From IMG/VR virus record IMGVR_UViG_3300035698_027961, positions 1-64,000 of that record: a stretch of 64,000 nt of DNA. One strand, 5' to 3'. This DNA comes from a virus. The notes under the pieces were generated by a model that worked only from the letters and a program-made list of their open reading frames with translations, was not told the origin of the DNA and did not search any database. The translations under genes were made by a program, and so were the position numbers. This document shows, piece after piece, positions 1 to 64,000 of this stretch (its first letter is position 1; each line of letters starts with the position of its first letter).

Positions 1-566
1 AGCGGAGTTGTTCCAACCGTAATTGGTCCCGGTGTAATTAACCAAAATTTAGTAGTAGCTTGTCCGCCCTCAACTATATAAATTTCAGAACCTGGAATCA
101 GCCTGTCTCCGATATCTGCATCATTAGTTCTTGACCATTGACCGTCTGAGTTTGTTCCGGGAACGTCTACATTATAAATGCCATTAGTTGCCATATTAGT
201 TTGGCGATATACTAGAACCCTGTCTCCGGAACTTAAGCTAACACCATCTAGCTGACTTGGAGCGCCCGATGCTAGGTTTGCAATGTTCTGTGTTGAGGCT
301 GCTCTGGCAGGATTTTTATAACCAAGCCTTAATGAGTCAACTACGGGAGTCCAGCTTAAATTATCCGTTCCGCCAACCAGGCGATATGTTGTCGAATCAC
401 TTTCAACGAATACTAACATTCCTTCTTTTCTATTTAGATCGGGAATTGAATCTCTATCATTAATGTCTTCACGAATCTGATATCCACCCTCTATATGAAT
501 ATCCTCCAGCATCGGAAACAGGCCATTATTTTTAGGCTCAATTTTTGATATTAGATTAACTGGCAT
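1..566 (-). CDS. Tail-fibre-type virion protein (3' part beyond window)
   Basis: The reading frame opens with ATG at 566 and runs off the left edge, so only about 188 N-terminal residues are visible. From about residue 85 the protein matches the repeat common in phage tail fibre and tail collar proteins: 'ARAASTQNIANL', 'DGVSLSSGDRVLVYRQTN', 'NGIYNV', 'WSRTNDAD' and 'GPITVGTT'. That repeat is known from many side-tail-fibre and receptor-binding proteins. The start lies one base beyond the stop of the upstream virion gene, consistent with translational coupling. The role is probably host recognition or fibre assembly. The C-terminal binding part is not in the window, so the receptor type cannot be guessed. 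Confidence 0.85.
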   Translation of the reverse strand, partial: MPVNLISKIEPKNNGLFPMLEDIHIEGGYQIREDINDRDSIPDLNRKEGMLVFVESDSTTYRLVGGTDNLSWTPVVDSLRLGYKNPARAASTQNIANLASGAPSQLDGVSLSSGDRVLVYRQTNMATNGIYNVDVPGTNSDGQWSRTNDADIGDRLIPGSEIYIVEGGQATTKFWLITPGPITVGTTP

Positions 567-567
567 A

Positions 568-1476
568 CTATGACACCACTACGACTGTAGGGCCTAAACC
601 AACATTATCACTTTCGTATAGTGTATAGTCCTCGGTGATTCCAAAATCATTAGTTAGGGATATTGTATCAGAAACTTTAATAAAGCCGCCTTCGAAACCC
701 CCGACTGTAAATGTTGCATTTCCAAAGCCGCTTCTATATGCATAATAAATCTTTTGGCTGGCTCCAGGATTTACGCTGAAAGTTCTAGAGCGGCTGGTCG
801 CAAGAGCGGAGCCGGATAAAGCCTTGATAAAAGCCTGAGAGTTTTGTCCGGCCGCACCAACACCCCAATAGACCTTCTGAGCCCAAGTTTTAGATATGGT
901 GGCAGAATCAGTTTGAAGATTGTCCTCAGCATTTAAAGTCCAGATAACGTTCGCTCCGTAAATACTTCTAATGTATGACTCAGAGTATGAGAAAGAGCCT
1001 GGGGTCGAAATCACATCTTGACTCGGGCCGCTTTGGTTGTCAGACACAGATGCCAGCACCGGTGGCGTTCCGTATGATGCTGAAAATGCTGGTGTAGTCA
1101 GTGTATCACCCAGCTCAATCAATGAACCTCCGGCTACAGAGAATGATAATATTTCAAAATCGGGACATAAGAATGAGGGACGAACACAGCTCCAAACCAT
1201 CTGGCCTATTGGGTTCTCCATTAATACAGCGTACTGCTGACCGATTAATGGCGGTATACTAACTTGATTTATTAAAAATTCTAATGCGTCAAGCCTTTCC
1301 CTAACTGTCTCGTATGAATCACTGCTTGGAAGCACTCCGAGCTCTTTTTCGATGTTAAAGATGGCAGAACGCAATCTGTTAACAGAAATTGCGTCAACTC
1401 TAGTTTTGGTATCCACAACTAAAGGTAGTTGGGCGTAACCATCTATTGCATCAGGATAAACGCTAAAGTCTGCCAC
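568..1476 (-). CDS. Virion structural protein, tail-fibre region
   Basis: 302 aa, GTG start at 1476 preceded by AAGGAG at a good distance. The N-terminus contains 'YPDAIDGYAQLPLVVD' and an 'LRSAIFNIEKELGV' helix followed by 'RERLDALEFLI', an arrangement I associate with uncharacterised phage virion proteins that precede fibre genes. The C-terminal two thirds are Ser/Thr/Gly-rich predicted beta structure, as in fibre or collar proteins. It lies directly upstream of the tail-fibre-type gene and shares a 'DAIDGY' element with the 1511-aa virion protein. The exact structural role is unknown; assignment rests on composition, motif and position. Confidence 0.7.
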   Translation of the reverse strand: MADFSVYPDAIDGYAQLPLVVDTKTRVDAISVNRLRSAIFNIEKELGVLPSSDSYETVRERLDALEFLINQVSIPPLIGQQYAVLMENPIGQMVWSCVRPSFLCPDFEILSFSVAGGSLIELGDTLTTPAFSASYGTPPVLASVSDNQSGPSQDVISTPGSFSYSESYIRSIYGANVIWTLNAEDNLQTDSATISKTWAQKVYWGVGAAGQNSQAFIKALSGSALATSRSRTFSVNPGASQKIYYAYRSGFGNATFTVGGFEGGFIKVSDTISLTNDFGITEDYTLYESDNVGLGPTVVVVS

Positions 1477-1485
1477 TATAGCTCC

Positions 1486-1629
1486 TTACTTTTTACTTGT
1501 CTTTTTTGTCTCGGAAAGCTTTCTTTTTAAAGTTATAAGCGGCAAGCTTCTATTCGTAGAAGTTTTTCCTGTATTATCCGAATTAGTCGTTCGGTTATTA
1601 TTTTTATTTTTTCCACAACCACAGCCCAT
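1486..1629 (-). CDS. Small Cys-start basic protein
   Basis: 47 aa, beginning MGCGCGKNKNNN and ending in a Lys/Ser/Thr-rich tail. The ATG at 1629 has GGAG about 6 bases upstream, and the stop sits just before the Shine-Dalgarno of the next virion gene, so it reads as the first gene of that short operon. The three-residue Cys-Gly pattern at the N-terminus could bind metal or be lipid-modified, but there is no signal peptide. I do not recognise a characterised family. It could be a small virion-associated or regulatory protein. Confidence 0.55.
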   Translation of the reverse strand: MGCGCGKNKNNNRTTNSDNTGKTSTNRSLPLITLKRKLSETKKTSKK

Positions 1630-1761
1630 GGGAAACTCCAACTAAAACTTAATCAAAATATTAGCAGTTATTAATTAATCTGTATTAATAGTGAGCCTTA
1701 CTTTTATTGAACTTTAGTATAGCCTCTCAGTTGTTTTAAGTTTTAATTTGGAGGGGGGGTA

Positions 1762-2586
1762 ATGAGTAATTTTAAAAAATTATTTATGTGGTTTTTTGCG
1801 GCATCTATGTTGGCGACTTTGTTTTCGATTCCCGAGGATGGAATGGTTACCTTTGATCGGGTAACAGACTGGAATAATGAGGCCCACCTTATTGATTCTG
1901 ATGACTTAGACTTTTATAGTATTGGCAGCCGAGATGCTAAAACTGTTCAGCCGGTCGTTAAGATTATTTTCGCAGTAGAGATGGCTTTCTTAAGAACTGC
2001 GACAAATTCGGCAACAGGATTTAGTGTCGCTTACGATAAGTCAGAGGACGTAAGCTACATTGTAACTAATGATCACTTTTGCGAACATCATGAAGAATTA
2101 ACTAGCGGAACTAAATTCTTATACCAAAACCATCGGGGTATTATATCGCCCGAAGGTTCGCCGGACCTGAAAGAGCTAACTGTGTACAGAAGAGATAAGT
2201 CTAAAGACTTATGTTTAATGTCAGCGCAAGGATATGTGAGGCCTGCCAAGGTAGCATCGCCAAAATATAAAGTTAGGCAGATGGAGAAGGTTACTACAAT
2301 TGGAAGCCCAGCCGGAGTTTTTCCAGTACTTCTTGAAACCCATATCAGCAATATGTTTAGTCGAGAAGTGGCACCAAAAAGCATGCATGGCGGTAGAAAC
2401 TTGTATTTACTTTCAGAGCAGGTATTTGCAGGGCAGAGCGGAAGTCCAGTTTATAACTCCGAAGGCGAAGTAATCGGAGTTATATTTATGAGCCTATCAA
2501 ATAGAAGCGGCCCGGTATACGGTGGAGTTGCTATACCACTACTAGACCTGATTGAATTCTTAGATGATTCTAAAATAAAGTACTAG
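1762..2586 (+). CDS. Trypsin-like serine protease with N-terminal membrane/signal segment
   Basis: 274 aa on the strand opposite to almost all other genes. Residues about 7-23 form a hydrophobic stretch after Lys-Lys, looking like a signal peptide or membrane anchor. A chymotrypsin/HtrA-like catalytic triad is visible: His105 in 'VTNDHFC', Asp149 in 'KDLCLM' and Ser226 in 'GQSGSPVYN', followed by 'GEVIGVIF' as in trypsin-like peptidases. There is no PDZ domain. The ATG follows a very strong purine-rich Shine-Dalgarno with a run of seven G. It would act outside the cytoplasm, perhaps on host envelope proteins, or as an accessory 'moron' gene. Triad and fold are fairly certain; substrate and localisation are inference. 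Confidence 0.85.
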   Translation: MSNFKKLFMWFFAASMLATLFSIPEDGMVTFDRVTDWNNEAHLIDSDDLDFYSIGSRDAKTVQPVVKIIFAVEMAFLRTATNSATGFSVAYDKSEDVSYIVTNDHFCEHHEELTSGTKFLYQNHRGIISPEGSPDLKELTVYRRDKSKDLCLMSAQGYVRPAKVASPKYKVRQMEKVTTIGSPAGVFPVLLETHISNMFSREVAPKSMHGGRNLYLLSEQVFAGQSGSPVYNSEGEVIGVIFMSLSNRSGPVYGGVAIPLLDLIEFLDDSKIKY

Positions 2587-2871
2587 TTACCTTCTCTTTA
2601 GTTTTTTAACCTTTTTAACTTTTCGCTCTTTTTCTTTAGGAGCGGAAAGTTTTTTTTCAAGGTCCGTCGCCATGAGCTTTAGAAATGCTGGATCGATTTG
2701 ATTTCCTGACATGACGGTATTCATTATTTTACCCGCCATATCAATGGCCTTCATAGCATTAATTATATCTGGGTTGTCTTCCTCTCCAGCATCGACCTTT
2801 TGACGATACTGGTTAAGAATTTCCAGAGACTCTGCGGATATGGCCGGGGTCTCATTATTGTCACTACTCAT
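2587..2871 (-). CDS. Hypothetical protein with basic C-terminal tail
   Basis: 94 aa. Mostly helical and acidic in the first 75 residues, then a very basic tail of Lys/Arg repeats ('KERKVKKVKKLKRR'), which suggests binding to nucleic acid or another polyanion. The ATG at 2871 lies inside the last codons of the preceding gene (8-base overlap), so translation is probably coupled. Its stop abuts the stop of the convergent protease gene with no room for a terminator. No family recognised. Confidence 0.6.
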   Translation of the reverse strand: MSSDNNETPAISAESLEILNQYRQKVDAGEEDNPDIINAMKAIDMAGKIMNTVMSGNQIDPAFLKLMATDLEKKLSAPKEKERKVKKVKKLKRR

Positions 2872-3064
2872 CTAAGGCAATCTTTGACTTTAGAATAACA
2901 AGCTGCGTAATTAGTTTATCAAGCTGCTCTTGATTAAGATTGGCGGTGATAATAATACTTGACTTATCTAGATTTCTGGCTCTAATAGATAAGTCTATAC
3001 CCTTCTTGAAATTTTCTTTAACTTCAATATAGTCACGAGTTTCATTATCAACCACTATCTTCAT
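2864..3064 (-). CDS. Hypothetical small protein
   Basis: 66 aa, starting one base after the PIN-PhoH stop codon with AAGG just upstream inside that gene's end. The predicted pattern is beta strands then a helix ('NLNQEQLDKLITQLVILKSK'). It overlaps the next gene by 8 bases, so the PIN-PhoH gene, this gene and the next form one coupled operon. No family recognised. Confidence 0.6.
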   Translation of the reverse strand: MKIVVDNETRDYIEVKENFKKGIDLSIRARNLDKSSIIITANLNQEQLDKLITQLVILKSKIALDE

Positions 3065-3065
3065 G

Positions 3066-4382
3066 TTACATTACCTTTGCTGCGTAAGTTGCGAGTGCGC
3101 TTCGTTCACCCTTGATCAATCTAATATGACCAGAGTGAGGAAACTCCTTGAATAGCTCAACTACCGAAGCCAGTCCGGATGACTTTTGGTCAACCGAAGG
3201 TGAGTCAATTTGCTCAAGGTCTCCAAGTAGAATAATTTTTGAGTTATCGCCCATCCTAGTTAAAAGAGCTTTGGCCTCATGATGAGTAATGTTCTGTGCC
3301 TCGTCAACAATAAAGATACAATCAGGCAAAGTTCTTCCTCTAACATAGGCTAGAGACTCTAATTCAATTATACCTTTTTCAATCATTCTATCGATATAAT
3401 CCATTCCCTTACCAGCAGTAATAACACTCAAGTTATCAAATATTGGCTGAAGCCACGGACGAACCTTTTCTTCTTTTGTTCCGGGTAGGAATCCGATATC
3501 CTTACTGGTGCTCTGAGCGGGACGAGCAATGACCAATTTCTTATACTTCTTAGTGTGAATCATACTCATAGCTGAAGCAATAGCGAGCAGCGTCTTTCCT
3601 GAGCCGGCCATTCCAGATATAGAAACCATCTGAATCGCTGGGTCCAGAAGAAGCTCTAAGGCGATAACTTGCTCCTTAGACCTTGGTATAATTCCCTCGA
3701 CTTTGATATCTCTATCTCCGGCATACTTTAGCTTCTTGACAACGTTATTATCGCAAGCAATGGCTAGAGCACTCTTCTTACCAGACTTTAGCACAACTCC
3801 CTGATTTGGATATAGCTTTGGAAAGAAATCATCTTCGCTAAGATGAAGCTCGCCATTAGCATAGAACTCATCAACCATATCAATATCTGCATCGACAGTT
3901 ATCAGGCCATCGTAGAAAATATCATGATCTCTTAAGCCACCCTTAGAAAAGCTCTCAGCGGGTATTCCAAGCGTGTCGCATCTAACCCGAAGTGATATGT
4001 CTCTGCTTACTACGACGGCCTTCTGACCGTCTTTGATGAGCTTTGCAGCTACAGATATGATACGGTTATCATTAGTGTCTGGAAAATTACCGCTAAGCAA
4101 ACCTATATCCGAAAAGTTTGCGACAAAAATTGTCTGTTTGCCATCAACCTTAACGCCTTTAACTAGGCTTCCCTGCTCTCTTAGGCCGTCTAGATACTTA
4201 TTTACATATCTACAGTTGCCTCCGACAGTATCCATTCTAACCTTAAGGTTGTCGAGCTCTTCGAGAACCTCTAGGGGAATATAAACATTATGACCCTCAA
4301 AGCTATGTATCGATTCGCCATGATAAGCGAGAACCGATGTGTCAAGAACATAATTTTTTCTCTTCGAGGAAGGTGATGGCAT
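3066..4382 (-). CDS. phoH2: PIN-PhoH family protein (PIN nuclease fused to PhoH ATPase)
   Basis: 438 aa from the ATG at 4382, which has GGAG upstream; a longer in-frame GTG start at 4397 lacks one. The N-terminal PIN domain has its acidic residues: Asp in 'YVLDTSVLAY', Glu/Asp in 'PLEVLEELDNLK', and Asp in 'DTNDNRI' and 'VSRDISLRVRC'. The C-terminal half is PhoH: Walker A 'GMAGSGKT' near residue 260 and Walker B 'IFIVDEAQN' near 365. PIN-PhoH (PhoH2) proteins are reported to be ATP-dependent RNases/RNA helicases. In phage a role in RNA turnover is plausible but unproven. The length fits the bacterial family, so it looks intact. Confidence 0.93.
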   Translation of the reverse strand: MPSPSSKRKNYVLDTSVLAYHGESIHSFEGHNVYIPLEVLEELDNLKVRMDTVGGNCRYVNKYLDGLREQGSLVKGVKVDGKQTIFVANFSDIGLLSGNFPDTNDNRIISVAAKLIKDGQKAVVVSRDISLRVRCDTLGIPAESFSKGGLRDHDIFYDGLITVDADIDMVDEFYANGELHLSEDDFFPKLYPNQGVVLKSGKKSALAIACDNNVVKKLKYAGDRDIKVEGIIPRSKEQVIALELLLDPAIQMVSISGMAGSGKTLLAIASAMSMIHTKKYKKLVIARPAQSTSKDIGFLPGTKEEKVRPWLQPIFDNLSVITAGKGMDYIDRMIEKGIIELESLAYVRGRTLPDCIFIVDEAQNITHHEAKALLTRMGDNSKIILLGDLEQIDSPSVDQKSSGLASVVELFKEFPHSGHIRLIKGERSALATYAAKVM

Positions 4383-4414
4383 ATAATAAATCTCCACTTA
4401 ATTGTTATCTCTAA

Positions 4415-4759
4415 CTAGACAGTATCTATATCTTCTTCCATTAAAGACCAGGCTTCAACTTCAATTTGATAATACAAACTACCTGACTCGGAATCTTCTT
4501 TTAAAGTCCAATTCCCAAATACAAGCTCTCCTACCATCTCTTCGTCTTTTTTTACGCAGAGTGCAGTAAGTTGTGGATATTCTATTATATCAAGTTTATG
4601 CTCATTGGCCAAGATATCTAAGAATTTACCGGAGTCAACTTCTTTGGCAATATGTATATCAACGCCCAGATAAATCAAAATTGATTCCAGCCATTGTTCT
4701 TTAAACTCATCAATCGCTTTCTGTGTTCCAAAGCGATCTGCCATTAAAGTTAATTTCAT
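4415..4759 (-). CDS. Hypothetical acidic protein
   Basis: 114 aa with an acidic C-terminus ('WSLMEEDIDTV'). The ATG at 4759 follows 'TTGGGGA'. The predicted fold is a helix-rich N-terminus then a beta sheet ('ELVFGNWTL', 'SLYYQIEVEAWSL'). It is the first gene of the leftward operon with PIN-PhoH and is divergent from the plus-strand gene at 4956. No family recognised. Confidence 0.6.
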   Translation of the reverse strand: MKLTLMADRFGTQKAIDEFKEQWLESILIYLGVDIHIAKEVDSGKFLDILANEHKLDIIEYPQLTALCVKKDEEMVGELVFGNWTLKEDSESGSLYYQIEVEAWSLMEEDIDTV

Positions 4760-4917
4760 TTTTCCCCAATATTTGAAGAACTTTCCAGATCCACATATTT
4801 ATTCTACTCCTTTTAATAGAAAAGGCCGTGTCTATTATCCTCGTCCGAGAAGCCTACGAGCCTATATTGGCCCCGTAAATCAAAGCCAAAGTATACTTTA
4901 TTATTTTCAGTAGAAAC

Positions 4918-4925
4918 TATTTATA
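4918..4925 (-). promoter_or_regulatory. Possible T4-late-like TATAAATA element
   Basis: On the minus strand the divergent intergenic region 4760-4955 contains an exact TATAAATA, the -10-like consensus of T4-type late promoters, reading toward the 4759 gene about 160 bases away. The region is AT-rich, so chance is a serious alternative. No gp55-like sigma factor is seen in this window. Confidence 0.25.
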
Positions 4926-4955
4926 TTTTTAGCTTAACGAGAGGCCATAGAAATT

Positions 4956-5945
4956 ATGAACAAAGAATTATATGAACTTATGAGTTTTTTAATTAAAAAT
5001 AATGAAAAAGATTACGCGCATATGGTTGCATCATTAATTAAAAATGCAAATAAAATTATGAGCAGAGAAGAACTTATGGCCAGCCAAAAACTTGAAGGGA
5101 AGTTACAATATATGATTAGACATATCGCAAAAGATATGCTCGGATTTGAAAATAATGATGATATTGATGAATTCACGGAAAGTGTGTATCATGAAGTTTA
5201 TGATTTTGTTTCTGAATTTATACTTAATTGTTCTTCTAATTTTGGGCTTGAGAACAAAATCGATCTTAATGAAGAGGCTGAGGATATGTCCGCATATTGG
5301 CTATTTTTAAATTATGACTTGAAGCCGATCGTCCTGCACGCCCTCCGACAAGGAGGCCTAATTAGCGGCGATCATGATATTGAAGACTCAGATTATATTA
5401 GCTCCATATTTGCTGAATACTTCTCATACCAGGAATACGCATTACCCAGAGATAAAAATATTTATATGATTAAGTCGCTAGACGACATTAAGAAAGCCTC
5501 TGAGGCAGCGGAAGTTAGATATAATAACTATATCAGAAGCAGCCTGGTTAAGCAGGATGATAATCTTGTCTGGATCTTTGAGAACGAAGATTGGAAGGTT
5601 TGTGAGGCTCACTCTTACTTTGCGGCCGTCAAGGCCGGATGGGGAACTAAGTGGTGTACCACAGATAGAGTTAACGGAGAGGCAGATTTCATGAATCACT
5701 ATAGGCCGGACTCACCTTTGGTTATTTTTATGAGCAAAAATAACCCTAAAGAAAAATATCAAGCTACATATTGGGAAAATGCGTTTCATGATGCTGAAGG
5801 TAATCCGGTTCGGGATAAGTATAAGATATACAACCTTTCAAAATTGATTGCCGACAGACCCTACGTTGATTTAAACGCGATAAAAAATAGGCTTGGAATA
5901 GATGTTGGCGGTGGCTATGTATCTTCCGAGAAAATTAATCCTTGA
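4956..5945 (+). CDS. Hypothetical protein with GTxWCT motif
   Basis: 329 aa, the second of only two real plus-strand genes. The N-terminal half is mostly helical and acidic. The C-terminal half contains 'WGTKWCTTDR' followed by aromatic-rich strands ('LVIFMSKNN', 'YQATYWENAF'). I associate a G-T-x-W-C-T motif with uncharacterised phage proteins but cannot name a function. GAGG lies 11 bases before the ATG. Its 3' end overlaps the convergent endonuclease-like gene by 11 bases. It may be an accessory gene, given its orientation between oppositely oriented operons. Confidence 0.7.
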   Translation: MNKELYELMSFLIKNNEKDYAHMVASLIKNANKIMSREELMASQKLEGKLQYMIRHIAKDMLGFENNDDIDEFTESVYHEVYDFVSEFILNCSSNFGLENKIDLNEEAEDMSAYWLFLNYDLKPIVLHALRQGGLISGDHDIEDSDYISSIFAEYFSYQEYALPRDKNIYMIKSLDDIKKASEAAEVRYNNYIRSSLVKQDDNLVWIFENEDWKVCEAHSYFAAVKAGWGTKWCTTDRVNGEADFMNHYRPDSPLVIFMSKNNPKEKYQATYWENAFHDAEGNPVRDKYKIYNLSKLIADRPYVDLNAIKNRLGIDVGGGYVSSEKINP

Positions 5946-7419
5946 CCCAAAGCCTCTGGCCGGCATCGTATATCTTATACCACCCTTTCTCTTCGGCGTA
6001 TTCTCTTTCCGACAAACACCTGGGATCCATATTGGCTCGGCAGCTGAGCCTATTAAATGTATTAGCGCCATCGGTCCACTTCCACCCCAGGGTATCTCTC
6101 TGCTTCTCAAACCCGAGAGCCTTAAGATAGTTACCTGTCCCATACCTTAAGTCAGCCCAGTAATGAATTGGTAGACCATGAAGATTTTGAATTGCATAAA
6201 GCATCTTGCCTGCCCCTCCAACGACGGTCGTATTGTTTTTAGAGCAGAATCTTTCGATTTTAATTTTATCTTTATAGACTCGATAAGACATCGCCGAGAC
6301 CAATTCTCCGTCATGAAATAAACCAAAAGTTCTGGCATTAACCGATCCCATTAGATGGTTGGTCTCAAAGAACCATGAGTATACATCTCTTGGGACGTTA
6401 TCCAGTTTTGTCTTTCTGGCGAAGATTCTTTTATTCTTGCCAAGTACATTATTTATCATTGATTGTATTATATCAAATTTGTTGAGCACCTCATCTTCCC
6501 TGAACTGAATTATTCTAAGGTTGTCCAGCCCCTCGTAATCAGCCCTCATCTTATAATGATATCGCTTATCTTTATTTTTTTCTGAGTGCCAATAAAGTCC
6601 ATCAACGTTGATAGCAGTTCTATTATCTAATTTGAAGTCTGGCCGATATCTTAACAATGGGTACTTAGAGGCATCAAACAGATAATTATAAGGTTTTAAT
6701 CCTGAACGACTGGAGAATATATTTTCTAGAGCCGTATGCTTAGCTTTAAAATTCTCAGTTGCAGATATAATATCTTTATCGGAAAGGCCATCCGAGATCT
6801 TATAGATTGAGGCAGGAGATATCCCGGAGTCAAGACACATTTCATTTATTGTCTTTCCATTTTCAAGAACCTTAATGCTACCATTCTCAATCTTAGTTTG
6901 AATTACAGATTCTTTAATCTTTAAATTCTTCATCGGGTGCTCTACGCCATATTTACCAAGGCATGTCTCTATGGCTTTATTATTTAGCTCTTCTACATTT
7001 CTTGGATTAGCTGCACCATAGCGCTCAATCATGGTCTCTTTTATCTTCTCTTTAACTTCCTCTGATGAAAAGGCGGACTCCGAACCAAATCTTACAAGAT
7101 TCGACTTCTTCATCTTCTCGACTCTGGATTTCTGAAGAATAGCCGAATCTTTTACTATAGAATTATTTCTTAGAGCGCTAGCTATAGTTGGGTCAGTAAC
7201 GCCAGCTATAGCAGCAATCTCTGTGGTCGTCATATTCAGCTCTATATAGTGATGATGCAGCCACTTGTAATTTAAATAATCTTTAGATTTAGATAAGGAA
7301 AATTCTTTAACTTTACTAGATATATATTTATGGCTTTTATTGGTTATTACTGCAATTTTATTAATGCTAAGATTTTGCTCGATATATAGTTTTTGAAGCC
7401 TATCTTTATCTAAAGTCAA
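5935..7419 (-). CDS. Homing-endonuclease-like protein, copy 1 (HTH, Vsr/EDxHD-like nuclease core, GNAT-like C-terminus)
   Basis: 494 aa, TTG start at 7419 with GAGG six bases upstream. Order of parts: two helix-turn-helix-like segments (about 1-85); two short repeats of the kind 'IERYGAANPRN' and 'CLGKYGVEHPMKN', common in DNA-binding parts of homing endonucleases; a nuclease-like core with 'RYRPDFKL' and 'NVDGLYWHSE' near 255-275 and 'RIIQFREDEV', resembling Vsr/EDxHD folds; and a C-terminal domain with 'YWADLRYGTGNYLKALGF' resembling GNAT proteins. It begins 12 bases after nrdB, a classic free-standing homing-gene position. A close paralogue lies at 17820-19268. Nuclease activity is inferred, not shown. 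Confidence 0.8.
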   Translation of the reverse strand: MTLDKDRLQKLYIEQNLSINKIAVITNKSHKYISSKVKEFSLSKSKDYLNYKWLHHHYIELNMTTTEIAAIAGVTDPTIASALRNNSIVKDSAILQKSRVEKMKKSNLVRFGSESAFSSEEVKEKIKETMIERYGAANPRNVEELNNKAIETCLGKYGVEHPMKNLKIKESVIQTKIENGSIKVLENGKTINEMCLDSGISPASIYKISDGLSDKDIISATENFKAKHTALENIFSSRSGLKPYNYLFDASKYPLLRYRPDFKLDNRTAINVDGLYWHSEKNKDKRYHYKMRADYEGLDNLRIIQFREDEVLNKFDIIQSMINNVLGKNKRIFARKTKLDNVPRDVYSWFFETNHLMGSVNARTFGLFHDGELVSAMSYRVYKDKIKIERFCSKNNTTVVGGAGKMLYAIQNLHGLPIHYWADLRYGTGNYLKALGFEKQRDTLGWKWTDGANTFNRLSCRANMDPRCLSEREYAEEKGWYKIYDAGQRLWVKD

Positions 7420-7431
7420 TTTATACCTCGT

Positions 7432-8385
7432 TTACCAGTTCCATTCTCCACTCATTCCATCTGCACTATAGTCAGTCACCCTTTTCTCAAAAAAGTTAGA
7501 TAAGCTGTCTCCGTTCAGAACCCAGTCTAGCCATGGTAGAGGATTCTCCTCGGTTTTAAAGATTGGCTTTAATCCAATTTGATTTAATCTTCTATCAGCA
7601 ATGAATCTAATGTATTGCTTGACTTCGGCACCTGAAAGGCCGGGAGCATCTCCAAGCTCATAAATAAGATCGATCAGTCCATCTTCTAGCTCAACTGCCT
7701 TTTCAAACATCTCGTAGATACTTGACTTAAATTTATCATTGACAATTCTCGGATGCTCTTTACAGTACTCTAGAAATAATTTGGAGATCCCCTGAACGTG
7801 AAGGGTCTCATCTCTGATGGACCACTCAACAATCGTACACATTCCCTTCATCTTTCCAAACCGTTGGTAGTTTAGCAACATAACGAATGCGGAAAATAAA
7901 CTCATTCCTTCGTTGCAAACCGATTGAGCTAGAGCCAGTCCGAGTCCGGTTGCCGTCCTAACATCATTCTTCTGCATAAACTCAATCTTTGAAACCATCT
8001 CTTTGTACTTTAGAAAAGCTCGATACTCAGACTCATGCATTCCCAGGGTATCATTCAGTAATGCATAAGCCCTCTGATGAATTGCTTCCCTGGAGGCAAA
8101 ACTCATAAGCATTTGCCTGACTTCATGATTCTTAAACTGAGGAAGAAATAGGTCGCAGTAATTAGACGCAACCTGACAGTCCATCTGAGTAAACAATCTT
8201 AAAATCTGAGTAATGTGTTCCTTCTCGACATCATTAATCTCTCCACCCTTCCACTGATTAACGTCTTCCTGAAGTTCGGCCTCCCACTCTCCCCAAAAAA
8301 CTTTATCTGATTGAATTGCATACTCAATTGCCCAGGGGTATTGAAATGGACGATATGACTCTGCGTGATTTACTAGCCCTGGCAT
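7432..8385 (-). CDS. nrdB: Ribonucleoside-diphosphate reductase small (beta) subunit
   Basis: 317 aa from the ATG at 8385, which has GAGGAG upstream; a GTG at 8394 would leave no spacing. The di-iron ligands and tyrosyl-radical site of class I beta subunits are visible: 'MDCQV' (Asp), 'REAIHQRAY' (Glu, His and the Tyr four residues after His), 'CNEGMSLF' (Glu) and 'RDETLH' (Glu, His). It provides the radical that NrdA uses to reduce ribonucleotides to dNTP precursors. The start overlaps the end of nrdA by 13 bases, so the subunits are translationally coupled. The length is typical of phage NrdB. Confidence 0.95.
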   Translation of the reverse strand: MPGLVNHAESYRPFQYPWAIEYAIQSDKVFWGEWEAELQEDVNQWKGGEINDVEKEHITQILRLFTQMDCQVASNYCDLFLPQFKNHEVRQMLMSFASREAIHQRAYALLNDTLGMHESEYRAFLKYKEMVSKIEFMQKNDVRTATGLGLALAQSVCNEGMSLFSAFVMLLNYQRFGKMKGMCTIVEWSIRDETLHVQGISKLFLEYCKEHPRIVNDKFKSSIYEMFEKAVELEDGLIDLIYELGDAPGLSGAEVKQYIRFIADRRLNQIGLKPIFKTEENPLPWLDWVLNGDSLSNFFEKRVTDYSADGMSGEWNW

Positions 8386-10151
8386 GCTAAGCACTCCTCT
8401 TCTTCTGACTTTACGTAATCTGTTAAACTTGCTTTTTCCATTTTCTGACTAACTTTATCTGGGTCTACAGATGATGTCGTTCTTAGGTAGTAAAGACCCT
8501 TAAGGCCCTGCTTCCAGGCCTGAAGATGAACCTTCATAACGAACGACTTATCGGTTCCGTTAGGGAAGAATAGATTGACCGACTGACCCTGGCAGATAAA
8601 TGGCTGCCTATCTGCCGCGTGCTGAACCACCCATTGTTGATCGATTTCAAATGCGGTCTTAAAGACTAACTTTTCATACTCGGATAGAAACTCTAGATGT
8701 TGAGCGCTTCCTGCGTTAGTGATGATTGAGCTCCAAACCTGGGCTCTTTCATCCTCCGGAACTCTGTCATTAACAATCTTTTCTAGATATGGGTTGGTAA
8801 CTAAGTGAGAGCCAATTCTAGTTCTGTGAGTATATGCGTTTGACTTTCTGGGCTCAATTGATGGAGACGTGCAAGCAATAATTGAGCTGTTGGCATTCGG
8901 AGCTATTGCTAGAAGGTGGCTATTTCTTTTATTGTCTAGATCTCCAGCATCAGGATAGGTTCCTCTTTCTTCGGCTAGCTCGACAGAAGAAGCGATAGCG
9001 TCTCGATTAATTCGCTCAAACATTTCCTTATTGATTCCGGTGGCTATCGCGGACTCCCATGGAACTCCCAGCTTCTGAAGGTAAGCGTGAAATCCCATCG
9101 CGCCCAGGCCGAGGGATCTTTCCCTTTGGGCGCTATAAGTAGCTCTACTTAGTGTATCTGGAGCGTTTTCAATAAATGCGTCAAGAACATTATCTAGCAT
9201 TCTAATCATATCCTTGACTAAATTGGTATCTTTCCACTCGTCATACTTTTCTAAGTTAAGGCTGGAAAGGCAGCATACAGCTGTTCTGTCAGCGGATGTC
9301 GGGAGATGAATCTCATTGCACAAATTTGAACCGTTAATCTTTAAGCCCAGAGCCTTAAGTGATGCCGGAAGATGCTTGTTTGCAGTATCAATAAAGTTTA
9401 AGTATGGCTCGCCGGTCTTAAACCTGGTCTCAATTATTCTCTGCATTAAATGACGCGCCTTAACAGCCTCCTTTACTTCTTTGCTGGCAGGATCAATTAG
9501 ATCCCACATATCTCCATTTACTACGGCCTTCATAAAATCATCAGTCAGGTTGACTGCGTTATGAAGGTTAAGGCACTTACGATTCGGGTCTCCACCGGTT
9601 GGGTCTCTGAAGTTAATAAACTCTATGATATCAGGATGGGAAATATCCATATAGGCGGCGTAAGATCCCTTTCGCGTCTTTCCCTGACGAAATGCGTTCA
9701 TATCCGCATCTACTGTTTTTAGGAATGGTATAGGGCCAGGAGACTTATCAGAAATAGATCTGACTTCGCTCCAGTGGCCGCCAACTCCGCCACCCTTGAC
9801 GCTGAGCCATCTTAGCTCCGCACTATGATCGATGATTCCTTCTAAATTATCCGGAACCATGCTTAGAAAACATGATATTGGAAGAGCCTTCCATTTTCCG
9901 CCCGGTGCCGGAGAGTTTGATAAGATGGGGCTAGAGAACATAAAATAGCCTAAAGAAACATAGTCATAAATTCTTTGAGCAAATTCCAAATCACCCTTGG
10001 AGGTAGATGCTGAAGCTCTAGCAAGACCCTCCTGGATGGATTCACCATCAGCTAAGTAGTATTTCCTTAATAGAGTTTGGGAAAATTCATCTAAAAGTGA
10101 ATCTCTATCCTGTTCAATTTTTATTCCATAAATGTAGTTATCCGTAGACAA
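8373..10151 (-). CDS. nrdA: Ribonucleoside-diphosphate reductase large (alpha) subunit
   Basis: 592 aa, TTG start at 10151 with GGAGG five bases upstream. The catalytic Asn-x-Cys-x-Glu is in 'SNLCNEI' near residue 277; the paired active-site cysteines lie in 'PISCFLS' (about 94) and 'AVCCLSSLN' (about 294); the redox tail is 'CLACQG' at the very C-terminus. It is shorter than E. coli NrdA (761 aa) and begins without the N-terminal ATP-cone, so dATP feedback control through that domain is probably absent. This is common in phage enzymes and would favour high dNTP output. The thioredoxin gene at 27247 could reduce it. Confidence 0.95.
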   Translation of the reverse strand: MSTDNYIYGIKIEQDRDSLLDEFSQTLLRKYYLADGESIQEGLARASASTSKGDLEFAQRIYDYVSLGYFMFSSPILSNSPAPGGKWKALPISCFLSMVPDNLEGIIDHSAELRWLSVKGGGVGGHWSEVRSISDKSPGPIPFLKTVDADMNAFRQGKTRKGSYAAYMDISHPDIIEFINFRDPTGGDPNRKCLNLHNAVNLTDDFMKAVVNGDMWDLIDPASKEVKEAVKARHLMQRIIETRFKTGEPYLNFIDTANKHLPASLKALGLKINGSNLCNEIHLPTSADRTAVCCLSSLNLEKYDEWKDTNLVKDMIRMLDNVLDAFIENAPDTLSRATYSAQRERSLGLGAMGFHAYLQKLGVPWESAIATGINKEMFERINRDAIASSVELAEERGTYPDAGDLDNKRNSHLLAIAPNANSSIIACTSPSIEPRKSNAYTHRTRIGSHLVTNPYLEKIVNDRVPEDERAQVWSSIITNAGSAQHLEFLSEYEKLVFKTAFEIDQQWVVQHAADRQPFICQGQSVNLFFPNGTDKSFVMKVHLQAWKQGLKGLYYLRTTSSVDPDKVSQKMEKASLTDYVKSEEEECLACQG

Positions 10152-10177
10152 GTAGACCTCCGTGTTGTCCTATTAAA

Positions 10178-10206
10178 TAAAGGTACCCTGATTGCAGAGT
10201 ACCTCT
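10178..10206 (-). terminator. Possible terminator between the DAC-like gene and nrdA
   Basis: AGGTAC (10181-10186) pairs with GTACCT (10199-10204) around a 12-base loop, and on the minus strand the hairpin is followed by a T-rich stretch. It lies in the 218-base gap 10152-10369, downstream of the DAC-like gene and upstream of nrdA. The stem is short. The rest of the gap is AT-rich, with no clear -35/-10 pair that I could defend. Confidence 0.35.
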
Positions 10207-10369
10207 TTAAAAAATTAAACTAATTCGCAAACAAAGCTACAAGTTGTATCGCTTTGATAATATTGCTTTAGTGTATAATATCTCTTCAGATTAGTAGCTA
10301 GTATAAGAAATATTCAGCCCAAAAGTTTATCAACATATTGTATATCAATAACTTTGACTTTGTTTTTTT

Positions 10370-10912
10370 TTATTCATCTTTTTTATCGGGGTTGAATTGC
10401 CCCGTGTACTCTCCGTTCTTCCAAACTCGAACCATATTTGTCTGCTCAGAAAGAGTAAAAACAGCAAGAACATCCTTCCTGGTTGAGAAGGATGCCGCTG
10501 TAATATGTCGGGTTCCGGTACCTTCAGGAATTCCTAATGTTGGATCATCAACAGTTAGATAAACTTTGTCACCTATAACTTGACCATCCTGATTAATAAT
10601 GATGGCTCCATCATCACCCGAGTCAAATATTGTAACGCAATCTTCTTTAAACTGCGGAAAGTTAACATTAACATAAATATCCATCTTATCATTTGTTAAC
10701 TTTCTCATGCCCTCGACCGAAGTTGTATTGGCAGAACCGAAAACACCCAGGACTATCATCGCCCCTACCTTATTCCCCTCTTTAAAATTCTTTTCAGATA
10801 TCTCTGTTAAGTATGTATATATTTTCTTCTCCGTTTTCTCTCTAGCTAAATTAAGCTGAAATGAAAAATCAATTACCGGCCCCCTTCCTGGCGCTACGTC
10901 TTCGGATTCCAT
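10370..10912 (-). CDS. Diadenylate cyclase (DisA_N/DAC) domain protein
   Basis: 180 aa. The central part aligns by eye with DAC domains that join two ATP into c-di-AMP: 'VGAMIVLG' (49-56) corresponds to the family 'GALIV', 'DDGAIII' (100-106) to the DGA motif, 'GTRHITAA' (133-140) to GTRHRAA, and 'TLSEQTNMVRVWKNGE' to the SEE-NG end of the domain. The last Arg of the RHR motif is Ile137 here, so activity may be altered. There is no membrane segment (unlike CdaA) and no DNA-binding helices (unlike DisA), so a soluble stand-alone cyclase is likely. It lies 74 bases after the SpoVR gene. The fold is fairly sure; catalysis is untested. Confidence 0.82.
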   Translation of the reverse strand: MESEDVAPGRGPVIDFSFQLNLAREKTEKKIYTYLTEISEKNFKEGNKVGAMIVLGVFGSANTTSVEGMRKLTNDKMDIYVNVNFPQFKEDCVTIFDSGDDGAIIINQDGQVIGDKVYLTVDDPTLGIPEGTGTRHITAASFSTRKDVLAVFTLSEQTNMVRVWKNGEYTGQFNPDKKDE

Positions 10913-10986
10913 AAAACCCCCTCGATGTTATAATACCCCAGGGGTCAGACTGCGTTAGCTCAAACTCAAATGAGGACTGAATTTTG

Positions 10987-12378
10987 TCAATACTTTAGAA
11001 ATCCCTCGTGGTTAAATCCATAGCTGATGGAGTAGCCCCTTTCGTCTTTTGTTTTGATAATTACTTGACCTCCCCATATTTGCTGCAGATACTCAGCAAC
11101 CTTCTCAATATGCTTCGGGTCCAGTGTTCCAACGTCAGCGCTCTCGTGAATAAGCCTTAGTCTTTCCTGGCTTGCTGAATCAATATAAATTAAAGGAGTT
11201 CTGTAGTTATATATTTTTGCAGCTTGGCTCTCAACTACATCTTTTGCACTTCTGCTTTCAATTTTAATATATTCATCTTTATTTCTGTCGTAATCTGTCT
11301 TATAAGTAAACATTTCAAGCCTATCAACAATTTCTTGAGTAAGGTACTTTCTTAGAAATGATATGTCGTCCTCTTCTGAGCAAACCTCTAAGATCTTTTC
11401 AAAACCGGTTATGATTGACTCGCCATGCTTATACTTTAGATCCCACTTCTCTTTTATATCATTCAAAATAGTGAAGCCAAGAAAATAAGGATTTATATCG
11501 AGCTTACTTCCTCCCGGCTGAACAACTCTTTCATGAATCTTGACGAACTCGATATACTCTGATGGCGATAGATGATCTTCTCCCATCAGATACATTAGCT
11601 CAGCATGAATATAGCTAGCTAAGCCCTCGTTCATAATCTTTGTATAGTATTGCGGATAGAAATAAAATGACTCCTCTCTAATAATATTAAAGATGTCCTT
11701 TTCCCATGGCTCTGCGCTAGAATAATTGGCTAAAAACCACAGCAGATCATATTCTTTTGATGGCGGGAAACTATCATTCATAATCTTTTCTTCGTATCCG
11801 AGATTATCAATTCCATATAGATCATCAAACTCACCCTGTTCCTTTTTCTGAAGAACCTTTTTCTTAGGCGCATACTTGGGACGATGAACACCCTTATGCC
11901 AGTCTATATTCTTCTCTAGAGCGAAAGCAATGTCCATAATTCTCTCTACTTTCTCAATTCCATATTGGGATATGTACTCCTCAACCTTTTCCGCCCTCTC
12001 TGCGGCACGCATAACCATGCCACGGTCTGTCTTTTTAAATAGATAATTATTTTTAAAGAAATGGTTATGACCGAGAACGTGAGCTATAACCATGGTGTTG
12101 GCAATATCAGAATTTGACTCAAGAAGAAAAGCTCGGCAGGGATCTGAGTTTAGCACTAATTCATATACCTTAGACGTTCCCATGGTTCCCTGAATCTTCT
12201 GATACTCATAGCTCTGTCCGTAACTCCAGTGCCTAGCTCTAACCGGAAGTCCGTAGCTCATAATCTCTAAAAGAACTTCTTCCGGAACTACTTCCCAGAT
12301 GGTCTCAAACATATCTAGACCCATCTCTTTTGCCTTCTCAACAAACCATTCAGCCCTATCTGCTAAAACTTTCTTCAT
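10987..12378 (-). CDS. spoVR: SpoVR family protein
   Basis: 463 aa, close to the cellular SpoVR/YcgB length (about 470-510). Family hallmarks: 'MSYGLPVRARHWSYG' (40-54), 'YELVLNSDPCRAFLLE' (72-87) and the His-rich 'IAHVLGHNHFFKNN' with His100, His104 and His106. The biochemical role is unknown. In Bacillus it is needed for normal spore cortex, and in enterobacteria (YcgB) it is co-regulated with YeaG/YeaH under stress. Its ATG overlaps the stop of the DUF444 gene in a TAATG junction, showing the operon link. A full-length copy in a phage argues for a working protein rather than a relic. Confidence 0.93.
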   Translation of the reverse strand: MKKVLADRAEWFVEKAKEMGLDMFETIWEVVPEEVLLEIMSYGLPVRARHWSYGQSYEYQKIQGTMGTSKVYELVLNSDPCRAFLLESNSDIANTMVIAHVLGHNHFFKNNYLFKKTDRGMVMRAAERAEKVEEYISQYGIEKVERIMDIAFALEKNIDWHKGVHRPKYAPKKKVLQKKEQGEFDDLYGIDNLGYEEKIMNDSFPPSKEYDLLWFLANYSSAEPWEKDIFNIIREESFYFYPQYYTKIMNEGLASYIHAELMYLMGEDHLSPSEYIEFVKIHERVVQPGGSKLDINPYFLGFTILNDIKEKWDLKYKHGESIITGFEKILEVCSEEDDISFLRKYLTQEIVDRLEMFTYKTDYDRNKDEYIKIESRSAKDVVESQAAKIYNYRTPLIYIDSASQERLRLIHESADVGTLDPKHIEKVAEYLQQIWGGQVIIKTKDERGYSISYGFNHEGFLKY

Positions 12379-13553
12379 TATTTCTTGTCCTTCTTGGAGT
12401 TGTCAATGTTGAAAAACTTTTTAAGACCTGCGTAAACATCGTCATTCTTTTTAAACTGCATCGACATAAATCTGGTTCTTTTAATGTTCTCATTAAAGTA
12501 ATTTGATAGAAGCTTTTCGGGCCTAAACCATGCGCTATCAGTACTCTTATCCAACATTACTTCGCCATAACCCATGGCCCTGACTAGTGGCATTAGCTTC
12601 TCAGCATACTCTAAACATATAATATTGTCATCTGAATAGTTATCACCATCACTGAACTCGAAAACATAATTATTCCACTCATCAGGAGAATGATGAGTTT
12701 TTATATGGTCATAGGCGAACTTGAATGATGAACTGCAGCATGTTCCGCCAGACGCACTAATGGTAAAGAATTCTTTCTCAGTGACTTCAAAAGCTTTAAT
12801 ATCATGAGCCACAAATACCAATTCTATTTTCTTATACTTTCTTCTTAAAAATTGAACCATCCAGAAGTAAAAAGACTTAGCTATATGAGTCTTTTCCTTA
12901 TCCATGGAGCCGCTTCTATCCATCATTAAGTATATTGCTGCATTAGAATGATAATCTTTCTCTTCTTCCCAATCTTTAAACCTTAAATCTTCTTTTTTGA
13001 AGACTCCAACCTTAGGATTGCCTTTGGCCGCGTTTCTCTTTAAGTTTTCTTTCAAACTTCTCCTGATATCTATGCTGGAAAAGGGACCCTTCTTTGAAAT
13101 AGAATTAACTTCATCATTAGTAATCTCTACCTGCGTGTTATTCTTAGGATCAATCCACGGAAGGTCTAGCTCATCCAGCATAATATTGACAAGCTCGTCT
13201 ACAGTAATTTCGGCTTCAAAGATTCTTTCACCATCTTCATTGCCGGCAGGACCATCTTGGTCTCCGTTACCTTTCTTGATTTTAAACTTATCACCTGGCT
13301 GTCCAGCTAGCCCCTGACCAGTTCCCGCTTCATCATTAATTTTCCCGTACTTAAGCCTATACTTATCAAGGAATTTGATTGGCACCTTTATCTTTTTGTC
13401 GCCGTCAGACTGAATGATGTCGTACTCTGTAATGAGCTGCTTACCATTCGTTCTGATAGCCTTCTCGACCAGCTCTTTGTGCCGGTCTGAGTCTCTCTTG
13501 CCTCTCTTTTTAAGGCCCCAGATATCTGAAAGGCTATCATACTTTTGAGTCAT
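12378..13553 (-). CDS. yhbH: YhbH/YeaH family protein (DUF444, von Willebrand A-like)
   Basis: 391 aa. An N-terminal charged region and a Gly-rich linker lead into a vWA-like domain with a MIDAS-type 'MMDRSGSMD' near residue 212, later 'ISASGGTCCSS' and 'EFSDGDNYSDD', all typical of DUF444 (YeaH in E. coli, YhbH in Bacillus). These proteins are encoded between PrkA and SpoVR in many bacteria, and the same order is kept here. It probably acts as a metal-dependent protein-interaction partner of PrkA. The start follows AAGGAA, 12 bases after the prkA stop. Confidence 0.93.
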   Translation of the reverse strand: MTQKYDSLSDIWGLKKRGKRDSDRHKELVEKAIRTNGKQLITEYDIIQSDGDKKIKVPIKFLDKYRLKYGKINDEAGTGQGLAGQPGDKFKIKKGNGDQDGPAGNEDGERIFEAEITVDELVNIMLDELDLPWIDPKNNTQVEITNDEVNSISKKGPFSSIDIRRSLKENLKRNAAKGNPKVGVFKKEDLRFKDWEEEKDYHSNAAIYLMMDRSGSMDKEKTHIAKSFYFWMVQFLRRKYKKIELVFVAHDIKAFEVTEKEFFTISASGGTCCSSSFKFAYDHIKTHHSPDEWNNYVFEFSDGDNYSDDNIICLEYAEKLMPLVRAMGYGEVMLDKSTDSAWFRPEKLLSNYFNENIKRTRFMSMQFKKNDDVYAGLKKFFNIDNSKKDKK

Positions 13554-13565
13554 TATAGTTCCTTG

Positions 13566-15470
13566 TTACTTAGAGGCCATTAGGGAGCTTACATATCGAA
13601 GCAGCTGGTTAGCACTTTCAGTATTGTACTGATACTTTTCACATAGGGTTTTGATTACAACGTTGATCTTCTTGAGCTCTTCCTCATCAGGATTTCTGGA
13701 AGATACTGTCATCTTAATAACAGCGGAACGCTCTTGAAATAGCTGCTTCTCTAGGGCATCCTTAAGAGCCGGGTGATCTTGATAATTGGAGTTGCTTCTA
13801 AGCATCTTGCGGAATATCTCCTGACGGAAAGACCTCTTTCCGGATTCGGAAATTCCAACCTTCTCTTCGATGCTTCTCATCAGTGGCTCGCTTGGCTCCA
13901 CTGTATTTCCCCATTCATCAGACACCTGACCTCCGTCTAGGAATGCTTCGGCGTGCTGCATATAATTGGATAGAAGATTCTTAATTTCATCCTCAAAGTT
14001 AACAAAGAAAGCCTTCTGAACATCATTCTTTGCCATCTTCTCGTACTCCTCAAGAACGTATAGAAGAACATTCTCAAGTCTTTCGGATTCCTTCTTATCT
14101 ACCTTCGGATTGCTCTTAAGGCCATCCTTCAGTGATCGAACGATATCTAGAGGAGTGATTGATGATAGATTATCCTCAGATAGCTTTGAAGAAATTCTAT
14201 TGATAACGTATCTAGGTGAAACTCCAACCATTCCCTCATCATCAAATTCTTTTTTAAACTTGGAAGACTCAGCCTTAGTAAAGCCCTCAACGTCCTCATC
14301 ATTATACATCTTCATCTTCTTGAGAAGTGATAGTCCCTGGTTATTAGATTCCTTAAGGCGAGATAAAATTGCAAACATTGCAGCGCAGGTTAGGGTGTGA
14401 GGAGCAATATGCCTTCCTTCAAAGTTTGCCTGGTTAATCAACTTCTCATAGATCTTGACTTCACTGTCAACAGAAAGATTATATGGAACCTTAACAACAA
14501 TAGTTCTATCGTGAAGTGCCTCCATCTCATCCTTGGCTAGAAATCTTTCAAACTCTGTAAAGTTGGTATGAGCTACGACAAACTCATCAGCCCAGATAAG
14601 AGGAAATCTTCCGGTCTTAATATTCTTTTCTTGGGCCAGGGTTAGAAGAACATACAGAAACTTCTGATCAACCTTAAGCATCTCAACGAATTCCATAATT
14701 CCACGGTTAGCTACGTTGAGTTCTCCATCAAAGCGGTAAGCTCTAGGGTCTGATTCGGAGCCATATTCTCCAACGGTACTTAAATCAATGGAGCCAACTA
14801 ACTCTGAAATATCTTGGCTCTTTTTATCGGAAGGAACAAAAGTACCAATCCCGATTCTTCCGCGCTCAGAGAAGAACGTTCTTTTGACTGGCAACTTCAT
14901 AAAGTCACCATGGTACTTCTCCTTCAGAACTAGATCCATAATAGGGCTCAGGTTGCCGTCAATCTTGATGCCATATTCACTGTGAAATGAATGCCTCAGA
15001 TCTTCAGGAATTGCGCACAATGGGTCCTCATGCATTGGAGACTCGGAAAGTGAAAATGTTGCTCCTTCGTCTGTCTTGGAAAATTGCTCAAGGCCCCTCT
15101 TTAGAAGAATGGCTAGCTGAGACTTTCCGGAAGAGGTTGGTCCGTACATTAATAGAATTCTGCGGCTAACTTCACTGCCAGATGCCGCAGCTCTAAGATA
15201 GGACATTAGATCATGAATTGGCTCATCAACTCCGAAGAGGTCTTCTTCGAAGAATTTGTACTTTACAATGTTTCCGGATTCATCTCTATCAACTCCCCTG
15301 GAATCAATCATCCTGAGTACTCTTTGGTGTGCAGTCATATGAATCTTTGGATTATTGGTGACAATTTCTATGTAATCCTTTAGTGTTCCTGACCACTCAA
15401 GGCTCTTACTAGCCTCAGCGTGATCGCTAAGCCTAGATAAAAAATTATCGAATTTACTTATTTGAGCCAT
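13566..15470 (-). CDS. prkA: PrkA/YeaG family AAA+ serine protein kinase
   Basis: 634 aa, matching cellular PrkA (about 630-645). The AAA+ part has Walker A 'GPTSSGKS' at 110-117 after the family-typical 'FFEEDLFGVDEPI', then 'LPVKRTFFSERGRIGIGTF', 'ELVGSIDLS', the 'NVANRGIMEFVEMLK' box and 'PLIWADEFVVAHTN'. The C-terminal half corresponds to the PrkA C-terminal domain. E. coli YeaG and Bacillus PrkA are linked to nitrogen-starvation/stationary-phase survival and sporulation; kinase activity is reported for the family. It is the first gene of the three-gene module with DUF444 and SpoVR. GAGG lies nine bases before the ATG. No truncation or frameshift is seen. Confidence 0.95.
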   Translation of the reverse strand: MAQISKFDNFLSRLSDHAEASKSLEWSGTLKDYIEIVTNNPKIHMTAHQRVLRMIDSRGVDRDESGNIVKYKFFEEDLFGVDEPIHDLMSYLRAAASGSEVSRRILLMYGPTSSGKSQLAILLKRGLEQFSKTDEGATFSLSESPMHEDPLCAIPEDLRHSFHSEYGIKIDGNLSPIMDLVLKEKYHGDFMKLPVKRTFFSERGRIGIGTFVPSDKKSQDISELVGSIDLSTVGEYGSESDPRAYRFDGELNVANRGIMEFVEMLKVDQKFLYVLLTLAQEKNIKTGRFPLIWADEFVVAHTNFTEFERFLAKDEMEALHDRTIVVKVPYNLSVDSEVKIYEKLINQANFEGRHIAPHTLTCAAMFAILSRLKESNNQGLSLLKKMKMYNDEDVEGFTKAESSKFKKEFDDEGMVGVSPRYVINRISSKLSEDNLSSITPLDIVRSLKDGLKSNPKVDKKESERLENVLLYVLEEYEKMAKNDVQKAFFVNFEDEIKNLLSNYMQHAEAFLDGGQVSDEWGNTVEPSEPLMRSIEEKVGISESGKRSFRQEIFRKMLRSNSNYQDHPALKDALEKQLFQERSAVIKMTVSSRNPDEEELKKINVVIKTLCEKYQYNTESANQLLRYVSSLMASK

Positions 15471-15480
15471 TAAAATAACC

Positions 15481-15774
15481 TCACTTTTTATATGGATTTA
15501 ACTTGTCACCGTAGATATCATCCATGGCTCGCCTATCGCCAGACCGGACCTTCTCTACAGTTTTTCTAACTTCTTCTTTTGCGTCCATCATTATCTGGTC
15601 GCGGTCCTTGTCAACAGTGCCGCTGACAGCAATTATCTTCTGATATAGTACTCCATTTTCACAAACGGTGCATTTTATTTTCTCTTTTTTTAATCTGACA
15701 AATTCAGGAACGCTGTAATGTCTGGATTGTATATCGTTGCATGATTCGCAACAGAATGTGTATTTAGGCATCAT
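15481..15774 (-). CDS. FmdB-like zinc-ribbon protein
   Basis: 97 aa from the ATG at 15774, which has CCGGAG six bases upstream; a TTG at 15789 lacks a ribosome site. It begins 'MMPKYTFCCESCND' and has a second pair in 'KCTVCENG', a four-Cys zinc ribbon like the FmdB/regulatory family (MPxYxYxCxxC). The remainder is a charged helix. Such ribbons are common in phages next to replication genes; the function is unknown. It sits 10 bases upstream of prkA and may be co-transcribed with it. Confidence 0.75.
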   Translation of the reverse strand: MMPKYTFCCESCNDIQSRHYSVPEFVRLKKEKIKCTVCENGVLYQKIIAVSGTVDKDRDQIMMDAKEEVRKTVEKVRSGDRRAMDDIYGDKLNPYKK

Positions 15775-15952
15775 CGTCTCCGGACACAAATATTATCTTA
15801 TCATTCTCAATGATTAACTTTCCAGATAAAGAGAGATCCCTTAGTATTTTCTTTTTAAACTTAGGGTCAGTAATTGAAACAGTAAGTTCTAAAGAGCCAT
15901 CCTCTTCATTGAAGAGGATGTTTTTAATCTTGCCTACATTATTTTTCTGCAT
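15764..15952 (-). CDS. Hypothetical small beta protein
   Basis: 62 aa with alternating strands ('SLELTVSITD', 'GKLIIENDKIIFVSG') and an acidic end. It overlaps the zinc-ribbon gene by 11 bases and the preceding gene by 14, so all three appear translationally coupled. No family recognised. Confidence 0.6.
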   Translation of the reverse strand: MQKNNVGKIKNILFNEEDGSLELTVSITDPKFKKKILRDLSLSGKLIIENDKIIFVSGDDDA

Positions 15953-16253
15953 TTTCTATATAATGCCTAATGGCCTTAATTATATGAGCATTGTCTGAAT
16001 CAAGCATCCAAAGAAATTCGCTCTTGTCCAAAATTTTAATAGCGCTAGAAATACCAATCAGAAAGTCTCTCTCGAAGAAGACGCACGGGGTAATGAATTG
16101 ATTCACATGTTCATTATTATTACTGCTGCTTTCTTCGTTTGCATATGCTAGCCTAATACAGCTCTTATTTATTGATACTACAACATACTTCTCTTCTCCG
16201 ATTTCAATCAAATCATGGGTTTTAAGCTTGCTGATTTTTATTGTTTCTTCCAA
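15939..16253 (-). CDS. Hypothetical protein
   Basis: 104 aa. The N-terminal third looks like a small beta barrel ('THDLIEIGEEKYVVVSINKSCIRL' pattern, strands separated by tight turns), followed by a Ser/Asn linker and a helical end. It is the first gene of the leftward run after the 202-base gap 16254-16455. No family recognised. Confidence 0.55.
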   Translation of the reverse strand: MEETIKISKLKTHDLIEIGEEKYVVVSINKSCIRLAYANEESSSNNNEHVNQFITPCVFFERDFLIGISSAIKILDKSEFLWMLDSDNAHIIKAIRHYIENAEK

Positions 16254-16421
16254 TTTATATGGCCTTCGGTTGTGGGTTTATTAAAATTACTTAATTGCGA
16301 ACACCTAATATGTTAGACGCGTCCTACATGATACATCGTGCATCTCTATATAGTACCCGCACTTTCAAATAAGCTATAATTTTTATCACATTGGGTAATG
16401 AGATAATCACAGCAAAATATG

Positions 16422-16437
16422 CACCTATATATAGGTG
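16422..16437. repeat. Perfect 16-base palindrome downstream of the DnaB-like gene
   Basis: CACCTATATATAGGTG is a perfect palindrome 19 bases beyond the dnaB-like stop codon. As RNA it could form a six-base stem with a TATA loop followed by ATTTT, a weak terminator. As DNA it could be an operator for a dimeric regulator. The rest of the gap 16254-16455 shows no convincing promoter boxes. Confidence 0.5.
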
Positions 16438-16455
16438 TCGAGCTCATCCGTAAAA

Positions 16456-17820
16456 TTAACAACCATTTTCGTCACCATTATCATCAACCCAATTATCTGG
16501 AATACTAATCACCTTTGATTTCTCAAATTGCTTGAGTAGTTTAAACTCCCCTTTCGCACCATCTCTGTTCTTAACCACATGCAATGACATATCATCGATA
16601 AGGTGCTCGTCTTCTCGCTGCTCAATTAAAATAACAATGTTTGAGTTATCTCCAATCATCTTGCTTCGGCCAAGGTCATTTAAATCATTGCCGCCATTAT
16701 TCTTGAGCGCCTTATTCTTAGCCTTCCTCTGGGCCGCTGTTAATACAGCCATATTCTTGCTTCGGCAAAATTCATGTAGGTCTGCGGCGGTATGCCCAAC
16801 CTCTAGCCAGTCCTGTCCGAAGTCCCTATTCGGCTTCATAATTCCCAGGTAGTCGACTACCACTAAATCAGGCTCGAACTCTGATATGATGCTATCAAAG
16901 CGGGCTTCCAAATCCAATGTGCGTGAGCCGCGAGGCATGTCGACAATATAAAAGTGCTTATCGTAATTTTTCTGAAATTCCAGAGAAGCCTGCCACCTAG
17001 TTCGTTCTTCATCAGTTAAAAACCCCCTCATTAATGCTTTATGTCTTATGCTGGCAATGCAGGCATCGATTCTTTGCTCTAGCTGCTCCTTACTCATTTC
17101 CAACGTAAAATAGATAACGTTCTTACCATTGGCGAAGTTTTGCTTATTCTTATTGTACGCTATATTGCCACCAAGCCAAGCATTGATTGCATAATTCATC
17201 ATCAGCAGTGACTTACCCGACGAGCTCTCTCCCGAGATAACCATCATCTCTGATTTTTTAATTCCAAACGTATATTCATCAAGCTCCGGATATCCAGATA
17301 GAACACCAGATATAATATCCGGGTTGTTGACTGTGAAGGTATAGTTATTTAATCTAGTATCAGCCGACTTGGTAAAGTCACCTTCAGCGAATACGGCCGA
17401 CCTTCTCAGTCTCTCAATCTTGGATGTTGTCTTTAAGAGATTTGAGTTAAAGTCCTTTATGTCATCGTCATTATTTATCTCCTCTGCAGACTCGGCTAAT
17501 TTCTTAGCCAGTCTTTTATTGAAGCGATTTCTAACCTGGTCGACGTAATAAAGTATCTCGTTCTCTTCGCACTCTACGTCTTCAACTATTCCTGCAAGCT
17601 GAACCATATCGATGTCTTCCGCCAAGTCTTCCTGCAGAATCTTAAAGGAAGGTGGAGTCTTGTATCTTTCAAAATAATTAGTTATGGTTTCTAGCATCGG
17701 CTTGTAATCATAGTCTATCGCTTCTTTGAGAAGCTTTCCATCGATTTCTCTGGATACCTTGTTGTATTCTACCGACCCTTTCATCATCCATGAGAGTATT
17801 TTGTTATCTGCAACTGACAT
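16456..17820 (-). CDS. dnaB: DnaB-like replicative helicase
   Basis: 454 aa. The N-terminal helical region is followed by the RecA-like core: 'SGVLSGYPELDEYTFGIKKSE' region, Walker A 'GESSSGKS' at 197-204, 'VIYFTLEMSKEQLEQR' and Walker B 'PDLVVVDYLGIM', then 'VLTAAQRKAK' and 'GRSKMIGDNSNIV', the usual DnaB/gp41 motif order. It unwinds DNA at the fork, 5' to 3' in the family. The ATG shares a base with the stop of the endonuclease-like gene upstream (TAATG), and the DnaC-like loader lies just beyond it. Confidence 0.93.
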   Translation of the reverse strand: MSVADNKILSWMMKGSVEYNKVSREIDGKLLKEAIDYDYKPMLETITNYFERYKTPPSFKILQEDLAEDIDMVQLAGIVEDVECEENEILYYVDQVRNRFNKRLAKKLAESAEEINNDDDIKDFNSNLLKTTSKIERLRRSAVFAEGDFTKSADTRLNNYTFTVNNPDIISGVLSGYPELDEYTFGIKKSEMMVISGESSSGKSLLMMNYAINAWLGGNIAYNKNKQNFANGKNVIYFTLEMSKEQLEQRIDACIASIRHKALMRGFLTDEERTRWQASLEFQKNYDKHFYIVDMPRGSRTLDLEARFDSIISEFEPDLVVVDYLGIMKPNRDFGQDWLEVGHTAADLHEFCRSKNMAVLTAAQRKAKNKALKNNGGNDLNDLGRSKMIGDNSNIVILIEQREDEHLIDDMSLHVVKNRDGAKGEFKLLKQFEKSKVISIPDNWVDDNGDENGC

Positions 17821-19268
17821 TATTTTATCTCCAGTGTATATAGTCTCTGCCCGGCATCATAAATTTTAAACCATGAAAGCTCTTCGGCATATGCTCTTTC
17901 GCTTAATTTCCTAGAATCCATATTAGCACGGCACCTCAAACGATTATAGGTTTTATTAAAATCAGTCCACTTCCATCCGAGAGTGTCTCGCTGGTGAACA
18001 AATCCATAATTTTTCAAATGACATCCTGTTCCGTACCGAAGGTCTACCCAGTAGTTTACCCTCTTGGGGGCTAATTTTTTGATACAGTATTTTAGAAGTT
18101 TTGAAAATCCACCAACTACCAAATGATCTAGCTTGGTACTAACTCGCTCTACCTTTAGGTCGTCTCCAATCATTTTGTATGAGAAAACCATAACCAGTTC
18201 GTTTTGATAAGTTAGGCCGATGTGCTTAGACTTGATTGTTCCCATCAGATGGGTTGACTCCAGGAAGTCATTGGCTTCTGACTGAGATAAGCTAACTATC
18301 TCTGTCTTTCTGGCGAATATTCTAGCCGAATGACCCAGGTGATTGTTTACCACCGATTTAACAATATTCATCTTATAATTAATTTGGTCTTCGGTAAATT
18401 GAAATATTCTTAGCCCTAAATCCTCATATTCCTTTCTCATTTCAAAATGATATTTAGCATCTGACTTGTGCGCTGATGAATGCCAGTATAGGCCATCAAC
18501 ATTTGCCGCTGAGTAGGGGGTTAGCTTAAAGTCCGGCCGATACTTTAAGTGCGGATATGACAAGCAATCAAATGCCTTATTATAGAGTGGAAGATCTATG
18601 GTCTGAGAGAATATGTTTTCGATATTTGTTATTTTGGAAGAGTAATTTGCCACATACTCTAAAAACTGCTGCTCGGTATAGTTCGGATTTTTATAGATCC
18701 ACCTATAGAGTATGATATTCGATATTCCAATTTTGGATGCCCACTGGCACAAGCTTTTCTCACAAACAACTATCGTCTCAGAATTTTCATGATGAGCTTT
18801 GGAACCGAGATAGGTTCTGCTGCTATACTTCTTAAGATTGGTGACTTCTCTTTTTCTCTTAACCGATTCAGAAAGATTAAAGTGTTTAACTTTATATTTT
18901 TTTAAAGAAAGCTTCTTAACTCTAGACTTATAAGCTGTAGACTTATCTTCATCTTCTTTGCGAAAATTAAATTTATATAAATAATCAAAGATTGTCCCTC
19001 TATTTACACCGCATGATTCTGCAATTTCTACCGCAGTTTTATTCTGCTCGATATACTGGTTATATAGCCAATTATAATTTGTATAATTTGCTTTGGACAC
19101 TTTCTTGTTATTTTTAGATAGTCCGAAGCGGCTCTTATACCTAGACAGGGTCGACTCACTATAGCCAAACTCTTCGGCTATTTTCTTTATAGTCTTATTT
19201 TTAGTGACGTATTGTTCTTCAAGCCACTCCCTTACCCGGTATTTTTCTGAAGTCTTTTCCTGAGACAT
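17820..19268 (-). CDS. Homing-endonuclease-like protein, copy 2
   Basis: 482 aa, paralogue of the gene at 5935-7419 with the same domain order: two helix-turn-helix-like segments (about 1-105), a nuclease-like core with 'KYRPDFKL' near 244 and 'NVDGLYWHSS' near 258, 'RIFQFTEDQI', and a GNAT-like C-terminus with 'YWVDLRYGTGCHLKNYGF' and 'QRDTLGWKWTD'. The two proteins are nearly identical over the last segment but more diverged at the N-terminus, consistent with different DNA targets. It is wedged between the helicase loader and helicase genes, overlapping the first by 50 bases; AAAGG before its ATG lies inside the loader gene. Nuclease activity is inferred. Confidence 0.8.
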   Translation of the reverse strand: MSQEKTSEKYRVREWLEEQYVTKNKTIKKIAEEFGYSESTLSRYKSRFGLSKNNKKVSKANYTNYNWLYNQYIEQNKTAVEIAESCGVNRGTIFDYLYKFNFRKEDEDKSTAYKSRVKKLSLKKYKVKHFNLSESVKRKREVTNLKKYSSRTYLGSKAHHENSETIVVCEKSLCQWASKIGISNIILYRWIYKNPNYTEQQFLEYVANYSSKITNIENIFSQTIDLPLYNKAFDCLSYPHLKYRPDFKLTPYSAANVDGLYWHSSAHKSDAKYHFEMRKEYEDLGLRIFQFTEDQINYKMNIVKSVVNNHLGHSARIFARKTEIVSLSQSEANDFLESTHLMGTIKSKHIGLTYQNELVMVFSYKMIGDDLKVERVSTKLDHLVVGGFSKLLKYCIKKLAPKRVNYWVDLRYGTGCHLKNYGFVHQRDTLGWKWTDFNKTYNRLRCRANMDSRKLSERAYAEELSWFKIYDAGQRLYTLEIK

Positions 19269-19893
19269 ATAGCACCTTTACATATTTTGAGAATAATGAA
19301 TCTATTGCCCTGGAGAAATCACCAGAAAGCACAGTTGCTATGTCAACTGTGTTTGAGCACAATATAGTTGGAAGTCCATTCTGAAACCTCTCTCGAAGAA
19401 TTCTTTCCATAGTCTGGCCAAACAGCTGCTCGGCCTTTTCTGATGGAAACACCCATCGCGAATCGAATTCATCTATACATATAAAGTCAAAATTAGTAAT
19501 TTGTTCTAGGTATTCGTAATTATTCTTTGAAACTTCATTAATAACATCTGACATATTAACGTACATTGCAGTGTGGCCATTAACTATGGCTACCTTTAAT
19601 ATACAGCATGCAGCATATGTCTTTCCTGTTCCGAGGTTTCCAACGAATGCCATGGAGGTTCCGTCTTCATACATAGCATTGACATTTGAAATTCTATCTG
19701 AAACATATTTGCCAAAGTTTGGATCGCCCTGAAAATTTTTAAATGGAAGGCTCCAGTAGCTCTGAGGAATATTGGCGCGGGAATAGCTTTTGTATCTAGC
19801 AAATTTGGCTCTACATTTATTACATCCATCTTCGCATTCGCAACTACTCTGAATCTTCCTCTCTATCAGATTCATCTTCTTCTCTGGAACCAT
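19219..19893 (-). CDS. DnaC/IstB-like helicase loader ATPase
   Basis: 224 aa. An N-terminal cysteine cluster (Cys18, Cys20, Cys24, Cys27) probably binds zinc; Walker A 'GNLGTGKT' is at 85-92; Walker B 'FICIDEFD' is at 137-144, followed by 'LPTILCSNT' (sensor 1). This is the layout of DnaC/DnaI-type loaders, which place DnaB on DNA. GAGG lies six bases before the ATG; a second ATG at codon 7 is also possible. Its last 16 codons overlap the following endonuclease-like gene in another frame, so the C-terminus may have been remodelled when that gene inserted. Confidence 0.9.
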   Translation of the reverse strand: MVPEKKMNLIERKIQSSCECEDGCNKCRAKFARYKSYSRANIPQSYWSLPFKNFQGDPNFGKYVSDRISNVNAMYEDGTSMAFVGNLGTGKTYAACCILKVAIVNGHTAMYVNMSDVINEVSKNNYEYLEQITNFDFICIDEFDSRWVFPSEKAEQLFGQTMERILRERFQNGLPTILCSNTVDIATVLSGDFSRAIDSLFSKYVKVLYVSGKDFRKIPGKGVA

Positions 19894-20332
19894 AACTACC
19901 TCTATTTGGATTTGGGTTTACTAGTGAGCTCATGCTCATTGAAAACGTTGTTTGGATACCATCATCATCGCCTATCAGCATATCAGATGGAATTATAGAT
20001 CCATATGCTGAATTGCTTTCTTCATCTCCGGACTCTGCATATGGCCTTTGTCTCACGAACATTGGCGTCGGCAAAGATGAAGAATCAGAATCATCCTCAT
20101 CTTCGTAATCTTGGTAGTGTTTATTTATAATTGAGTCAATCAAAGATTCATCCTCTACATCTTCTATCAACTCTGCTGCAATTAAATTTGCCTTGTAAAC
20201 GATAATCATCTTATCATTTTTGCTTACCACTATAAAGTCATCTTCAATATGCTCTATAACTCCCTTGAGCTCAAATGAGTCTCTGGCGATTATATGTACC
20301 ATTCTTCCGCTAATTTTTAATTTATCATTCAT
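19844..20332 (-). CDS. Sm/LSm (Hfq-like) domain protein with acidic tail
   Basis: 162 aa. Residues about 5-56 fit the five-strand Sm fold and resemble Hfq: a strand 'MVHIIARDSFELKGVIEHIE' corresponds to Hfq 'LVNGIKLQGQIESFD', then 'DFIVVSKND' and the Sm2-like 'MIIVYKANLIAAEL', which includes the Val-Tyr-Lys of the Hfq VYKHAI motif. The remaining 105 residues are acidic and low-complexity (Ser/Asp/Glu), ending 'EEDESDREEDSE'. An RNA-binding ring is therefore possible, with the acidic tail limiting or directing binding. It lies between the helicase loader (50-base overlap) and an unknown gene (4-base overlap). The fold call rests on visual matching only. Confidence 0.6.
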   Translation of the reverse strand: MNDKLKISGRMVHIIARDSFELKGVIEHIEDDFIVVSKNDKMIIVYKANLIAAELIEDVEDESLIDSIINKHYQDYEDEDDSDSSSLPTPMFVRQRPYAESGDEESNSAYGSIIPSDMLIGDDDGIQTTFSMSMSSLVNPNPNRGSYGSREEDESDREEDSE

Positions 20333-20931
20333 AATATTCCTACCTCTTTTGCCTTCTCAATTACCCTTGCTTCAACCGAATCTGTGCCGAGATCATACAT
20401 CTCAGCATAGTTCTTTATCATTTTGATGTCATCCTCTCTTGAGAGCTGATGATTGTCAAATATCTCCTGAGCTTCTTCGTGGCACCAAGATATTAACTTG
20501 CTCATCTTGGTTTCTCCATTCTTTTTAGCCAGGTAACCATCATACATTCTTTCAAACTCTATGATCAGCGACTGAACGTGAAATAATCTAGTTCCGTTGA
20601 CAGATTGCTGGCCGCTTCTAAACTTATAGTCAAAACACCAGTTTATATAATTATATATTTTAATGTTGATGTTTTTTCTAATCTCTGACTTTTCGTCCCT
20701 AGGTAAATCTGCATAATTATTCGGAGCAAAAGTTCTAAAGAGCTTGGCGAAATCCGCAGCCTCCTTTCCCAGCGTCGGACCCTTCTTCCCCTTTACCAAC
20801 CTGAATCTAACTCCATGCTTATCTTCATACCTCTTACAGAAATGAGCTAGAAGTGTAACATGTGTCCACTCAGATATGTCGGCCTGAACCCATTTATTTA
20901 TGCTGCTGTAAAAAGCTTCCTGATCAATCAA
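20329..20931 (-). CDS. Hypothetical protein in the replication cluster
   Basis: 200 aa, predicted mostly helical with many aromatic residues ('INWCFDYKFRSG', 'FERMYDGYLAKK'). It overlaps ung upstream and the LSm-like gene downstream by four bases each (ATGA-type junctions), so it is co-translated with replication and repair genes. No family recognised; a helicase- or polymerase-accessory role would fit the position but has no sequence proof. Confidence 0.6.
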   Translation of the reverse strand: MIDQEAFYSSINKWVQADISEWTHVTLLAHFCKRYEDKHGVRFRLVKGKKGPTLGKEAADFAKLFRTFAPNNYADLPRDEKSEIRKNINIKIYNYINWCFDYKFRSGQQSVNGTRLFHVQSLIIEFERMYDGYLAKKNGETKMSKLISWCHEEAQEIFDNHQLSREDDIKMIKNYAEMYDLGTDSVEARVIEKAKEVGIL

Positions 20932-21590
20932 TTATCACTCCCTGATTTGCTCCAGTCGATTGGACTCTTTAGTCTTTCATTGGCTATTTTAAAGTGGTCA
21001 CATCCGAACCATCCTTTATTCGCAGATAGCGGTGATGGGTGTGCTGCCTTTAAGACAATATGCTTATTGGCGTCGATTAGAATTGATTTCTTCTTAGCAT
21101 GGTTTCCCCAGAACATAAATACTATGGGCTCATTACGCTTATTTAGCATAGAAATTAAGTGGTCAGTAAACCGCTCCCAGCCTTTATTTTGATGACTATT
21201 CGGCTTGCCATCTCTAACTGACATAACTGTATTTAAAAGCAAGACGCCCTGCTTTGCCCACCCGATCAAGCTTGGGCAATCTGGAGTGCAGCCTAATGAG
21301 TTATTTATTTCTTTAAAAATATTTCTCAAGGATGGCGGAACCTTCTGGTCTTTATTTACAGCAAAGGCAAGCCCGTTAGCTTGCCCCTTACCATGATACG
21401 GATCTTGCCCTATAATGACAACCTTGACATCATTGTAATCAGTTAGCTGCAATGAACGGAAAATATCGTACCGATCCGGATAAATCGTATTATTATCATA
21501 CTCCTCAATCAGAAAAGACTCTAATTTTTCCATATAGTTTTTCTTGAACTCTGGGATTAGCAATGTATGCCAACGCTTTGCTAGTCTCAT
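20928..21590 (-). CDS. ung: Uracil-DNA glycosylase
   Basis: 220 aa, the usual family-1 UDG length. It has the water-activating motif 'GQDPYH' (61-66, Asp63), 'GLAFAV', 'VLLLNTVMSVRDGK', and the uracil-binding 'HPSPLSA' with 'KGWFGCDHF' after it. It removes uracil from DNA, so the phage genome presumably contains thymine rather than uracil. The ATG has an excellent AGGAGG five bases upstream. Confidence 0.96.
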   Translation of the reverse strand: MRLAKRWHTLLIPEFKKNYMEKLESFLIEEYDNNTIYPDRYDIFRSLQLTDYNDVKVVIIGQDPYHGKGQANGLAFAVNKDQKVPPSLRNIFKEINNSLGCTPDCPSLIGWAKQGVLLLNTVMSVRDGKPNSHQNKGWERFTDHLISMLNKRNEPIVFMFWGNHAKKKSILIDANKHIVLKAAHPSPLSANKGWFGCDHFKIANERLKSPIDWSKSGSDN

Positions 21591-21598
21591 AAATCCTC

Positions 21599-23038
21599 CT
21601 ACTTGACTCTTTTTATGTTAAACTCCTTTTCGGAGCAGGCAGTTTTATATCTAACCTGACTGTGGTCTCGAAGATACTTACACTGGTCATAAAAGTCTAT
21701 AATATAAGCAGAATCCTTGCCAGGGTAGCTTCTGATTACTCGACCTATTCTCTGCAGCATTTTGCCGGTAGACTTGCCGCCGCCCATATTGATTAGGGCG
21801 TCTAGAATTGGAATATCAACTCCAACATCAAATATGGTTGAAGCTAAAATTACATTAACTTCTCCATTTTTAATTTTAAACACTCCGATATCTCTATCTT
21901 TGGTGCTATCTTTACCCGATAGAAATGAATGCTCAATATTGGCATTTGATAGTTTTTCTGATATGATTTCGCCATGGTTGATATTTCTAAATAAAATCAA
22001 AACCTTAAGATCTTTTTTAACAAAGTTTTTGCAAGCCTCAACTGCCATATTATTTCTTTCGTCATTGTTGATAATATACTTAGAATATACCTCGGGGTAG
22101 GTCTTTCCGACACCTCTGATTGGAGAAACGTCCTTGAATACAATATTGGGACGAACCAAGAACCCCTTCTTGATTAGCATACTGGCGCTAACATCAACTA
22201 TCTTTTCTCCAGCGACAGCTTCCAGAAGGATATCATCACCGCTCTCTCTCCATGGAGTTCCGGAGAATAAGAAACGATTGTATGACTTTTTAGATTCCTT
22301 GTCTAAGAACTGAAACGTGTCAGAACCACCATACTGACACTCATCTAAGATAATTACATCGGCCTGTCTAACTAGATTTCTAATATCTTCTTTATTTTTA
22401 ATTTTGCCAGCACTGCAGTCAGTATCTTCAGCATACTTAGTCTCAAGTTTCTTATCAAATGCGGCTCCGGCAGTCCATATGGTCATGACATTGATTTGCT
22501 TAATGTTACAGTGACCGTCACCAATTATTCCGGCATCGATTCCAAAAGAATCTTTTAGCGTGCTAACCATCTGATGAAGTAAGTCGATGCTAACTACATA
22601 GATAATTGACTTAGTATTGTAATGAGCAACAAGTGATGCAATAACAAATGACTTGCCCGATCCGGTACACATCTTAACTATGCCAGAACCCGCAGCAATA
22701 CACTTCTTAATTGTATTTCTCTGATAATCTCTTTCGCTAAACTTAGAGTCAGATATCGGAGACATTGGCTTTCCATAGTTCGGCTTAGTTCTATTGTCCA
22801 CTTTTCGATATGCAATATTCTTTTCGGTAAATATTTCTTCTACCGCCGAGAGCATTCCTACGGGAAAGCATAGAGACTTAGACATCAGCCTTTGCTTTCC
22901 ATCCCATCTATTGGAAATTTTCATAAACCCGAAGCCTTGAACATCATAGCTTAGTCTTTCATCTATTAGCCGAAGAACATTCTGGTCTTCAAAATCTTCA
23001 ATTCTGCATCTAGTAAAATCTATATAAATCGTGGCCAT
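21599..23038 (-). CDS. uvsW: UvsW-like SF2 DNA helicase
   Basis: 479 aa. Superfamily 2 motifs in order: Q-like 'RDYQRNTI', motif I 'CTGSGKS' near 126, motif II 'DECQ' near 231, motif III 'SGTPWRE', motif V 'ASTIFDVGVDIP' and motif VI 'QRIGRVIRS'. The N-terminal 100 residues resemble the small N-terminal domain of T4 UvsW. UvsW remodels recombination and replication intermediates and R-loops. The ATG has no good Shine-Dalgarno; instead a 12-bp hairpin ends eight bases before it, which may control its translation or terminate the upstream transcript. Confidence 0.9.
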   Translation of the reverse strand: MATIYIDFTRCRIEDFEDQNVLRLIDERLSYDVQGFGFMKISNRWDGKQRLMSKSLCFPVGMLSAVEEIFTEKNIAYRKVDNRTKPNYGKPMSPISDSKFSERDYQRNTIKKCIAAGSGIVKMCTGSGKSFVIASLVAHYNTKSIIYVVSIDLLHQMVSTLKDSFGIDAGIIGDGHCNIKQINVMTIWTAGAAFDKKLETKYAEDTDCSAGKIKNKEDIRNLVRQADVIILDECQYGGSDTFQFLDKESKKSYNRFLFSGTPWRESGDDILLEAVAGEKIVDVSASMLIKKGFLVRPNIVFKDVSPIRGVGKTYPEVYSKYIINNDERNNMAVEACKNFVKKDLKVLILFRNINHGEIISEKLSNANIEHSFLSGKDSTKDRDIGVFKIKNGEVNVILASTIFDVGVDIPILDALINMGGGKSTGKMLQRIGRVIRSYPGKDSAYIIDFYDQCKYLRDHSQVRYKTACSEKEFNIKRVK

Positions 23039-23045
23039 CTAAAAC

Positions 23046-23083
23046 ACCAATAGCTTTGCCAAGTAATTCGACAAAGCATTGGT
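23046..23083 (-). terminator. Hairpin between the tubulin-like and uvsW genes
   Basis: A 12-bp stem with one bulged A (23046-23058 with 23072-23083) and a 13-base loop. On the minus strand it is followed by GTTTTAG, so it can act as an intrinsic terminator for the tubulin-like gene. Because it ends just before the uvsW ATG it could instead be a 5' UTR control element. Confidence 0.5.
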
Positions 23084-23132
23084 TTATAATACCATTTTTT
23101 AAAAGATTTGCTTATTTTTTCTGTGTGATAAG

Positions 23133-24560
23133 CTATCTTTTGCGTCTCTTATCGATAATCGAATCTCTCTTGGTTCCACCACCCTGCAGCCTATTAAATC
23201 CAGAATTCTTACTCTTAATCTTTCGTTCAATTTCTTCCTTAACACTAGATACCTTATTCTCTTCTAGATCGAGAGTCATAGCTGATGCCCTGGACTTCTC
23301 CTTACCGGCAGCAATTTCAGTCTGAGCCTTGCTCTCTTTCTTTAGAGAATCGATTCTATCTTGAGGCAATCCAAGTCCGGCGAACCAGCTATAAATCTTG
23401 ATACCCTCAACAGATTCGTCAGAGTAAACACCCTGAAAAATGCTAGCTCCGTTAGTTTGCTCAGAAATAACACTGAACATATAGTCGATATTGATTGACG
23501 GCATCTCGCTTAATGCTTCCTCAGAGCCCAAGATGATGACTCCGCCAACTCTTGTCTGAGAGAGATCGAAACCTTCTGCCAACATGTTGCCGCTGAGACT
23601 ATCAATAACTGCTTCGGCCAGTGATGTTTCTTCCATATAGTCTTCTACATCGACAACTCCGTAAACAGAGCAGTCTCCTGCGGAAATTATTCTACCAAAG
23701 TCACTCGGGTCAAGAGAGGTGAACTTAGAAGGCTTGGAGGTTAAAGAGTTGAACAGACTTATGGGTTCAACTATTGCCTCATTTGCCTTGGCCCAGAACT
23801 GAGACTGACTTAGGCGATTGTAAATCTGCTCAATTCTGGCATTATCTACGACGACCAAGCTGGAGATCATATCGCCCGTAGTCATTCTTGCCAGCCTAGA
23901 CAAAGTTTCAATGGAGTTCTTCTTAGACTGAGCATCCTCAGTGGCCTTAGGGAGAACATAGATAACCCCTACGGGCATTCCTGTGCGAAACATGATGTCT
24001 ACCATAGTATCTACTGACGAGCTTCCGGAGCCGCCACCTCCGGAGATTGCTAGGAATAGCATATCATTACCGTCTGCAACCTTAGAAACAAAATCTTCTA
24101 AATCTTCTTCATGGGATGCGAAAATCTCTCTTCCCAGGTCTAGAGACTTACCAGTACCGCCTAATGATCCGGTAAGTAAAAGCTTTTGGCTCGGAAGAAC
24201 ATCAATGAATTCTAGGTCTTGAGCTGAAGTATTGATGACACCAACATCATATCCAAGTCTATGAAACTCTTCCGCAATTCTAGAGCCAGCCTGACCAACC
24301 CCAAGAATGCCCATATTAATACTTACACTTCTCTTGCTTACAACTTCTGGCAAATAATCCTCCCGAACCTCTTGAGATTCCTGTTTCTTTTGTGCTAGCT
24401 TCGCCTTAAGAGCGGCTAACTTGTCTTCATCGACATTTACCTTTCTCTCATAGTCTTCGCCAAATGCTTCTGATAAAACTTTATTATCCATCTCTACCTC
24501 TTCTGGTGTTTTGGGTTTCTTTTTATAAACGTGTTCCGTTATTGTTATTTTTTCATTCAT
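23133..24560 (-). CDS. Tubulin/FtsZ-superfamily GTPase
   Basis: 475 aa from the ATG at 24560, which has AGGAG six bases upstream; an in-frame start at 24587 lacks one. An 80-residue charged extension precedes the GTPase core: 'GILGVGQAGSRIAEEF' (84-99, T1 loop), 'GSLGGTGKS' (131-139), and the tubulin signature 'GGGGSGSSS' (174-182, T4 loop). 'SLDPSDFGRII' fits the T7 catalytic loop with its acidic residues, so assembly-coupled GTP hydrolysis is possible. The tail is strongly basic ('DKRRKR'). Phage tubulins such as PhuZ position replicating DNA, but PhuZ has an acidic C-terminal knob, unlike this protein. The exact family within the superfamily is open. Confidence 0.88.
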   Translation of the reverse strand: MNEKITITEHVYKKKPKTPEEVEMDNKVLSEAFGEDYERKVNVDEDKLAALKAKLAQKKQESQEVREDYLPEVVSKRSVSINMGILGVGQAGSRIAEEFHRLGYDVGVINTSAQDLEFIDVLPSQKLLLTGSLGGTGKSLDLGREIFASHEEDLEDFVSKVADGNDMLFLAISGGGGSGSSSVDTMVDIMFRTGMPVGVIYVLPKATEDAQSKKNSIETLSRLARMTTGDMISSLVVVDNARIEQIYNRLSQSQFWAKANEAIVEPISLFNSLTSKPSKFTSLDPSDFGRIISAGDCSVYGVVDVEDYMEETSLAEAVIDSLSGNMLAEGFDLSQTRVGGVIILGSEEALSEMPSINIDYMFSVISEQTNGASIFQGVYSDESVEGIKIYSWFAGLGLPQDRIDSLKKESKAQTEIAAGKEKSRASAMTLDLEENKVSSVKEEIERKIKSKNSGFNRLQGGGTKRDSIIDKRRKR

Positions 24561-24565
24561 CTTAT

Positions 24566-24578
24566 CTCCTAAGCGGAG
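24566..24578 (-). promoter_or_regulatory. Small hairpin covering the Shine-Dalgarno of the tubulin-like gene
   Basis: On the minus strand CTCC-GCTTA-GGAG forms a four-base stem whose right arm is the Shine-Dalgarno of the gene starting at 24560. A second ACCC/GGGT pair lies just upstream (24582-24597). Together they could slow translation initiation; stability is modest. Confidence 0.35.
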
Positions 24579-24604
24579 GCAACCCAAGATAGCGGGTGTC
24601 CCTG

Positions 24605-24633
24605 ATTATACTATTTAAATGCTAAATAATTAA
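24605..24633 (-). promoter_or_regulatory. Sigma70-like promoter for the tubulin-like gene
   Basis: On the minus strand a perfect TATAAT (24605-24610) has, after a 17-base spacer, a weak TTAATT at the -35 position (24628-24633). It is about 45 bases upstream of the tubulin-like start and just past the end of the glycosyltransferase island. AT-richness lowers confidence. Confidence 0.5.
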
Positions 24634-24660
24634 AAAATATAGTTTGCTTTTTTAATTATT
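24625..24660. repeat. 13-bp A/T-only inverted repeat at the end of the sugar island
   Basis: AATAATTAAAAAA (24625-24637) and its exact complement (24648-24660) flank a 10-base loop. The right arm includes the stop codon of the last island gene, and the left arm covers the -35 region of the next promoter. It may be a weak terminator or simply an AT-rich boundary. Confidence 0.45.
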
Positions 24661-25644
24661 ACCAATATATTTTTTGATTTGCGATAGTAGAGAATCTTCC
24701 GTAATAATGGCGGGACTAACCAGCTTATTTGATTTGGACCAAGAAGCAACTTCGCATAGAAATCTTGTACCTATTTCATTCATTGGTGCGGCGTTAGTTG
24801 TAATAATATCACATCCAGATGCCTTAGCCTCATATAGGCTGAGCCCCAGGCCCTCCTGGCTCGATGGTGCGATAATACAACTAGACTCTCTATATATTTG
24901 ACCCACTTCTTCTCTGGTTAAATCTTTTTCAATAATATTAACTTGAGGAATATTATATTTCGAGTCTAACGGGGATTTCTTAACTCCCGTTATATTTAGA
25001 CTTATATCTGGATATATAATTGCGGCCCGTGAGAAGGCACTTATAACAAGCCTGGTATTCTTGGATGAAAAGTTTGGATTCAGGCTTCCCTGGTGATAGA
25101 ATACAATATTATCAAGCTTCCTTCCCGGATAGAACAAATTGGAATCTGTGAATTTCCAGCTTACCCTTGATACGTTTCTAAGTCCTGCATTATTCAATGT
25201 TTCTTTGGTGAAATCAGTTACAGCCCAAATATCTTTGAATTTATTATAAAGATTTATTAACCTTGGGTTAACCCACTCTATCATCGGAACATCTATAACT
25301 GGTATTCCTATTCCATCAATCCACTGAGATGATTCCATTAGAGTTTCTAATGATATCAATGCCTCCGCTTTATACTTGGATATTACCGACGCTATCTGCT
25401 GCTGATGATCCCTGCCGGAGTCAAAAATTGCGAAGCCATAGCCCTGAGAGTTGTGAGAGTGAAACTCTTTTCTGTAAATGCCATTTTCTTTTATGATTCT
25501 GCCTTTAGGTATCAACCAAACCTGATGGCCCCTATCTTCTAATTCTTTCTTGAGAGTTAGGCCAAGATATAGAAGGCCCGAAGGATGATCATAAGTTTTA
25601 ATCAGAAGTCTTTTTGGTAGATTTTGCAAGGTCCATCCTGTCAA
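24652..25644 (-). CDS. Glycosyltransferase, GT4-like
   Basis: 330 aa. It has a GT-B type layout: an N-terminal half with 'SGLLYLGLTLKKELEDRGHQV' (donor-independent Rossmann start) and a C-terminal nucleotide-sugar half with 'CIIAPSSQEGLGLSLYEAKASG' and its conserved Glu pair. Two TTG starts are possible: 25644, or codon 6 at 25629, where AGGA is six bases upstream; the second is better spaced. It overlaps the GT2 gene upstream by 47 bases. It transfers a sugar from an activated donor to an unknown acceptor in the cytoplasm. Last gene of the island. Confidence 0.8.
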   Translation of the reverse strand: MTGWTLQNLPKRLLIKTYDHPSGLLYLGLTLKKELEDRGHQVWLIPKGRIIKENGIYRKEFHSHNSQGYGFAIFDSGRDHQQQIASVISKYKAEALISLETLMESSQWIDGIGIPVIDVPMIEWVNPRLINLYNKFKDIWAVTDFTKETLNNAGLRNVSRVSWKFTDSNLFYPGRKLDNIVFYHQGSLNPNFSSKNTRLVISAFSRAAIIYPDISLNITGVKKSPLDSKYNIPQVNIIEKDLTREEVGQIYRESSCIIAPSSQEGLGLSLYEAKASGCDIITTNAAPMNEIGTRFLCEVASWSKSNKLVSPAIITEDSLLSQIKKYIGNN

Positions 25645-26320
25645 TAGAGGCTTTTCTTATTTCTTTAATATTCTCTGCGTGCTTAAGCTGAATATCACTT
25701 CTCTGAGTTAGAGAACCGCCATTGGGAATAATTCGATAATAGTACATAACCTTGTGAATATATTCTATTGGGTATAGCTCACTGATTCTTAGCCAGTAAT
25801 CATAATCTTCCGCTATCCAATACTTCTCATTGAATGGTCCAATTTTGTTAAAGACATCCCTTCTAATTGTTGTAGAGCCAGAGGCTACAAAGTTTTGGGA
25901 CATAAGCCTTGAATGATTGATTATTATTTTTTGAGGATAGAACTGCGGCCTGACCCTTCCGTTTACCAATATCTTATAGTTTCCGCATACCATTCCAAGT
26001 TCTGGATTATTAATCATGGCATGAACAGAGCTGAATAATTTGTCTTGATTCATAATATCATCATCATCTAAAAAGCTAATCAAAGGTGCTGTGGTCATGG
26101 ATATTCCATAGTTTCTAGCTCCACCAGGGCCCACATTTTCAGGCGTCTTGATGAAGTTAACCTGAGGATATCTTTTTTTCAAACCAGATATATCTGATGT
26201 TGAGCAATCATCAACTACAGTAAGTTTGTAATCTTTATATGACTGATTTAGGCAACTATCAATAGCTTCGACTATATACGACTTGGGATTATAAGTCGGC
26301 ATAATTATATCAACTTTCAT
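25598..26320 (-). CDS. Glycosyltransferase family 2 (GT-A)
   Basis: 240 aa. A typical GT2 start, 'VDIIMPTYNPKSYIVEAIDS', then 'VVDDCSTSD', 'NVGPGGARNYGI' and the metal-binding 'SFLDDDDIM' (DXD), with 'WIAEDYDYWLRI' as the catalytic ED region. The length fits a soluble GT2 domain without membrane helices. The ATG lies inside the end of the upstream glycosyltransferase gene. It is the only GT-A fold enzyme of the island; donor and acceptor are unknown. Confidence 0.92.
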   Translation of the reverse strand: MKVDIIMPTYNPKSYIVEAIDSCLNQSYKDYKLTVVDDCSTSDISGLKKRYPQVNFIKTPENVGPGGARNYGISMTTAPLISFLDDDDIMNQDKLFSSVHAMINNPELGMVCGNYKILVNGRVRPQFYPQKIIINHSRLMSQNFVASGSTTIRRDVFNKIGPFNEKYWIAEDYDYWLRISELYPIEYIHKVMYYYRIIPNGGSLTQRSDIQLKHAENIKEIRKASIDRMDLAKSTKKTSD

Positions 26321-27245
26321 ATTCTAAATACTTCCTCGCGTAATCTATTGGTGAGTTCTTAAGATTGTCTATAACGAATTGCCTTCCGTTGCTTGCAATC
26401 TTATCATAAAGAAGTGAGTCGCTCATTACTTCCTCTATGGCTTCGCAATAAGCATTTAAAGTTTTGGGAACTACTATCCCGTCGTGTCTATTAGATAGCT
26501 CTAAATTTATCTTGGGATGAATGATACACGGAATTTTAGCATAAAGCTGCTCAATTATGGTGCATCCCATTGTCTCGCTCAAGGATGTCGAGAAATAAAT
26601 ATGAGACTGCTTAGCAGAACGAATATGCTCAGAGTAATTATAAGGACTTGGGTAGCCTATAAATTTAAACTTAAACTGAGGAAGATTTTTTGCCACCAAG
26701 AGCGCAAAGTCTACATCCTTAACCATCTGCCTGGAATTACCCTTCCATAGAATGGTTCCATCATCATTGTGAACCGGCTCCCATAGATTTAAATTAGGAG
26801 CTATCCTGAGTAGGTCTATTTTATTATCGTCTATGCCATAGAGCCTGGCTATCTTTGATTTTAATTTATGATTTACCGTTAGTATTTTACTGAAAGCATC
26901 AATTTCAAGATATCTTGATTCTTCTTCTCGATTAACAGTATCTATCAGGTTTGGCCCGGATATTATCTTTATCGAATTATTAAACATTTTAATTATGTTT
27001 ACAAACTCTAATGAAATTCCGCTCCAATGATGTAGAACTTCTGATTTCTTAACAGAGGCTTTTATAGCTTTTGTATCTCGTAAATTCTTGACATTAGGAT
27101 AAGTGCTTGGAATTTTTGAAAAAACATTGACTTCGTAGCCGAGACCTCTGAGTGATTCCGCAAAGCTAACGAGAGAAACGCCGGGGCCATTAAAGTGGCA
27201 TCCGGCGTTTCCATAATTAAAAGTTATTATGGTAACTGTTTTCAA
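26310..27245 (-). CDS. Glycosyltransferase, GT4-like
   Basis: 311 aa, TTG start at 27245 right after the thioredoxin stop, with AGGA upstream. The N-terminus shows 'HFNGPGVSLVSFAESLRGLGYEVNV' cut by the usual glycine loop of GT4 enzymes; the C-terminal half has 'HIYFSTSLSETMGCTIIEQL' with the conserved Glu, and 'DGIVVP'. Cytoplasmic sugar transfer is expected. It overlaps the GT2 gene by 11 bases. Confidence 0.85.
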   Translation of the reverse strand: MKTVTIITFNYGNAGCHFNGPGVSLVSFAESLRGLGYEVNVFSKIPSTYPNVKNLRDTKAIKASVKKSEVLHHWSGISLEFVNIIKMFNNSIKIISGPNLIDTVNREEESRYLEIDAFSKILTVNHKLKSKIARLYGIDDNKIDLLRIAPNLNLWEPVHNDDGTILWKGNSRQMVKDVDFALLVAKNLPQFKFKFIGYPSPYNYSEHIRSAKQSHIYFSTSLSETMGCTIIEQLYAKIPCIIHPKINLELSNRHDGIVVPKTLNAYCEAIEEVMSDSLLYDKIASNGRQFVIDNLKNSPIDYARKYLEYES

Positions 27246-27246
27246 C

Positions 27247-27564
27247 CTAAGAGTTCCTGTTAAATAAATCCTCTAGGGATTCTTTTCCCTTAAATCCAAC
27301 CATTCTGTCTACTTCCTTTCCGCCTCTAAAAACTATTAGGCATGGAATACTAGTTATTGAATATTGGGCCGAAATTGCTGGAAAATCAGATACATTTACC
27401 TTTCCAATACTAACCGCGCCATCATACTTCTCAGACATTCCGTCAAGAACGGGACCTAGAATCTTACATGGTCCGCACCAAGCGGCCCAAAAATCAACGA
27501 CAACAGTCTTCTCATTTTGGATAAATTCGTTAAAGCTTTCGCTATTTAATTCTTCAACTGCCAT
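27247..27564 (-). CDS. trxA: Thioredoxin
   Basis: 105 aa, the classic thioredoxin length. The active site is 'WCGPCK' (Cys30, Cys33) after 'VVVDFWAA', with the cis-Pro in 'SITSIPCLIVF' and the C-terminal helix 'LEDLFNR'. It can reduce disulfides such as that of the NrdA C-terminal cysteines. AGGAG lies six bases before the ATG. It sits between sugar genes rather than next to nrdAB. Confidence 0.96.
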   Translation of the reverse strand: MAVEELNSESFNEFIQNEKTVVVDFWAAWCGPCKILGPVLDGMSEKYDGAVSIGKVNVSDFPAISAQYSITSIPCLIVFRGGKEVDRMVGFKGKESLEDLFNRNS

Positions 27565-27572
27565 AAAATCTC

Positions 27573-27788
27573 CTAGTGGACTTCGTAGTATGAATTAACG
27601 GACATATCTTCCATTATCATGACTAATACGCTATCCTGTTCATCTTTGCTCATTTTGACGAAATCTTCAAAAAGTTCTTTTGCATACTCTGAGGCCAGCG
27701 TTCTTATGTAGTTAGATTCACCACCACTTTTACTGTAAGCTTCCAGTATTCTTAAAGATTCCTCAAATGATCCTTTAGTTAGAAACAT
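27573..27788 (-). CDS. Hypothetical helical protein
   Basis: 71 aa from the ATG at 27788, which has a GGGGG run about nine bases upstream and overlaps the end of the preceding small gene; a longer frame to 27845 would overlap that gene fully. It is predicted helical ('SYIRTLASEYAKELF'-like pattern, acidic C-terminus). No family recognised. Confidence 0.55.
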   Translation of the reverse strand: MFLTKGSFEESLRILEAYSKSGGESNYIRTLASEYAKELFEDFVKMSKDEQDSVLVMIMEDMSVNSYYEVH

Positions 27789-27933
27789 CTTTTTTATCCC
27801 CCGTATCCTCCTCTGTCTTTTTATCAGAGTCTTCAACAAGGTCATCTACGGTATATCTTTCTTCCTGTGAGGCTGTTTTGGCTCCGTCTTTCTTTACGAA
27901 AACCTTAACCTCTCCATCTTTCTTAAAACTCAT
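27775..27933 (-). CDS. Small charged hypothetical protein
   Basis: 52 aa, about half Lys, Asp and Glu ('MSFKKDGEVKVFVKKDG' at the start, 'KKTEEDTGDKKD' near the end). The ATG has a near-perfect AGGAGG six bases upstream and overlaps the following gene by 14 bases, which supports it as real. No family recognised. Confidence 0.6.
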   Translation of the reverse strand: MSFKKDGEVKVFVKKDGAKTASQEERYTVDDLVEDSDKKTEEDTGDKKDVSN

Positions 27934-28002
27934 TAAGCCTCCTGGCACTATTTACAATAGTATATCCCAATATAAATATATTACCGCAAGGATTTGATTT
28001 TT

Positions 28003-29577
28003 TTAGATCAATTTCAAGAACCTGAGGAACTTTAGAAGTAATGATTCCTTGGCGGTAGCAACCGGTTTATTTATATGATCGGAATCCTGGTCAGAAGTGT
28101 TATCCTCCGCGCCAGTCACCGAGTTTTCAAGGGCAGCCTCGTCCTTGGAATTTTGCAGAAAGTTCATTTTTTCTACTTCCAGTAAAATTAATCTAAGTGA
28201 TTCGCGTAGTTTACTGATTTCGATATCTCTAGACTCATCTGAGGTTTCTTTTACATTTTTACCACCAGCCGAACCTAATTTTTCATTAAATGCCCGCACT
28301 AAATCTCTGCCTTTACTATAATCAATTGATCTTTTTATAGCTTTAGCGGGAGTAATCGTGTTTTTGTTCTTTCTAGGGCCATCTTCCGCTAAGGCAAACT
28401 CATCTATCGACTGACTCTCTATAAGTCTTTTCTTAATGAGTATATCCCTACTTTTTTCACGTATCTTTATAAGTTTTTTAGATTCAGATTCAAGAAACTT
28501 AAGGTAAGCATCGCCAGACATGCTCTGTGATAAATCTAGCCTCTCAGAAATATTTATTTTCTTCGGAGAGTCATCGGACGCATCTTCACAGGATAAGCTA
28601 AACCTATTTGCCTTAGCCCTCATGAATGTCTCTGCTGCCTTGCCCCTAAGGCCAGATTTGTAGTACTCGGCAGTCTCTCTCAGCCCATCATCAAAATTCT
28701 TTACAATATGGTATCCAAAAGATTCACTTGCCCAGCCGGTATCCGCCTGAGAGCATCTAACATCACCGGCCCGCTCTTTTCTGTAAAAAGGCTCCATACA
28801 ACCTAACTTTTCGTGTAGCTCATTTACTGTAACTTTAATGCCGGAACCAACATTAAAGACCATATGTTTTAATGGCATTGAAAAAGTTGATGCCAAATAA
28901 TTCGCCTCAACTACGTTATCAACATGAGTGAAGTCACGGTATTGTTCACCATCCCCATGAATGATTGGCCTAATTTTTAATTTATTGCATTCTAAAAATG
29001 AAGATATTACCGAGGCATATGGTGAATCACCTCTCTGACGGTTGCCAAAAACATTAAAATACCTAAGACAAACAGTTTCATTCTTATAAATCTTGGAAAA
29101 AAGTTCGCAAAGTTCTTCGCCAAACTTCTTATGCATTGCGTAAGGAGACTTGGGGCTTAGAGGGGTGTCTTCCGGTGTTGGTAGAATCTGGGATCCTCCA
29201 TAAACCGAAGAAGAGGATGAGAAGATAAATCTAGCACCGTGTTCTTTCGCAAGATTAAGAACATTAACCGTCCCCATAATATTTACATCTGATGTTTCAA
29301 CAGGCTGCTCAACCGAATAATACACTCCGGGAATTGCAGCAAGATGAAATACATAATCAGGCATAAAGCTATCAAAAACTTTCTGTAGTGATTTCATATC
29401 TCTGATATCAACTTGTTCAAAGGAAAGGCGCGGATTATCACTATGCTGGTCTAAATTGGCTAGGTCTCCACGGCTTAGATTGTCAATCACACAGACTTCA
29501 AACCCCTTATACATAAGTTTATCAACTAGGTGGCTTCCTATGAAGCCACATCCGCCAGTAACTATTGCTTTTTTCAT
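28003..29577 (-). CDS. NAD-dependent sugar epimerase/dehydratase with extra C-terminal region
   Basis: 524 aa. Residues 1-315 are an extended short-chain dehydrogenase: 'VTGGCGFIGSHLVDKL' NAD-binding loop, 'VFHLAAIPGVYYSV', catalytic 'SSSSVYGG' and Tyr-x-x-x-Lys in 'SPYAMHKK', and 'CLRYFNVFG', as in UDP-sugar 4-epimerases (GalE/WbpP type). The last 200 residues are unlike any epimerase: charged, helical, with a predicted coiled coil ('KLRESLRLILLEVEKMNFL') and a C-terminal amphipathic 'LLLKFLRFLKLI' that could bind membrane. It starts in an ATGA overlap with the gmd stop. It makes nucleotide sugars for the island; the precise substrate is unknown. Confidence 0.88.
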   Translation of the reverse strand: MKKAIVTGGCGFIGSHLVDKLMYKGFEVCVIDNLSRGDLANLDQHSDNPRLSFEQVDIRDMKSLQKVFDSFMPDYVFHLAAIPGVYYSVEQPVETSDVNIMGTVNVLNLAKEHGARFIFSSSSSVYGGSQILPTPEDTPLSPKSPYAMHKKFGEELCELFSKIYKNETVCLRYFNVFGNRQRGDSPYASVISSFLECNKLKIRPIIHGDGEQYRDFTHVDNVVEANYLASTFSMPLKHMVFNVGSGIKVTVNELHEKLGCMEPFYRKERAGDVRCSQADTGWASESFGYHIVKNFDDGLRETAEYYKSGLRGKAAETFMRAKANRFSLSCEDASDDSPKKINISERLDLSQSMSGDAYLKFLESESKKLIKIREKSRDILIKKRLIESQSIDEFALAEDGPRKNKNTITPAKAIKRSIDYSKGRDLVRAFNEKLGSAGGKNVKETSDESRDIEISKLRESLRLILLEVEKMNFLQNSKDEAALENSVTGAEDNTSDQDSDHINKPVATAKESLLLKFLRFLKLI

Positions 29578-30572
29578 TTAATTATCCTTTTTAGTGAGCC
29601 AATATCATTTAAATACATTTCTTTCAGAAGTTTCTTCCAGTCATAATTCGATGACCAACCAAGCTTATCGGAAGCCTTACTGGGATCGCCGCGTAAGAAT
29701 AATACCTCGGACGGCCTCATAAATCTAGAATCTTCCCTATATATATCTGAGAAATTTAATTCGGCCAGGCTACAGACGTACTCAAACATCTCTTTAATTG
29801 TAGCACCTGTTCCGGTAGAGATTAGATAATCATCAGGAGAATCTTGCTGAAGCATCATCCACATCGCTTTAACGAAATCCTTGGAGTGACCCTCATCCCT
29901 GAATGCTTCTAGATTTCCCATTCTTACTTCGGACTTAAGACCCAGCTTAACTGAGGCAACCCCCGATGTTATTTTCCTGGTTGCAAAGTCGTGCCCTCTT
30001 CTTGGGCTGGAATGGTTGAATAACATTCCATTGCATGCAAAAATATCATAAGCTTCTCGATAGTTAATCACAGACCAGTATGCGGCAACCTTAGATACGC
30101 CATATGGTGACCTGGGATGAAACGGTGAATCTTCCGTATATCCAGAGTTTGGACATCCGATACCTCCCCACATTTCGCTAGTGCTGGCCTGATAAAAACG
30201 AGTTGACGGAGAGAATTGGCGAATCAATTCTAGCTGATTAATGACAGCCTCAGAGTTAACCCTGAACGTTAATTGCGGCTCACAGAAAGACTGTCCGACA
30301 TTTGACATTGCGGCCAAGTTATACCATTCATGTGGCTGATAATCATGCAGGACTCTTGAGATAAGTGTTGGGTCTAAAATATCACCATATATAATTTTAA
30401 AATTATCATTAGGTAATAGATGCAGAACGTTATCTATACATAGGTATGTACTCTTTCGCCTAGTTATTCCGATAACGGTATAGCCTTTGCTTAGCAAGAG
30501 TTCTGACAGATACGATCCATCCTGACCGGCGACTCCAGTAATTACCGCAGTTAGTCCCTTATGAGTTGTCAA
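29574..30572 (-). CDS. gmd: GDP-mannose 4,6-dehydratase
   Basis: 332 aa, TTG start at 30572 with AGGAG six bases upstream. 'ITGVAGQDGSYLSELLLSKG' is the GMD-specific NADP-binding start, followed by 'YNLAAMSNVGQSF', the catalytic 'ASTSEMWGG' and the Tyr-Lys pair in 'SPYGVSK', then 'NHSSPRRG'. It converts GDP-mannose to GDP-4-keto-6-deoxymannose, the precursor of fucose, rhamnose-D, perosamine and similar sugars. No GDP-fucose synthase is seen here, so the product depends on host or other phage enzymes. Translationally coupled to the epimerase gene. Confidence 0.95.
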   Translation of the reverse strand: MTTHKGLTAVITGVAGQDGSYLSELLLSKGYTVIGITRRKSTYLCIDNVLHLLPNDNFKIIYGDILDPTLISRVLHDYQPHEWYNLAAMSNVGQSFCEPQLTFRVNSEAVINQLELIRQFSPSTRFYQASTSEMWGGIGCPNSGYTEDSPFHPRSPYGVSKVAAYWSVINYREAYDIFACNGMLFNHSSPRRGHDFATRKITSGVASVKLGLKSEVRMGNLEAFRDEGHSKDFVKAMWMMLQQDSPDDYLISTGTGATIKEMFEYVCSLAELNFSDIYREDSRFMRPSEVLFLRGDPSKASDKLGWSSNYDWKKLLKEMYLNDIGSLKRIIK

Positions 30573-30592
30573 TTATATCTCCTGTGCGACGA

Positions 30593-30673
30593 TCATAAAA
30601 ATAAGCCAATACGTCTTTCAAAACACTCCACACAAGGTGCGCGGCCTTTATCCATATTTGAAATTTTTTCCAT
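30593..30673 (-). CDS. Possible 26-aa micro-ORF with CxxC
   Basis: Within the 208-base gap 30573-30780, a short minus-strand frame starts with ATG at 30673 and includes 'CVEC'. AAGG lies about 18 bases upstream, too far for a standard ribosome site. It could be a leader peptide or chance. Nothing else was recognised in this gap beyond AT-rich sequence. Confidence 0.25.
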   Translation of the reverse strand: MEKISNMDKGRAPCVECFERRIGLFL

Positions 30674-30780
30674 GTTATATATTAGGTACCTTATCTCTTT
30701 TCCAATGGCCCCGAAAAAATCATATTTTATTTCTTTTGATATTTAAAATTTAACAATATAGCTTAGGAATCAGAAAATAA

Positions 30781-31167
30781 CTAATCCTCCAGTTCAAAGT
30801 ATTCAACGGCAGCTTTTGAAAATTGACGTGCGGTCATATTAGAAATTTCCTCTAACCTGTCTATATTATAGAGTAGGTATTCTTTTTCCAGCTCGGTAAA
30901 TATAGGAGAATTTGAAATAAGATCAAGAGCCTTGCCTGGGTCTTTTTCTAGCAACTTAATTGAAGCAACCTTATTAATCCAGGCGTATGAAAAATCTTTA
31001 TTTGAATCGTTATTCGAATTAAAATTTTCATAAAATGCACTAGATTTGTAAGCATCCTTTAGCTTATCGACTCTATCATATATATCTGTTTCTTTACCTT
31101 CTGGCTCATCTTTAGAGAATCTAGAGGATTTTTTCTCAACTCTTTTTACAACGCCACCTTTACTCAT
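30781..31167 (-). CDS. Hypothetical protein
   Basis: 128 aa, helical, with a basic N-terminus and acidic C-terminus. The segment 'FTELEKEYLLYNIDRL' is similar in pattern to 'FNETEKNILTEHLIGL' of the next gene upstream (31172-31759), hinting that the two are distant paralogues. It starts four bases after that gene's stop. No family recognised. Confidence 0.55.
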   Translation of the reverse strand: MSKGGVVKRVEKKSSRFSKDEPEGKETDIYDRVDKLKDAYKSSAFYENFNSNNDSNKDFSYAWINKVASIKLLEKDPGKALDLISNSPIFTELEKEYLLYNIDRLEEISNMTARQFSKAAVEYFELED

Positions 31168-31171
31168 TCGA

Positions 31172-31759
31172 TTATCCTAAGTTATCTTTGATTATTTTTT
31201 TAATTTGTTCTATATTTTCAAACTTGGAAAATAAATAGCCATATTTTCCGAAATTGTTCATAGAAAATATAACGTTAGTCTTTGATTCTTCAGAGATTAA
31301 TATGGATGACATTATAGAAGAGAATGCTTCGGGTTCTTTTAAAGTACTTTCGCAACGATTACCAAGTGCGTTAAAGGGAAATGGAATACTAAGCTGTTTT
31401 TGGTCTTTCATACCAATCACTAATAACGTTGAATTTATTATATCTAATTTCGCTAAATCTGTGATATATTCGTTATTAATTATATCATTTAAATATTTTG
31501 CCATTTTAGAACTAGATGATCCATCTTTATGAAGCTTAATTAAATTATTCTTAAAATCTTGCTTAAGGAGCCCAATTAGATGTTCCGTTAAGATATTCTT
31601 TTCGGTCTCATTGAAAGTTGCCGTAGATAAAATCTCTTTTATAAAAGTTTCTTTATCTTTTTCATTTTTTACTAGCGCATCTTTGAACTCTCTGGCGCAC
31701 GATGATGCCCGAAGCCTTCTTTTCCTCTCTTCGCTATCCAATTCAGTTAAAGTTGTCAT
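31172..31759 (-). CDS. Hypothetical protein
   Basis: 195 aa, helical first half ('LDSEERKRRLRASSCAREF') and mixed second half. AAAGGATTAGG precedes the ATG. It starts a few bases after the UDP-sugar dehydrogenase stop and is probably in the same transcript. No family recognised; a weak internal resemblance to the neighbour at 30781 is noted. Confidence 0.55.
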   Translation of the reverse strand: MTTLTELDSEERKRRLRASSCAREFKDALVKNEKDKETFIKEILSTATFNETEKNILTEHLIGLLKQDFKNNLIKLHKDGSSSSKMAKYLNDIINNEYITDLAKLDIINSTLLVIGMKDQKQLSIPFPFNALGNRCESTLKEPEAFSSIMSSILISEESKTNVIFSMNNFGKYGYLFSKFENIEQIKKIIKDNLG

Positions 31760-31763
31760 ATAC

Positions 31764-32564
31764 CTAATCCTTTCTAAATTTATTTCTTTCTTTAATAGCG
31801 GCCTTTAAGACTCTTCTTGGTGTGCCCTTCTTCTTCATAAATTGCAACAAAGCATTTGTATCCTTCGGAAAACACGCCCCGCCATAACTAAGCTTGCCAT
31901 CCGGCCCAGGGACAGATACGTGATTTGAAGAGATCCACGAGTTATCAAGCATCATAGATAATACTTTATTGTAGTCCGCTCCGGTTTCTTCACAGAGGGT
32001 ATAAAATTCATTAAAAATTTGCACTTTAATAGCATAAAATGAATTAGCGAAAAGCTTCATCGACTCTGACTCTTCAGGGCTAGATGTCGAAATCTTAGCA
32101 TTAGGAAATAAGTCTTTATACATGTGAACCATAACTTCTTCATCATCTGAATTAACAGAACCTATGACTATGTGCTTTTGGTTTCTAAAGTCTTCAACCG
32201 CAGTTCTTGCCGTTAGAAATTCTGGATTATGAACCATTCTAAGTCCATATTTTATAGCAAGGTCTCTGGTTGTCTCTGGCTCAACCGTGCTTTTAATAAC
32301 AACAATTCCCTCATATGAGTTATTCTTAAGAATCTTACATGTATCATATATTGCTGACTTGTCAAACCCGACTTTATCAACGTATGGTGTCGGAAGGCAT
32401 AAAAATACAACATCTGTGTTAATAACTCTATCGATACTTCCAATTCCATTGTACTTATCGTAAGCGTTCAAACTATATTTGCCATCAAAGGTCGGAAGCT
32501 TTTCGGACAGCACCATTCTCATAGCCCCTCCGACAAATCCGAGGCCGATGATTCCTATGCGCAT
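31764..32564 (-). CDS. Short UDP-glucose/GDP-mannose dehydrogenase-like protein
   Basis: 266 aa from the ATG at 32564 with AAAGGA upstream; a TTG at 32597 would overlap the GSCFA gene. It has an NAD-binding 'IGIIGLGFVGGAM', 'DVVFLCLPTP', 'VVIKSTVEPETTR', 'VHNPEFLTARTA' and the catalytic Cys in 'GGACFPKD' near residue 226. Family members usually exceed 380 aa and have a third, C-terminal nucleotide-sugar-binding domain; that domain is absent here. It could still oxidise a sugar nucleotide to a uronic acid, or have another 2-hydroxyacid-like role. The catalytic Cys and Lys are present. Confidence 0.85.
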   Translation of the reverse strand: MRIGIIGLGFVGGAMRMVLSEKLPTFDGKYSLNAYDKYNGIGSIDRVINTDVVFLCLPTPYVDKVGFDKSAIYDTCKILKNNSYEGIVVIKSTVEPETTRDLAIKYGLRMVHNPEFLTARTAVEDFRNQKHIVIGSVNSDDEEVMVHMYKDLFPNAKISTSSPEESESMKLFANSFYAIKVQIFNEFYTLCEETGADYNKVLSMMLDNSWISSNHVSVPGPDGKLSYGGACFPKDTNALLQFMKKKGTPRRVLKAAIKERNKFRKD

Positions 32565-32574
32565 ACTTAATCCT

Positions 32575-33510
32575 TTATTTGGTGTAGGCTGATTCAAACT
32601 CTTCCATTATAATCCTTAGCTCGTCTTTCTTAACATGACGGTTGTCTGATTTATACGGTGAGTCGAAGTATTCTTTTACTATTTCATATGACGGCCAATA
32701 AAACAAACTTTTACCGGCGTCCTCTGATTCTCTATAGAATTCGTCAATGGCGGACCTTAGTATAGACTTTGATACACTATTTGCAGTAACGCAAGATTTA
32801 TCTCTAAATGTGGCAACAAGCGGAACCGGAGATAGAGAAAATACAACATTTGCATTAGGACGATTCTTTTTTATCAAACTATATATATATTTTATGTTCT
32901 TTTTATTCTCTGAGAATGAGGCGACTTTAAAAGCATGAACCTTTGGGTTAAATTTTTCTTCGGGTATGGACCTCCAGAAGACAGCACCTGACTCTTTATT
33001 ATACCACACTTCGCTAAGCCCAAGGGTTATAATAAACAGGTCAGTCTTATTAAAAACATCGAGAGTCGACTTCCTCAAAGCCTTGCTTCTGGATATCTTA
33101 TTCTTGTCAGATGCGTGCCAAGTCTCTTCTGAGAATTCTTTATTTTCATAGACCCACTCAAAAAGTTGGCGAATAGCAAAGGTGTTATTAACTCCGGCCC
33201 TGAAGTCTATTATTTCTCCGGATGATCCACTTGATATAGAGTATCCTTTTTCGACTAAGTAGTTTGATATATTTTCGGCAAAACAGCTTCCGAATGCCAA
33301 AATCTTTGTATCTTTGGATATGAAAGGCTCTTGTGGTAGCCATCCCTTTAGGATATACTTCTTAATGGCTTCGGGTTCTTTTAAATTTGCAAGGCTGGGG
33401 TTAAAATTACAATTTTCTCCGCGATACCAGCTTTTATGAGCCTCTCCGGATATTCCGTCCTTAGTGTAGTATATTTTTCCGTTCTTTCTTTCGGTCTTGT
33501 CGTTGGACAT
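32575..33510 (-). CDS. GSCFA domain protein (SGNH-hydrolase-like)
   Basis: 311 aa. It carries the name-giving 'AFGSCFAENI' near residue 75, followed by 'NTFAIRQLFEWVY', 'LGLSEVWYN' and 'SLSPVPLVATF', all typical of GSCFA proteins, which resemble SGNH esterases/acyltransferases. In polysaccharide clusters such proteins are thought to add or remove acyl groups. GGAGG precedes the ATG. It overlaps no neighbour but lies within the island operon. Confidence 0.88.
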   Translation of the reverse strand: MSNDKTERKNGKIYYTKDGISGEAHKSWYRGENCNFNPSLANLKEPEAIKKYILKGWLPQEPFISKDTKILAFGSCFAENISNYLVEKGYSISSGSSGEIIDFRAGVNNTFAIRQLFEWVYENKEFSEETWHASDKNKISRSKALRKSTLDVFNKTDLFIITLGLSEVWYNKESGAVFWRSIPEEKFNPKVHAFKVASFSENKKNIKYIYSLIKKNRPNANVVFSLSPVPLVATFRDKSCVTANSVSKSILRSAIDEFYRESEDAGKSLFYWPSYEIVKEYFDSPYKSDNRHVKKDELRIIMEEFESAYTK

Positions 33511-34026
33511 TTAGCCCTCCGGGTACACCAGGATAATGTTTTCCTCTTGGTATACAATACTACCACCAGGCTTTAATAACCTTAGTATGTATTTTTTATT
33601 TTTTTTAAAAAATGCTGCATCGTCAATAATCAATGCGTCTATTGCTCTATTGGGCATTGCCGATAGGCCGTTTAGCTCTTTGTCTTCGGAAATCCTAAAT
33701 ATAAAAGACTTTGGGTGGCTAAGACTTATACTTAAAAGTAAGTCGATATCTTTATCTGCCACCATATATTGCACTTGTAATTTATCAGACAGGGCAGAAA
33801 TATTCTTAAAAGACTTGGAAGATAAGTCTAAGACTACATCATAGTCTTTTAAATTATAAAACCACCAGGATTGCTCCATGATGGCCTCTGTAGACTTTGA
33901 ATACTTTTCTAAACATAGAGTTTCTTCAGCTTTAATTCCAATTATATTTCTATAGATATGCGGGCATAATGCACATCGCTTTTCGCAAAAAATATTAGAT
34001 CCGCAATGACTACATAATAGATCCAT
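33511..34026 (-). CDS. Zinc-ribbon plus degenerate methyltransferase-like protein
   Basis: 171 aa. The N-terminal 'CSHCGSNIFCEKRCALCPH' offers six cysteines for a zinc site. The remaining part follows the order of SAM-dependent methyltransferases found in sugar clusters ('VVLDLSSKSF' in place of motif I, and 'LLKPGGSIVYQE' as the post-motif), but the glycine-rich SAM loop is missing, so catalysis is doubtful. It overlaps the upstream small gene by 17 bases. Confidence 0.55.
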   Translation of the reverse strand: MDLLCSHCGSNIFCEKRCALCPHIYRNIIGIKAEETLCLEKYSKSTEAIMEQSWWFYNLKDYDVVLDLSSKSFKNISALSDKLQVQYMVADKDIDLLLSISLSHPKSFIFRISEDKELNGLSAMPNRAIDALIIDDAAFFKKNKKYILRLLKPGGSIVYQEENIILVYPEG

Positions 34027-34225
34027 ATCCTTCTCCGAAAATTTTTCTAGATAATTTTAATAAATTTTTATTCCTCAAAAAGAATGATATAAATTTTTTG
34101 TCTTTAGATAATTCTTCCCATCTCTTCAGCACATTCATGCTGGTCGCCTGGCCGTCGAAGGTCTTTCCGTCAAAGCTGCTTCCGCCTCCATGATTAAATT
34201 CAAAATCATTAATTATTTTAGGCAT
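34010..34225 (-). CDS. Hypothetical small protein
   Basis: 71 aa from the ATG at 34225, which overlaps the stop of the upstream glycosyltransferase gene and has GAGGGG upstream; a longer frame to 34279 is unlikely. It contains 'NHGGGSSFDGKTFDG' followed by basic helices. No family recognised. Confidence 0.5.
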   Translation of the reverse strand: MPKIINDFEFNHGGGSSFDGKTFDGQATSMNVLKRWEELSKDKKFISFFLRNKNLLKLSRKIFGEGYGSIM

Positions 34226-35405
34226 TCTCCAGGGCCCCTCTAATTCTATCTGCGGCCTTCTTCCATGAATTGTTCTCAATTAACTTAAGCCTATCGGACT
34301 TGCTAACTAAATTATCTATGTCTGATAAAAACGTATTAAGTATGGATTCTTCACTGCAATCAAATATACGATAATCCATGTAGTCGTCAACTAAATCTTT
34401 TTTAATAAACGGACCATTAAATATCCCGATATCTACATTCTCATAGGGCCCGAGAGAATCGACTCCTAGGCCCTGAGAACCCCACTTTACAAACTTATCT
34501 TCTCCGCTAGGTATATATAGTTTGCATCCTGCCATCAAAGCTTCGATCCCGGTCAATCCACAACTTTCGACATGCGTTACACAGAATATATGGGAGCTAT
34601 TCAGGCACTCGGCTATCTGAAAGATATTACATCCCAGTCCGTCTGCAATTCCATTTCTCTTATCGTATTCAGATTCCCACCATCTAAATGATAAATCATG
34701 AGTCCATTCTTTCAAATCAAAATTGAAGAATTCAAAACCTTTATTAAGTCTGACTAATTTAATCTTTCTGTCCGGAAATATCTCTGAAATTTTAAATATT
34801 GACTTTAGATAAACATCTGTTATATCAGCTCTGAAATCTTGAAGTGCTGCGTGGTCCATTACAATGTTTATCGAATCGTATTTCTTTGAAGATGGATCAA
34901 ATATTTTATGGTCTGCGCACCAGCCCATGTATGTCGGTCGTATTGATTTATTTTTTGAATCATTTACTATGGCATCTAATGCTGCCTGGTTTGGAATTTT
35001 CCTAGCGACAAACAGATAATCTTCGTTATATTTGTTTGGGCCAAAGTGGTCATGAATTGAGCATAGCTTTACGTCGCTATTAATCTTTTTTATAAAGCGA
35101 ATATCAGCGTCATTTAACTTTGCAAACCCTCTTTGAACTGTAGTGAGGCAATAGTCGACATCACTTTTATTCTCATCTAGATGGCTTAGCACTTTGGCGA
35201 CCTGAGCCCTTCTTCGTTCTTTTGTTCCATAGTATTCTGATGATATATACTTAACCCACTCTTCGCTGTCAGCAAGATCCGATGAAGGAATAATGTCAAA
35301 GTGCCTTGATAGATATTTTGATAAGAAAAACGAACAGACATTAGCATGAGTATTGATGTTAATTTTCTTTTTTGGTTGCGGATATATTAAAAGCTTTTTC
35401 TTCAT
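34218..35405 (-). CDS. Putative GT-B glycosyltransferase
   Basis: 395 aa. The C-terminal half has 'VTHVESCGLTGIEALMAG', the Glu-x(7)-Glu-like region of GT-B enzymes, followed by 'LYIPSGEDKF'. The N-terminal half has the spacing of a Rossmann domain ('VDYCLTTVQRGF', 'VKLCSIHDHFG'). More diverged than the other island glycosyltransferases. It starts two bases after the sulfotransferase-like stop. Confidence 0.65.
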   Translation of the reverse strand: MKKKLLIYPQPKKKININTHANVCSFFLSKYLSRHFDIIPSSDLADSEEWVKYISSEYYGTKERRRAQVAKVLSHLDENKSDVDYCLTTVQRGFAKLNDADIRFIKKINSDVKLCSIHDHFGPNKYNEDYLFVARKIPNQAALDAIVNDSKNKSIRPTYMGWCADHKIFDPSSKKYDSINIVMDHAALQDFRADITDVYLKSIFKISEIFPDRKIKLVRLNKGFEFFNFDLKEWTHDLSFRWWESEYDKRNGIADGLGCNIFQIAECLNSSHIFCVTHVESCGLTGIEALMAGCKLYIPSGEDKFVKWGSQGLGVDSLGPYENVDIGIFNGPFIKKDLVDDYMDYRIFDCSEESILNTFLSDIDNLVSKSDRLKLIENNSWKKAADRIRGALENA

Positions 35406-35406
35406 A

Positions 35407-36087
35407 TTATTCCTTGAAGTATCTATAATAACTAGTCTTACTAAAATATTTTTTAAGCTCTTGATAGTTTAAAATTGAATCGACCAAGGTTCTGCGGTCT
35501 AGCTTCTCAGACCCTCGACCTGAGGTAGATGATACCCTGTATTCATTTAGATTTAAAAAATTAAATATATCTCTTGTGACAGCCTGCTTATCTAGAACTA
35601 AGTCTTCGTATGATACTTTGATATTATCAAGTTTTTCAATAAACTGTAATGCAGATAGCTCATCACTTTCCCAATCTTTAAAAAACTTATGCAGTTTGGA
35701 CTTATCAATAAATATTGGTTTCGTATCGAGTCTGACTTTCGCTGCGTCCGACAGGGCGGCCCCGTTTTTCTCATAACATCCATATTTTCTAGCCATCTCT
35801 TTGGATAAAAATACCTCTAATTTATTGTCTCTAGTTAGAAATATAACCTTTAGCTTCTGCTCTGGTCGGATTCTCTCATGAACCTTGGTTTTGGTTTTCA
35901 AAAGGAATCCGCAAGCTTTACCATTACACCCTGAGAAGCCCTGCTCGAAAGCCCATGAGTCACCATGAGATAGTATATCCGCAGTTTGTGAGTCCGAATT
36001 GCAACAGATATCTGGATGAGAATTTAAAAGGTTCATCAGCATATGACTTCCGACTCTCTGTTGTGAAAGTATTACGAACTTAATCAA
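35407..36087 (-). CDS. Sulfotransferase-like protein
   Basis: 226 aa. 'LSQQRVGSHMLMNLLNSHP' (7-25) matches the 5'-phosphosulfate loop of PAPS-dependent sulfotransferases (usually RSGST-x-L-x-x-L-x-x-HP); 'VIFLTRDN' near 80 fits the 3'-phosphate site; 'VSYEDLV' precedes the last helices as in Stf0-type enzymes. It would sulfate a glycan or lipid in the cytoplasm using host PAPS. It overlaps the methyltransferase gene by eight bases. The fold is probable; the substrate is unknown. Confidence 0.75.
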   Translation of the reverse strand: MIKFVILSQQRVGSHMLMNLLNSHPDICCNSDSQTADILSHGDSWAFEQGFSGCNGKACGFLLKTKTKVHERIRPEQKLKVIFLTRDNKLEVFLSKEMARKYGCYEKNGAALSDAAKVRLDTKPIFIDKSKLHKFFKDWESDELSALQFIEKLDNIKVSYEDLVLDKQAVTRDIFNFLNLNEYRVSSTSGRGSEKLDRRTLVDSILNYQELKKYFSKTSYYRYFKE

Positions 36088-36694
36088 CTTTTCTTACCAT
36101 GTAGATTGTTTTAAATATTCGTTCAAATGCTAAGCCGTGAGAGTTAATTTTCTTTAAAAATTCATGTAATTCTTCCTCGGTATCCCTCCTGATGCCAAAC
36201 CTAGAGATATCCATGATGACGCATCCATGGCTCTTAAATGATTCTAGTAGCTTATCGGTATTTTCATTATTATAGGTTGAGACGAAATTAAATGTTATTA
36301 ACAAATCGTACAGATTACTATTTGGAAATCTATCCAATAATAACTTAAACTTGCCTGCATTTTTGAATTTATTAGAAACCATTGACTTTAAATGCTCTGA
36401 ATCATCCAACCTATCCTTTCTGACCTCAATACCTGTAACATTATTAAATCCCAAAGCCGATAGTGCAATAGGTATCTGGCCCATGCCGCATCCAGGTTCG
36501 CATATTGCAGCATTCTTATCAAACTCCTCGCTAATGAATTTGATTATTTCTATTTCGGATTCCCCGAGAGCCATTCCTTGCGAAATTTTTGTAGAGTAGT
36601 AGTTATCGAAAGCTTCTCTAGTCTCACATATATGCTTGATCTGTTCGGTCATAATCTCATTTATCTTTTTAATTTTTTGCATCCCCATCACCAT
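36080..36694 (-). CDS. SAM-dependent methyltransferase-like protein
   Basis: 204 aa from the ATG at 36694, or 200 aa from an ATG four codons later (36682) after a GGTGATGGGG stretch. Motif I is visible as 'ICEPGCGMGQIPIALSALG' with the acidic end of strand 2 in 'VTGIEVRKDRL'. Later strands ('YDLLITFNFVS', 'CVIMDIS') fit class I methyltransferases. It may methylate a sugar or glycan terminus. It overlaps the deacetylase-like gene by 26 bases. Confidence 0.75.
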   Translation of the reverse strand: MVMGMQKIKKINEIMTEQIKHICETREAFDNYYSTKISQGMALGESEIEIIKFISEEFDKNAAICEPGCGMGQIPIALSALGFNNVTGIEVRKDRLDDSEHLKSMVSNKFKNAGKFKLLLDRFPNSNLYDLLITFNFVSTYNNENTDKLLESFKSHGCVIMDISRFGIRRDTEEELHEFLKKINSHGLAFERIFKTIYMVRKVD

Positions 36695-37790
36695 TATCCA
36701 TAAAGCTTAGAGCTTTAAATACTTCATCTGAAGTTACATATTTTAAACTAACACGAGAGCCATATGCTATCTTGCTTAATTTGTCAAAAATACTATTGAT
36801 ATTATCATCTAATAGCGGAAATTTATATTCCCCATCAACCTCGTACTCTGAAGAAAGACTGTGCGAATATGTCTTGAAAAATAATGTGCCGTTAATGATG
36901 GGTGAGCCTGCGATCATATCATAAATAAACTTACCATGGTTTGATATATTTTCGGCTACAACGTCAGAGTAATTATCAATAGAGCTAGTCGGGTGCTTTA
37001 ATCTTGAGTTCCAAATCGTAATCCTGTTCTTAACCATAACTTTGCTACCAAAATTTATAGCCATCGGATCCGAATTAATATAGTCGTAAGACCGCCATAT
37101 TGAGGGGGTTAGGCATGAAAAAGGACTCCTTATGTGAGGATCGCATTTCTTACGACCAGCCGGAAAAGTAAAGTCGGCACTGCAGCCGGCCCTTCTTAGT
37201 ATATCTAACTCACCCTCCAGCTGACAAACTCTTCTATCTGAAGCATTGAGGCCCCACTTTCCATGAACGAAGTGCCATGTTTTAAAGTCCCTTCCGGTAT
37301 TGTTCCTTAGAAATCTAAGGCACATATTCAAATAAAGCGAAAACCTCTTTTCATCATCGGTCATAGTTCCTGCGTTAATAAGTTCTCTTATCTTCGCATC
37401 CCTTGCCGGCTCCTCACTTCTGGTAAAATGCTCATGATGAATGTGCAGCTGAATGTCCATCTTTGTCTCTTCAGATATTTTCTTTAGAATTTTTCCAGAA
37501 CTAATCGTGATATCATTTTCTACAAACCCAATGGAGTCATCTTCAAAGAAATGGCCAGAGCCATCATCTTCGTCTCTAGATATTACAGCAAAAGTTGGTC
37601 TAAAAAATAGACTCATCTTTCTAGTATGTTTCTGAGAATTAGATTTCTCTATGAAAGAATCTATATGCCTTTCCTCAATAATTTTATTCGAGTCTAACGT
37701 TGTTGGTTCAAAATGATCTATATGAAAGCATAATATTTTCTTAATTCCTCTTGAATATAGTAAATCAGAAATTTCTTTATCCGTGTACAT
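36669..37790 (-). CDS. Polysaccharide-deacetylase-like protein
   Basis: 373 aa. The early 'LCFHIDHFEP' and central 'DIQLHIHHEHF' provide the Asp and His-x-x-x-His-type metal ligands of carbohydrate esterase 4 relatives, and 'LDILRRAGCSADFTFPAGRK' is a segment I know from uncharacterised deacetylase-superfamily proteins in polysaccharide clusters. It may remove acetyl groups from a glycan intermediate. It starts in a TAATG overlap with the upstream glycosyltransferase. Activity is inferred. Confidence 0.7.
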   Translation of the reverse strand: MYTDKEISDLLYSRGIKKILCFHIDHFEPTTLDSNKIIEERHIDSFIEKSNSQKHTRKMSLFFRPTFAVISRDEDDGSGHFFEDDSIGFVENDITISSGKILKKISEETKMDIQLHIHHEHFTRSEEPARDAKIRELINAGTMTDDEKRFSLYLNMCLRFLRNNTGRDFKTWHFVHGKWGLNASDRRVCQLEGELDILRRAGCSADFTFPAGRKKCDPHIRSPFSCLTPSIWRSYDYINSDPMAINFGSKVMVKNRITIWNSRLKHPTSSIDNYSDVVAENISNHGKFIYDMIAGSPIINGTLFFKTYSHSLSSEYEVDGEYKFPLLDDNINSIFDKLSKIAYGSRVSLKYVTSDEVFKALSFMDNGDGDAKN

Positions 37791-38827
37791 TATATTATTC
37801 CGTTTATACTTCTTAGCAGAGAGCCGAAATCATGGTTAATTTCTACTCTACTCTCTGACTTTATCAGTGACGCTGACTTTTCAACCCACTCATCTACATC
37901 ATATATATCACTACAAACAGAGCTATCAGGATATAGTTCGCTCCATCCGCAATTATTAGAAACTAAAATATTTGAACCTGCCATAATTGCCTCCTTAATA
38001 ACGTTCGGAGAGGCGTCGTAATATGATGTGCAAATAACTAATTTTGAATTTTGAATTATTTTAATAACTTCAGTTTGATTCATCAGGTTATACTTTTTGC
38101 AGTTACTAACTCCTGCAAAAATATTGCTCCCTTCACCTATAACTACTTTTTTATTGCTTTTGAACGATTTATTTGACATCAATTTTAAAGCCAACTTTGA
38201 ATTTTTAACTGGCCTATTTAGATTAGAGCATATGAACGCTATGTCTATTTCCCTATCTGAGAATTTTTTCCCAATTTCTATTTTATGATTAAATGCCATA
38301 GATGTATCTATCGGTTGCTTAATTTTTTTATTTTTCCCGTAGTTCTTAATTAGTATTTTTGATGCCTGATGGCTATTGGGAATTACTAAGTCTGCCTTTT
38401 TAACACAGGATGCCTCGGGAGCAAAAAATAAAGGTTCCATTCTTGATTCTGTATAGCTGACGGATGATATATTTCTAGATGATAATTCAGACATCTGTGG
38501 CGAACCTGTTACTAGATAAACATTTTTTACCCCAGGAAACATAGGCCCTGAAATAACCGGGGCAGCATAGTTTTTTGACAAAATTATATCAGGAGTACCC
38601 TTCAGATACTTTTCAATTATCTTTACAGCCATCTGTTTACTGTCTCTATCGCCAATTCTAAAAACTCCACCTATGTTGTCTATATCTACAACCACGTCTT
38701 TGTTTTCAAAGAAAATACAGGCAACGGTGTGGCCGTGAAATCTTAGATACTTTACTAAAGCATAAGAGTTTGTAGCTGCGCCACCATAATAAGGATACTG
38801 AGTGCTAGTAATTAATATTTTAGACAT
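37790..38827 (-). CDS. Glycosyltransferase, GT4-like
   Basis: 345 aa from the ATG at 38827, which shares bases with the upstream stop (TAATG); a longer frame to 38878 is less likely. It starts 'ILITSTQYPYYGGAATNSY', a typical GT4 N-terminus, has 'IPNSHQASKIL' in the middle and 'LVICTSYYDASPNVIKEAIM' with the conserved Glu near the C-terminus. It probably uses a nucleotide sugar to extend the island's glycan. Confidence 0.85.
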   Translation of the reverse strand: MSKILITSTQYPYYGGAATNSYALVKYLRFHGHTVACIFFENKDVVVDIDNIGGVFRIGDRDSKQMAVKIIEKYLKGTPDIILSKNYAAPVISGPMFPGVKNVYLVTGSPQMSELSSRNISSVSYTESRMEPLFFAPEASCVKKADLVIPNSHQASKILIKNYGKNKKIKQPIDTSMAFNHKIEIGKKFSDREIDIAFICSNLNRPVKNSKLALKLMSNKSFKSNKKVVIGEGSNIFAGVSNCKKYNLMNQTEVIKIIQNSKLVICTSYYDASPNVIKEAIMAGSNILVSNNCGWSELYPDSSVCSDIYDVDEWVEKSASLIKSESRVEINHDFGSLLRSINGII

Positions 38828-39711
38828 TATATTTTTATAAACTCGATAAAAGCTCGACTTCTTAATTCCCATGACCAATTCTGTTCTATTTGGTCTCGAA
38901 GATAAATTCCATTTTTAGAAACCTGCTCACTGGTGGTTGAAATGATGGTCTTTTTTAATGCAGCTTCTGTTGAGACGATTGCTATGTCTTTATTCCTATT
39001 AATTAGCTGAGGAACATTTCCAACATTGGTTGATATAATGTTTCTACCACATGATGCCGCTTCAAGAATTGGATTTGGTGTTCCCTCGGAAGTGCTAAAG
39101 CAAATTAATGTGCCTATCGAGTTATAAAATTTATTCATTTCTTGACGGCCGTATCCACTCTTATGAGTCGCAATCTTAAGTGTTGATTTAACATCTTTTA
39201 ATGCAAATATTTTTTCAATTACATCAAATCTCTTCACATCCCTATCACGATTTCCAACCCAACCAAAAACACTAGCATACTCTGATGGATCGCTGATGGG
39301 CTTAAAAAAATCTGATTCGACGCCAAAGGGAGTATTAAATATTTTTATACCAAGGCTAGCGCATGGCTGCTTAAACTCATTATACAAATAATTACTCGAA
39401 GTACTTATTGCGTCATATATAATAAAAGACTTAGCCATCTTATCAGCCTTCGGTCTTCCGACATGGCTTGATACGGTAGTAATTAACCTATAGGATCTCT
39501 TGCCTCTGGGATCTAGATACTTATTTATAATTCCATATATTGGCCAGTTTAGAAGATAAACTATGTCGAACCCGTCTAGATCGGACCTTGACTTAATCTC
39601 TTTAAAGTGAGTTATTTTGCTTGTATGTTCAGGAAGGTACTTAACCAGTGCATTTGCCCTGCTTGATAATGCCCAATTATAACTATCAACTACATAGAGT
39701 ACATTTTTCAT
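38827..39711 (-). CDS. Glycosyltransferase, GT4-like
   Basis: 294 aa from the ATG at 39711, overlapping the upstream stop (ATGA); the frame continues to 39738 but inside the neighbour. 'VFGWVGNRDRDVKRFDVI' and 'LICFSTSEGTPNPILEAASCG' are the donor-binding loop and Glu region of GT4 enzymes, and 'TNVGNVPQLI' follows as usual. The N-terminal acceptor domain is short. Confidence 0.87.
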   Translation of the reverse strand: MKNVLYVVDSYNWALSSRANALVKYLPEHTSKITHFKEIKSRSDLDGFDIVYLLNWPIYGIINKYLDPRGKRSYRLITTVSSHVGRPKADKMAKSFIIYDAISTSSNYLYNEFKQPCASLGIKIFNTPFGVESDFFKPISDPSEYASVFGWVGNRDRDVKRFDVIEKIFALKDVKSTLKIATHKSGYGRQEMNKFYNSIGTLICFSTSEGTPNPILEAASCGRNIISTNVGNVPQLINRNKDIAIVSTEAALKKTIISTTSEQVSKNGIYLRDQIEQNWSWELRSRAFIEFIKI

Positions 39712-40628
39712 ACGGCATCGCCAAGAACTGACTCCCACGATGATATAAAATCCTTGATGTGAAAATGCTTAATAGCTATTTCGCGAGCTGAGTTGCCAAA
39801 ATCATTTCTCATCATAGATGAGCCAAGAAGTCTCTTTATTTCCAGAACTATTTCTTTATCATCATTTGATAAAATAGCGTTCTTTTTATGAGCAAAGTAC
39901 TTAGATATTTCGTAATTATTTGTAGATACAATTGGCATTCCGCACATAGCTGCTTCGGCTCGACTTCTCGGCATGGCGGAAGAGTGAGTTGGATTAAAAT
40001 ATACACTGTAAGAGTTATATATTCTTATCAGCTGTTCAAAATCTTCAGCCTGTCTATCTACTTTATATAGATCCAGGTTGCCATGCCCAACTACGTCAGC
40101 TATCTGAAGTTTGGAAGAAACCCTATCCCATAGCGGAAATCCCATAACATGAGATCTTGACCTGAAAGCATTTGCTACTGTAAGAATTCTTTTATTTTTT
40201 TCCAAATTTAAATTACAAAATTCTTCAGGATCATATCCATGAACTATATAATAGTGCCTTTTATCTGGAAACTTTTTGCTGTAGTTAGTCATAACATCGA
40301 GAGAGTTCCACACAACATGCCGACAGTAGCTAGGTATGTCAAATGGGGTGGTGGTTTGAACTACCGCTATAGGAACTGCACCTTTCTTAACGAAGTATGA
40401 AACTCTTTCACGCTGAACTGGAGATCTGACAATAACTACATCAAAATTTTCATCTCTTAGGCTTGCCTCATCGGATAATGTTATATTTTCATTAAGAGGT
40501 CGGTGTTTTTCGTTCCAGCTTGGAATCTTTTTATTTGCACCAACCAAGCATATATCATGATTTATTTTGGCAAATTCTCTCTGATGCCCCTGATGAACAT
40601 ACCAGTCTAAAATCTTAAGTCTTGTCAT
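39708..40628 (-). CDS. Glycosyltransferase-like protein (GT-B)
   Basis: 306 aa. 'YYIVHGYDPEEF' and 'RILTVANAFRSR' mark the start of the C-terminal domain, and 'SAMPRSRAEAAMCGMPIVSTN' corresponds to the Glu-containing donor loop, although Pro-Arg-Ser replaces the more usual Glu-Gly. Next in line in the run of coupled glycosyltransferases, sharing four bases with both neighbours. Confidence 0.75.
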   Translation of the reverse strand: MTRLKILDWYVHQGHQREFAKINHDICLVGANKKIPSWNEKHRPLNENITLSDEASLRDENFDVVIVRSPVQRERVSYFVKKGAVPIAVVQTTTPFDIPSYCRHVVWNSLDVMTNYSKKFPDKRHYYIVHGYDPEEFCNLNLEKNKRILTVANAFRSRSHVMGFPLWDRVSSKLQIADVVGHGNLDLYKVDRQAEDFEQLIRIYNSYSVYFNPTHSSAMPRSRAEAAMCGMPIVSTNNYEISKYFAHKKNAILSNDDKEIVLEIKRLLGSSMMRNDFGNSAREIAIKHFHIKDFISSWESVLGDAV

Positions 40629-41719
40629 ATTTTTATAATCTCCATCTCTATAAGTTTTGATACATTTTCAACGCTCATAGAATTTGCAATTTCGGAACAT
40701 AAAGTACCTTTATCTTTATATTTTTTATGATTGATATATACATCTTTTAGTAATTCGGACAAGTGCAACTCGCTTGGATATGCCCACCTCTGATAATTTC
40801 CATATAGGTGGGACCACTCCATATCTGATACGGGGCCCAGGTTATGATTTATAATGTGGGCAGAATTATTATCCAGGTATTCCGTAACGCCGCCATACTT
40901 GGTTGTCACAATCTGCTTACCCATTCTCATAGCGTCATGAATGGGCATGCCCCAGCCCTCACCATGATGCGGGGCAACATAGCAGTCTCCAGTATTATGA
41001 AGCATCTTAATAAATCTGCTGGAAATAACCTTGCTTGAAAGATATATGGGTGGATAGTATTTTAAATTAAGCTCTCTCTTTAAATTTATGATATCTGGCC
41101 TTATCAAGTCTTCTGTGTGCCCGGCTATATTTAGAGGGTTTACTTTTAATATTAAGATAACATCGTCTTTTTTAGAAAAAGCTTTATAGTACGAGCGAAG
41201 TAGGGTCTTCCAATTCTTTCTATTCTGCCATTGAAATATTGAATAAAATTTATAAGTCTCATCGCTAACTACGTAATCTCTTGAAAAGCCTGACGGAATT
41301 TGAATTTTCTCTTTAGCTGTCCAGTCGTTACATGGCGTTGGAATTACTTTAATCTCACCCCTGTACTTTGAAGCTATGCAGGCTTCTTTAACTAATTCGC
41401 ATGGAACCCACAATTCGTCGACCTGATTAATACTATGAGACCACGACCTAGGAAGCCTGTCAGCTTCCCAATAAAAGTAGCCAACCTTATAAGAATTACT
41501 CTTATGCCTGTTATATGGTGGGCAGTGAAGATAAAAGTCTATTTCAGTTTTTCCCTCATAATTATTTAGCTTAGATATGACCGAATTTTTGTCACTTACG
41601 GGTGATAGTTGAAATTTTGTATTTACGCTCGAAATAGCAAAAGCTTTTGCAAAGTTAGCAACAGCGTTGCCATAACCCGTATGAGAGCTTAATGGGCCAA
41701 AAAATCTAACCGCCTTCAT
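40625..41719 (-). CDS. Glycosyltransferase, GT4-like
   Basis: 364 aa from the ATG at 41719 with AGGAGG five bases upstream; the GTG two codons earlier has no spacing. 'RFFGPLSSHTGYGNAVANF' is the N-terminal glycine loop, 'GYFYWEADRLPRSW' is a segment typical of GT4 relatives with a 'YEW/YW' acceptor motif, and 'VAPHHGEGWGMPIHDAMRMG' is the donor loop with two Glu/Asp positions. Well conserved. Confidence 0.88.
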   Translation of the reverse strand: MKAVRFFGPLSSHTGYGNAVANFAKAFAISSVNTKFQLSPVSDKNSVISKLNNYEGKTEIDFYLHCPPYNRHKSNSYKVGYFYWEADRLPRSWSHSINQVDELWVPCELVKEACIASKYRGEIKVIPTPCNDWTAKEKIQIPSGFSRDYVVSDETYKFYSIFQWQNRKNWKTLLRSYYKAFSKKDDVILILKVNPLNIAGHTEDLIRPDIINLKRELNLKYYPPIYLSSKVISSRFIKMLHNTGDCYVAPHHGEGWGMPIHDAMRMGKQIVTTKYGGVTEYLDNNSAHIINHNLGPVSDMEWSHLYGNYQRWAYPSELHLSELLKDVYINHKKYKDKGTLCSEIANSMSVENVSKLIEMEIIKI

Positions 41720-41728
41720 TGCCACCTC

Positions 41729-43252
41729 CTATACATATTCGCCTTGCAATATATCTATACTTTTATCGACCTGTGTATATCGTGTCCCTACGGATTCGAG
41801 AATGTCAATAAAGCTTTTCTGTATTGTTTTTATATCGTGATTCCCTGCAACATAATTTCTTGCCGACATAATAACATCCAGCCTATCTATGTTTTTCAAT
41901 ATTAATTCAGCATCCACTTTGGCATCCCCAGATATTGCGAAACATGTTTTGCCATCAGTGAGTATGTCCGGAATGGCGCCGACCATATTTGAAAAGACTG
42001 GAACCCCAGAAGACATAGCTTCCAATATTGATATGGGTGTCCCCTCCATATTAGATGCTAAAACGAAGGCATCAAAAGATGGAACATATTCGTGAACATT
42101 ATTTTTATGCCCTAGAATTTTAAAGTTACTTAGATCTTTTGCTAAAATCTTTAGCGATTTTCTTTCGGGTCCATCACCTATAACCACTATGGTATCGTTT
42201 TTTAAAACTTTAGCTAAGTCTATAAGATACTCTATATTCTTTTCTTTAGATAGCCTGGCCACCGTTCCTATAACACTCCCATTGAAATTTGATAAGTAAT
42301 TATTTTTTACATCAGACGGATAAAATAAATCAGAATCTATTGGTATTGGCAACACAGATCTCTTGAATTCCCCACTTATGTTGGCGGCTAATGATTTGGA
42401 TACCACAATCATATGTTCAAGCTCTTCTCTCGATGTTACCTTTGATAAAGAGCCTGACCATTCAAAATCGCTGTGATAAATCTCCATCAGGTAACTTGAT
42501 ATTTTGCCCTCTTTCTTAAGAGCAATCATCCTTCTATAAATATCCTCACTGTTATAATACAGAACTATATCATAGTCATTGGATATCATGTGACCTGGCA
42601 AATGCACCGGGGACTTTAATAGTACGTGAGATACATTATCCTGCGTGATTAAATTCTGAAGATTGTTTTGCCTGAGATAGACAATCACGAAGTCAATCGA
42701 GTTAGTTTCGGAAATTAAGTTCTTAATATATATCTCTGCTCCGCCACAAATTTGATACGGAACAATAAAGCAGACTTTTCTTTTAAACTTTTCTGATGCC
42801 ACGATATCTAATACATGGGCGTTTTTAGCTATTTGTGGTTCAGACTCCTTACTTAATATGGCTTTTTTTATTTTTTCAGCCACGTCTTCTTCTTGAGATA
42901 TAATAATTCTTCCTATCTCTACGCTTCCGTATATATTCCTGTCTCTAGATATTCTAATTATACACTGCCCGTAATTCTTTTTGACATTCATACTTGCAGA
43001 AAAATTGGCCAAACTTGTGCCAAAATTAATTTCTTGGCTTAATATGATATCATTTTGCCCACTAAGAATCTCTAATAATATCTTGCCATTACCGGATCTC
43101 TTTTTGCCCATGATTTTGATCATATGCTGGCCTGATTTCAAATTAATATCATGATAAAAGCTAGAGGACTTTAGCGCAAGAATACTGTTGCCTCTAATTT
43201 CAAAACTTTTACCAATCCATTTTTTTGCATCTATAGAGTCAAATACTTTCAT
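41729..43252 (-). CDS. Glycosyltransferase GT4 with N-terminal beta domain
   Basis: 507 aa, the largest of the group. The first 130 residues alternate short strands ('SFYHDINLKSGQHMIKIMG', 'KILLEILSG', 'QCIIRISRD') and resemble a carbohydrate-binding-like beta sandwich. The rest is a full GT4: 'CFIVPYQICGGAEIYIKNL', 'GTVARLSKEKNIEYLIDLA', 'VVIGDGPERKSL' and 'VLASNMEGTPISILEAMSSG'. The extra domain may hold the acceptor glycan or protein. It overlaps the next gene upstream by four bases. Confidence 0.88.
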   Translation of the reverse strand: MKVFDSIDAKKWIGKSFEIRGNSILALKSSSFYHDINLKSGQHMIKIMGKKRSGNGKILLEILSGQNDIILSQEINFGTSLANFSASMNVKKNYGQCIIRISRDRNIYGSVEIGRIIISQEEDVAEKIKKAILSKESEPQIAKNAHVLDIVASEKFKRKVCFIVPYQICGGAEIYIKNLISETNSIDFVIVYLRQNNLQNLITQDNVSHVLLKSPVHLPGHMISNDYDIVLYYNSEDIYRRMIALKKEGKISSYLMEIYHSDFEWSGSLSKVTSREELEHMIVVSKSLAANISGEFKRSVLPIPIDSDLFYPSDVKNNYLSNFNGSVIGTVARLSKEKNIEYLIDLAKVLKNDTIVVIGDGPERKSLKILAKDLSNFKILGHKNNVHEYVPSFDAFVLASNMEGTPISILEAMSSGVPVFSNMVGAIPDILTDGKTCFAISGDAKVDAELILKNIDRLDVIMSARNYVAGNHDIKTIQKSFIDILESVGTRYTQVDKSIDILQGEYV

Positions 43253-44334
43253 GATAATTCCAGTATCTTTCTTGCGGCGTTTTCCCAGGTAAATTCATTG
43301 ACCGTTTTGTCCGCAGAGTCTCTAAAGTTTTCAAATAGGTCTTTGCTTTTATATGCGGAAAGCATAAGCTCTGCAAGATGATCTTGCTTAGGGATAAATG
43401 TTTTTGCACCCTCACTGGGAATCCAATACTGGTATCTTGCGTCTGCCTCTATTTCAGAAACATCACATAGTAAAGAATTTGAATCATTAAGAAAGTCTAA
43501 TTGGCCTGTACACCTTGGCGCTATAACTAGCTTCTTTGCGGCCAGTGCTTCCAGCATTGGCATACCGAAGCCTTCTGATGATGAAGCGCTGACTAGAGCG
43601 TCACAGGCATTGTATAAGGGTGTCATACTCGGAAGCCTATCACGAACTACCTCTACAGACGGGAGGCCTCCTGGCCTGCCCATATGCCTCTTCTGGGCAG
43701 AGATAATTATATCCCTAACATTAACCTCGAATTGATATTTTCGCTTGCTGGGTTCAAGCTTGGTCTTAAGAACTAGGCAGGTATCGTCCTGGTCTGAAAA
43801 TGCAGAGTAATAAGCGTTAAGAACTACGTCGATATTTTTTCTATAATGAGGTATCGATATATTTAAGAATTTAAATCTACGCCCTGAGCTCAGCCTATAC
43901 TCAGAATTATCTTTAAAATCCTCAATATTAATTCCATGTGGAACTACTATGCATTTTTCCTCAGGCCATCCGGCCTTGGTAAAGACTTCCTTGGAGAAGT
44001 TACTTGACGGAAGAACGAAGTCTACAAATCGGTGACTACCTTTCCAGTGCTCGGGAAGTATGTCGGTCTCATAGTTATAAATAGCCATCTTATTCTTGGA
44101 TGACTTTCTAAATCTAGATTCAAAATTTCTAGGAAGTGTATAACAAATATCTATGTCTGGGTTACTAAGCTCTTTATCTAGTCTAACCATAAGTTCTTTT
44201 GGAATTAATGAAGTTCCATTGGTTGATTTTAAATACAAATTATGATTTAGCCTTCTAAACTGAAGCAATATATTTCTCATGACAACCGACCATGAGTGGT
44301 CAGTCCCCAGCATAGTACAAGATCTTATATTCAT
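43249..44334 (-). CDS. Glycosyltransferase, GT4-like; first gene of the island
   Basis: 361 aa from the ATG at 44334 with AAGG nine bases upstream; the in-frame GTG at 44343 has no room for a ribosome site. 'YNYETDILPEHW', 'VVPHGINIEDF', 'FKFLNISIPHYRKNIDVVL' and 'VSASSSEGFGMPMLEALAAK' are the GT4 landmarks, including the Glu pair. It begins about 40 bases downstream of the terminator of the virion gene at 44399; no clear promoter boxes were found in that short gap. Confidence 0.88.
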   Translation of the reverse strand: MNIRSCTMLGTDHSWSVVMRNILLQFRRLNHNLYLKSTNGTSLIPKELMVRLDKELSNPDIDICYTLPRNFESRFRKSSKNKMAIYNYETDILPEHWKGSHRFVDFVLPSSNFSKEVFTKAGWPEEKCIVVPHGINIEDFKDNSEYRLSSGRRFKFLNISIPHYRKNIDVVLNAYYSAFSDQDDTCLVLKTKLEPSKRKYQFEVNVRDIIISAQKRHMGRPGGLPSVEVVRDRLPSMTPLYNACDALVSASSSEGFGMPMLEALAAKKLVIAPRCTGQLDFLNDSNSLLCDVSEIEADARYQYWIPSEGAKTFIPKQDHLAELMLSAYKSKDLFENFRDSADKTVNEFTWENAARKILELS

Positions 44335-44372
44335 CAGGTCCACCTTAAGACAAATAATACCTTGGCGGCCTA

Positions 44373-44400
44373 AAAAACTCTAAAGTACTTTAGTACTTTT
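44373..44400 (-). terminator. Intrinsic terminator after the 1511-aa virion gene
   Basis: On the minus strand AAAGTACT-AA-AGTACTTT forms a hairpin starting at the stop codon and is followed by AGAG and six T. The loop is tight, which means seven pairs at most, but the hairpin plus T-run is a good match to an intrinsic terminator and separates the virion block from the sugar island. Confidence 0.65.
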
Positions 44401-47400
44401 ATGGAAATTTAAGCTCACAGTCGAATGGCCCCTCTACTAGAGTTCCGGTAGCGGTGTTTCCAACTATGAAATAGCACTCATCTTCTGTTATTGGCTGCGT
44501 ATCAAAGCAGGTACCAATTCCCACTCTTGATAGCTCATTAATTGATATCTTGATGTCCTGATTCTTGAATCCTGACTTCTTGAGGTAAATTCCAAAGTTT
44601 AAAACAGTTCTATTTACTTCGGATAACGCATCGAATAATATATTCTTTGTATTTAGAGTTACAATGCCCGTAGAAGAATCAATATTCATTCCAACCTTGT
44701 AAACAACCCCAGTTGTCTCATCTAGATACTCTATAGTTAATAAGACGTTGGGCTCAAAAGTAAATTCAGAATCTGCGGTCTCATCAGGTTCGATTACAAG
44801 ACCCTTTATGAAGCCGGGAAGATGTCCGCTTCTTGATATTAGATAAGCGCTCATCGAAGTTATATCGATGTCGATTAATCCACCAACTGAAACTGCGCCA
44901 GGGGTAAATGACTTGATTAGCGATAAATCCTGCTCCAACGGAAGGTTAAATATTCTTCCGATGTTATCGGCATTTAGAATGCTGATTGGAATGATGTTAA
45001 ATATATCACTTATAACACCGCTAGTTTGAGATGTTAGGCTTAAATTTGCAGATAATATTGAAGTTCTTCTCGGAAGCTTATATGGAAGAGTTATAGTTGC
45101 CCTATCTGTCTCGTTGGTTAGGCTATCTCTTCCGACGGTCATAGAGGTGGTTGCAACCACTGACTGATAATCAGAATTAACAATAACTTCCATTAGGCTG
45201 GAGACGAATGATAGACCTGGCGTTGGAGAGTTTGATTGAGATACTTCATAACTAAATGAGGCAGTTCCGGTTCCTGGGTGCATATCGGGATTGGAACCGA
45301 TGCGAACAAACTGCCCAAATCTATCAATTGAAACTTCAGAAAGCTTGCCCGGTATAATATAATATGCTGAAACTACATCATTTATTCTTCTAAGTCTAAA
45401 GAGAACTTCGTCTCCGGTAAGATCTGGAGCATCTATTTCGTAATCAAAGTTGCTTATAATTACAGAAAGATTATTCCTTATAACTCCAGAGTAGAATAAT
45501 TTTGTGCCAAGGCTTCCTACGTTCTTCCATCCTAGCTTTAAGGTGGCGGTACTTCCATCCATATTTGTAATTATTACACTTCCAAATGCTTCAACTCTTC
45601 CATTAACTAGACTAGAAGAGTCCCAAACAACCCTAGAGGCTTTAAAATCTAATATAAAATCTCCGGAAAATGACTGAATGTCTACAGGGCCATCCAATCT
45701 TCCGAATCTATCACCCGAAGCCGAAGATGTTGCAAGATCTAATATTGCAGGCTCATTAAGACCAACTGCATTAGTTATAGTTGTTATTGCATTATCATTA
45801 AAAGGATTTAGGGCCCAAGATGAAAATGAGGTGTAAGAGAAGTCAATGAAGTTTTCAGAGATAGATTCAATTGCGCTAGCTGCAATTTGAGAATTTTGGA
45901 ATTCAGTATAGCCATCGGAATAGCCATCTACTGCGGCGTCTACAAATAAGCTACATATAGCTTTTGAAAACTTTATCCTTCCCTTGGATATGTCGGTATC
46001 AAAACCCACATCCTGGCAGCCAACGAGGGTTCCATCAGAGAACCTCATTGCATTAAAACCGGCGGCGGTCTGGCAAGAACCGTCTACCGACTTAATGAAT
46101 GTGTTATATAAGTCTACCGAACAATCTTCTATTGATCCTGGCGGAAGCGGTATTGTGATATTCACATACTCGAAATCTCCGTGGTGCGGAACTCCAGGTG
46201 CGGATAGTATATCGCCAGACGGAAGATATAGGTCTCCTGGTAGATATGATTGATTCTTATAAACTGGAGAACAATCTATTCCAGGAAGACATTCCGGCTC
46301 GACACATTCGCATGGCTCAGATGACTTCTCTTCAACAAAGCTAGTCTCGACCATTCTTCTTAGGTCACAGACATCTACGAATCTTTGATCAAAAGCTGAG
46401 TCAACGAAGTCTATTCTATATTCAAATGGTGAATAAGGTATTCTAATTAGATTTAAGTTATCTGCATATAAGTTCACTTGGCTTGAACTAGTGACTACAA
46501 CATTAAATCCAGATGAACCAATAAAGCTAACTGAATCTCCGTTGAGCGCAGTTACCGTTACAGAGACATTAGTTCCGCCAGGAGATACACTTCTTGAGGA
46601 TATAACATAATCTCCGGCATCCAATGATGGAGCAGGTATGGATATAATATCATCTATCTGAATTGCCAATGATTCTTTTAGATCTGATGTTACAAATGCT
46701 ATTTGAGAAGTTGCCGCAATAGAAGAGCCGGAGGACAGAGTATCCTCAAATATTATAGGATTATTATCTTCTTCAAATATATTCTCTAGATTTAGCCTTA
46801 TAGCTCTTATTTCTTTGGGTATTGAGAAGTTTACATATCCGTCAATTGCGTCCTCTAGAAGCTCTATGTCGGTACCATCGACAGTCCCGTCATTATTAAG
46901 ATCGGACTTAATGAAGTCTATAATCGATAGCTCTCCTCCGAAGATGGATGCCTGAGTTACCGTAGAGTTAATTGTATTTCCAACCAAATCCAAAAGCCTT
47001 GACAAATCGGATACAGTGAGTTTATCATCTGAATTTAAATCTCCAGCTTTAAAGTTAAAGCATTCGACGCTTGCTATTCTATAGAATGCGTTGCAGTTAC
47101 ATCCCGTATCTGGTATAATAATTCTATTGACCAGGTTTGAAGATAGCAATGATTGACCCGGATTTAAAATTAAAATCGAGCTAACTTCTGCAAGTCCTGG
47201 CTTGTCCATTGTGCCGGTTATTGGCTGCGCATCTCTGACATTCTTATCGGATACCTTGGCCAAGATAATCGGAGGATAATCTCTAGATAATACGGATAAT
47301 TCTTCTGCTGTTACTACCGAGAAATATGGGGCATCAACTATTCTGGTATATACAAAGTTGTTTGTTCTGGGGTGTGTTCCGGGGTCTGTAAACTTTTGAA

Positions 47401-48934
47401 CCTGATTCATAACTAGATAGTTAGTGGAACCTTCAGATACATTTCTAAGTGGTATATTTCTTCTATATAGTGGCGCTCTAGTTTCTCCTATAAATGTTTC
47501 AGTTTTTTCTAATGTTACGGCTACGCCGTTTGATGTATACGCAGTTCCATTAGTAACCTCAAGATCGTCAGAATAAACTATATGCCATAGTGAAGAATTG
47601 GAATCATTAACGAATCTCTTAGTGGCCGGATCATACTGAAAGAATTTTGACTCTTGCTTTAGGAATCTTTCAGTGACAGTTAGCGGTACGCCATCTTCTG
47701 ACTTTTTAAATACCTTGTCAAATCCTAGGTCTATAACGATTGTTCCGGTTCTATTGTCTCCCCTTCTGCTGACAGAAAATGCATAGAATCTTCCGGGAAC
47801 TAATGAAGGCTCTATGTTTGGGTTAGCAAGAAGTGTCCCTGCGAAATTAAAGCTAACAACTTGTGATGTCTCGTTTAGCTTGAATCCAAGAATTTCCAAA
47901 TCGTTTTGTCCGACAGATACTTCTGCCAATGGAGTTATTTCTGGATCGAAGTCTATCATATCATTGGGTACAAAATTTGTAGAACAGTTGATTTCAGTCT
48001 GAAGCTCATAAACTGATAAGACAAGATCTCCTGAGAAATCTAGCTGCTGATCTAGTGGTAAAGACAGGTCTCTCTCAACTGCCATTAGAATGTCTATGCG
48101 CTGAAGGTTATTAGACTTTGATAAAAACTTTTGTCCGTAAGAAATAGATGACGCCCCACCTTTTTCAAATTTTATTTTTGACTTACCTTCTGTCTCAAGA
48201 TACAAGTCTCCTATAGAGTCTGATGCGCCTAGCGCTAACTCAATCTCATCTCTAATCGTTCTAAGAGGGCTTGAGGTTACGAAGTTAATTAAATCTAAAT
48301 TGGGGGACTCATCCTGGTATGTATTTCTGGAGTATGAAAAAGCCTTTAGAGGTTCGGCTTCCGTGATAACAATCTTTCCGCCATCGGATATTAAATTGAG
48401 ATTATCTGCAGAAGATAAGGTCTCGGTTCTTCCGGATCCGCCAGAAAAATTATTGGTAAATATACCAATGACTCTTTGGTAGTAATACTTGGATAGTTTA
48501 GTTTTATTATCTAAGAATTCCATAAACTCTATAACTAATTCGGAATTAGAAGAATCACCACTGTAAGCTTTTCCAAGTATCATAATTTTAGGATGCCTTC
48601 TTCCCAAAATACTAACATTGGATGTCGTGACTTCAATTCTATTTCCAAACTCGGGGTCTGATGGCTGAACATCAGCTCTGATTACCTTGCCATCATAATT
48701 TCCGCTATTTATATCAAAAATAGAAGGGTTTGAAGATAATGGAGAGCTTGTATCTAGCAGAACTCTCATTGATAGTGGATTATCTTTTACGACACCACTT
48801 CCATGAAAATCTATAGCTAAGTTAGAAACTATAGAATTATTATGTATTTGCTCTGTATCTAGGTCCGACTCAGTAACCCTCTGGCCATCATAAATATTAA
48901 CTTTCTTAGTTACAAGTCGTTGTTTTTTAAGCAT
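44399..48934 (-). CDS. Large virion structural protein with dockerin-like repeats
   Basis: 1511 aa, beta-rich with high Ser/Asn/Asp and few Cys except in two clusters ('CNCNAF', and 'CECVEPECLPGIDC' near residue 870). The N-terminus 'VTKKVNIYDGQRVTESDLD' and the long runs of short strands suggest a baseplate or fibre-base protein. Residues about 630-701 hold a dockerin-like pair (listed separately). 'DAIDGY' and 'DGYSDGY' elements recur. GGAG precedes the ATG. It follows the 3247-aa gene and closes the baseplate block. The virion role is inferred from position and composition. Confidence 0.75.
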   Translation of the reverse strand: MLKKQRLVTKKVNIYDGQRVTESDLDTEQIHNNSIVSNLAIDFHGSGVVKDNPLSMRVLLDTSSPLSSNPSIFDINSGNYDGKVIRADVQPSDPEFGNRIEVTTSNVSILGRRHPKIMILGKAYSGDSSNSELVIEFMEFLDNKTKLSKYYYQRVIGIFTNNFSGGSGRTETLSSADNLNLISDGGKIVITEAEPLKAFSYSRNTYQDESPNLDLINFVTSSPLRTIRDEIELALGASDSIGDLYLETEGKSKIKFEKGGASSISYGQKFLSKSNNLQRIDILMAVERDLSLPLDQQLDFSGDLVLSVYELQTEINCSTNFVPNDMIDFDPEITPLAEVSVGQNDLEILGFKLNETSQVVSFNFAGTLLANPNIEPSLVPGRFYAFSVSRRGDNRTGTIVIDLGFDKVFKKSEDGVPLTVTERFLKQESKFFQYDPATKRFVNDSNSSLWHIVYSDDLEVTNGTAYTSNGVAVTLEKTETFIGETRAPLYRRNIPLRNVSEGSTNYLVMNQVQKFTDPGTHPRTNNFVYTRIVDAPYFSVVTAEELSVLSRDYPPIILAKVSDKNVRDAQPITGTMDKPGLAEVSSILILNPGQSLLSSNLVNRIIIPDTGCNCNAFYRIASVECFNFKAGDLNSDDKLTVSDLSRLLDLVGNTINSTVTQASIFGGELSIIDFIKSDLNNDGTVDGTDIELLEDAIDGYVNFSIPKEIRAIRLNLENIFEEDNNPIIFEDTLSSGSSIAATSQIAFVTSDLKESLAIQIDDIISIPAPSLDAGDYVISSRSVSPGGTNVSVTVTALNGDSVSFIGSSGFNVVVTSSSQVNLYADNLNLIRIPYSPFEYRIDFVDSAFDQRFVDVCDLRRMVETSFVEEKSSEPCECVEPECLPGIDCSPVYKNQSYLPGDLYLPSGDILSAPGVPHHGDFEYVNITIPLPPGSIEDCSVDLYNTFIKSVDGSCQTAAGFNAMRFSDGTLVGCQDVGFDTDISKGRIKFSKAICSLFVDAAVDGYSDGYTEFQNSQIAASAIESISENFIDFSYTSFSSWALNPFNDNAITTITNAVGLNEPAILDLATSSASGDRFGRLDGPVDIQSFSGDFILDFKASRVVWDSSSLVNGRVEAFGSVIITNMDGSTATLKLGWKNVGSLGTKLFYSGVIRNNLSVIISNFDYEIDAPDLTGDEVLFRLRRINDVVSAYYIIPGKLSEVSIDRFGQFVRIGSNPDMHPGTGTASFSYEVSQSNSPTPGLSFVSSLMEVIVNSDYQSVVATTSMTVGRDSLTNETDRATITLPYKLPRRTSILSANLSLTSQTSGVISDIFNIIPISILNADNIGRIFNLPLEQDLSLIKSFTPGAVSVGGLIDIDITSMSAYLISRSGHLPGFIKGLVIEPDETADSEFTFEPNVLLTIEYLDETTGVVYKVGMNIDSSTGIVTLNTKNILFDALSEVNRTVLNFGIYLKKSGFKNQDIKISINELSRVGIGTCFDTQPITEDECYFIVGNTATGTLVEGPFDCELKFP
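46830..47045 (-). other. Dockerin-like calcium-binding repeat pair within the 1511-aa virion protein
   Basis: Two segments, 'GDLNSDDKLTVSDL' and 'SDLNNDGTVDGTDIELL', have the Asp/Asn spacing of dockerin type I calcium loops (D-x-N-x-D-G-x-V/L-x-x-x-D), each followed by a helix. Paired loops are how dockerins fold and bind cohesins or calcium. Here they probably stabilise the virion protein with calcium; no cohesin was seen. Confidence 0.75.
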
Positions 48935-48985
48935 TTAAAGCTCCGTACTTTTCTTTTAAAATTAATAGACGATATGCCTGATGCT

Positions 48986-51900
48986 TTAGCACTTTGGCTT
49001 TTTAAATCTAACTAAGGCATTGGTATGTGCAGGCTTAAGTCTATTAACTAAGTCTACAATCAAATCTTCAATAGCGCCATCATCTACTCCAATTACTCTG
49101 TCAAAATTATCGTAAACTTCTACATCAAAGTTATATATACCGCTAACTGGGTCAATAACGGTAGCAAAGTTATCTACAACATTTAGGCTTGCATCAAAAT
49201 CAAGAATAAATGTGGTGGCGTCGTCAAGTATGACTGGAACTGCAGAGCTAAGATTCGAAGAGTATCCGAGATCAACATAATCACCATTTGACGCCCTGAA
49301 CACATCCCTAATTACTCTGCTAAATCTTAAGTTATCTATTCTAGATCTGCAGTTATTATACCCCATCGTATCAGAGCCTATGGCGATTAATTTCAAATCA
49401 TTGCTAAGTGGGATATTGAACTTTCTGGTTCTAATCTGGCCTGGCCTGGATATATACTGGCCATATACAAATCCTGTACCATAAACGATTCCAGTTCCGT
49501 ACTTAATAAATCCACCCTCTTGGCCGTCAACAAACATTCTCATCGAGTCATTATCGGTTCCGGTTCTGTAAGTACACATTATTCTGTGCCATGTATTCTT
49601 TTTCCAGTCTACATCAACTGAAATAACATTATCTATGCCACCAGCAGTTATTGAAAAGACAATATTATTATCTTCAGTTTTAAATATCGAAACCCTATCT
49701 TTGCTGGAGCCTAGCGGTATGTAGGTTACAATAACATCTACATTATTTTTGGGTAGAGATTCCGCCAACTTAATGACCTTTCCATCAGCAGAAAGAACAC
49801 TATGGGAGCCGAAGTTTTTCAGACTTCCGGTTCCGCCCTCAAGCCTTCCTGATAGTTTACTTCTTGATATTTCATCAAATAATATAGTTCCTCTTTCAAC
49901 CTCTGAATAAAATTCTCTATACTCTGAGGATGAGCTAACTAGAGTGACACTTATAATTTCAGAGGCTGCGTTTGGAAGGACGATGGTATTAGAGTCTCTA
50001 GATATAACTCTCTCTCTTGATGCGGAAGATATATCAACATAATACCTTCTCTCACGATCCACAAATGTATCAACTGTTGGGCTGATCCACAATTCTATGG
50101 TTCCCTGTGGGCTTCTGAACTTTCCGTCATTATTAAGATATACTAAGCCACGACCAGTAGAAAAGTTTCCAGATAGTCCAAATTTAGAGTTAACACTCTT
50201 ATCACTTCTTGGAAATTCATTAACGTTCTGATAAAAGTTAGCTGTATTGAATATAGGTCCTCCATCAGCCATATGAGTCTCGACATAAGCCCTATTAGAG
50301 TCATCCGGAGAGTATCCGAAGTTCATCATGGCTCTGAAAAACTCTTCATAGTTATTAACAAGCGGCAGCAGCGTATCCTTCTCCCTTCTGTTAAGGCCGA
50401 AAGATTCGTTTAGCTGCGTGTCTAGAAATCTTAGCCTTCTGAGTCTTCTTGACTGTAAATCGAAAGGACTATCAAATGGTATTAGGGCTAAGGTTTTACT
50501 GTCTGCGCAATATGGTGTGGACAAGTTAAAATCATCAGTTACGCTTCTAGTTCCCGATGTTTCTAGCTCAGCAACTCTGGTGTCAGATGACATTTCTGAT
50601 ATAATTCTGAATTGGTCAATAATTCCGCCGAAATTATTCATCCTTTTGTAATCCGACCCTATCTGAATCTTATCGCCAAGGCTATTGAGAGTTATATTTA
50701 AATAAGATGGGTACTCCACAGTGTAATATCCTGGTGGAATTTCAAATGGACTCTCAGAGTCAGAACCGGATACCGATAGAATAAAGTGACCGTTCTTATA
50801 ATCATAGACTTCAGCACTTTCTCCTCCGTTATTGGGAGTGCTAATTGGGTCAGTCTCTATAATCTTAATCATTCCCGATTCTGAGTAATCGTTATCAATA
50901 GTTAGCAATGACCCATATACTTCATCAACCCTTATGAAGAACTTAGAGCCATCAATTTGGCCATTCTTGGATATCAGAAAGGTTTCAAAATTTGAACCAT
51001 CGGTAGTCTCACCGGTTATGGTTATTGTACTGGAGGCTTCGGTGTATCCGTCATATCCATCAAAGTCGCAGAAGTCTACGTTATCAGAGTCAAAGACTAC
51101 CGATAGTTTTCTTCCGAGGTTCTGTTTTATTAGTTGACCAGATTCTGAAGTTAGCTTGTTATATCCAAGCTCTGATTCGAGTGGAAAGTTAAAATCTATC
51201 AGGTATCGATCTCCAGAAATAATTGGCTCGGATGATTCTATAATTGTGTTCTCCATAACGATTCTTCTTATGGAGACATCTTTTAATGATATCGGCTCCT
51301 TACCTCTAGTTCTGATCACACTCATTTCATTAAATATATCAGATTTCTGAGATACGTATGATGATGTAGTTAATCCTAATGTAAATTTGCAATTTTCAAT
51401 ATTAAGACCGAATGTCTTTATGCTAACTTCTGCATCCGACAGAAGTACGGTTTGAAAATAATTGCAGTCTTCATCTCTTCCGATAAATTCTATAACCCTT
51501 GTATCAATATTGTACCTGAACTTTGGATTAGTAGCATTAAATCCTGATACGACGCTGTACTCTCCATCGACAACCTGATAGCCTACTCCGGCCATCTCCT
51601 CCTTGGCTCCATCCTGAGCTTTCCTGAATATTGCAAACTTGACATTCCTCAAATCAGTCAAAATCTTATTGCTTAGTCCGGCAGTAGGTGGTAATTCAAA
51701 TTCTATATCACTTGTAGATACCTGGAATGTAATTAGACTAAGGTTATCTCCAGAACCAAAGGTAACCTGGTTAGAATCGATAACACTTCTTATTATATAT
51801 TCCTGTCCTATTAGGGAGCCTGCAATAGTTGAGTTTTTAATTATAACAGAGCGGCCAATCATATCCTGGCTGAATATCGGCTGTGGTGACTGAAAGATAG

Positions 51901-54900
51901 AGCTTCCTGCGGAAACAACGCCCATAGTGTAGCTTTTGCAAAAGTCTATATTGTTGGTAAAAAAGTCGTAAAGAACCTCTCTTGATACATCTCTAAATTT
52001 ATCATTAAGCTTAACGGGTACTTTGCCACCGAACTTAAAGATATTGGGTGCCTCTTGGCCATCGATGAATAGATGCATCTCATCCTTCTCATCGACACTA
52101 TTAAACTTCCAGCTGGCCGCAATATGATGTACCTCTCCCGCTACAAAATTCTTAATATTGGTCGCTAAGTTGTATACCGACATATCCTTACCATTGGAGC
52201 GTGATGCATCAACTATTCTAAAATTCAAGAAACCTTTTCCATCCTTAAAGATAGAGAATCTTTGCTCATCATTATTCTTGGAGTCAACCAGGTACCTTAT
52301 CTTATCTGAACATAGAAGCATCTCATCGATACCCATATCTAAGCTATATCCATCGTAGGCATCATAAGCGTCGTAAGCGTCCAGATATCCATCAAGACCG
52401 TCGATATTAAACTCAAATTCAACCTTAGAGTCTGTAGAAATTATAACATCCGAAGACTCTAGCTTTGAGTTAGAAAACTCTTCGTAAAAATCTCCGTAGA
52501 TCAGGTCTATATCTATAATATTGCCCGAGTTAAAAAGGTAGAATTCTGAAGGGTCTACTGTTTCGCTATCTAGCAGCGTAACTCCAACCATTGGGTTGCT
52601 GCTAGGAACTACGAAGTCAGAAATCATAAACTCAAAAGCGATAAGCTGATCGACATAAATACTCACTCTATTATCTTCAGTATTGCAAACCATTCTATAC
52701 TCATGAAAACCTGAATCATTCCAATTATACGGTACGGTTCCAAGTATCTCATTTATTTCGGAATCAATTAAGCATATCAGATGGCTTCCTCCACTATCGA
52801 ATGCTAATTGAAGTTTAGCATTAATAACTTTATTTGAAATTACGATGGGGGATATTCCGGTTAGATTTCCCGAGTAAATGCCTGTAAATGAACCAGAAGA
52901 CATGCCGATGATATTATCACCAACATCTATAACCCTCATTGATATTGTATAATCAAAGTTATCGGAAGATATTATGTCGGCAACTAATCTTGATTGTCCG
53001 CCTAGGCACTCAAGACCTTCGGTTGATGGGCCGGCTCTATATATACCATCCTGAGTTGATGTATCAAAATCTCCATCCTTATTCCATGACTCAACGCTCG
53101 TATATCTTCCGCCAACAATTACATTTATAAGTTCTGATTCAGAATCTTCTATTTTTGACCAGCCGCCTTCCTCAAGTAATCCATTACCGCAGAACTTAAA
53201 CTTAGCTCTTTTGGAGCTATCAGGCGAGCAAAGATCGGAATCTTCTCTAGACCTAACGACTGATGAAAATTCTCCGTCTGTTGTTATGACTCCGGAAAAT
53301 TTATGATAAGAAGGTACCGTCTCGTAAAGGATATTGTAATTATCTTGAGATATTTCAACATCAAACGGTGTAATAGCAGACTTATTAGACTTAGTTTTAA
53401 AAACCCACTGTCCTGCTTGGCGCTCTGAATTAATTGAGCAAAGATCGTCAAACCAGACAAATATGCCTTCGCTATCAAATAGGTTGTTTGGCTGGCCAAT
53501 AACTTCTACACTTGAGTCATTTTTGCTTATCGAGAATGTAGAGCTGTCAGGATTGAATGACTCCGGACCTATGTATACATCCTTATTAGAAAATCTATTA
53601 GTCACAGTTCCGTAAAATTGAGATAAGTTGATATCGGATATATAGTTGCCATCAAGATTGCCAACTATAAATCCTGACAGGCTTTCTGAATCTATGTCTA
53701 GATCGATTTGAAAGTTGCACAAGTAAAATAGGTCAGTATAGAATAGCTTGCCACTATACTTATTTATACTGAAATAGACTTGATTGGTTTTAATATTCTT
53801 TTGAATATAAAGTTCGGTATCATGTCCCCAGTTAACTAGGTGGAACTTCTTAAACCCAAAAAATTGGCTTGACTTTGAATGATCAAACTTAGTTAATACC
53901 TCGACGTTCTTAAACATCATTCTTAGGTATCCCAAAGGCATACTGCTATTTATTTCTTCTGAATTTAAATTTCTAAGAGCCTGATTATTTTCGGCAAACT
54001 TTTTAACTAAAACTCCCGTAAATAAATCTGGTATCGAATCAGTAATCAAATCCGTGTTATTATAAAATCCAATAACTTGGTATAGTGATCCATTCTGATC
54101 TGATATCATAAAGATACTTGGCGAGTTGTCAATAATGTTGACTGCTGATTTAAAATCAGATAAGTCGAACCCGGAGACCATATCTATTCTGATAGATAAA
54201 TCATTAAATCCCGAAAGATTATCTACCGATGAAACAACTTCGCACTTGCAGCTTCTTAGAGAGTAAGGGCCGGAAAAATTATCTATTTCATCTCCACTTA
54301 TCTGGTCTACCTGAAGGTCAAAGTTTGGCACCTCGGTCAAGTTAAGGTTAAACCCGCCGACCTTATAGGTGTCCGCAAATAATACGGAGCCTGAACTATA
54401 TCTAGTTACAGGATTAAACAGCTGGAATGGCCATGGGCCATCTACAATGTTTGATGGGCCATGAATACCTACCGTGAAGAATACTTCGTCTGGAGTCTCA
54501 TCCTCACATAATACGGACTTATAATTCTCATAGTATTCAATTCTTCTCAGGTCATTAATCTGGGCGCCAAAAGACTCAGACTTCAAGATGGCCCTAAAGC
54601 TCATGTCCTGATTTCTGCCAAGATTGCCCTTTTCTTTGTATAGTGCGAATATTCCAGAGTCAAGACCGCCATCCTGTGTTGAGTCAGACTTATAATTTGA
54701 TATTCTAATTCCAACCCCAGTTGCGTCGGTAGACCCAACGGTAATCGGAGAAGGAAGTAATGACCAGTTGTTGTTAAAATCAAAAGGATCAGAATTTTGA
54801 ATTAAGTTGTCTTTATCTATGCCTATTTTGTCAATTTGAAAAGTGAGCTCTGCATCGTTACTTATTCCTGACCACTCCGGCCTAATCCACATATCTATAG

Positions 54901-57900
54901 TCCCCTGGTCTAGAGATATTGAAGAGACCGATGGAATCTCAACAGAAGTTTCACTATTAAAAATTAGTCCTTCGTCATGCCTTCCCTCTCCGAATGTTAA
55001 GTTTCCAAAAGACTTTGGCTTTCCGGTAGTTAGGTAGTCGCGACCAAGTATCCAGTTTCCAAAAACAAGTTCGTCTATCTCGGGTTCTATCTTGGTAAAT
55101 GATTTTACTAACTCTTTAATGGCCGGAACCGTTGGACCCTTTGGAAATGTCTGAAGTACTCCAGATATGGCACTTCTATATAGCTCACGATCCGTTGAGA
55201 CACCGAAGTTTCTAAAAAATGGAATATTTGTTAATGTTCCAAAGTTTGTGAGAAGCGCATCTCTTAGTGCCCCGTATCTGTAAGATACGTAATAGTTATC
55301 GCCTTCGGAGATTGCACCGCTAATACTCCAATCAATTTCATTATCACCGTACTCATACCAGACAACAATTTCATCCGCTAGATACGAGTAGCTAGCGAAG
55401 ATAAATCCATCCTTGTAGTCAATTGCAAGTTTGGTACCAATCTGTGGTATAAAGCTATTTAGGTATACTATCTCGATTGTATCACCGGCATCAACATTGG
55501 AGTCTCCGGGGATAATTATTGATATTCCGCTGGGAGTTATAGTTGCCGTTGGCTTGACTACGATATCAATTAGTCCAACTTCTGGCTCAAGTACGGTGAC
55601 ATTATTTATCGCCGGAGTTATAACTTCAATAGTGGATAATATAGGATTAGAGTTAGATATCTCAAATACATTACCAAGTGAGTCTCTGACAAAGTCGCTT
55701 CCATCGGTATCGACCAGAGAGTAATCCAGCGTTCCCGAGGCAATAGATATGGTTGCCGTACCTAGTGACTGTATCACGAATACCGACTCTACTTCGGAAA
55801 CTTTTACTAAATTCAACCTATCGTCAAATAATGTCTCACCTGTTTCGGTAGATATTGCCCCCACAAATTGTGTAGCGCTAGAGTCATAAATCTCAATTGA
55901 TAAGTTTGGTCCAGAAACCGAAGTTCTTTTGGCCCTTCTTTTCTTTAGATCTATTATGTTATTTTGAAAAGATATAGAGCTGGGGTCATAGATATTTTTA
56001 CCACCATTCTTTGCGGTGACTGATAGAGAAAGATCTGATGACTCGGGATTTCTATTTGATTCCGAGCTAGAATTTAAATCAGAGCCAAGCAAGTCCTGAA
56101 TCTGATATATTCCAGATATTGACAGAATCTTGCTCGGAAGAGCTATTGTATAGTTCTCAAGAACTTCGCATGTTGGAGTGATAATTCCATCAATAGATAC
56201 GAGAATATCATCTGATGCGAATATAAGGCTCTCATCTAAGTCTTGAATCGTGATTGAGTTTGAGCTAGTACTAACTAAATTATATGTTAAAACTGTATCC
56301 TCAGGCCTGTCGGTTGCTTTTATCTTCTTGTAAACACCCGAAGAAGTTATGATATTTTTAAATCTAGTATTTAAATCTCCATAGCTATAACTGGCGTTTC
56401 CGAGTTCTGTATTCTGAAGCTTAGAAACCGAAGCATAAACAACTCCGTTAGGATAGTCCACAGCGTAATCACCAACTATTCTTAGTCTAGATAAGTTTTT
56501 ATAAAATTCCGTACCTTTGTTATCAAGAAGAGCTCTAGATATTCTACTTTCATCTGTGCTTACAAATCCTTGAAAGCTTGTTGGTCTAAAGTACTTCTCT
56601 CTTTGAAATAGAGATGTGTTCACAAATGATATTGACTTATTAGATAAGTTTCCGATACCATCTAGAGTCTTATTTAATACCTGCTGGTTATCTAGCTTAA
56701 TAACCATGCCCTTAGTACCTATAGTCACTCTAGAGTTTACCGATGGTATCTCTGAGTTCGCAAATATAGCTGCAGATGTAATTATATTATTTGAGTCCGG
56801 AGTTCCAAAGAATCTGATATTGCTATCTTCAACGAAAACATCCTCGCCAATAACCTGCTCCCTAAAAAAGTAGTCTTGTGAGTTCTGGTCTATAATCTCC
56901 GCTGGAATTCCTGGAGAGAATATAATGCTGTTAATAGAGGCATTCGAAATAATCCTAGTTTCAAAGCAAGGTATTATGAATTCTCCTATAACTTTTAGCC
57001 TCTCCTCTTCGGATCTAGAAAAATTAGCTTCCTCGAAGTCTATATTCTTTACCTCCGGAGAGCGATCTCCTGAGAAAGCTATCTCTGTCTTTGTGTGAAA
57101 TAGCGGCTGATAAACCTCTCCAGTTGTTTGGTTTAATATTCTAAATACATCAGTTATGGGAGAGTTGATAGTTGATAGTCTAAAAGACTGCGATAGCCTA
57201 TTCTCAACAAGCTCCGGCATAACTTCTATATGATTCTTTGCCAAGTAGTCAACACCTTCGGCAAAAACTTCATCATACTCTATAACAATCTTAGCTTCGC
57301 TGCCTAACAGATCTCTACCTGGAGCCGGAACTATATCCTGATTATAAATTGTATAGTCTAAATTTTCAATAAACTCCCTTCTGTGAAAGTAGGAGGCAAC
57401 AAAACTTTGTCTATCAGTTCCTTTTGCCGGCTCTGAAGATCCAAATAGAAATACTTCACCAGTCTGATAGTTAACTGAAAACTGACCTGGTTTTGAAGGA
57501 AGACTATTGGCATTAAAGACCAATTCAAACTTAAATTCGTTGGGTATTAGGCTCTCATCATTTGAATATCTAATCTTTACGCCGTTAAGCTTTGGAACTG
57601 AATTGTCAGAGTTAACTATAGGAGCATTTTTCAAGAAGAAATTAGTCGTATTAGTCGGAACTGATTCTCTTGTAACCATATCCACCCTGCTTACGCTAAC
57701 CCTATCCTCAAGAATAAATCTTCCGGAGTTTTTATATAGATACGAAACTACTAGGGTATCTTCAACTGATGGCCTCGGCAGATTTCCAAATTCAGATAGT
57801 AGAAATTGATTATTATCAAGACTCTGAAATTCAAAAGCAAAATCCTGATCGTAAAAGTTGCTCTTTAAAGAGTACTTAAACTTTTCGATGTTATATTCTA

Positions 57901-58729
57901 CGCCTATATCCCCATCACAATCTTCTATCTCATTGCTCTTGATTAGTCTAACCGAAAGGAGTTTGATTACATTTGAATTCCTAAGGGTAACCAAATACCC
58001 ATCGAAAGAGTTTTCTTCTGTTTCAAGTGTTGAACTAATAATCTCATCGACAATCTCTACCTGCTGAAGAGAGATTGGGTAGTATGGTATCTGGCTTATT
58101 CTTGGGCTGATAGAAGAAATAGTGTAGTCTAAAATATCACCACGAGGTATGGATCCGCTTGAAAGCCTAGACACCCTAGTAATATCAAAAGCATTTTCAT
58201 TTGCTAGTCTATCTGTTGATCCGCGAGTTCTTGTCCTTAGTTCGTCAATAACTTCTTCGGAAATATAATTATTACTTAGGGCCTGGCCAATTGATTTTTG
58301 TGCAGTATATAATTCTTCAGCCTGGGCAGATAGTATATCTTTTATTGTTGTATTTTCCAACTCAAACAGGCTAGGGACTGACTCGAACATTCTGTCTCTA
58401 AACGGGTTTATGTTATCAATTCCAACGAAGAATAGCTCCCTGGTCGCGGAGTCAAATGGAATCGTATTTCCGACTAAAGAAGAAAAAGGAACATCTCCGG
58501 TATCAAGCATATTAACTAGGTAATAGTTTCCGGAAACCTGCGGCCGAGTCTTTATTATGGCGACTGCTCCGTCAACCTTAACCCCTATAATTTCAAGATT
58601 AGATACTGATCCATTTAAAGAATCAATTCTAAAATTCAATGAAGTTATTTTCTCTGATAATTGATCACTAAAGGTAATCTTTAGCTCAGAAGTTGACGGT
58701 ATTGAGAATGCGACTGGTCTTAATAGCAT
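48986..58729 (-). CDS. Giant LamG-containing virion protein (3247 aa)
   Basis: A single unbroken frame of nearly 10 kb. The N-terminus has 'NINPFRDRMFESVPSLFE', consistent with baseplate or tail attachment. It has at least three concanavalin-A/LamG-like modules, each with a 'GTIDMWIRPEW' or 'GTIELWISP' strand and a 'HHIAASW...LFIDGQE' or 'WHRIMCTY...MFVDGQE' pair: near residues 1270, 2100-2230 and 2860-3070; a partial one is near 2020. An Asp-Ala-Tyr repeat lies near 2120. The C-terminus ends 'ALVRFKKPKC'. AAGG precedes the ATG. It lies between the baseplate J-like and 1511-aa genes, so it is probably a tail or host-binding structure; glycan binding by the LamG modules is inference. Confidence 0.8.
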   Translation of the reverse strand: MLLRPVAFSIPSTSELKITFSDQLSEKITSLNFRIDSLNGSVSNLEIIGVKVDGAVAIIKTRPQVSGNYYLVNMLDTGDVPFSSLVGNTIPFDSATRELFFVGIDNINPFRDRMFESVPSLFELENTTIKDILSAQAEELYTAQKSIGQALSNNYISEEVIDELRTRTRGSTDRLANENAFDITRVSRLSSGSIPRGDILDYTISSISPRISQIPYYPISLQQVEIVDEIISSTLETEENSFDGYLVTLRNSNVIKLLSVRLIKSNEIEDCDGDIGVEYNIEKFKYSLKSNFYDQDFAFEFQSLDNNQFLLSEFGNLPRPSVEDTLVVSYLYKNSGRFILEDRVSVSRVDMVTRESVPTNTTNFFLKNAPIVNSDNSVPKLNGVKIRYSNDESLIPNEFKFELVFNANSLPSKPGQFSVNYQTGEVFLFGSSEPAKGTDRQSFVASYFHRREFIENLDYTIYNQDIVPAPGRDLLGSEAKIVIEYDEVFAEGVDYLAKNHIEVMPELVENRLSQSFRLSTINSPITDVFRILNQTTGEVYQPLFHTKTEIAFSGDRSPEVKNIDFEEANFSRSEEERLKVIGEFIIPCFETRIISNASINSIIFSPGIPAEIIDQNSQDYFFREQVIGEDVFVEDSNIRFFGTPDSNNIITSAAIFANSEIPSVNSRVTIGTKGMVIKLDNQQVLNKTLDGIGNLSNKSISFVNTSLFQREKYFRPTSFQGFVSTDESRISRALLDNKGTEFYKNLSRLRIVGDYAVDYPNGVVYASVSKLQNTELGNASYSYGDLNTRFKNIITSSGVYKKIKATDRPEDTVLTYNLVSTSSNSITIQDLDESLIFASDDILVSIDGIITPTCEVLENYTIALPSKILSISGIYQIQDLLGSDLNSSSESNRNPESSDLSLSVTAKNGGKNIYDPSSISFQNNIIDLKKRRAKRTSVSGPNLSIEIYDSSATQFVGAISTETGETLFDDRLNLVKVSEVESVFVIQSLGTATISIASGTLDYSLVDTDGSDFVRDSLGNVFEISNSNPILSTIEVITPAINNVTVLEPEVGLIDIVVKPTATITPSGISIIIPGDSNVDAGDTIEIVYLNSFIPQIGTKLAIDYKDGFIFASYSYLADEIVVWYEYGDNEIDWSISGAISEGDNYYVSYRYGALRDALLTNFGTLTNIPFFRNFGVSTDRELYRSAISGVLQTFPKGPTVPAIKELVKSFTKIEPEIDELVFGNWILGRDYLTTGKPKSFGNLTFGEGRHDEGLIFNSETSVEIPSVSSISLDQGTIDMWIRPEWSGISNDAELTFQIDKIGIDKDNLIQNSDPFDFNNNWSLLPSPITVGSTDATGVGIRISNYKSDSTQDGGLDSGIFALYKEKGNLGRNQDMSFRAILKSESFGAQINDLRRIEYYENYKSVLCEDETPDEVFFTVGIHGPSNIVDGPWPFQLFNPVTRYSSGSVLFADTYKVGGFNLNLTEVPNFDLQVDQISGDEIDNFSGPYSLRSCKCEVVSSVDNLSGFNDLSIRIDMVSGFDLSDFKSAVNIIDNSPSIFMISDQNGSLYQVIGFYNNTDLITDSIPDLFTGVLVKKFAENNQALRNLNSEEINSSMPLGYLRMMFKNVEVLTKFDHSKSSQFFGFKKFHLVNWGHDTELYIQKNIKTNQVYFSINKYSGKLFYTDLFYLCNFQIDLDIDSESLSGFIVGNLDGNYISDINLSQFYGTVTNRFSNKDVYIGPESFNPDSSTFSISKNDSSVEVIGQPNNLFDSEGIFVWFDDLCSINSERQAGQWVFKTKSNKSAITPFDVEISQDNYNILYETVPSYHKFSGVITTDGEFSSVVRSREDSDLCSPDSSKRAKFKFCGNGLLEEGGWSKIEDSESELINVIVGGRYTSVESWNKDGDFDTSTQDGIYRAGPSTEGLECLGGQSRLVADIISSDNFDYTISMRVIDVGDNIIGMSSGSFTGIYSGNLTGISPIVISNKVINAKLQLAFDSGGSHLICLIDSEINEILGTVPYNWNDSGFHEYRMVCNTEDNRVSIYVDQLIAFEFMISDFVVPSSNPMVGVTLLDSETVDPSEFYLFNSGNIIDIDLIYGDFYEEFSNSKLESSDVIISTDSKVEFEFNIDGLDGYLDAYDAYDAYDGYSLDMGIDEMLLCSDKIRYLVDSKNNDEQRFSIFKDGKGFLNFRIVDASRSNGKDMSVYNLATNIKNFVAGEVHHIAASWKFNSVDEKDEMHLFIDGQEAPNIFKFGGKVPVKLNDKFRDVSREVLYDFFTNNIDFCKSYTMGVVSAGSSIFQSPQPIFSQDMIGRSVIIKNSTIAGSLIGQEYIIRSVIDSNQVTFGSGDNLSLITFQVSTSDIEFELPPTAGLSNKILTDLRNVKFAIFRKAQDGAKEEMAGVGYQVVDGEYSVVSGFNATNPKFRYNIDTRVIEFIGRDEDCNYFQTVLLSDAEVSIKTFGLNIENCKFTLGLTTSSYVSQKSDIFNEMSVIRTRGKEPISLKDVSIRRIVMENTIIESSEPIISGDRYLIDFNFPLESELGYNKLTSESGQLIKQNLGRKLSVVFDSDNVDFCDFDGYDGYTEASSTITITGETTDGSNFETFLISKNGQIDGSKFFIRVDEVYGSLLTIDNDYSESGMIKIIETDPISTPNNGGESAEVYDYKNGHFILSVSGSDSESPFEIPPGYYTVEYPSYLNITLNSLGDKIQIGSDYKRMNNFGGIIDQFRIISEMSSDTRVAELETSGTRSVTDDFNLSTPYCADSKTLALIPFDSPFDLQSRRLRRLRFLDTQLNESFGLNRREKDTLLPLVNNYEEFFRAMMNFGYSPDDSNRAYVETHMADGGPIFNTANFYQNVNEFPRSDKSVNSKFGLSGNFSTGRGLVYLNNDGKFRSPQGTIELWISPTVDTFVDRERRYYVDISSASRERVISRDSNTIVLPNAASEIISVTLVSSSSEYREFYSEVERGTILFDEISRSKLSGRLEGGTGSLKNFGSHSVLSADGKVIKLAESLPKNNVDVIVTYIPLGSSKDRVSIFKTEDNNIVFSITAGGIDNVISVDVDWKKNTWHRIMCTYRTGTDNDSMRMFVDGQEGGFIKYGTGIVYGTGFVYGQYISRPGQIRTRKFNIPLSNDLKLIAIGSDTMGYNNCRSRIDNLRFSRVIRDVFRASNGDYVDLGYSSNLSSAVPVILDDATTFILDFDASLNVVDNFATVIDPVSGIYNFDVEVYDNFDRVIGVDDGAIEDLIVDLVNRLKPAHTNALVRFKKPKC
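52346..52381 (-). repeat. Asp-Ala-Tyr tandem repeat in the giant virion protein
   Basis: Four nine-base units encode DAY-DAY-DAY-DGY. The units differ at synonymous positions (GAC/GAT, GCT/GCC, TAC/TAT), so the amino-acid pattern is kept although the DNA has diverged, unlike a fresh slippage repeat. It lies at the start of the second LamG-like module. Confidence 0.8.
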
Positions 58730-58737
58730 GTTTAACC

Positions 58738-61700
58738 TTATGTAATCCTAAAATCTTTTCTTGAAACGGGAGTTATTAGAATTTCTCCAGCTATAATAGA
58801 CTGATTGTCAAGAGCTTTAATCGAACTTCTTCTTCCGGGCTTTCCCGACTCATTGAATAGTGACAAATTAAATGAATCTACACCAGGAACTGAAGTTGCT
58901 GCATTTATAATATCAGAGTAATCTATTGTACTACCTAGTGTCCCACTATTTAAAAGATTTGCTATTGCGTTTGATACATTCTGAACCATACTGGATGTTT
59001 CAGCTATAGCATCTTGGTTTATAATAACCTCTCCGCCTGCATCAACTTCCAATAGTGGACATTCTTTTACCAGAACATCTGCAGTAATAGATCTGACATT
59101 CTCCAGGTTAGCTGTTACATCCTGAATTAGCCGATTTATATTGTACCTAATTGTTAATCTTTCACCCTCTACTGGTGCTGAGAACTTATAATTCGCAAAG
59201 TACGAATCACCGACACCGGGTTGATTCTGAGAGAGTACGGATATGGTACCCAGGAGCGAACCGCCAGGACTTCTAAATCCGGATGATACCGATATGCTCG
59301 ATACTCTGGCAAAGACCTTATTGGTTATAACCCTTCCGCTTGATTGAAAGAAGAGATCCTCAAAGTCATTGTTGTTGTAAATCAAGACGTTTACAACTAG
59401 TCTTTCACCGGGAGTATAAGATAGACTTGAGTTTGCGGAGGTTGGCGGAATCACAAAACTTGCTCTATTGACCAATGCGTCTTCCGCTACAAAACCGAAT
59501 GCATACCTTGAATTATTAACTTTCTGGCCCAAGAGATCAAATGTTTTAGATGAATCTAGTGATTCTATTGAATCAACCCTTGCTATCCCGATGTTATTTG
59601 GAATTGAGGATAATGATAACTCTCCTGCAATTGCAGAAGCCAAATTAAAAGTTCTTCCATTAATTGAGTTACCTGCGGTTATTTGCAAGCTCATTCTTGT
59701 TAACGTTTCTCCGGAAGCCCTAATCTTTCCAGCTCTGGTTGAACCTGAAATATTTACCGATAATCTAGACGGACCAAACCTCATTATACTGAGCGGGTCG
59801 CCCGCAATATCGTACTCAAAAAATAACGGCTGATTTGAAGAGCTTATCGTAGATAGTGATGAATTTAAAAGTTTATTTGTTCCATCAGATCCACTAATCG
59901 GAAGAGATGATAGTGATATTGAAGATACAATATTATTTATCTCTGCAACGTAATCTATAAATACTTCATCTTGCGTTAGAAATAAATCTCTGACATCTTG
60001 AAGTATACCTATAGACTGAAGAAAGTTTTCGGATGGTAGATTGATAATATTATTTGAAAAAGAGCCATCAGATTGCTGAATATTATAAATTTCAAACTTA
60101 TTATATTTGACTATAATATCGGATAAGTTATCAACCGGTGAGTCGGATGGCAAAGTAATAACCCTGTTTGAAAATGAACCATCAAATCTTAGTGTATTGT
60201 ACAGTTCTAGTCCATCAGAAGTTTTTATTGATATTATATTATCAATAACGGGCTGGGAAGATGGTATTGTAACCCTAAAAACACTTAAACCATTCTCAAC
60301 AACCTGGGATACGGCACCGGACGTAGATACTATAGAATGAGCTGATATTACACGGCTAATATCATTTTCAACCACAATTCTATACTCTAGATCGTCCTCA
60401 GTTCTTTCAACTACCGATGACTCGCTAGCGATAAAGGCTGATGTTCCCCAATCAACTGAGTCACCAACCTCTGAGTCTAGTGCCTGTGAAGCATTGAATT
60501 CACCGTTGTAATCTATATACTTATCGTAGAATAGCCTCCATGTGTAATCTACGCTTAGCACGTCGGAGGGGGATGGAAGAGTTTTTCCAGATATTACTAT
60601 CTCGCCCTTCAAATTTAGGCCAGTCTCTGGGTCTATATTTTGAGACTGAATGGTATATATTTCTCCAGTTGAAAAATTTCTAACCCTACTCACTGTTAGG
60701 GCTGGAGAGTGGCTCAGCTGAATAACTCTTCTATCTGAAGACAAAACCTTTGAGTTCTCGGAGGAAATAAATATATCCTGATAAACATTTAGTATTTCAT
60801 CTATGTTTGAAAAGCGAAGAGCATCTATCGAATTTATTGATTTTTTAATTATGTTCTCAGCGCTAACCTCTTTTTCGCCAGAAATAAATCTAATCTTATC
60901 AAATCCAAACGGACTTCCTCCCGTCTCAGGGTTTAAGTCCTTTAGAAGCTGATAGTTTCCATATAGATTACCGTCTGCATCAGTAAAAGCTTCAGCTAGT
61001 ATTCCGGACGAAGTTCCGGTTATAGATATAACTGAATCTGCAGGCTGCGCAGGTAGAATACCCTGCCTAAATGCTCTCAGCCTTCTTTCTTCGGAGGTTA
61101 AAGTTCTATCTAGGGTTCCCTGCCCTAGAATGTAATCATTTCTATCGTCAGTCGGGTTTCCGGTTCCAGACTTATCTGTATAGATATATGACTCTACAAA
61201 TTCTTCCAGCTGGGTTCCTAATATATAGAGATCAACTTTACCACCAGTTCCCGAATTTAAAATTCTAAAACTGCCATCATTAACCTGAATCGTCTCGGTT
61301 CCATCGCGAAGCATTAGCGTGTTACCGGGTGTAATAACTATAGCATCATTTACACCACTAACTGATAAGCCCGCATTTCTATATCCAAATTCAGTTCCAG
61401 TATTTGAGCCGCTAAATACTGAAAAAACTCTGGACCTAAATACGGCATCGCTTTCTTGGTTAGCTCCGCCATTGAAAGATGTTATGTTTGTAATGTTCAT
61501 CGCGTCTTCAAGGTTGCTATCAATTATTTGATAGCTTGCTATATTTCCGGATGTGCCAGGAATATTAGATGAAACTGGAATTTCTATAGCAAAGTTATCC
61601 GTGATTCCAACAACATTAAGCGCTGAACTAATTCTGTTGGCTGTGGCAGAAAACTTACCTCTTTCTGCTGCCGACATAACAAAATTTCCTATGGTCTTGA

Positions 61701-62049
61701 AATTTAAACCATTTCTGGCGGATACCACTGTACCAGCGGGAATTTGAATATCTTCTATTATCTGATTTGTGCTAAATACGACTATACCATTAGAAGGTGT
61801 TCCTGGGGATTTGACTATTCCAAAATTTCTAGCCCACCGGTCTAAATCTTTTCCTGTCGCGGAATCGGGTGATTGTTTTTCCGCGACCAAAGCAACCGAG
61901 GTATGAAGCCGCTCAAGCTGGTCGGCCTGCATATCAATAAATAAATCCCGTGAAACAGTTCCGGGCTTGGTATCCAGGTTGGGCTGGGTCAACCTAAGCC
62001 TTTCAAGCATAGAATTAACAATTTCGCTAAATGATCTAAATATTGCCAA
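58738..62049 (-). CDS. Baseplate J-like protein
   Basis: 1103 aa, TTG start at 62049 with AGGA eight bases upstream. The N-terminal third is the baseplate J/gp6 type: 'RSFSEIVNSMLERL', 'PGTVSRDLFIDMQADQLERL', 'ATGKDLDRWARNFGI', 'IPAGTVVSARNGLNF', 'NIPGTSGNIASYQI' and 'TSFNGGANQESDAVFRSRV'. The C-terminal 'INAATSVPGVDSFNLSLF' also fits this family. It forms wedge contacts in contractile-tail baseplates. It is far longer than P2 gpJ (about 300 aa) because of long inserted beta-rich regions in the middle. It lies between the gp25-like and giant virion genes, as expected for a baseplate operon. Confidence 0.92.
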   Translation of the reverse strand: MAIFRSFSEIVNSMLERLRLTQPNLDTKPGTVSRDLFIDMQADQLERLHTSVALVAEKQSPDSATGKDLDRWARNFGIVKSPGTPSNGIVVFSTNQIIEDIQIPAGTVVSARNGLNFKTIGNFVMSAAERGKFSATANRISSALNVVGITDNFAIEIPVSSNIPGTSGNIASYQIIDSNLEDAMNITNITSFNGGANQESDAVFRSRVFSVFSGSNTGTEFGYRNAGLSVSGVNDAIVITPGNTLMLRDGTETIQVNDGSFRILNSGTGGKVDLYILGTQLEEFVESYIYTDKSGTGNPTDDRNDYILGQGTLDRTLTSEERRLRAFRQGILPAQPADSVISITGTSSGILAEAFTDADGNLYGNYQLLKDLNPETGGSPFGFDKIRFISGEKEVSAENIIKKSINSIDALRFSNIDEILNVYQDIFISSENSKVLSSDRRVIQLSHSPALTVSRVRNFSTGEIYTIQSQNIDPETGLNLKGEIVISGKTLPSPSDVLSVDYTWRLFYDKYIDYNGEFNASQALDSEVGDSVDWGTSAFIASESSVVERTEDDLEYRIVVENDISRVISAHSIVSTSGAVSQVVENGLSVFRVTIPSSQPVIDNIISIKTSDGLELYNTLRFDGSFSNRVITLPSDSPVDNLSDIIVKYNKFEIYNIQQSDGSFSNNIINLPSENFLQSIGILQDVRDLFLTQDEVFIDYVAEINNIVSSISLSSLPISGSDGTNKLLNSSLSTISSSNQPLFFEYDIAGDPLSIMRFGPSRLSVNISGSTRAGKIRASGETLTRMSLQITAGNSINGRTFNLASAIAGELSLSSIPNNIGIARVDSIESLDSSKTFDLLGQKVNNSRYAFGFVAEDALVNRASFVIPPTSANSSLSYTPGERLVVNVLIYNNNDFEDLFFQSSGRVITNKVFARVSSISVSSGFRSPGGSLLGTISVLSQNQPGVGDSYFANYKFSAPVEGERLTIRYNINRLIQDVTANLENVRSITADVLVKECPLLEVDAGGEVIINQDAIAETSSMVQNVSNAIANLLNSGTLGSTIDYSDIINAATSVPGVDSFNLSLFNESGKPGRRSSIKALDNQSIIAGEILITPVSRKDFRIT

Positions 62050-62059
62050 AGTAAAAATC

Positions 62060-62491
62060 CTATACTAAACGAACTGTTATTGATTCGGTAATAGTTGTTA
62101 TTGCGCCAGTCTGTATACTTATAAATATACTGTAAAGTCTTGGGTCTGTGATGTCTCGCTCAACTGATAGTCCTAGTATAGATAGTATTCTCTCACCTGG
62201 GGATAAGAATTGACGCCTACCCTGGGAAGACTGAAGGGCAATAAGCTTTCGAAGAGCTTCCCTTGCGGAAGACTCAAGATCTATCTCTAGAAGATTCTGA
62301 TCTGCTACAGAACCTATAGTCAGAGAGCCCACATCGCTTCCATACCTAGGATGATACTTGTTTTCACCTAGGGCGGTGAGCATAATCTTAACTATGTCTT
62401 GTCTTAGCTTTTGGTTATCTACAACGATATCAACCAAGCCATCTTGGCTTAGCTTTATGTCGCCATTTTCTATTTTTAAATCAAAAGACAT
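62060..62491 (-). CDS. gp25-like baseplate wedge protein
   Basis: 143 aa, typical for T4 gp25/P2 gpW. 'NQKLRQDIVKIMLTALGENKY' followed by 'HPRYGSDVGSLTIG' is the family core (a region also resembling lysozyme-like gp25), and the later 'REALRKLIAL' and 'DPRLYSIFISIQTG' complete the fold. It starts with ATG at 62491 after AGGTGAG. Immediately followed by baseplate J, the usual gene order. It supports a contractile tail. Confidence 0.93.
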   Translation of the reverse strand: MSFDLKIENGDIKLSQDGLVDIVVDNQKLRQDIVKIMLTALGENKYHPRYGSDVGSLTIGSVADQNLLEIDLESSAREALRKLIALQSSQGRRQFLSPGERILSILGLSVERDITDPRLYSIFISIQTGAITTITESITVRLV

Positions 62492-62536
62492 GGCTTTGGC
62501 TCACCTCATACTATTTTACTAAAATAATAGAATGAG

Positions 62537-64000
62537 CTAGGTTAAAGGTTCTTCATTTTTAAGATCGGAGATAAATAAATTATAACCATCTATAATTAAT
62601 TGAGTGAGCTCTTCAATAGCCTCTGCTGCATCTTTCTTTGTAGCATCGGCAGGTAGCAAGCCTGAAAACTCTCCAGACTTTATTTTTTCAAACTGCTCTT
62701 TTGATAGCAGGCCCAAAAGGCTGTTCTCTGATATTGTGAATAGCGCTAGAGAAAATACTGCGACATCAATAGTACCTATACCAATATCAACACCAAGTAC
62801 TGTATTTATAGATTGAGCTAGGCCATCTATCTGAATGCCGGATAGGCTCTCTCTTGAAACCTTAAGCTGTCTTTCTTGTTCAATTAATCTTTTTCTCGGA
62901 ACATCTATTATGTTTACCAGGCCGCCCATCATATGAGAATTTTTTATTCCAGAATTTCTCTGTGTCTGAGACTGAAGATCTAAAGCTTCAGAGTTATCTG
63001 CAAGTAAAAACATAATAGAATCTTCAATTAGCCTCTGTTCATTAATTGAGGATTCTTTAATATCATTAACCTTACCTTTGCTCAGGTTACTAAGGTTGAG
63101 CACCCTTTGCTCCCGATTATCCATCGGGCTACTTAAACTTTCATTTTCTTGCTCATAGCTAATTTTAGTCTTATATATTTGATCATTTTGAACAAACTTC
63201 TTTTTAGTCTTCTCTAACTCATCGATAATATTGTCTATGTCATTATACATCTTATAGGCCAAACCCTTAATGGCGCTTCTTAGTCTAAGAATAAATAATG
63301 ATTCCAGTACCCCATAGCTATCAGTGTTTATTTCAGTGCTAACATCGGAAGTTCCGACCAGCTCTCGAAATACCCCTCTTCTTCCGGCGGAAGAGTCTTC
63401 AAATATAGTATCTGTTCCGCTAACTTTGTCTAGACGAATTCTGATGACCGACTCTAATAGTGTGGGCTTGACTTCGTTATTATTAACCTTTCTAACCCTA
63501 GGGTTAGAAAATGGTGGTGCCACCATTTTGCTTGGCTCATTAATTGCGGAAGCTATTTCTATATCCTGTATTGGCGGAATAAGTAAATATGAAAACTTCC
63601 AGAGATCGTCCTCTATTGCGTCTATCTTGGCACTAAAGCCGCTCGCATCAATCTGGCTAAATATTAGATCGACAAAATCTTTATCTATTATAGTTCCTGT
63701 TACTGGGTTTATGTAGCCAGTCTCTTCTTCGTTTAAAGTTATGATCTCAACTTCAATAGTTAGTGGGCTTCCATCTGTATTTAGAACTATATCGTTTTCT
63801 TCATCATATGGCAGCCCTAATAGGGTCGCCCTCTGAAAGTTTGACAGAACTCTGATATTTCTACCAAGCAATGCAATATTATCTTCCTGTATATTATAAA
63901 TGTTGGTATCTATCACTATCCTTCTAGAGTCTTTCTTAACCTTTCTCTCTCTAAGAATAGTTCTCTCCACTTCAGCAAAGGTGGCCTTATATGGAAGTCC
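62537..64000 (-). CDS. Virion structural protein (5' end outside window)
   Basis: The frame stays open to the right edge with a natural-looking sequence ('GLPYKATFAEVE') before the only in-window start, a GTG at 63970 without a ribosome site, so the gene probably begins beyond the window. The visible 488 residues are mixed, with a helical region ('YNDIDNIIDELEKTKKKF') in the middle and a long C-terminal helical part ending in 'AEAIEELTQLIIDGYNLFI'-type sequence. It lies just upstream of gp25, where baseplate or tail-tube connectors are found. No family recognised. Confidence 0.7.
   Translation of the reverse strand, partial: GLPYKATFAEVERTILRERKVKKDSRRIVIDTNIYNIQEDNIALLGRNIRVLSNFQRATLLGLPYDEENDIVLNTDGSPLTIEVEIITLNEEETGYINPVTGTIIDKDFVDLIFSQIDASGFSAKIDAIEDDLWKFSYLLIPPIQDIEIASAINEPSKMVAPPFSNPRVRKVNNNEVKPTLLESVIRIRLDKVSGTDTIFEDSSAGRRGVFRELVGTSDVSTEINTDSYGVLESLFILRLRSAIKGLAYKMYNDIDNIIDELEKTKKKFVQNDQIYKTKISYEQENESLSSPMDNREQRVLNLSNLSKGKVNDIKESSINEQRLIEDSIMFLLADNSEALDLQSQTQRNSGIKNSHMMGGLVNIIDVPRKRLIEQERQLKVSRESLSGIQIDGLAQSINTVLGVDIGIGTIDVAVFSLALFTISENSLLGLLSKEQFEKIKSGEFSGLLPADATKKDAAEAIEELTQLIIDGYNLFISDLKNEEPLT

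Follow-up and report, generated by a model that had tools for sequence, protein, structure and literature searches.

Why would a phage carry a complete bacterial stress module? PrkA, YhbH and SpoVR form one of the most widespread stress modules of bacteria. We addressed this question in a 64,000-nucleotide stretch of viral DNA (the window) from a 79,311-base virus contig, a record that also carries a baseplate wedge gene, glycosyltransferases and homing endonucleases. The genes prkA (13566–15470; 634 aa), yhbH (12378–13553; 391 aa) and spoVR (10987–12378; 463 aa) lie next to each other on the minus strand in this order, separated by a gap of 12 bp and then by a 1-base overlap (ATGA), in which the spoVR start codon overlaps the yhbH stop. 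They belong to a co-directional run, all on the minus strand, with a DnaB-like replicative helicase upstream (16456–17820; PF03796, E = 5e-32; phrog_19, 7e-58) and ribonucleotide reductase downstream (large subunit nrdA, 8373–10151; PF02867, 1e-114; small subunit nrdB, 7432–8394; PF00268, 2e-66). Two small genes precede prkA: one encodes a putative zinc-ribbon protein with two CxxC pairs (15481–15789, minus strand; tblastn 26–49% in clade loci, no match in Pfam or PHROG), and the other is a small conserved ORF (15764–15952, minus strand; tblastn 48–56% in clade loci). The first-pass annotation had described three full-length, tightly packed genes in the bacterial order, which the coordinates and domain matches bear out; it was right about the triad and stopped one gene short, at the predicted diadenylate cyclase gene (DAC, c-di-AMP synthase; 10370–10912, minus strand, 180 aa) that lies directly behind spoVR.

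All three proteins of the triad are intact. PrkA is an AAA+ ATPase that contains both Pfam domains at full length (PF08298, AAA_PrkA, residues 29–377, E = 2e-113; PF06798, C-terminal domain, residues 383–626, E = 1.8e-61), and its Walker A motif GPTSSGKS is retained (G110, P111, G115, K116, S117). YhbH, a vWA-like protein, matches PF04285 (DUF444; 3e-80) and TIGR02877 (YhbH; 1e-105) and keeps its MIDAS residues (D212-x-S214-x-S216, T271, D302), so both motifs are as intact as first reported. SpoVR (PF04293, 2e-103) is a metal-site protein that retains H100xxxH104 together with N250, E251 and H258. The HxxxHxH motif initially ascribed to it holds for these first two histidines; the third, H106, varies across the family, and an aspartate is frequent there in bacteria. 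We took as invariant those columns with at least 97% conservation among up to 80 bacterial and 42 IMG/VR homologues; of these, the window retained 80/85 in PrkA, 37/39 in YhbH and 40/40 in SpoVR, with no loss of essential residues in the triad. Pairwise dN/dS within the phage clade is about 0.03–0.3, indicating purifying selection; synonymous sites are at or near saturation, which makes these values rough, though well below one. Retained invariant residues and dN/dS together rule out degraded genes.

Two functional labels deserve caution. The annotation of PrkA as a kinase is doubtful, because purified B. anthracis PrkA showed neither kinase nor protease activity (PMC13001217). For SpoVR, the AlphaFold2 model (pLDDT 89.6) had no significant fold match in the PDB, including to any solved peptidase. 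We rejected assignment to a known metallopeptidase fold; the PDB matches, several of them zincins (DPP III, IrrE, Ste24), were weak (E > 1) and are not counted as evidence.

Is the locus really phage DNA? Related phages were surveyed with DnaB, a marker picked independently of the module; at a DnaB identity of at least 48%, 17 IMG/VR contigs were obtained, several of them near-copies, so that we count about 13 distinct phages. They are uncultured contigs, none marked complete, which we take from their sample accessions to be marine. Some measure 220–395 kb, and most of these large ones encode a tubulin; phrog_2 had no match in two clade records. The gene prkA adjoins the clade-type DnaB in 17/17 contigs and in the window, and yhbH, spoVR and the cyclase gene then follow wherever the contig or flank reaches, the sole exception being a phage (L204) that has the triad and lacks the cyclase in its 132 kb record. 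This neighbourhood of DnaB, small genes, triad, cyclase and, mostly, ribonucleotide reductase recurs in contigs of up to 395 kb, and clade PrkA proteins are 67–75% identical to that of the window.

The shared neighbourhood in related phage contigs indicates that the locus is phage DNA, as the first-pass annotation had assumed, and the GC content and base composition of the module match the remainder of the window. That bacterial DNA was picked up by chance, or joined to a phage contig by misassembly, could be suspected from the closest homologues by identity outside the clade, which are bacterial, and from the INPHARED record LAU1, where yeaGH sits at the edge beside prophage genes. However, the triad occupies the same position among phage genes in 17 related contigs, is under purifying selection and is accompanied by a clade-specific cyclase and clade-specific inteins. 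We therefore regard host DNA or misassembly as ruled out by synteny for all practical purposes, and extremely improbable.

We next turn to the gene behind spoVR. Judged by motifs and predicted fold, its product is a predicted diadenylate cyclase, consisting of a soluble minimal DAC domain with an LSE motif close to its end. It matches PF02457 (DAC) at 2.9e-13 and 49.9 bits, against a Pfam cut-off of 27. The NCBIfam DacZ model (NF041371) matches at 5.5e-12 and 45.6 bits over its C-terminal half only; this score is far under the curated cut-off of 430, and we rejected the protein as a DacZ equivalog. The cyclase is present in all six first-wave relatives. An initial pattern scan with a single sequence revealed nothing; a profile scan and a GTRHI pattern detected the cyclase in four further contigs and in six more large contigs (222–395 kb), and it lies behind spoVR in about 12 of the 13 distinct clade phages. 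Residues D101-G102 and G133-T-R-H136 are retained in eight aligned phage cyclases, with DGA in seven and DGS in one. All aligned copies have GTRHI, that is, an isoleucine for the second arginine of the bacterial CdaA motif GTRHR. The second arginine is likewise missing from haloarchaeal DacZ and small DAC proteins, where the motif reads GTRHH or GTRHM; GTRHI by itself thus need not speak against activity, although the departure from CdaA weighs against the c-di-AMP arm proposed below. The structural model is of moderate confidence (pLDDT 68, pTM 0.70) and has 72 PDB matches at E ≤ 0.001, the best 50 of which are all diadenylate cyclases.

The BFVD viral structure library contained no significant match to the cyclase, PHROGs yielded no diadenylate cyclase for it, and INPHARED held no match to the phage protein. 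Bacterial CdaA-type matches occurred in 22 INPHARED records; the listed ones lack annotation and do not exceed about 50 kb, and the matches are probably host DNA. Full-text searches of open-licence papers returned no description of a diadenylate cyclase encoded by a phage, and a 2026 review of jumbo phages (PMC13282480) mentions none of PrkA, SpoVR and c-di-AMP.

To trace the origin of the module, phylogenies were built for each triad protein. Clade PrkA is 53–55% identical to sequences from Chloroflexota, Bacillota and a few Parcubacteria-labelled or unassigned MAGs, the flanks of which carried cellular genes where spot-checked; identity to Thermus phage PrkA is only 33–37%. The phages form one clade (100) in each of the PrkA, SpoVR and YhbH trees, and the sister group is the same bacterial set in all three (PrkA 100/99, SpoVR 100, YhbH 92), which suggests a single transfer of the whole block. 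These trees indicate that the ancestor of the jumbo-phage clade probably acquired the triad jointly, from near Chloroflexota and Bacillota homologues. Thermus phages branch apart from the window clade, although the AU test does not reject one clade that unites them (p-AU 0.069). In the 80 nearest bacterial prkA loci, yhbH and spoVR almost always lie close by if the contig is long enough, and a phage-type cyclase occurs within about 8 kb in 0/80; we consequently discarded the idea that the cyclase is a common feature of bacterial PrkA operons. Inteins are typically found at functional sites. In relatives of the window, they occupy SpoVR at HVIGH|, IAH| and NEG-[FL]-A| and PrkA at FLLAH|. The NEG-x-A site is also occupied in SpoVR of Ktedonobacterales and other bacteria, by homologous inteins about 27–35% identical to those of the phages.

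What could such a module provide to a phage? YeaG of E. coli is required during sustained nitrogen starvation (PMC4664914), and B. anthracis PrkA is required for ionic-osmotic stress and sporulation (PMC13001217). Cyclic di-AMP governs osmohomeostasis in bacteria and archaea, and haloarchaeal DacZ synthesises it and influences osmoregulation (PMC6741144). An intact triad, nearly always accompanied by a predicted cyclase, suggests that these phages control the stress state of their host during infection. PrkA would act as an ATP-driven AAA+ ring, YhbH as its vWA adaptor and SpoVR as a metal-site effector or substrate; together they may remodel proteins of the host and thereby keep the infected cell tolerant to starvation and ionic stress, a state that the machine supports in bacteria. 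The cyclase could form a second arm of control by raising c-di-AMP and thereby limiting the uptake of K+ and osmolytes, as in bacteria and archaea. The likely gain would be a nutrient-poor, slow-growing host kept alive and osmotically stable throughout a long jumbo-phage infection. We tentatively consider a controller of host starvation and ionic stress, with a c-di-AMP arm, the best explanation, giving it a little short of an even chance. The earlier proposal that a phage copy might lock host physiology or aid infection of slow-growing cells fits, by analogy, with the role of the family in bacteria.

How closely are the two arms connected? The connection between the osmotic roles of PrkA and c-di-AMP is circumstantial. 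A bolder version, which we find possible but doubtful, is that phage c-di-AMP gates the phage PrkA-YhbH-SpoVR machine, assisted in some relatives by a phage sigma factor, to produce a quiescent, ion-balanced cell. Scans of seven phage records for the c-di-AMP receptor families PF06153 and TrkA_C (PF02080) found none, and no ydaO-type riboswitch or other Rfam RNA was found; the functional link between cyclase and PrkA thus rests on gene order. Alternatively, the cyclase may act alone, its c-di-AMP tuning host K+ and osmolytes or cell-wall physiology and its position behind spoVR reflecting shared expression timing only. The general control of osmohomeostasis by c-di-AMP (PMC6741144), the missing receptor and the phage L204, which keeps the triad without a cyclase, all agree with this reading. 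Yet the cyclase remains directly behind spoVR in nearly all distinct clade phages, and this position, combined with the need for B. anthracis PrkA in ionic-osmotic stress, indicates a shared process. We judge independent action of the cyclase unlikely.

The gene that follows the cyclase raises another alternative. In at least six distinct clade phages, a sigma-70-like gene lies directly after it (the three that were scanned contain Pfam regions 2 and 4); a remnant is present in the relative L014 and none in the window. Such a gene is typical of takeover operons, and jumbo phages possess many countermeasures against nucleotide signals (PMC7824862). The AAA+ machine might then dismantle host defence or shut-off complexes, while c-di-AMP disturbs immunity based on nucleotides or competes with it. 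However, these families have no known target in host defence. The phage countermeasures described so far degrade or sequester the signal, and we know of none that makes c-di-AMP. An anti-defence role therefore seems to us distinctly improbable.

Could the triad instead build phage structures? It might be an AAA+/vWA chaperone for morphogenesis or for assembly of an intracellular compartment, with PrkA as ATPase, YhbH as vWA co-chaperone and SpoVR as a processing or scaffolding partner. In another group of jumbo phages, a comparable pair of a MoxR AAA+ protein and a vWA-metallopeptidase has been proposed to serve virion assembly, and archaeal viruses offer a precedent (PMC7824862). Thermus phage Lalka27b places yhbH-spoVR-prkA between portal/minor head genes and TerL, the phiYS40 triad is near TerL and the tail sheath, and most large clade members encode a tubulin. 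In the window clade, by contrast, the triad lies between replicative helicase and ribonucleotide reductase, away from structural genes; its AAA+ protein is of the PrkA family and not MoxR, the neighbouring cyclase has no obvious assembly role, and the SpoVR model lacks a significant match to a solved peptidase. Thermus phage gene order and the MoxR-vWA precedent give an assembly role genuine support, but it suits this replication-gene context less well than control of the host state, and we hold it to be rather unlikely.

If phage c-di-AMP does gate the triad, this would be, to our knowledge, the first diadenylate cyclase found in a phage and a direct link between c-di-AMP and PrkA. Phages of several lineages bear the triad; in the window clade it is present in every member found, with a predicted c-di-AMP synthase gene in addition. 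The occurrence of a cyclase gene in a phage operon makes c-di-AMP a candidate fourth partner of the module and suggests second-messenger synthesis as a means by which large phages may manage host physiology.

How does the locus compare with known systems? The triad itself is already known in phages (Thermus phages, Ralstonia phage RsoM2USA and uncultured huge phages); the initial reading of a complete, intact phage copy was correct, but the novelty that it implied was too strong. Thermus phages phiYS40, TMA, phiLo, MN1 and Lalka carry a triad of the same families, in the order yhbH-spoVR-prkA, unlike the window, and in some close to terminase/portal genes; of the invariant SpoVR residues, only 18/40 are retained in all four Thermus phage proteins, and no cyclase was found, in contrast to the window clade. 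In the huge uncultured phages LR756511, LR745206 and LR756504, PrkA, YhbH and SpoVR are encoded close together, as in the window; the PrkA of two of the three groups with a distinct type set off by a deep split, and that of LR756511 forms a long isolated branch. The Ralstonia jumbo phage RsoM2USA encodes SpoVR as ORF28 and PrkA as ORF30 (PMC8504454), and no cyclase was found in it or in the huge phages.

The MoxR-vWA(-metallopeptidase) pair of group 2.2 jumbo phages (PMC7824862) likewise joins an AAA+ ATPase to a vWA partner. We rejected membership of the window triad in this chaperone family: its AAA+ protein is of the PrkA type, its vWA protein is DUF444, and its third partner is different, SpoVR having no significant peptidase fold match; a cyclase is also added. 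The phage cyclase shares the DAC domain, the DGA, GTRH and LSE motifs and the predicted fold with archaeal DacZ, small DACs of Haloarcula plasmids, bacterial CdaA/DacA, CdaM and DisA. It differs from them in being about 180 aa long, without membrane helices or the DNA-binding part of DisA, and in having GTRHI rather than GTRHR; identity to DacZ-type proteins is 23–25%. Bacterial PrkA-YhbH-SpoVR modules (Chloroflexota/Bacillota; yeaG-yeaH and ycgB in E. coli) comprise the same three families with the same invariant residues, and the order prkA-yhbH-spoVR is that of most of the nearest bacterial operons, Chloroflexota loci among them. The window differs from these modules in that its triad is encoded by a phage and is followed by a DAC gene.

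The main new point of the analysis is a predicted, phage-encoded diadenylate cyclase (10370-10912, minus strand), which lies directly behind spoVR in the window. Several relatives carry a sigma-70-like gene immediately 3' of the cyclase, as in contigs L012 (12885-13619), L013 (13223-13780) and L058 (1974-2564), and related contig L014 retains a remnant; no such gene follows the cyclase in the window.

Inteins interrupt spoVR in five related contigs (L009, L064, L166, L014 and L201), at three SpoVR sites in all, and prkA in L014, at one PrkA site. One of the SpoVR sites, NEG-x-A, and its intein family are common to phage and bacterial SpoVR, the latter mainly from Ktedonobacterales. The window encodes two homing endonucleases (5935-7419 and 17820-19268, both on the minus strand), and endonucleases of this type also occur between genes of the prkA-yhbH-spoVR module in L009-L011. 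In Enterobacter phage LAU1 (MN688132), yeaG-yeaH occupies positions 1-3308, the extreme start of a prophage-like record; the pair probably belongs to host sequence at the prophage border and not to the phage itself.

Elsewhere in the window, a trypsin-like serine protease of the HtrA/MarP type (1762-2586, plus strand; weak NCBIfam matches) has a signal-like N-terminus. Glycosyltransferase-like genes, all on the minus strand, comprise one at 24652-25644 and a run with six phrog_2170 matches at 37790-44343 (~37.8-44.3 kb); genes of a size typical of tail proteins are found upstream of this run. A tubulin/TubZ-like GTPase (23133-24587, minus strand; PF00091, 7e-12; TubZ-like C-terminal, 8e-7) is encoded by the window and by six of the seven relatives searched.

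Spindle-forming jumbo phages likewise encode tubulin. For the cyclase, DacZ or short DAC genes are present on haloarchaeal plasmids (L160, L161 and L162), and the short DAC of Haloarcula (185 aa, motif GTRHM-SA) resembles the phage protein in size and in that motif.
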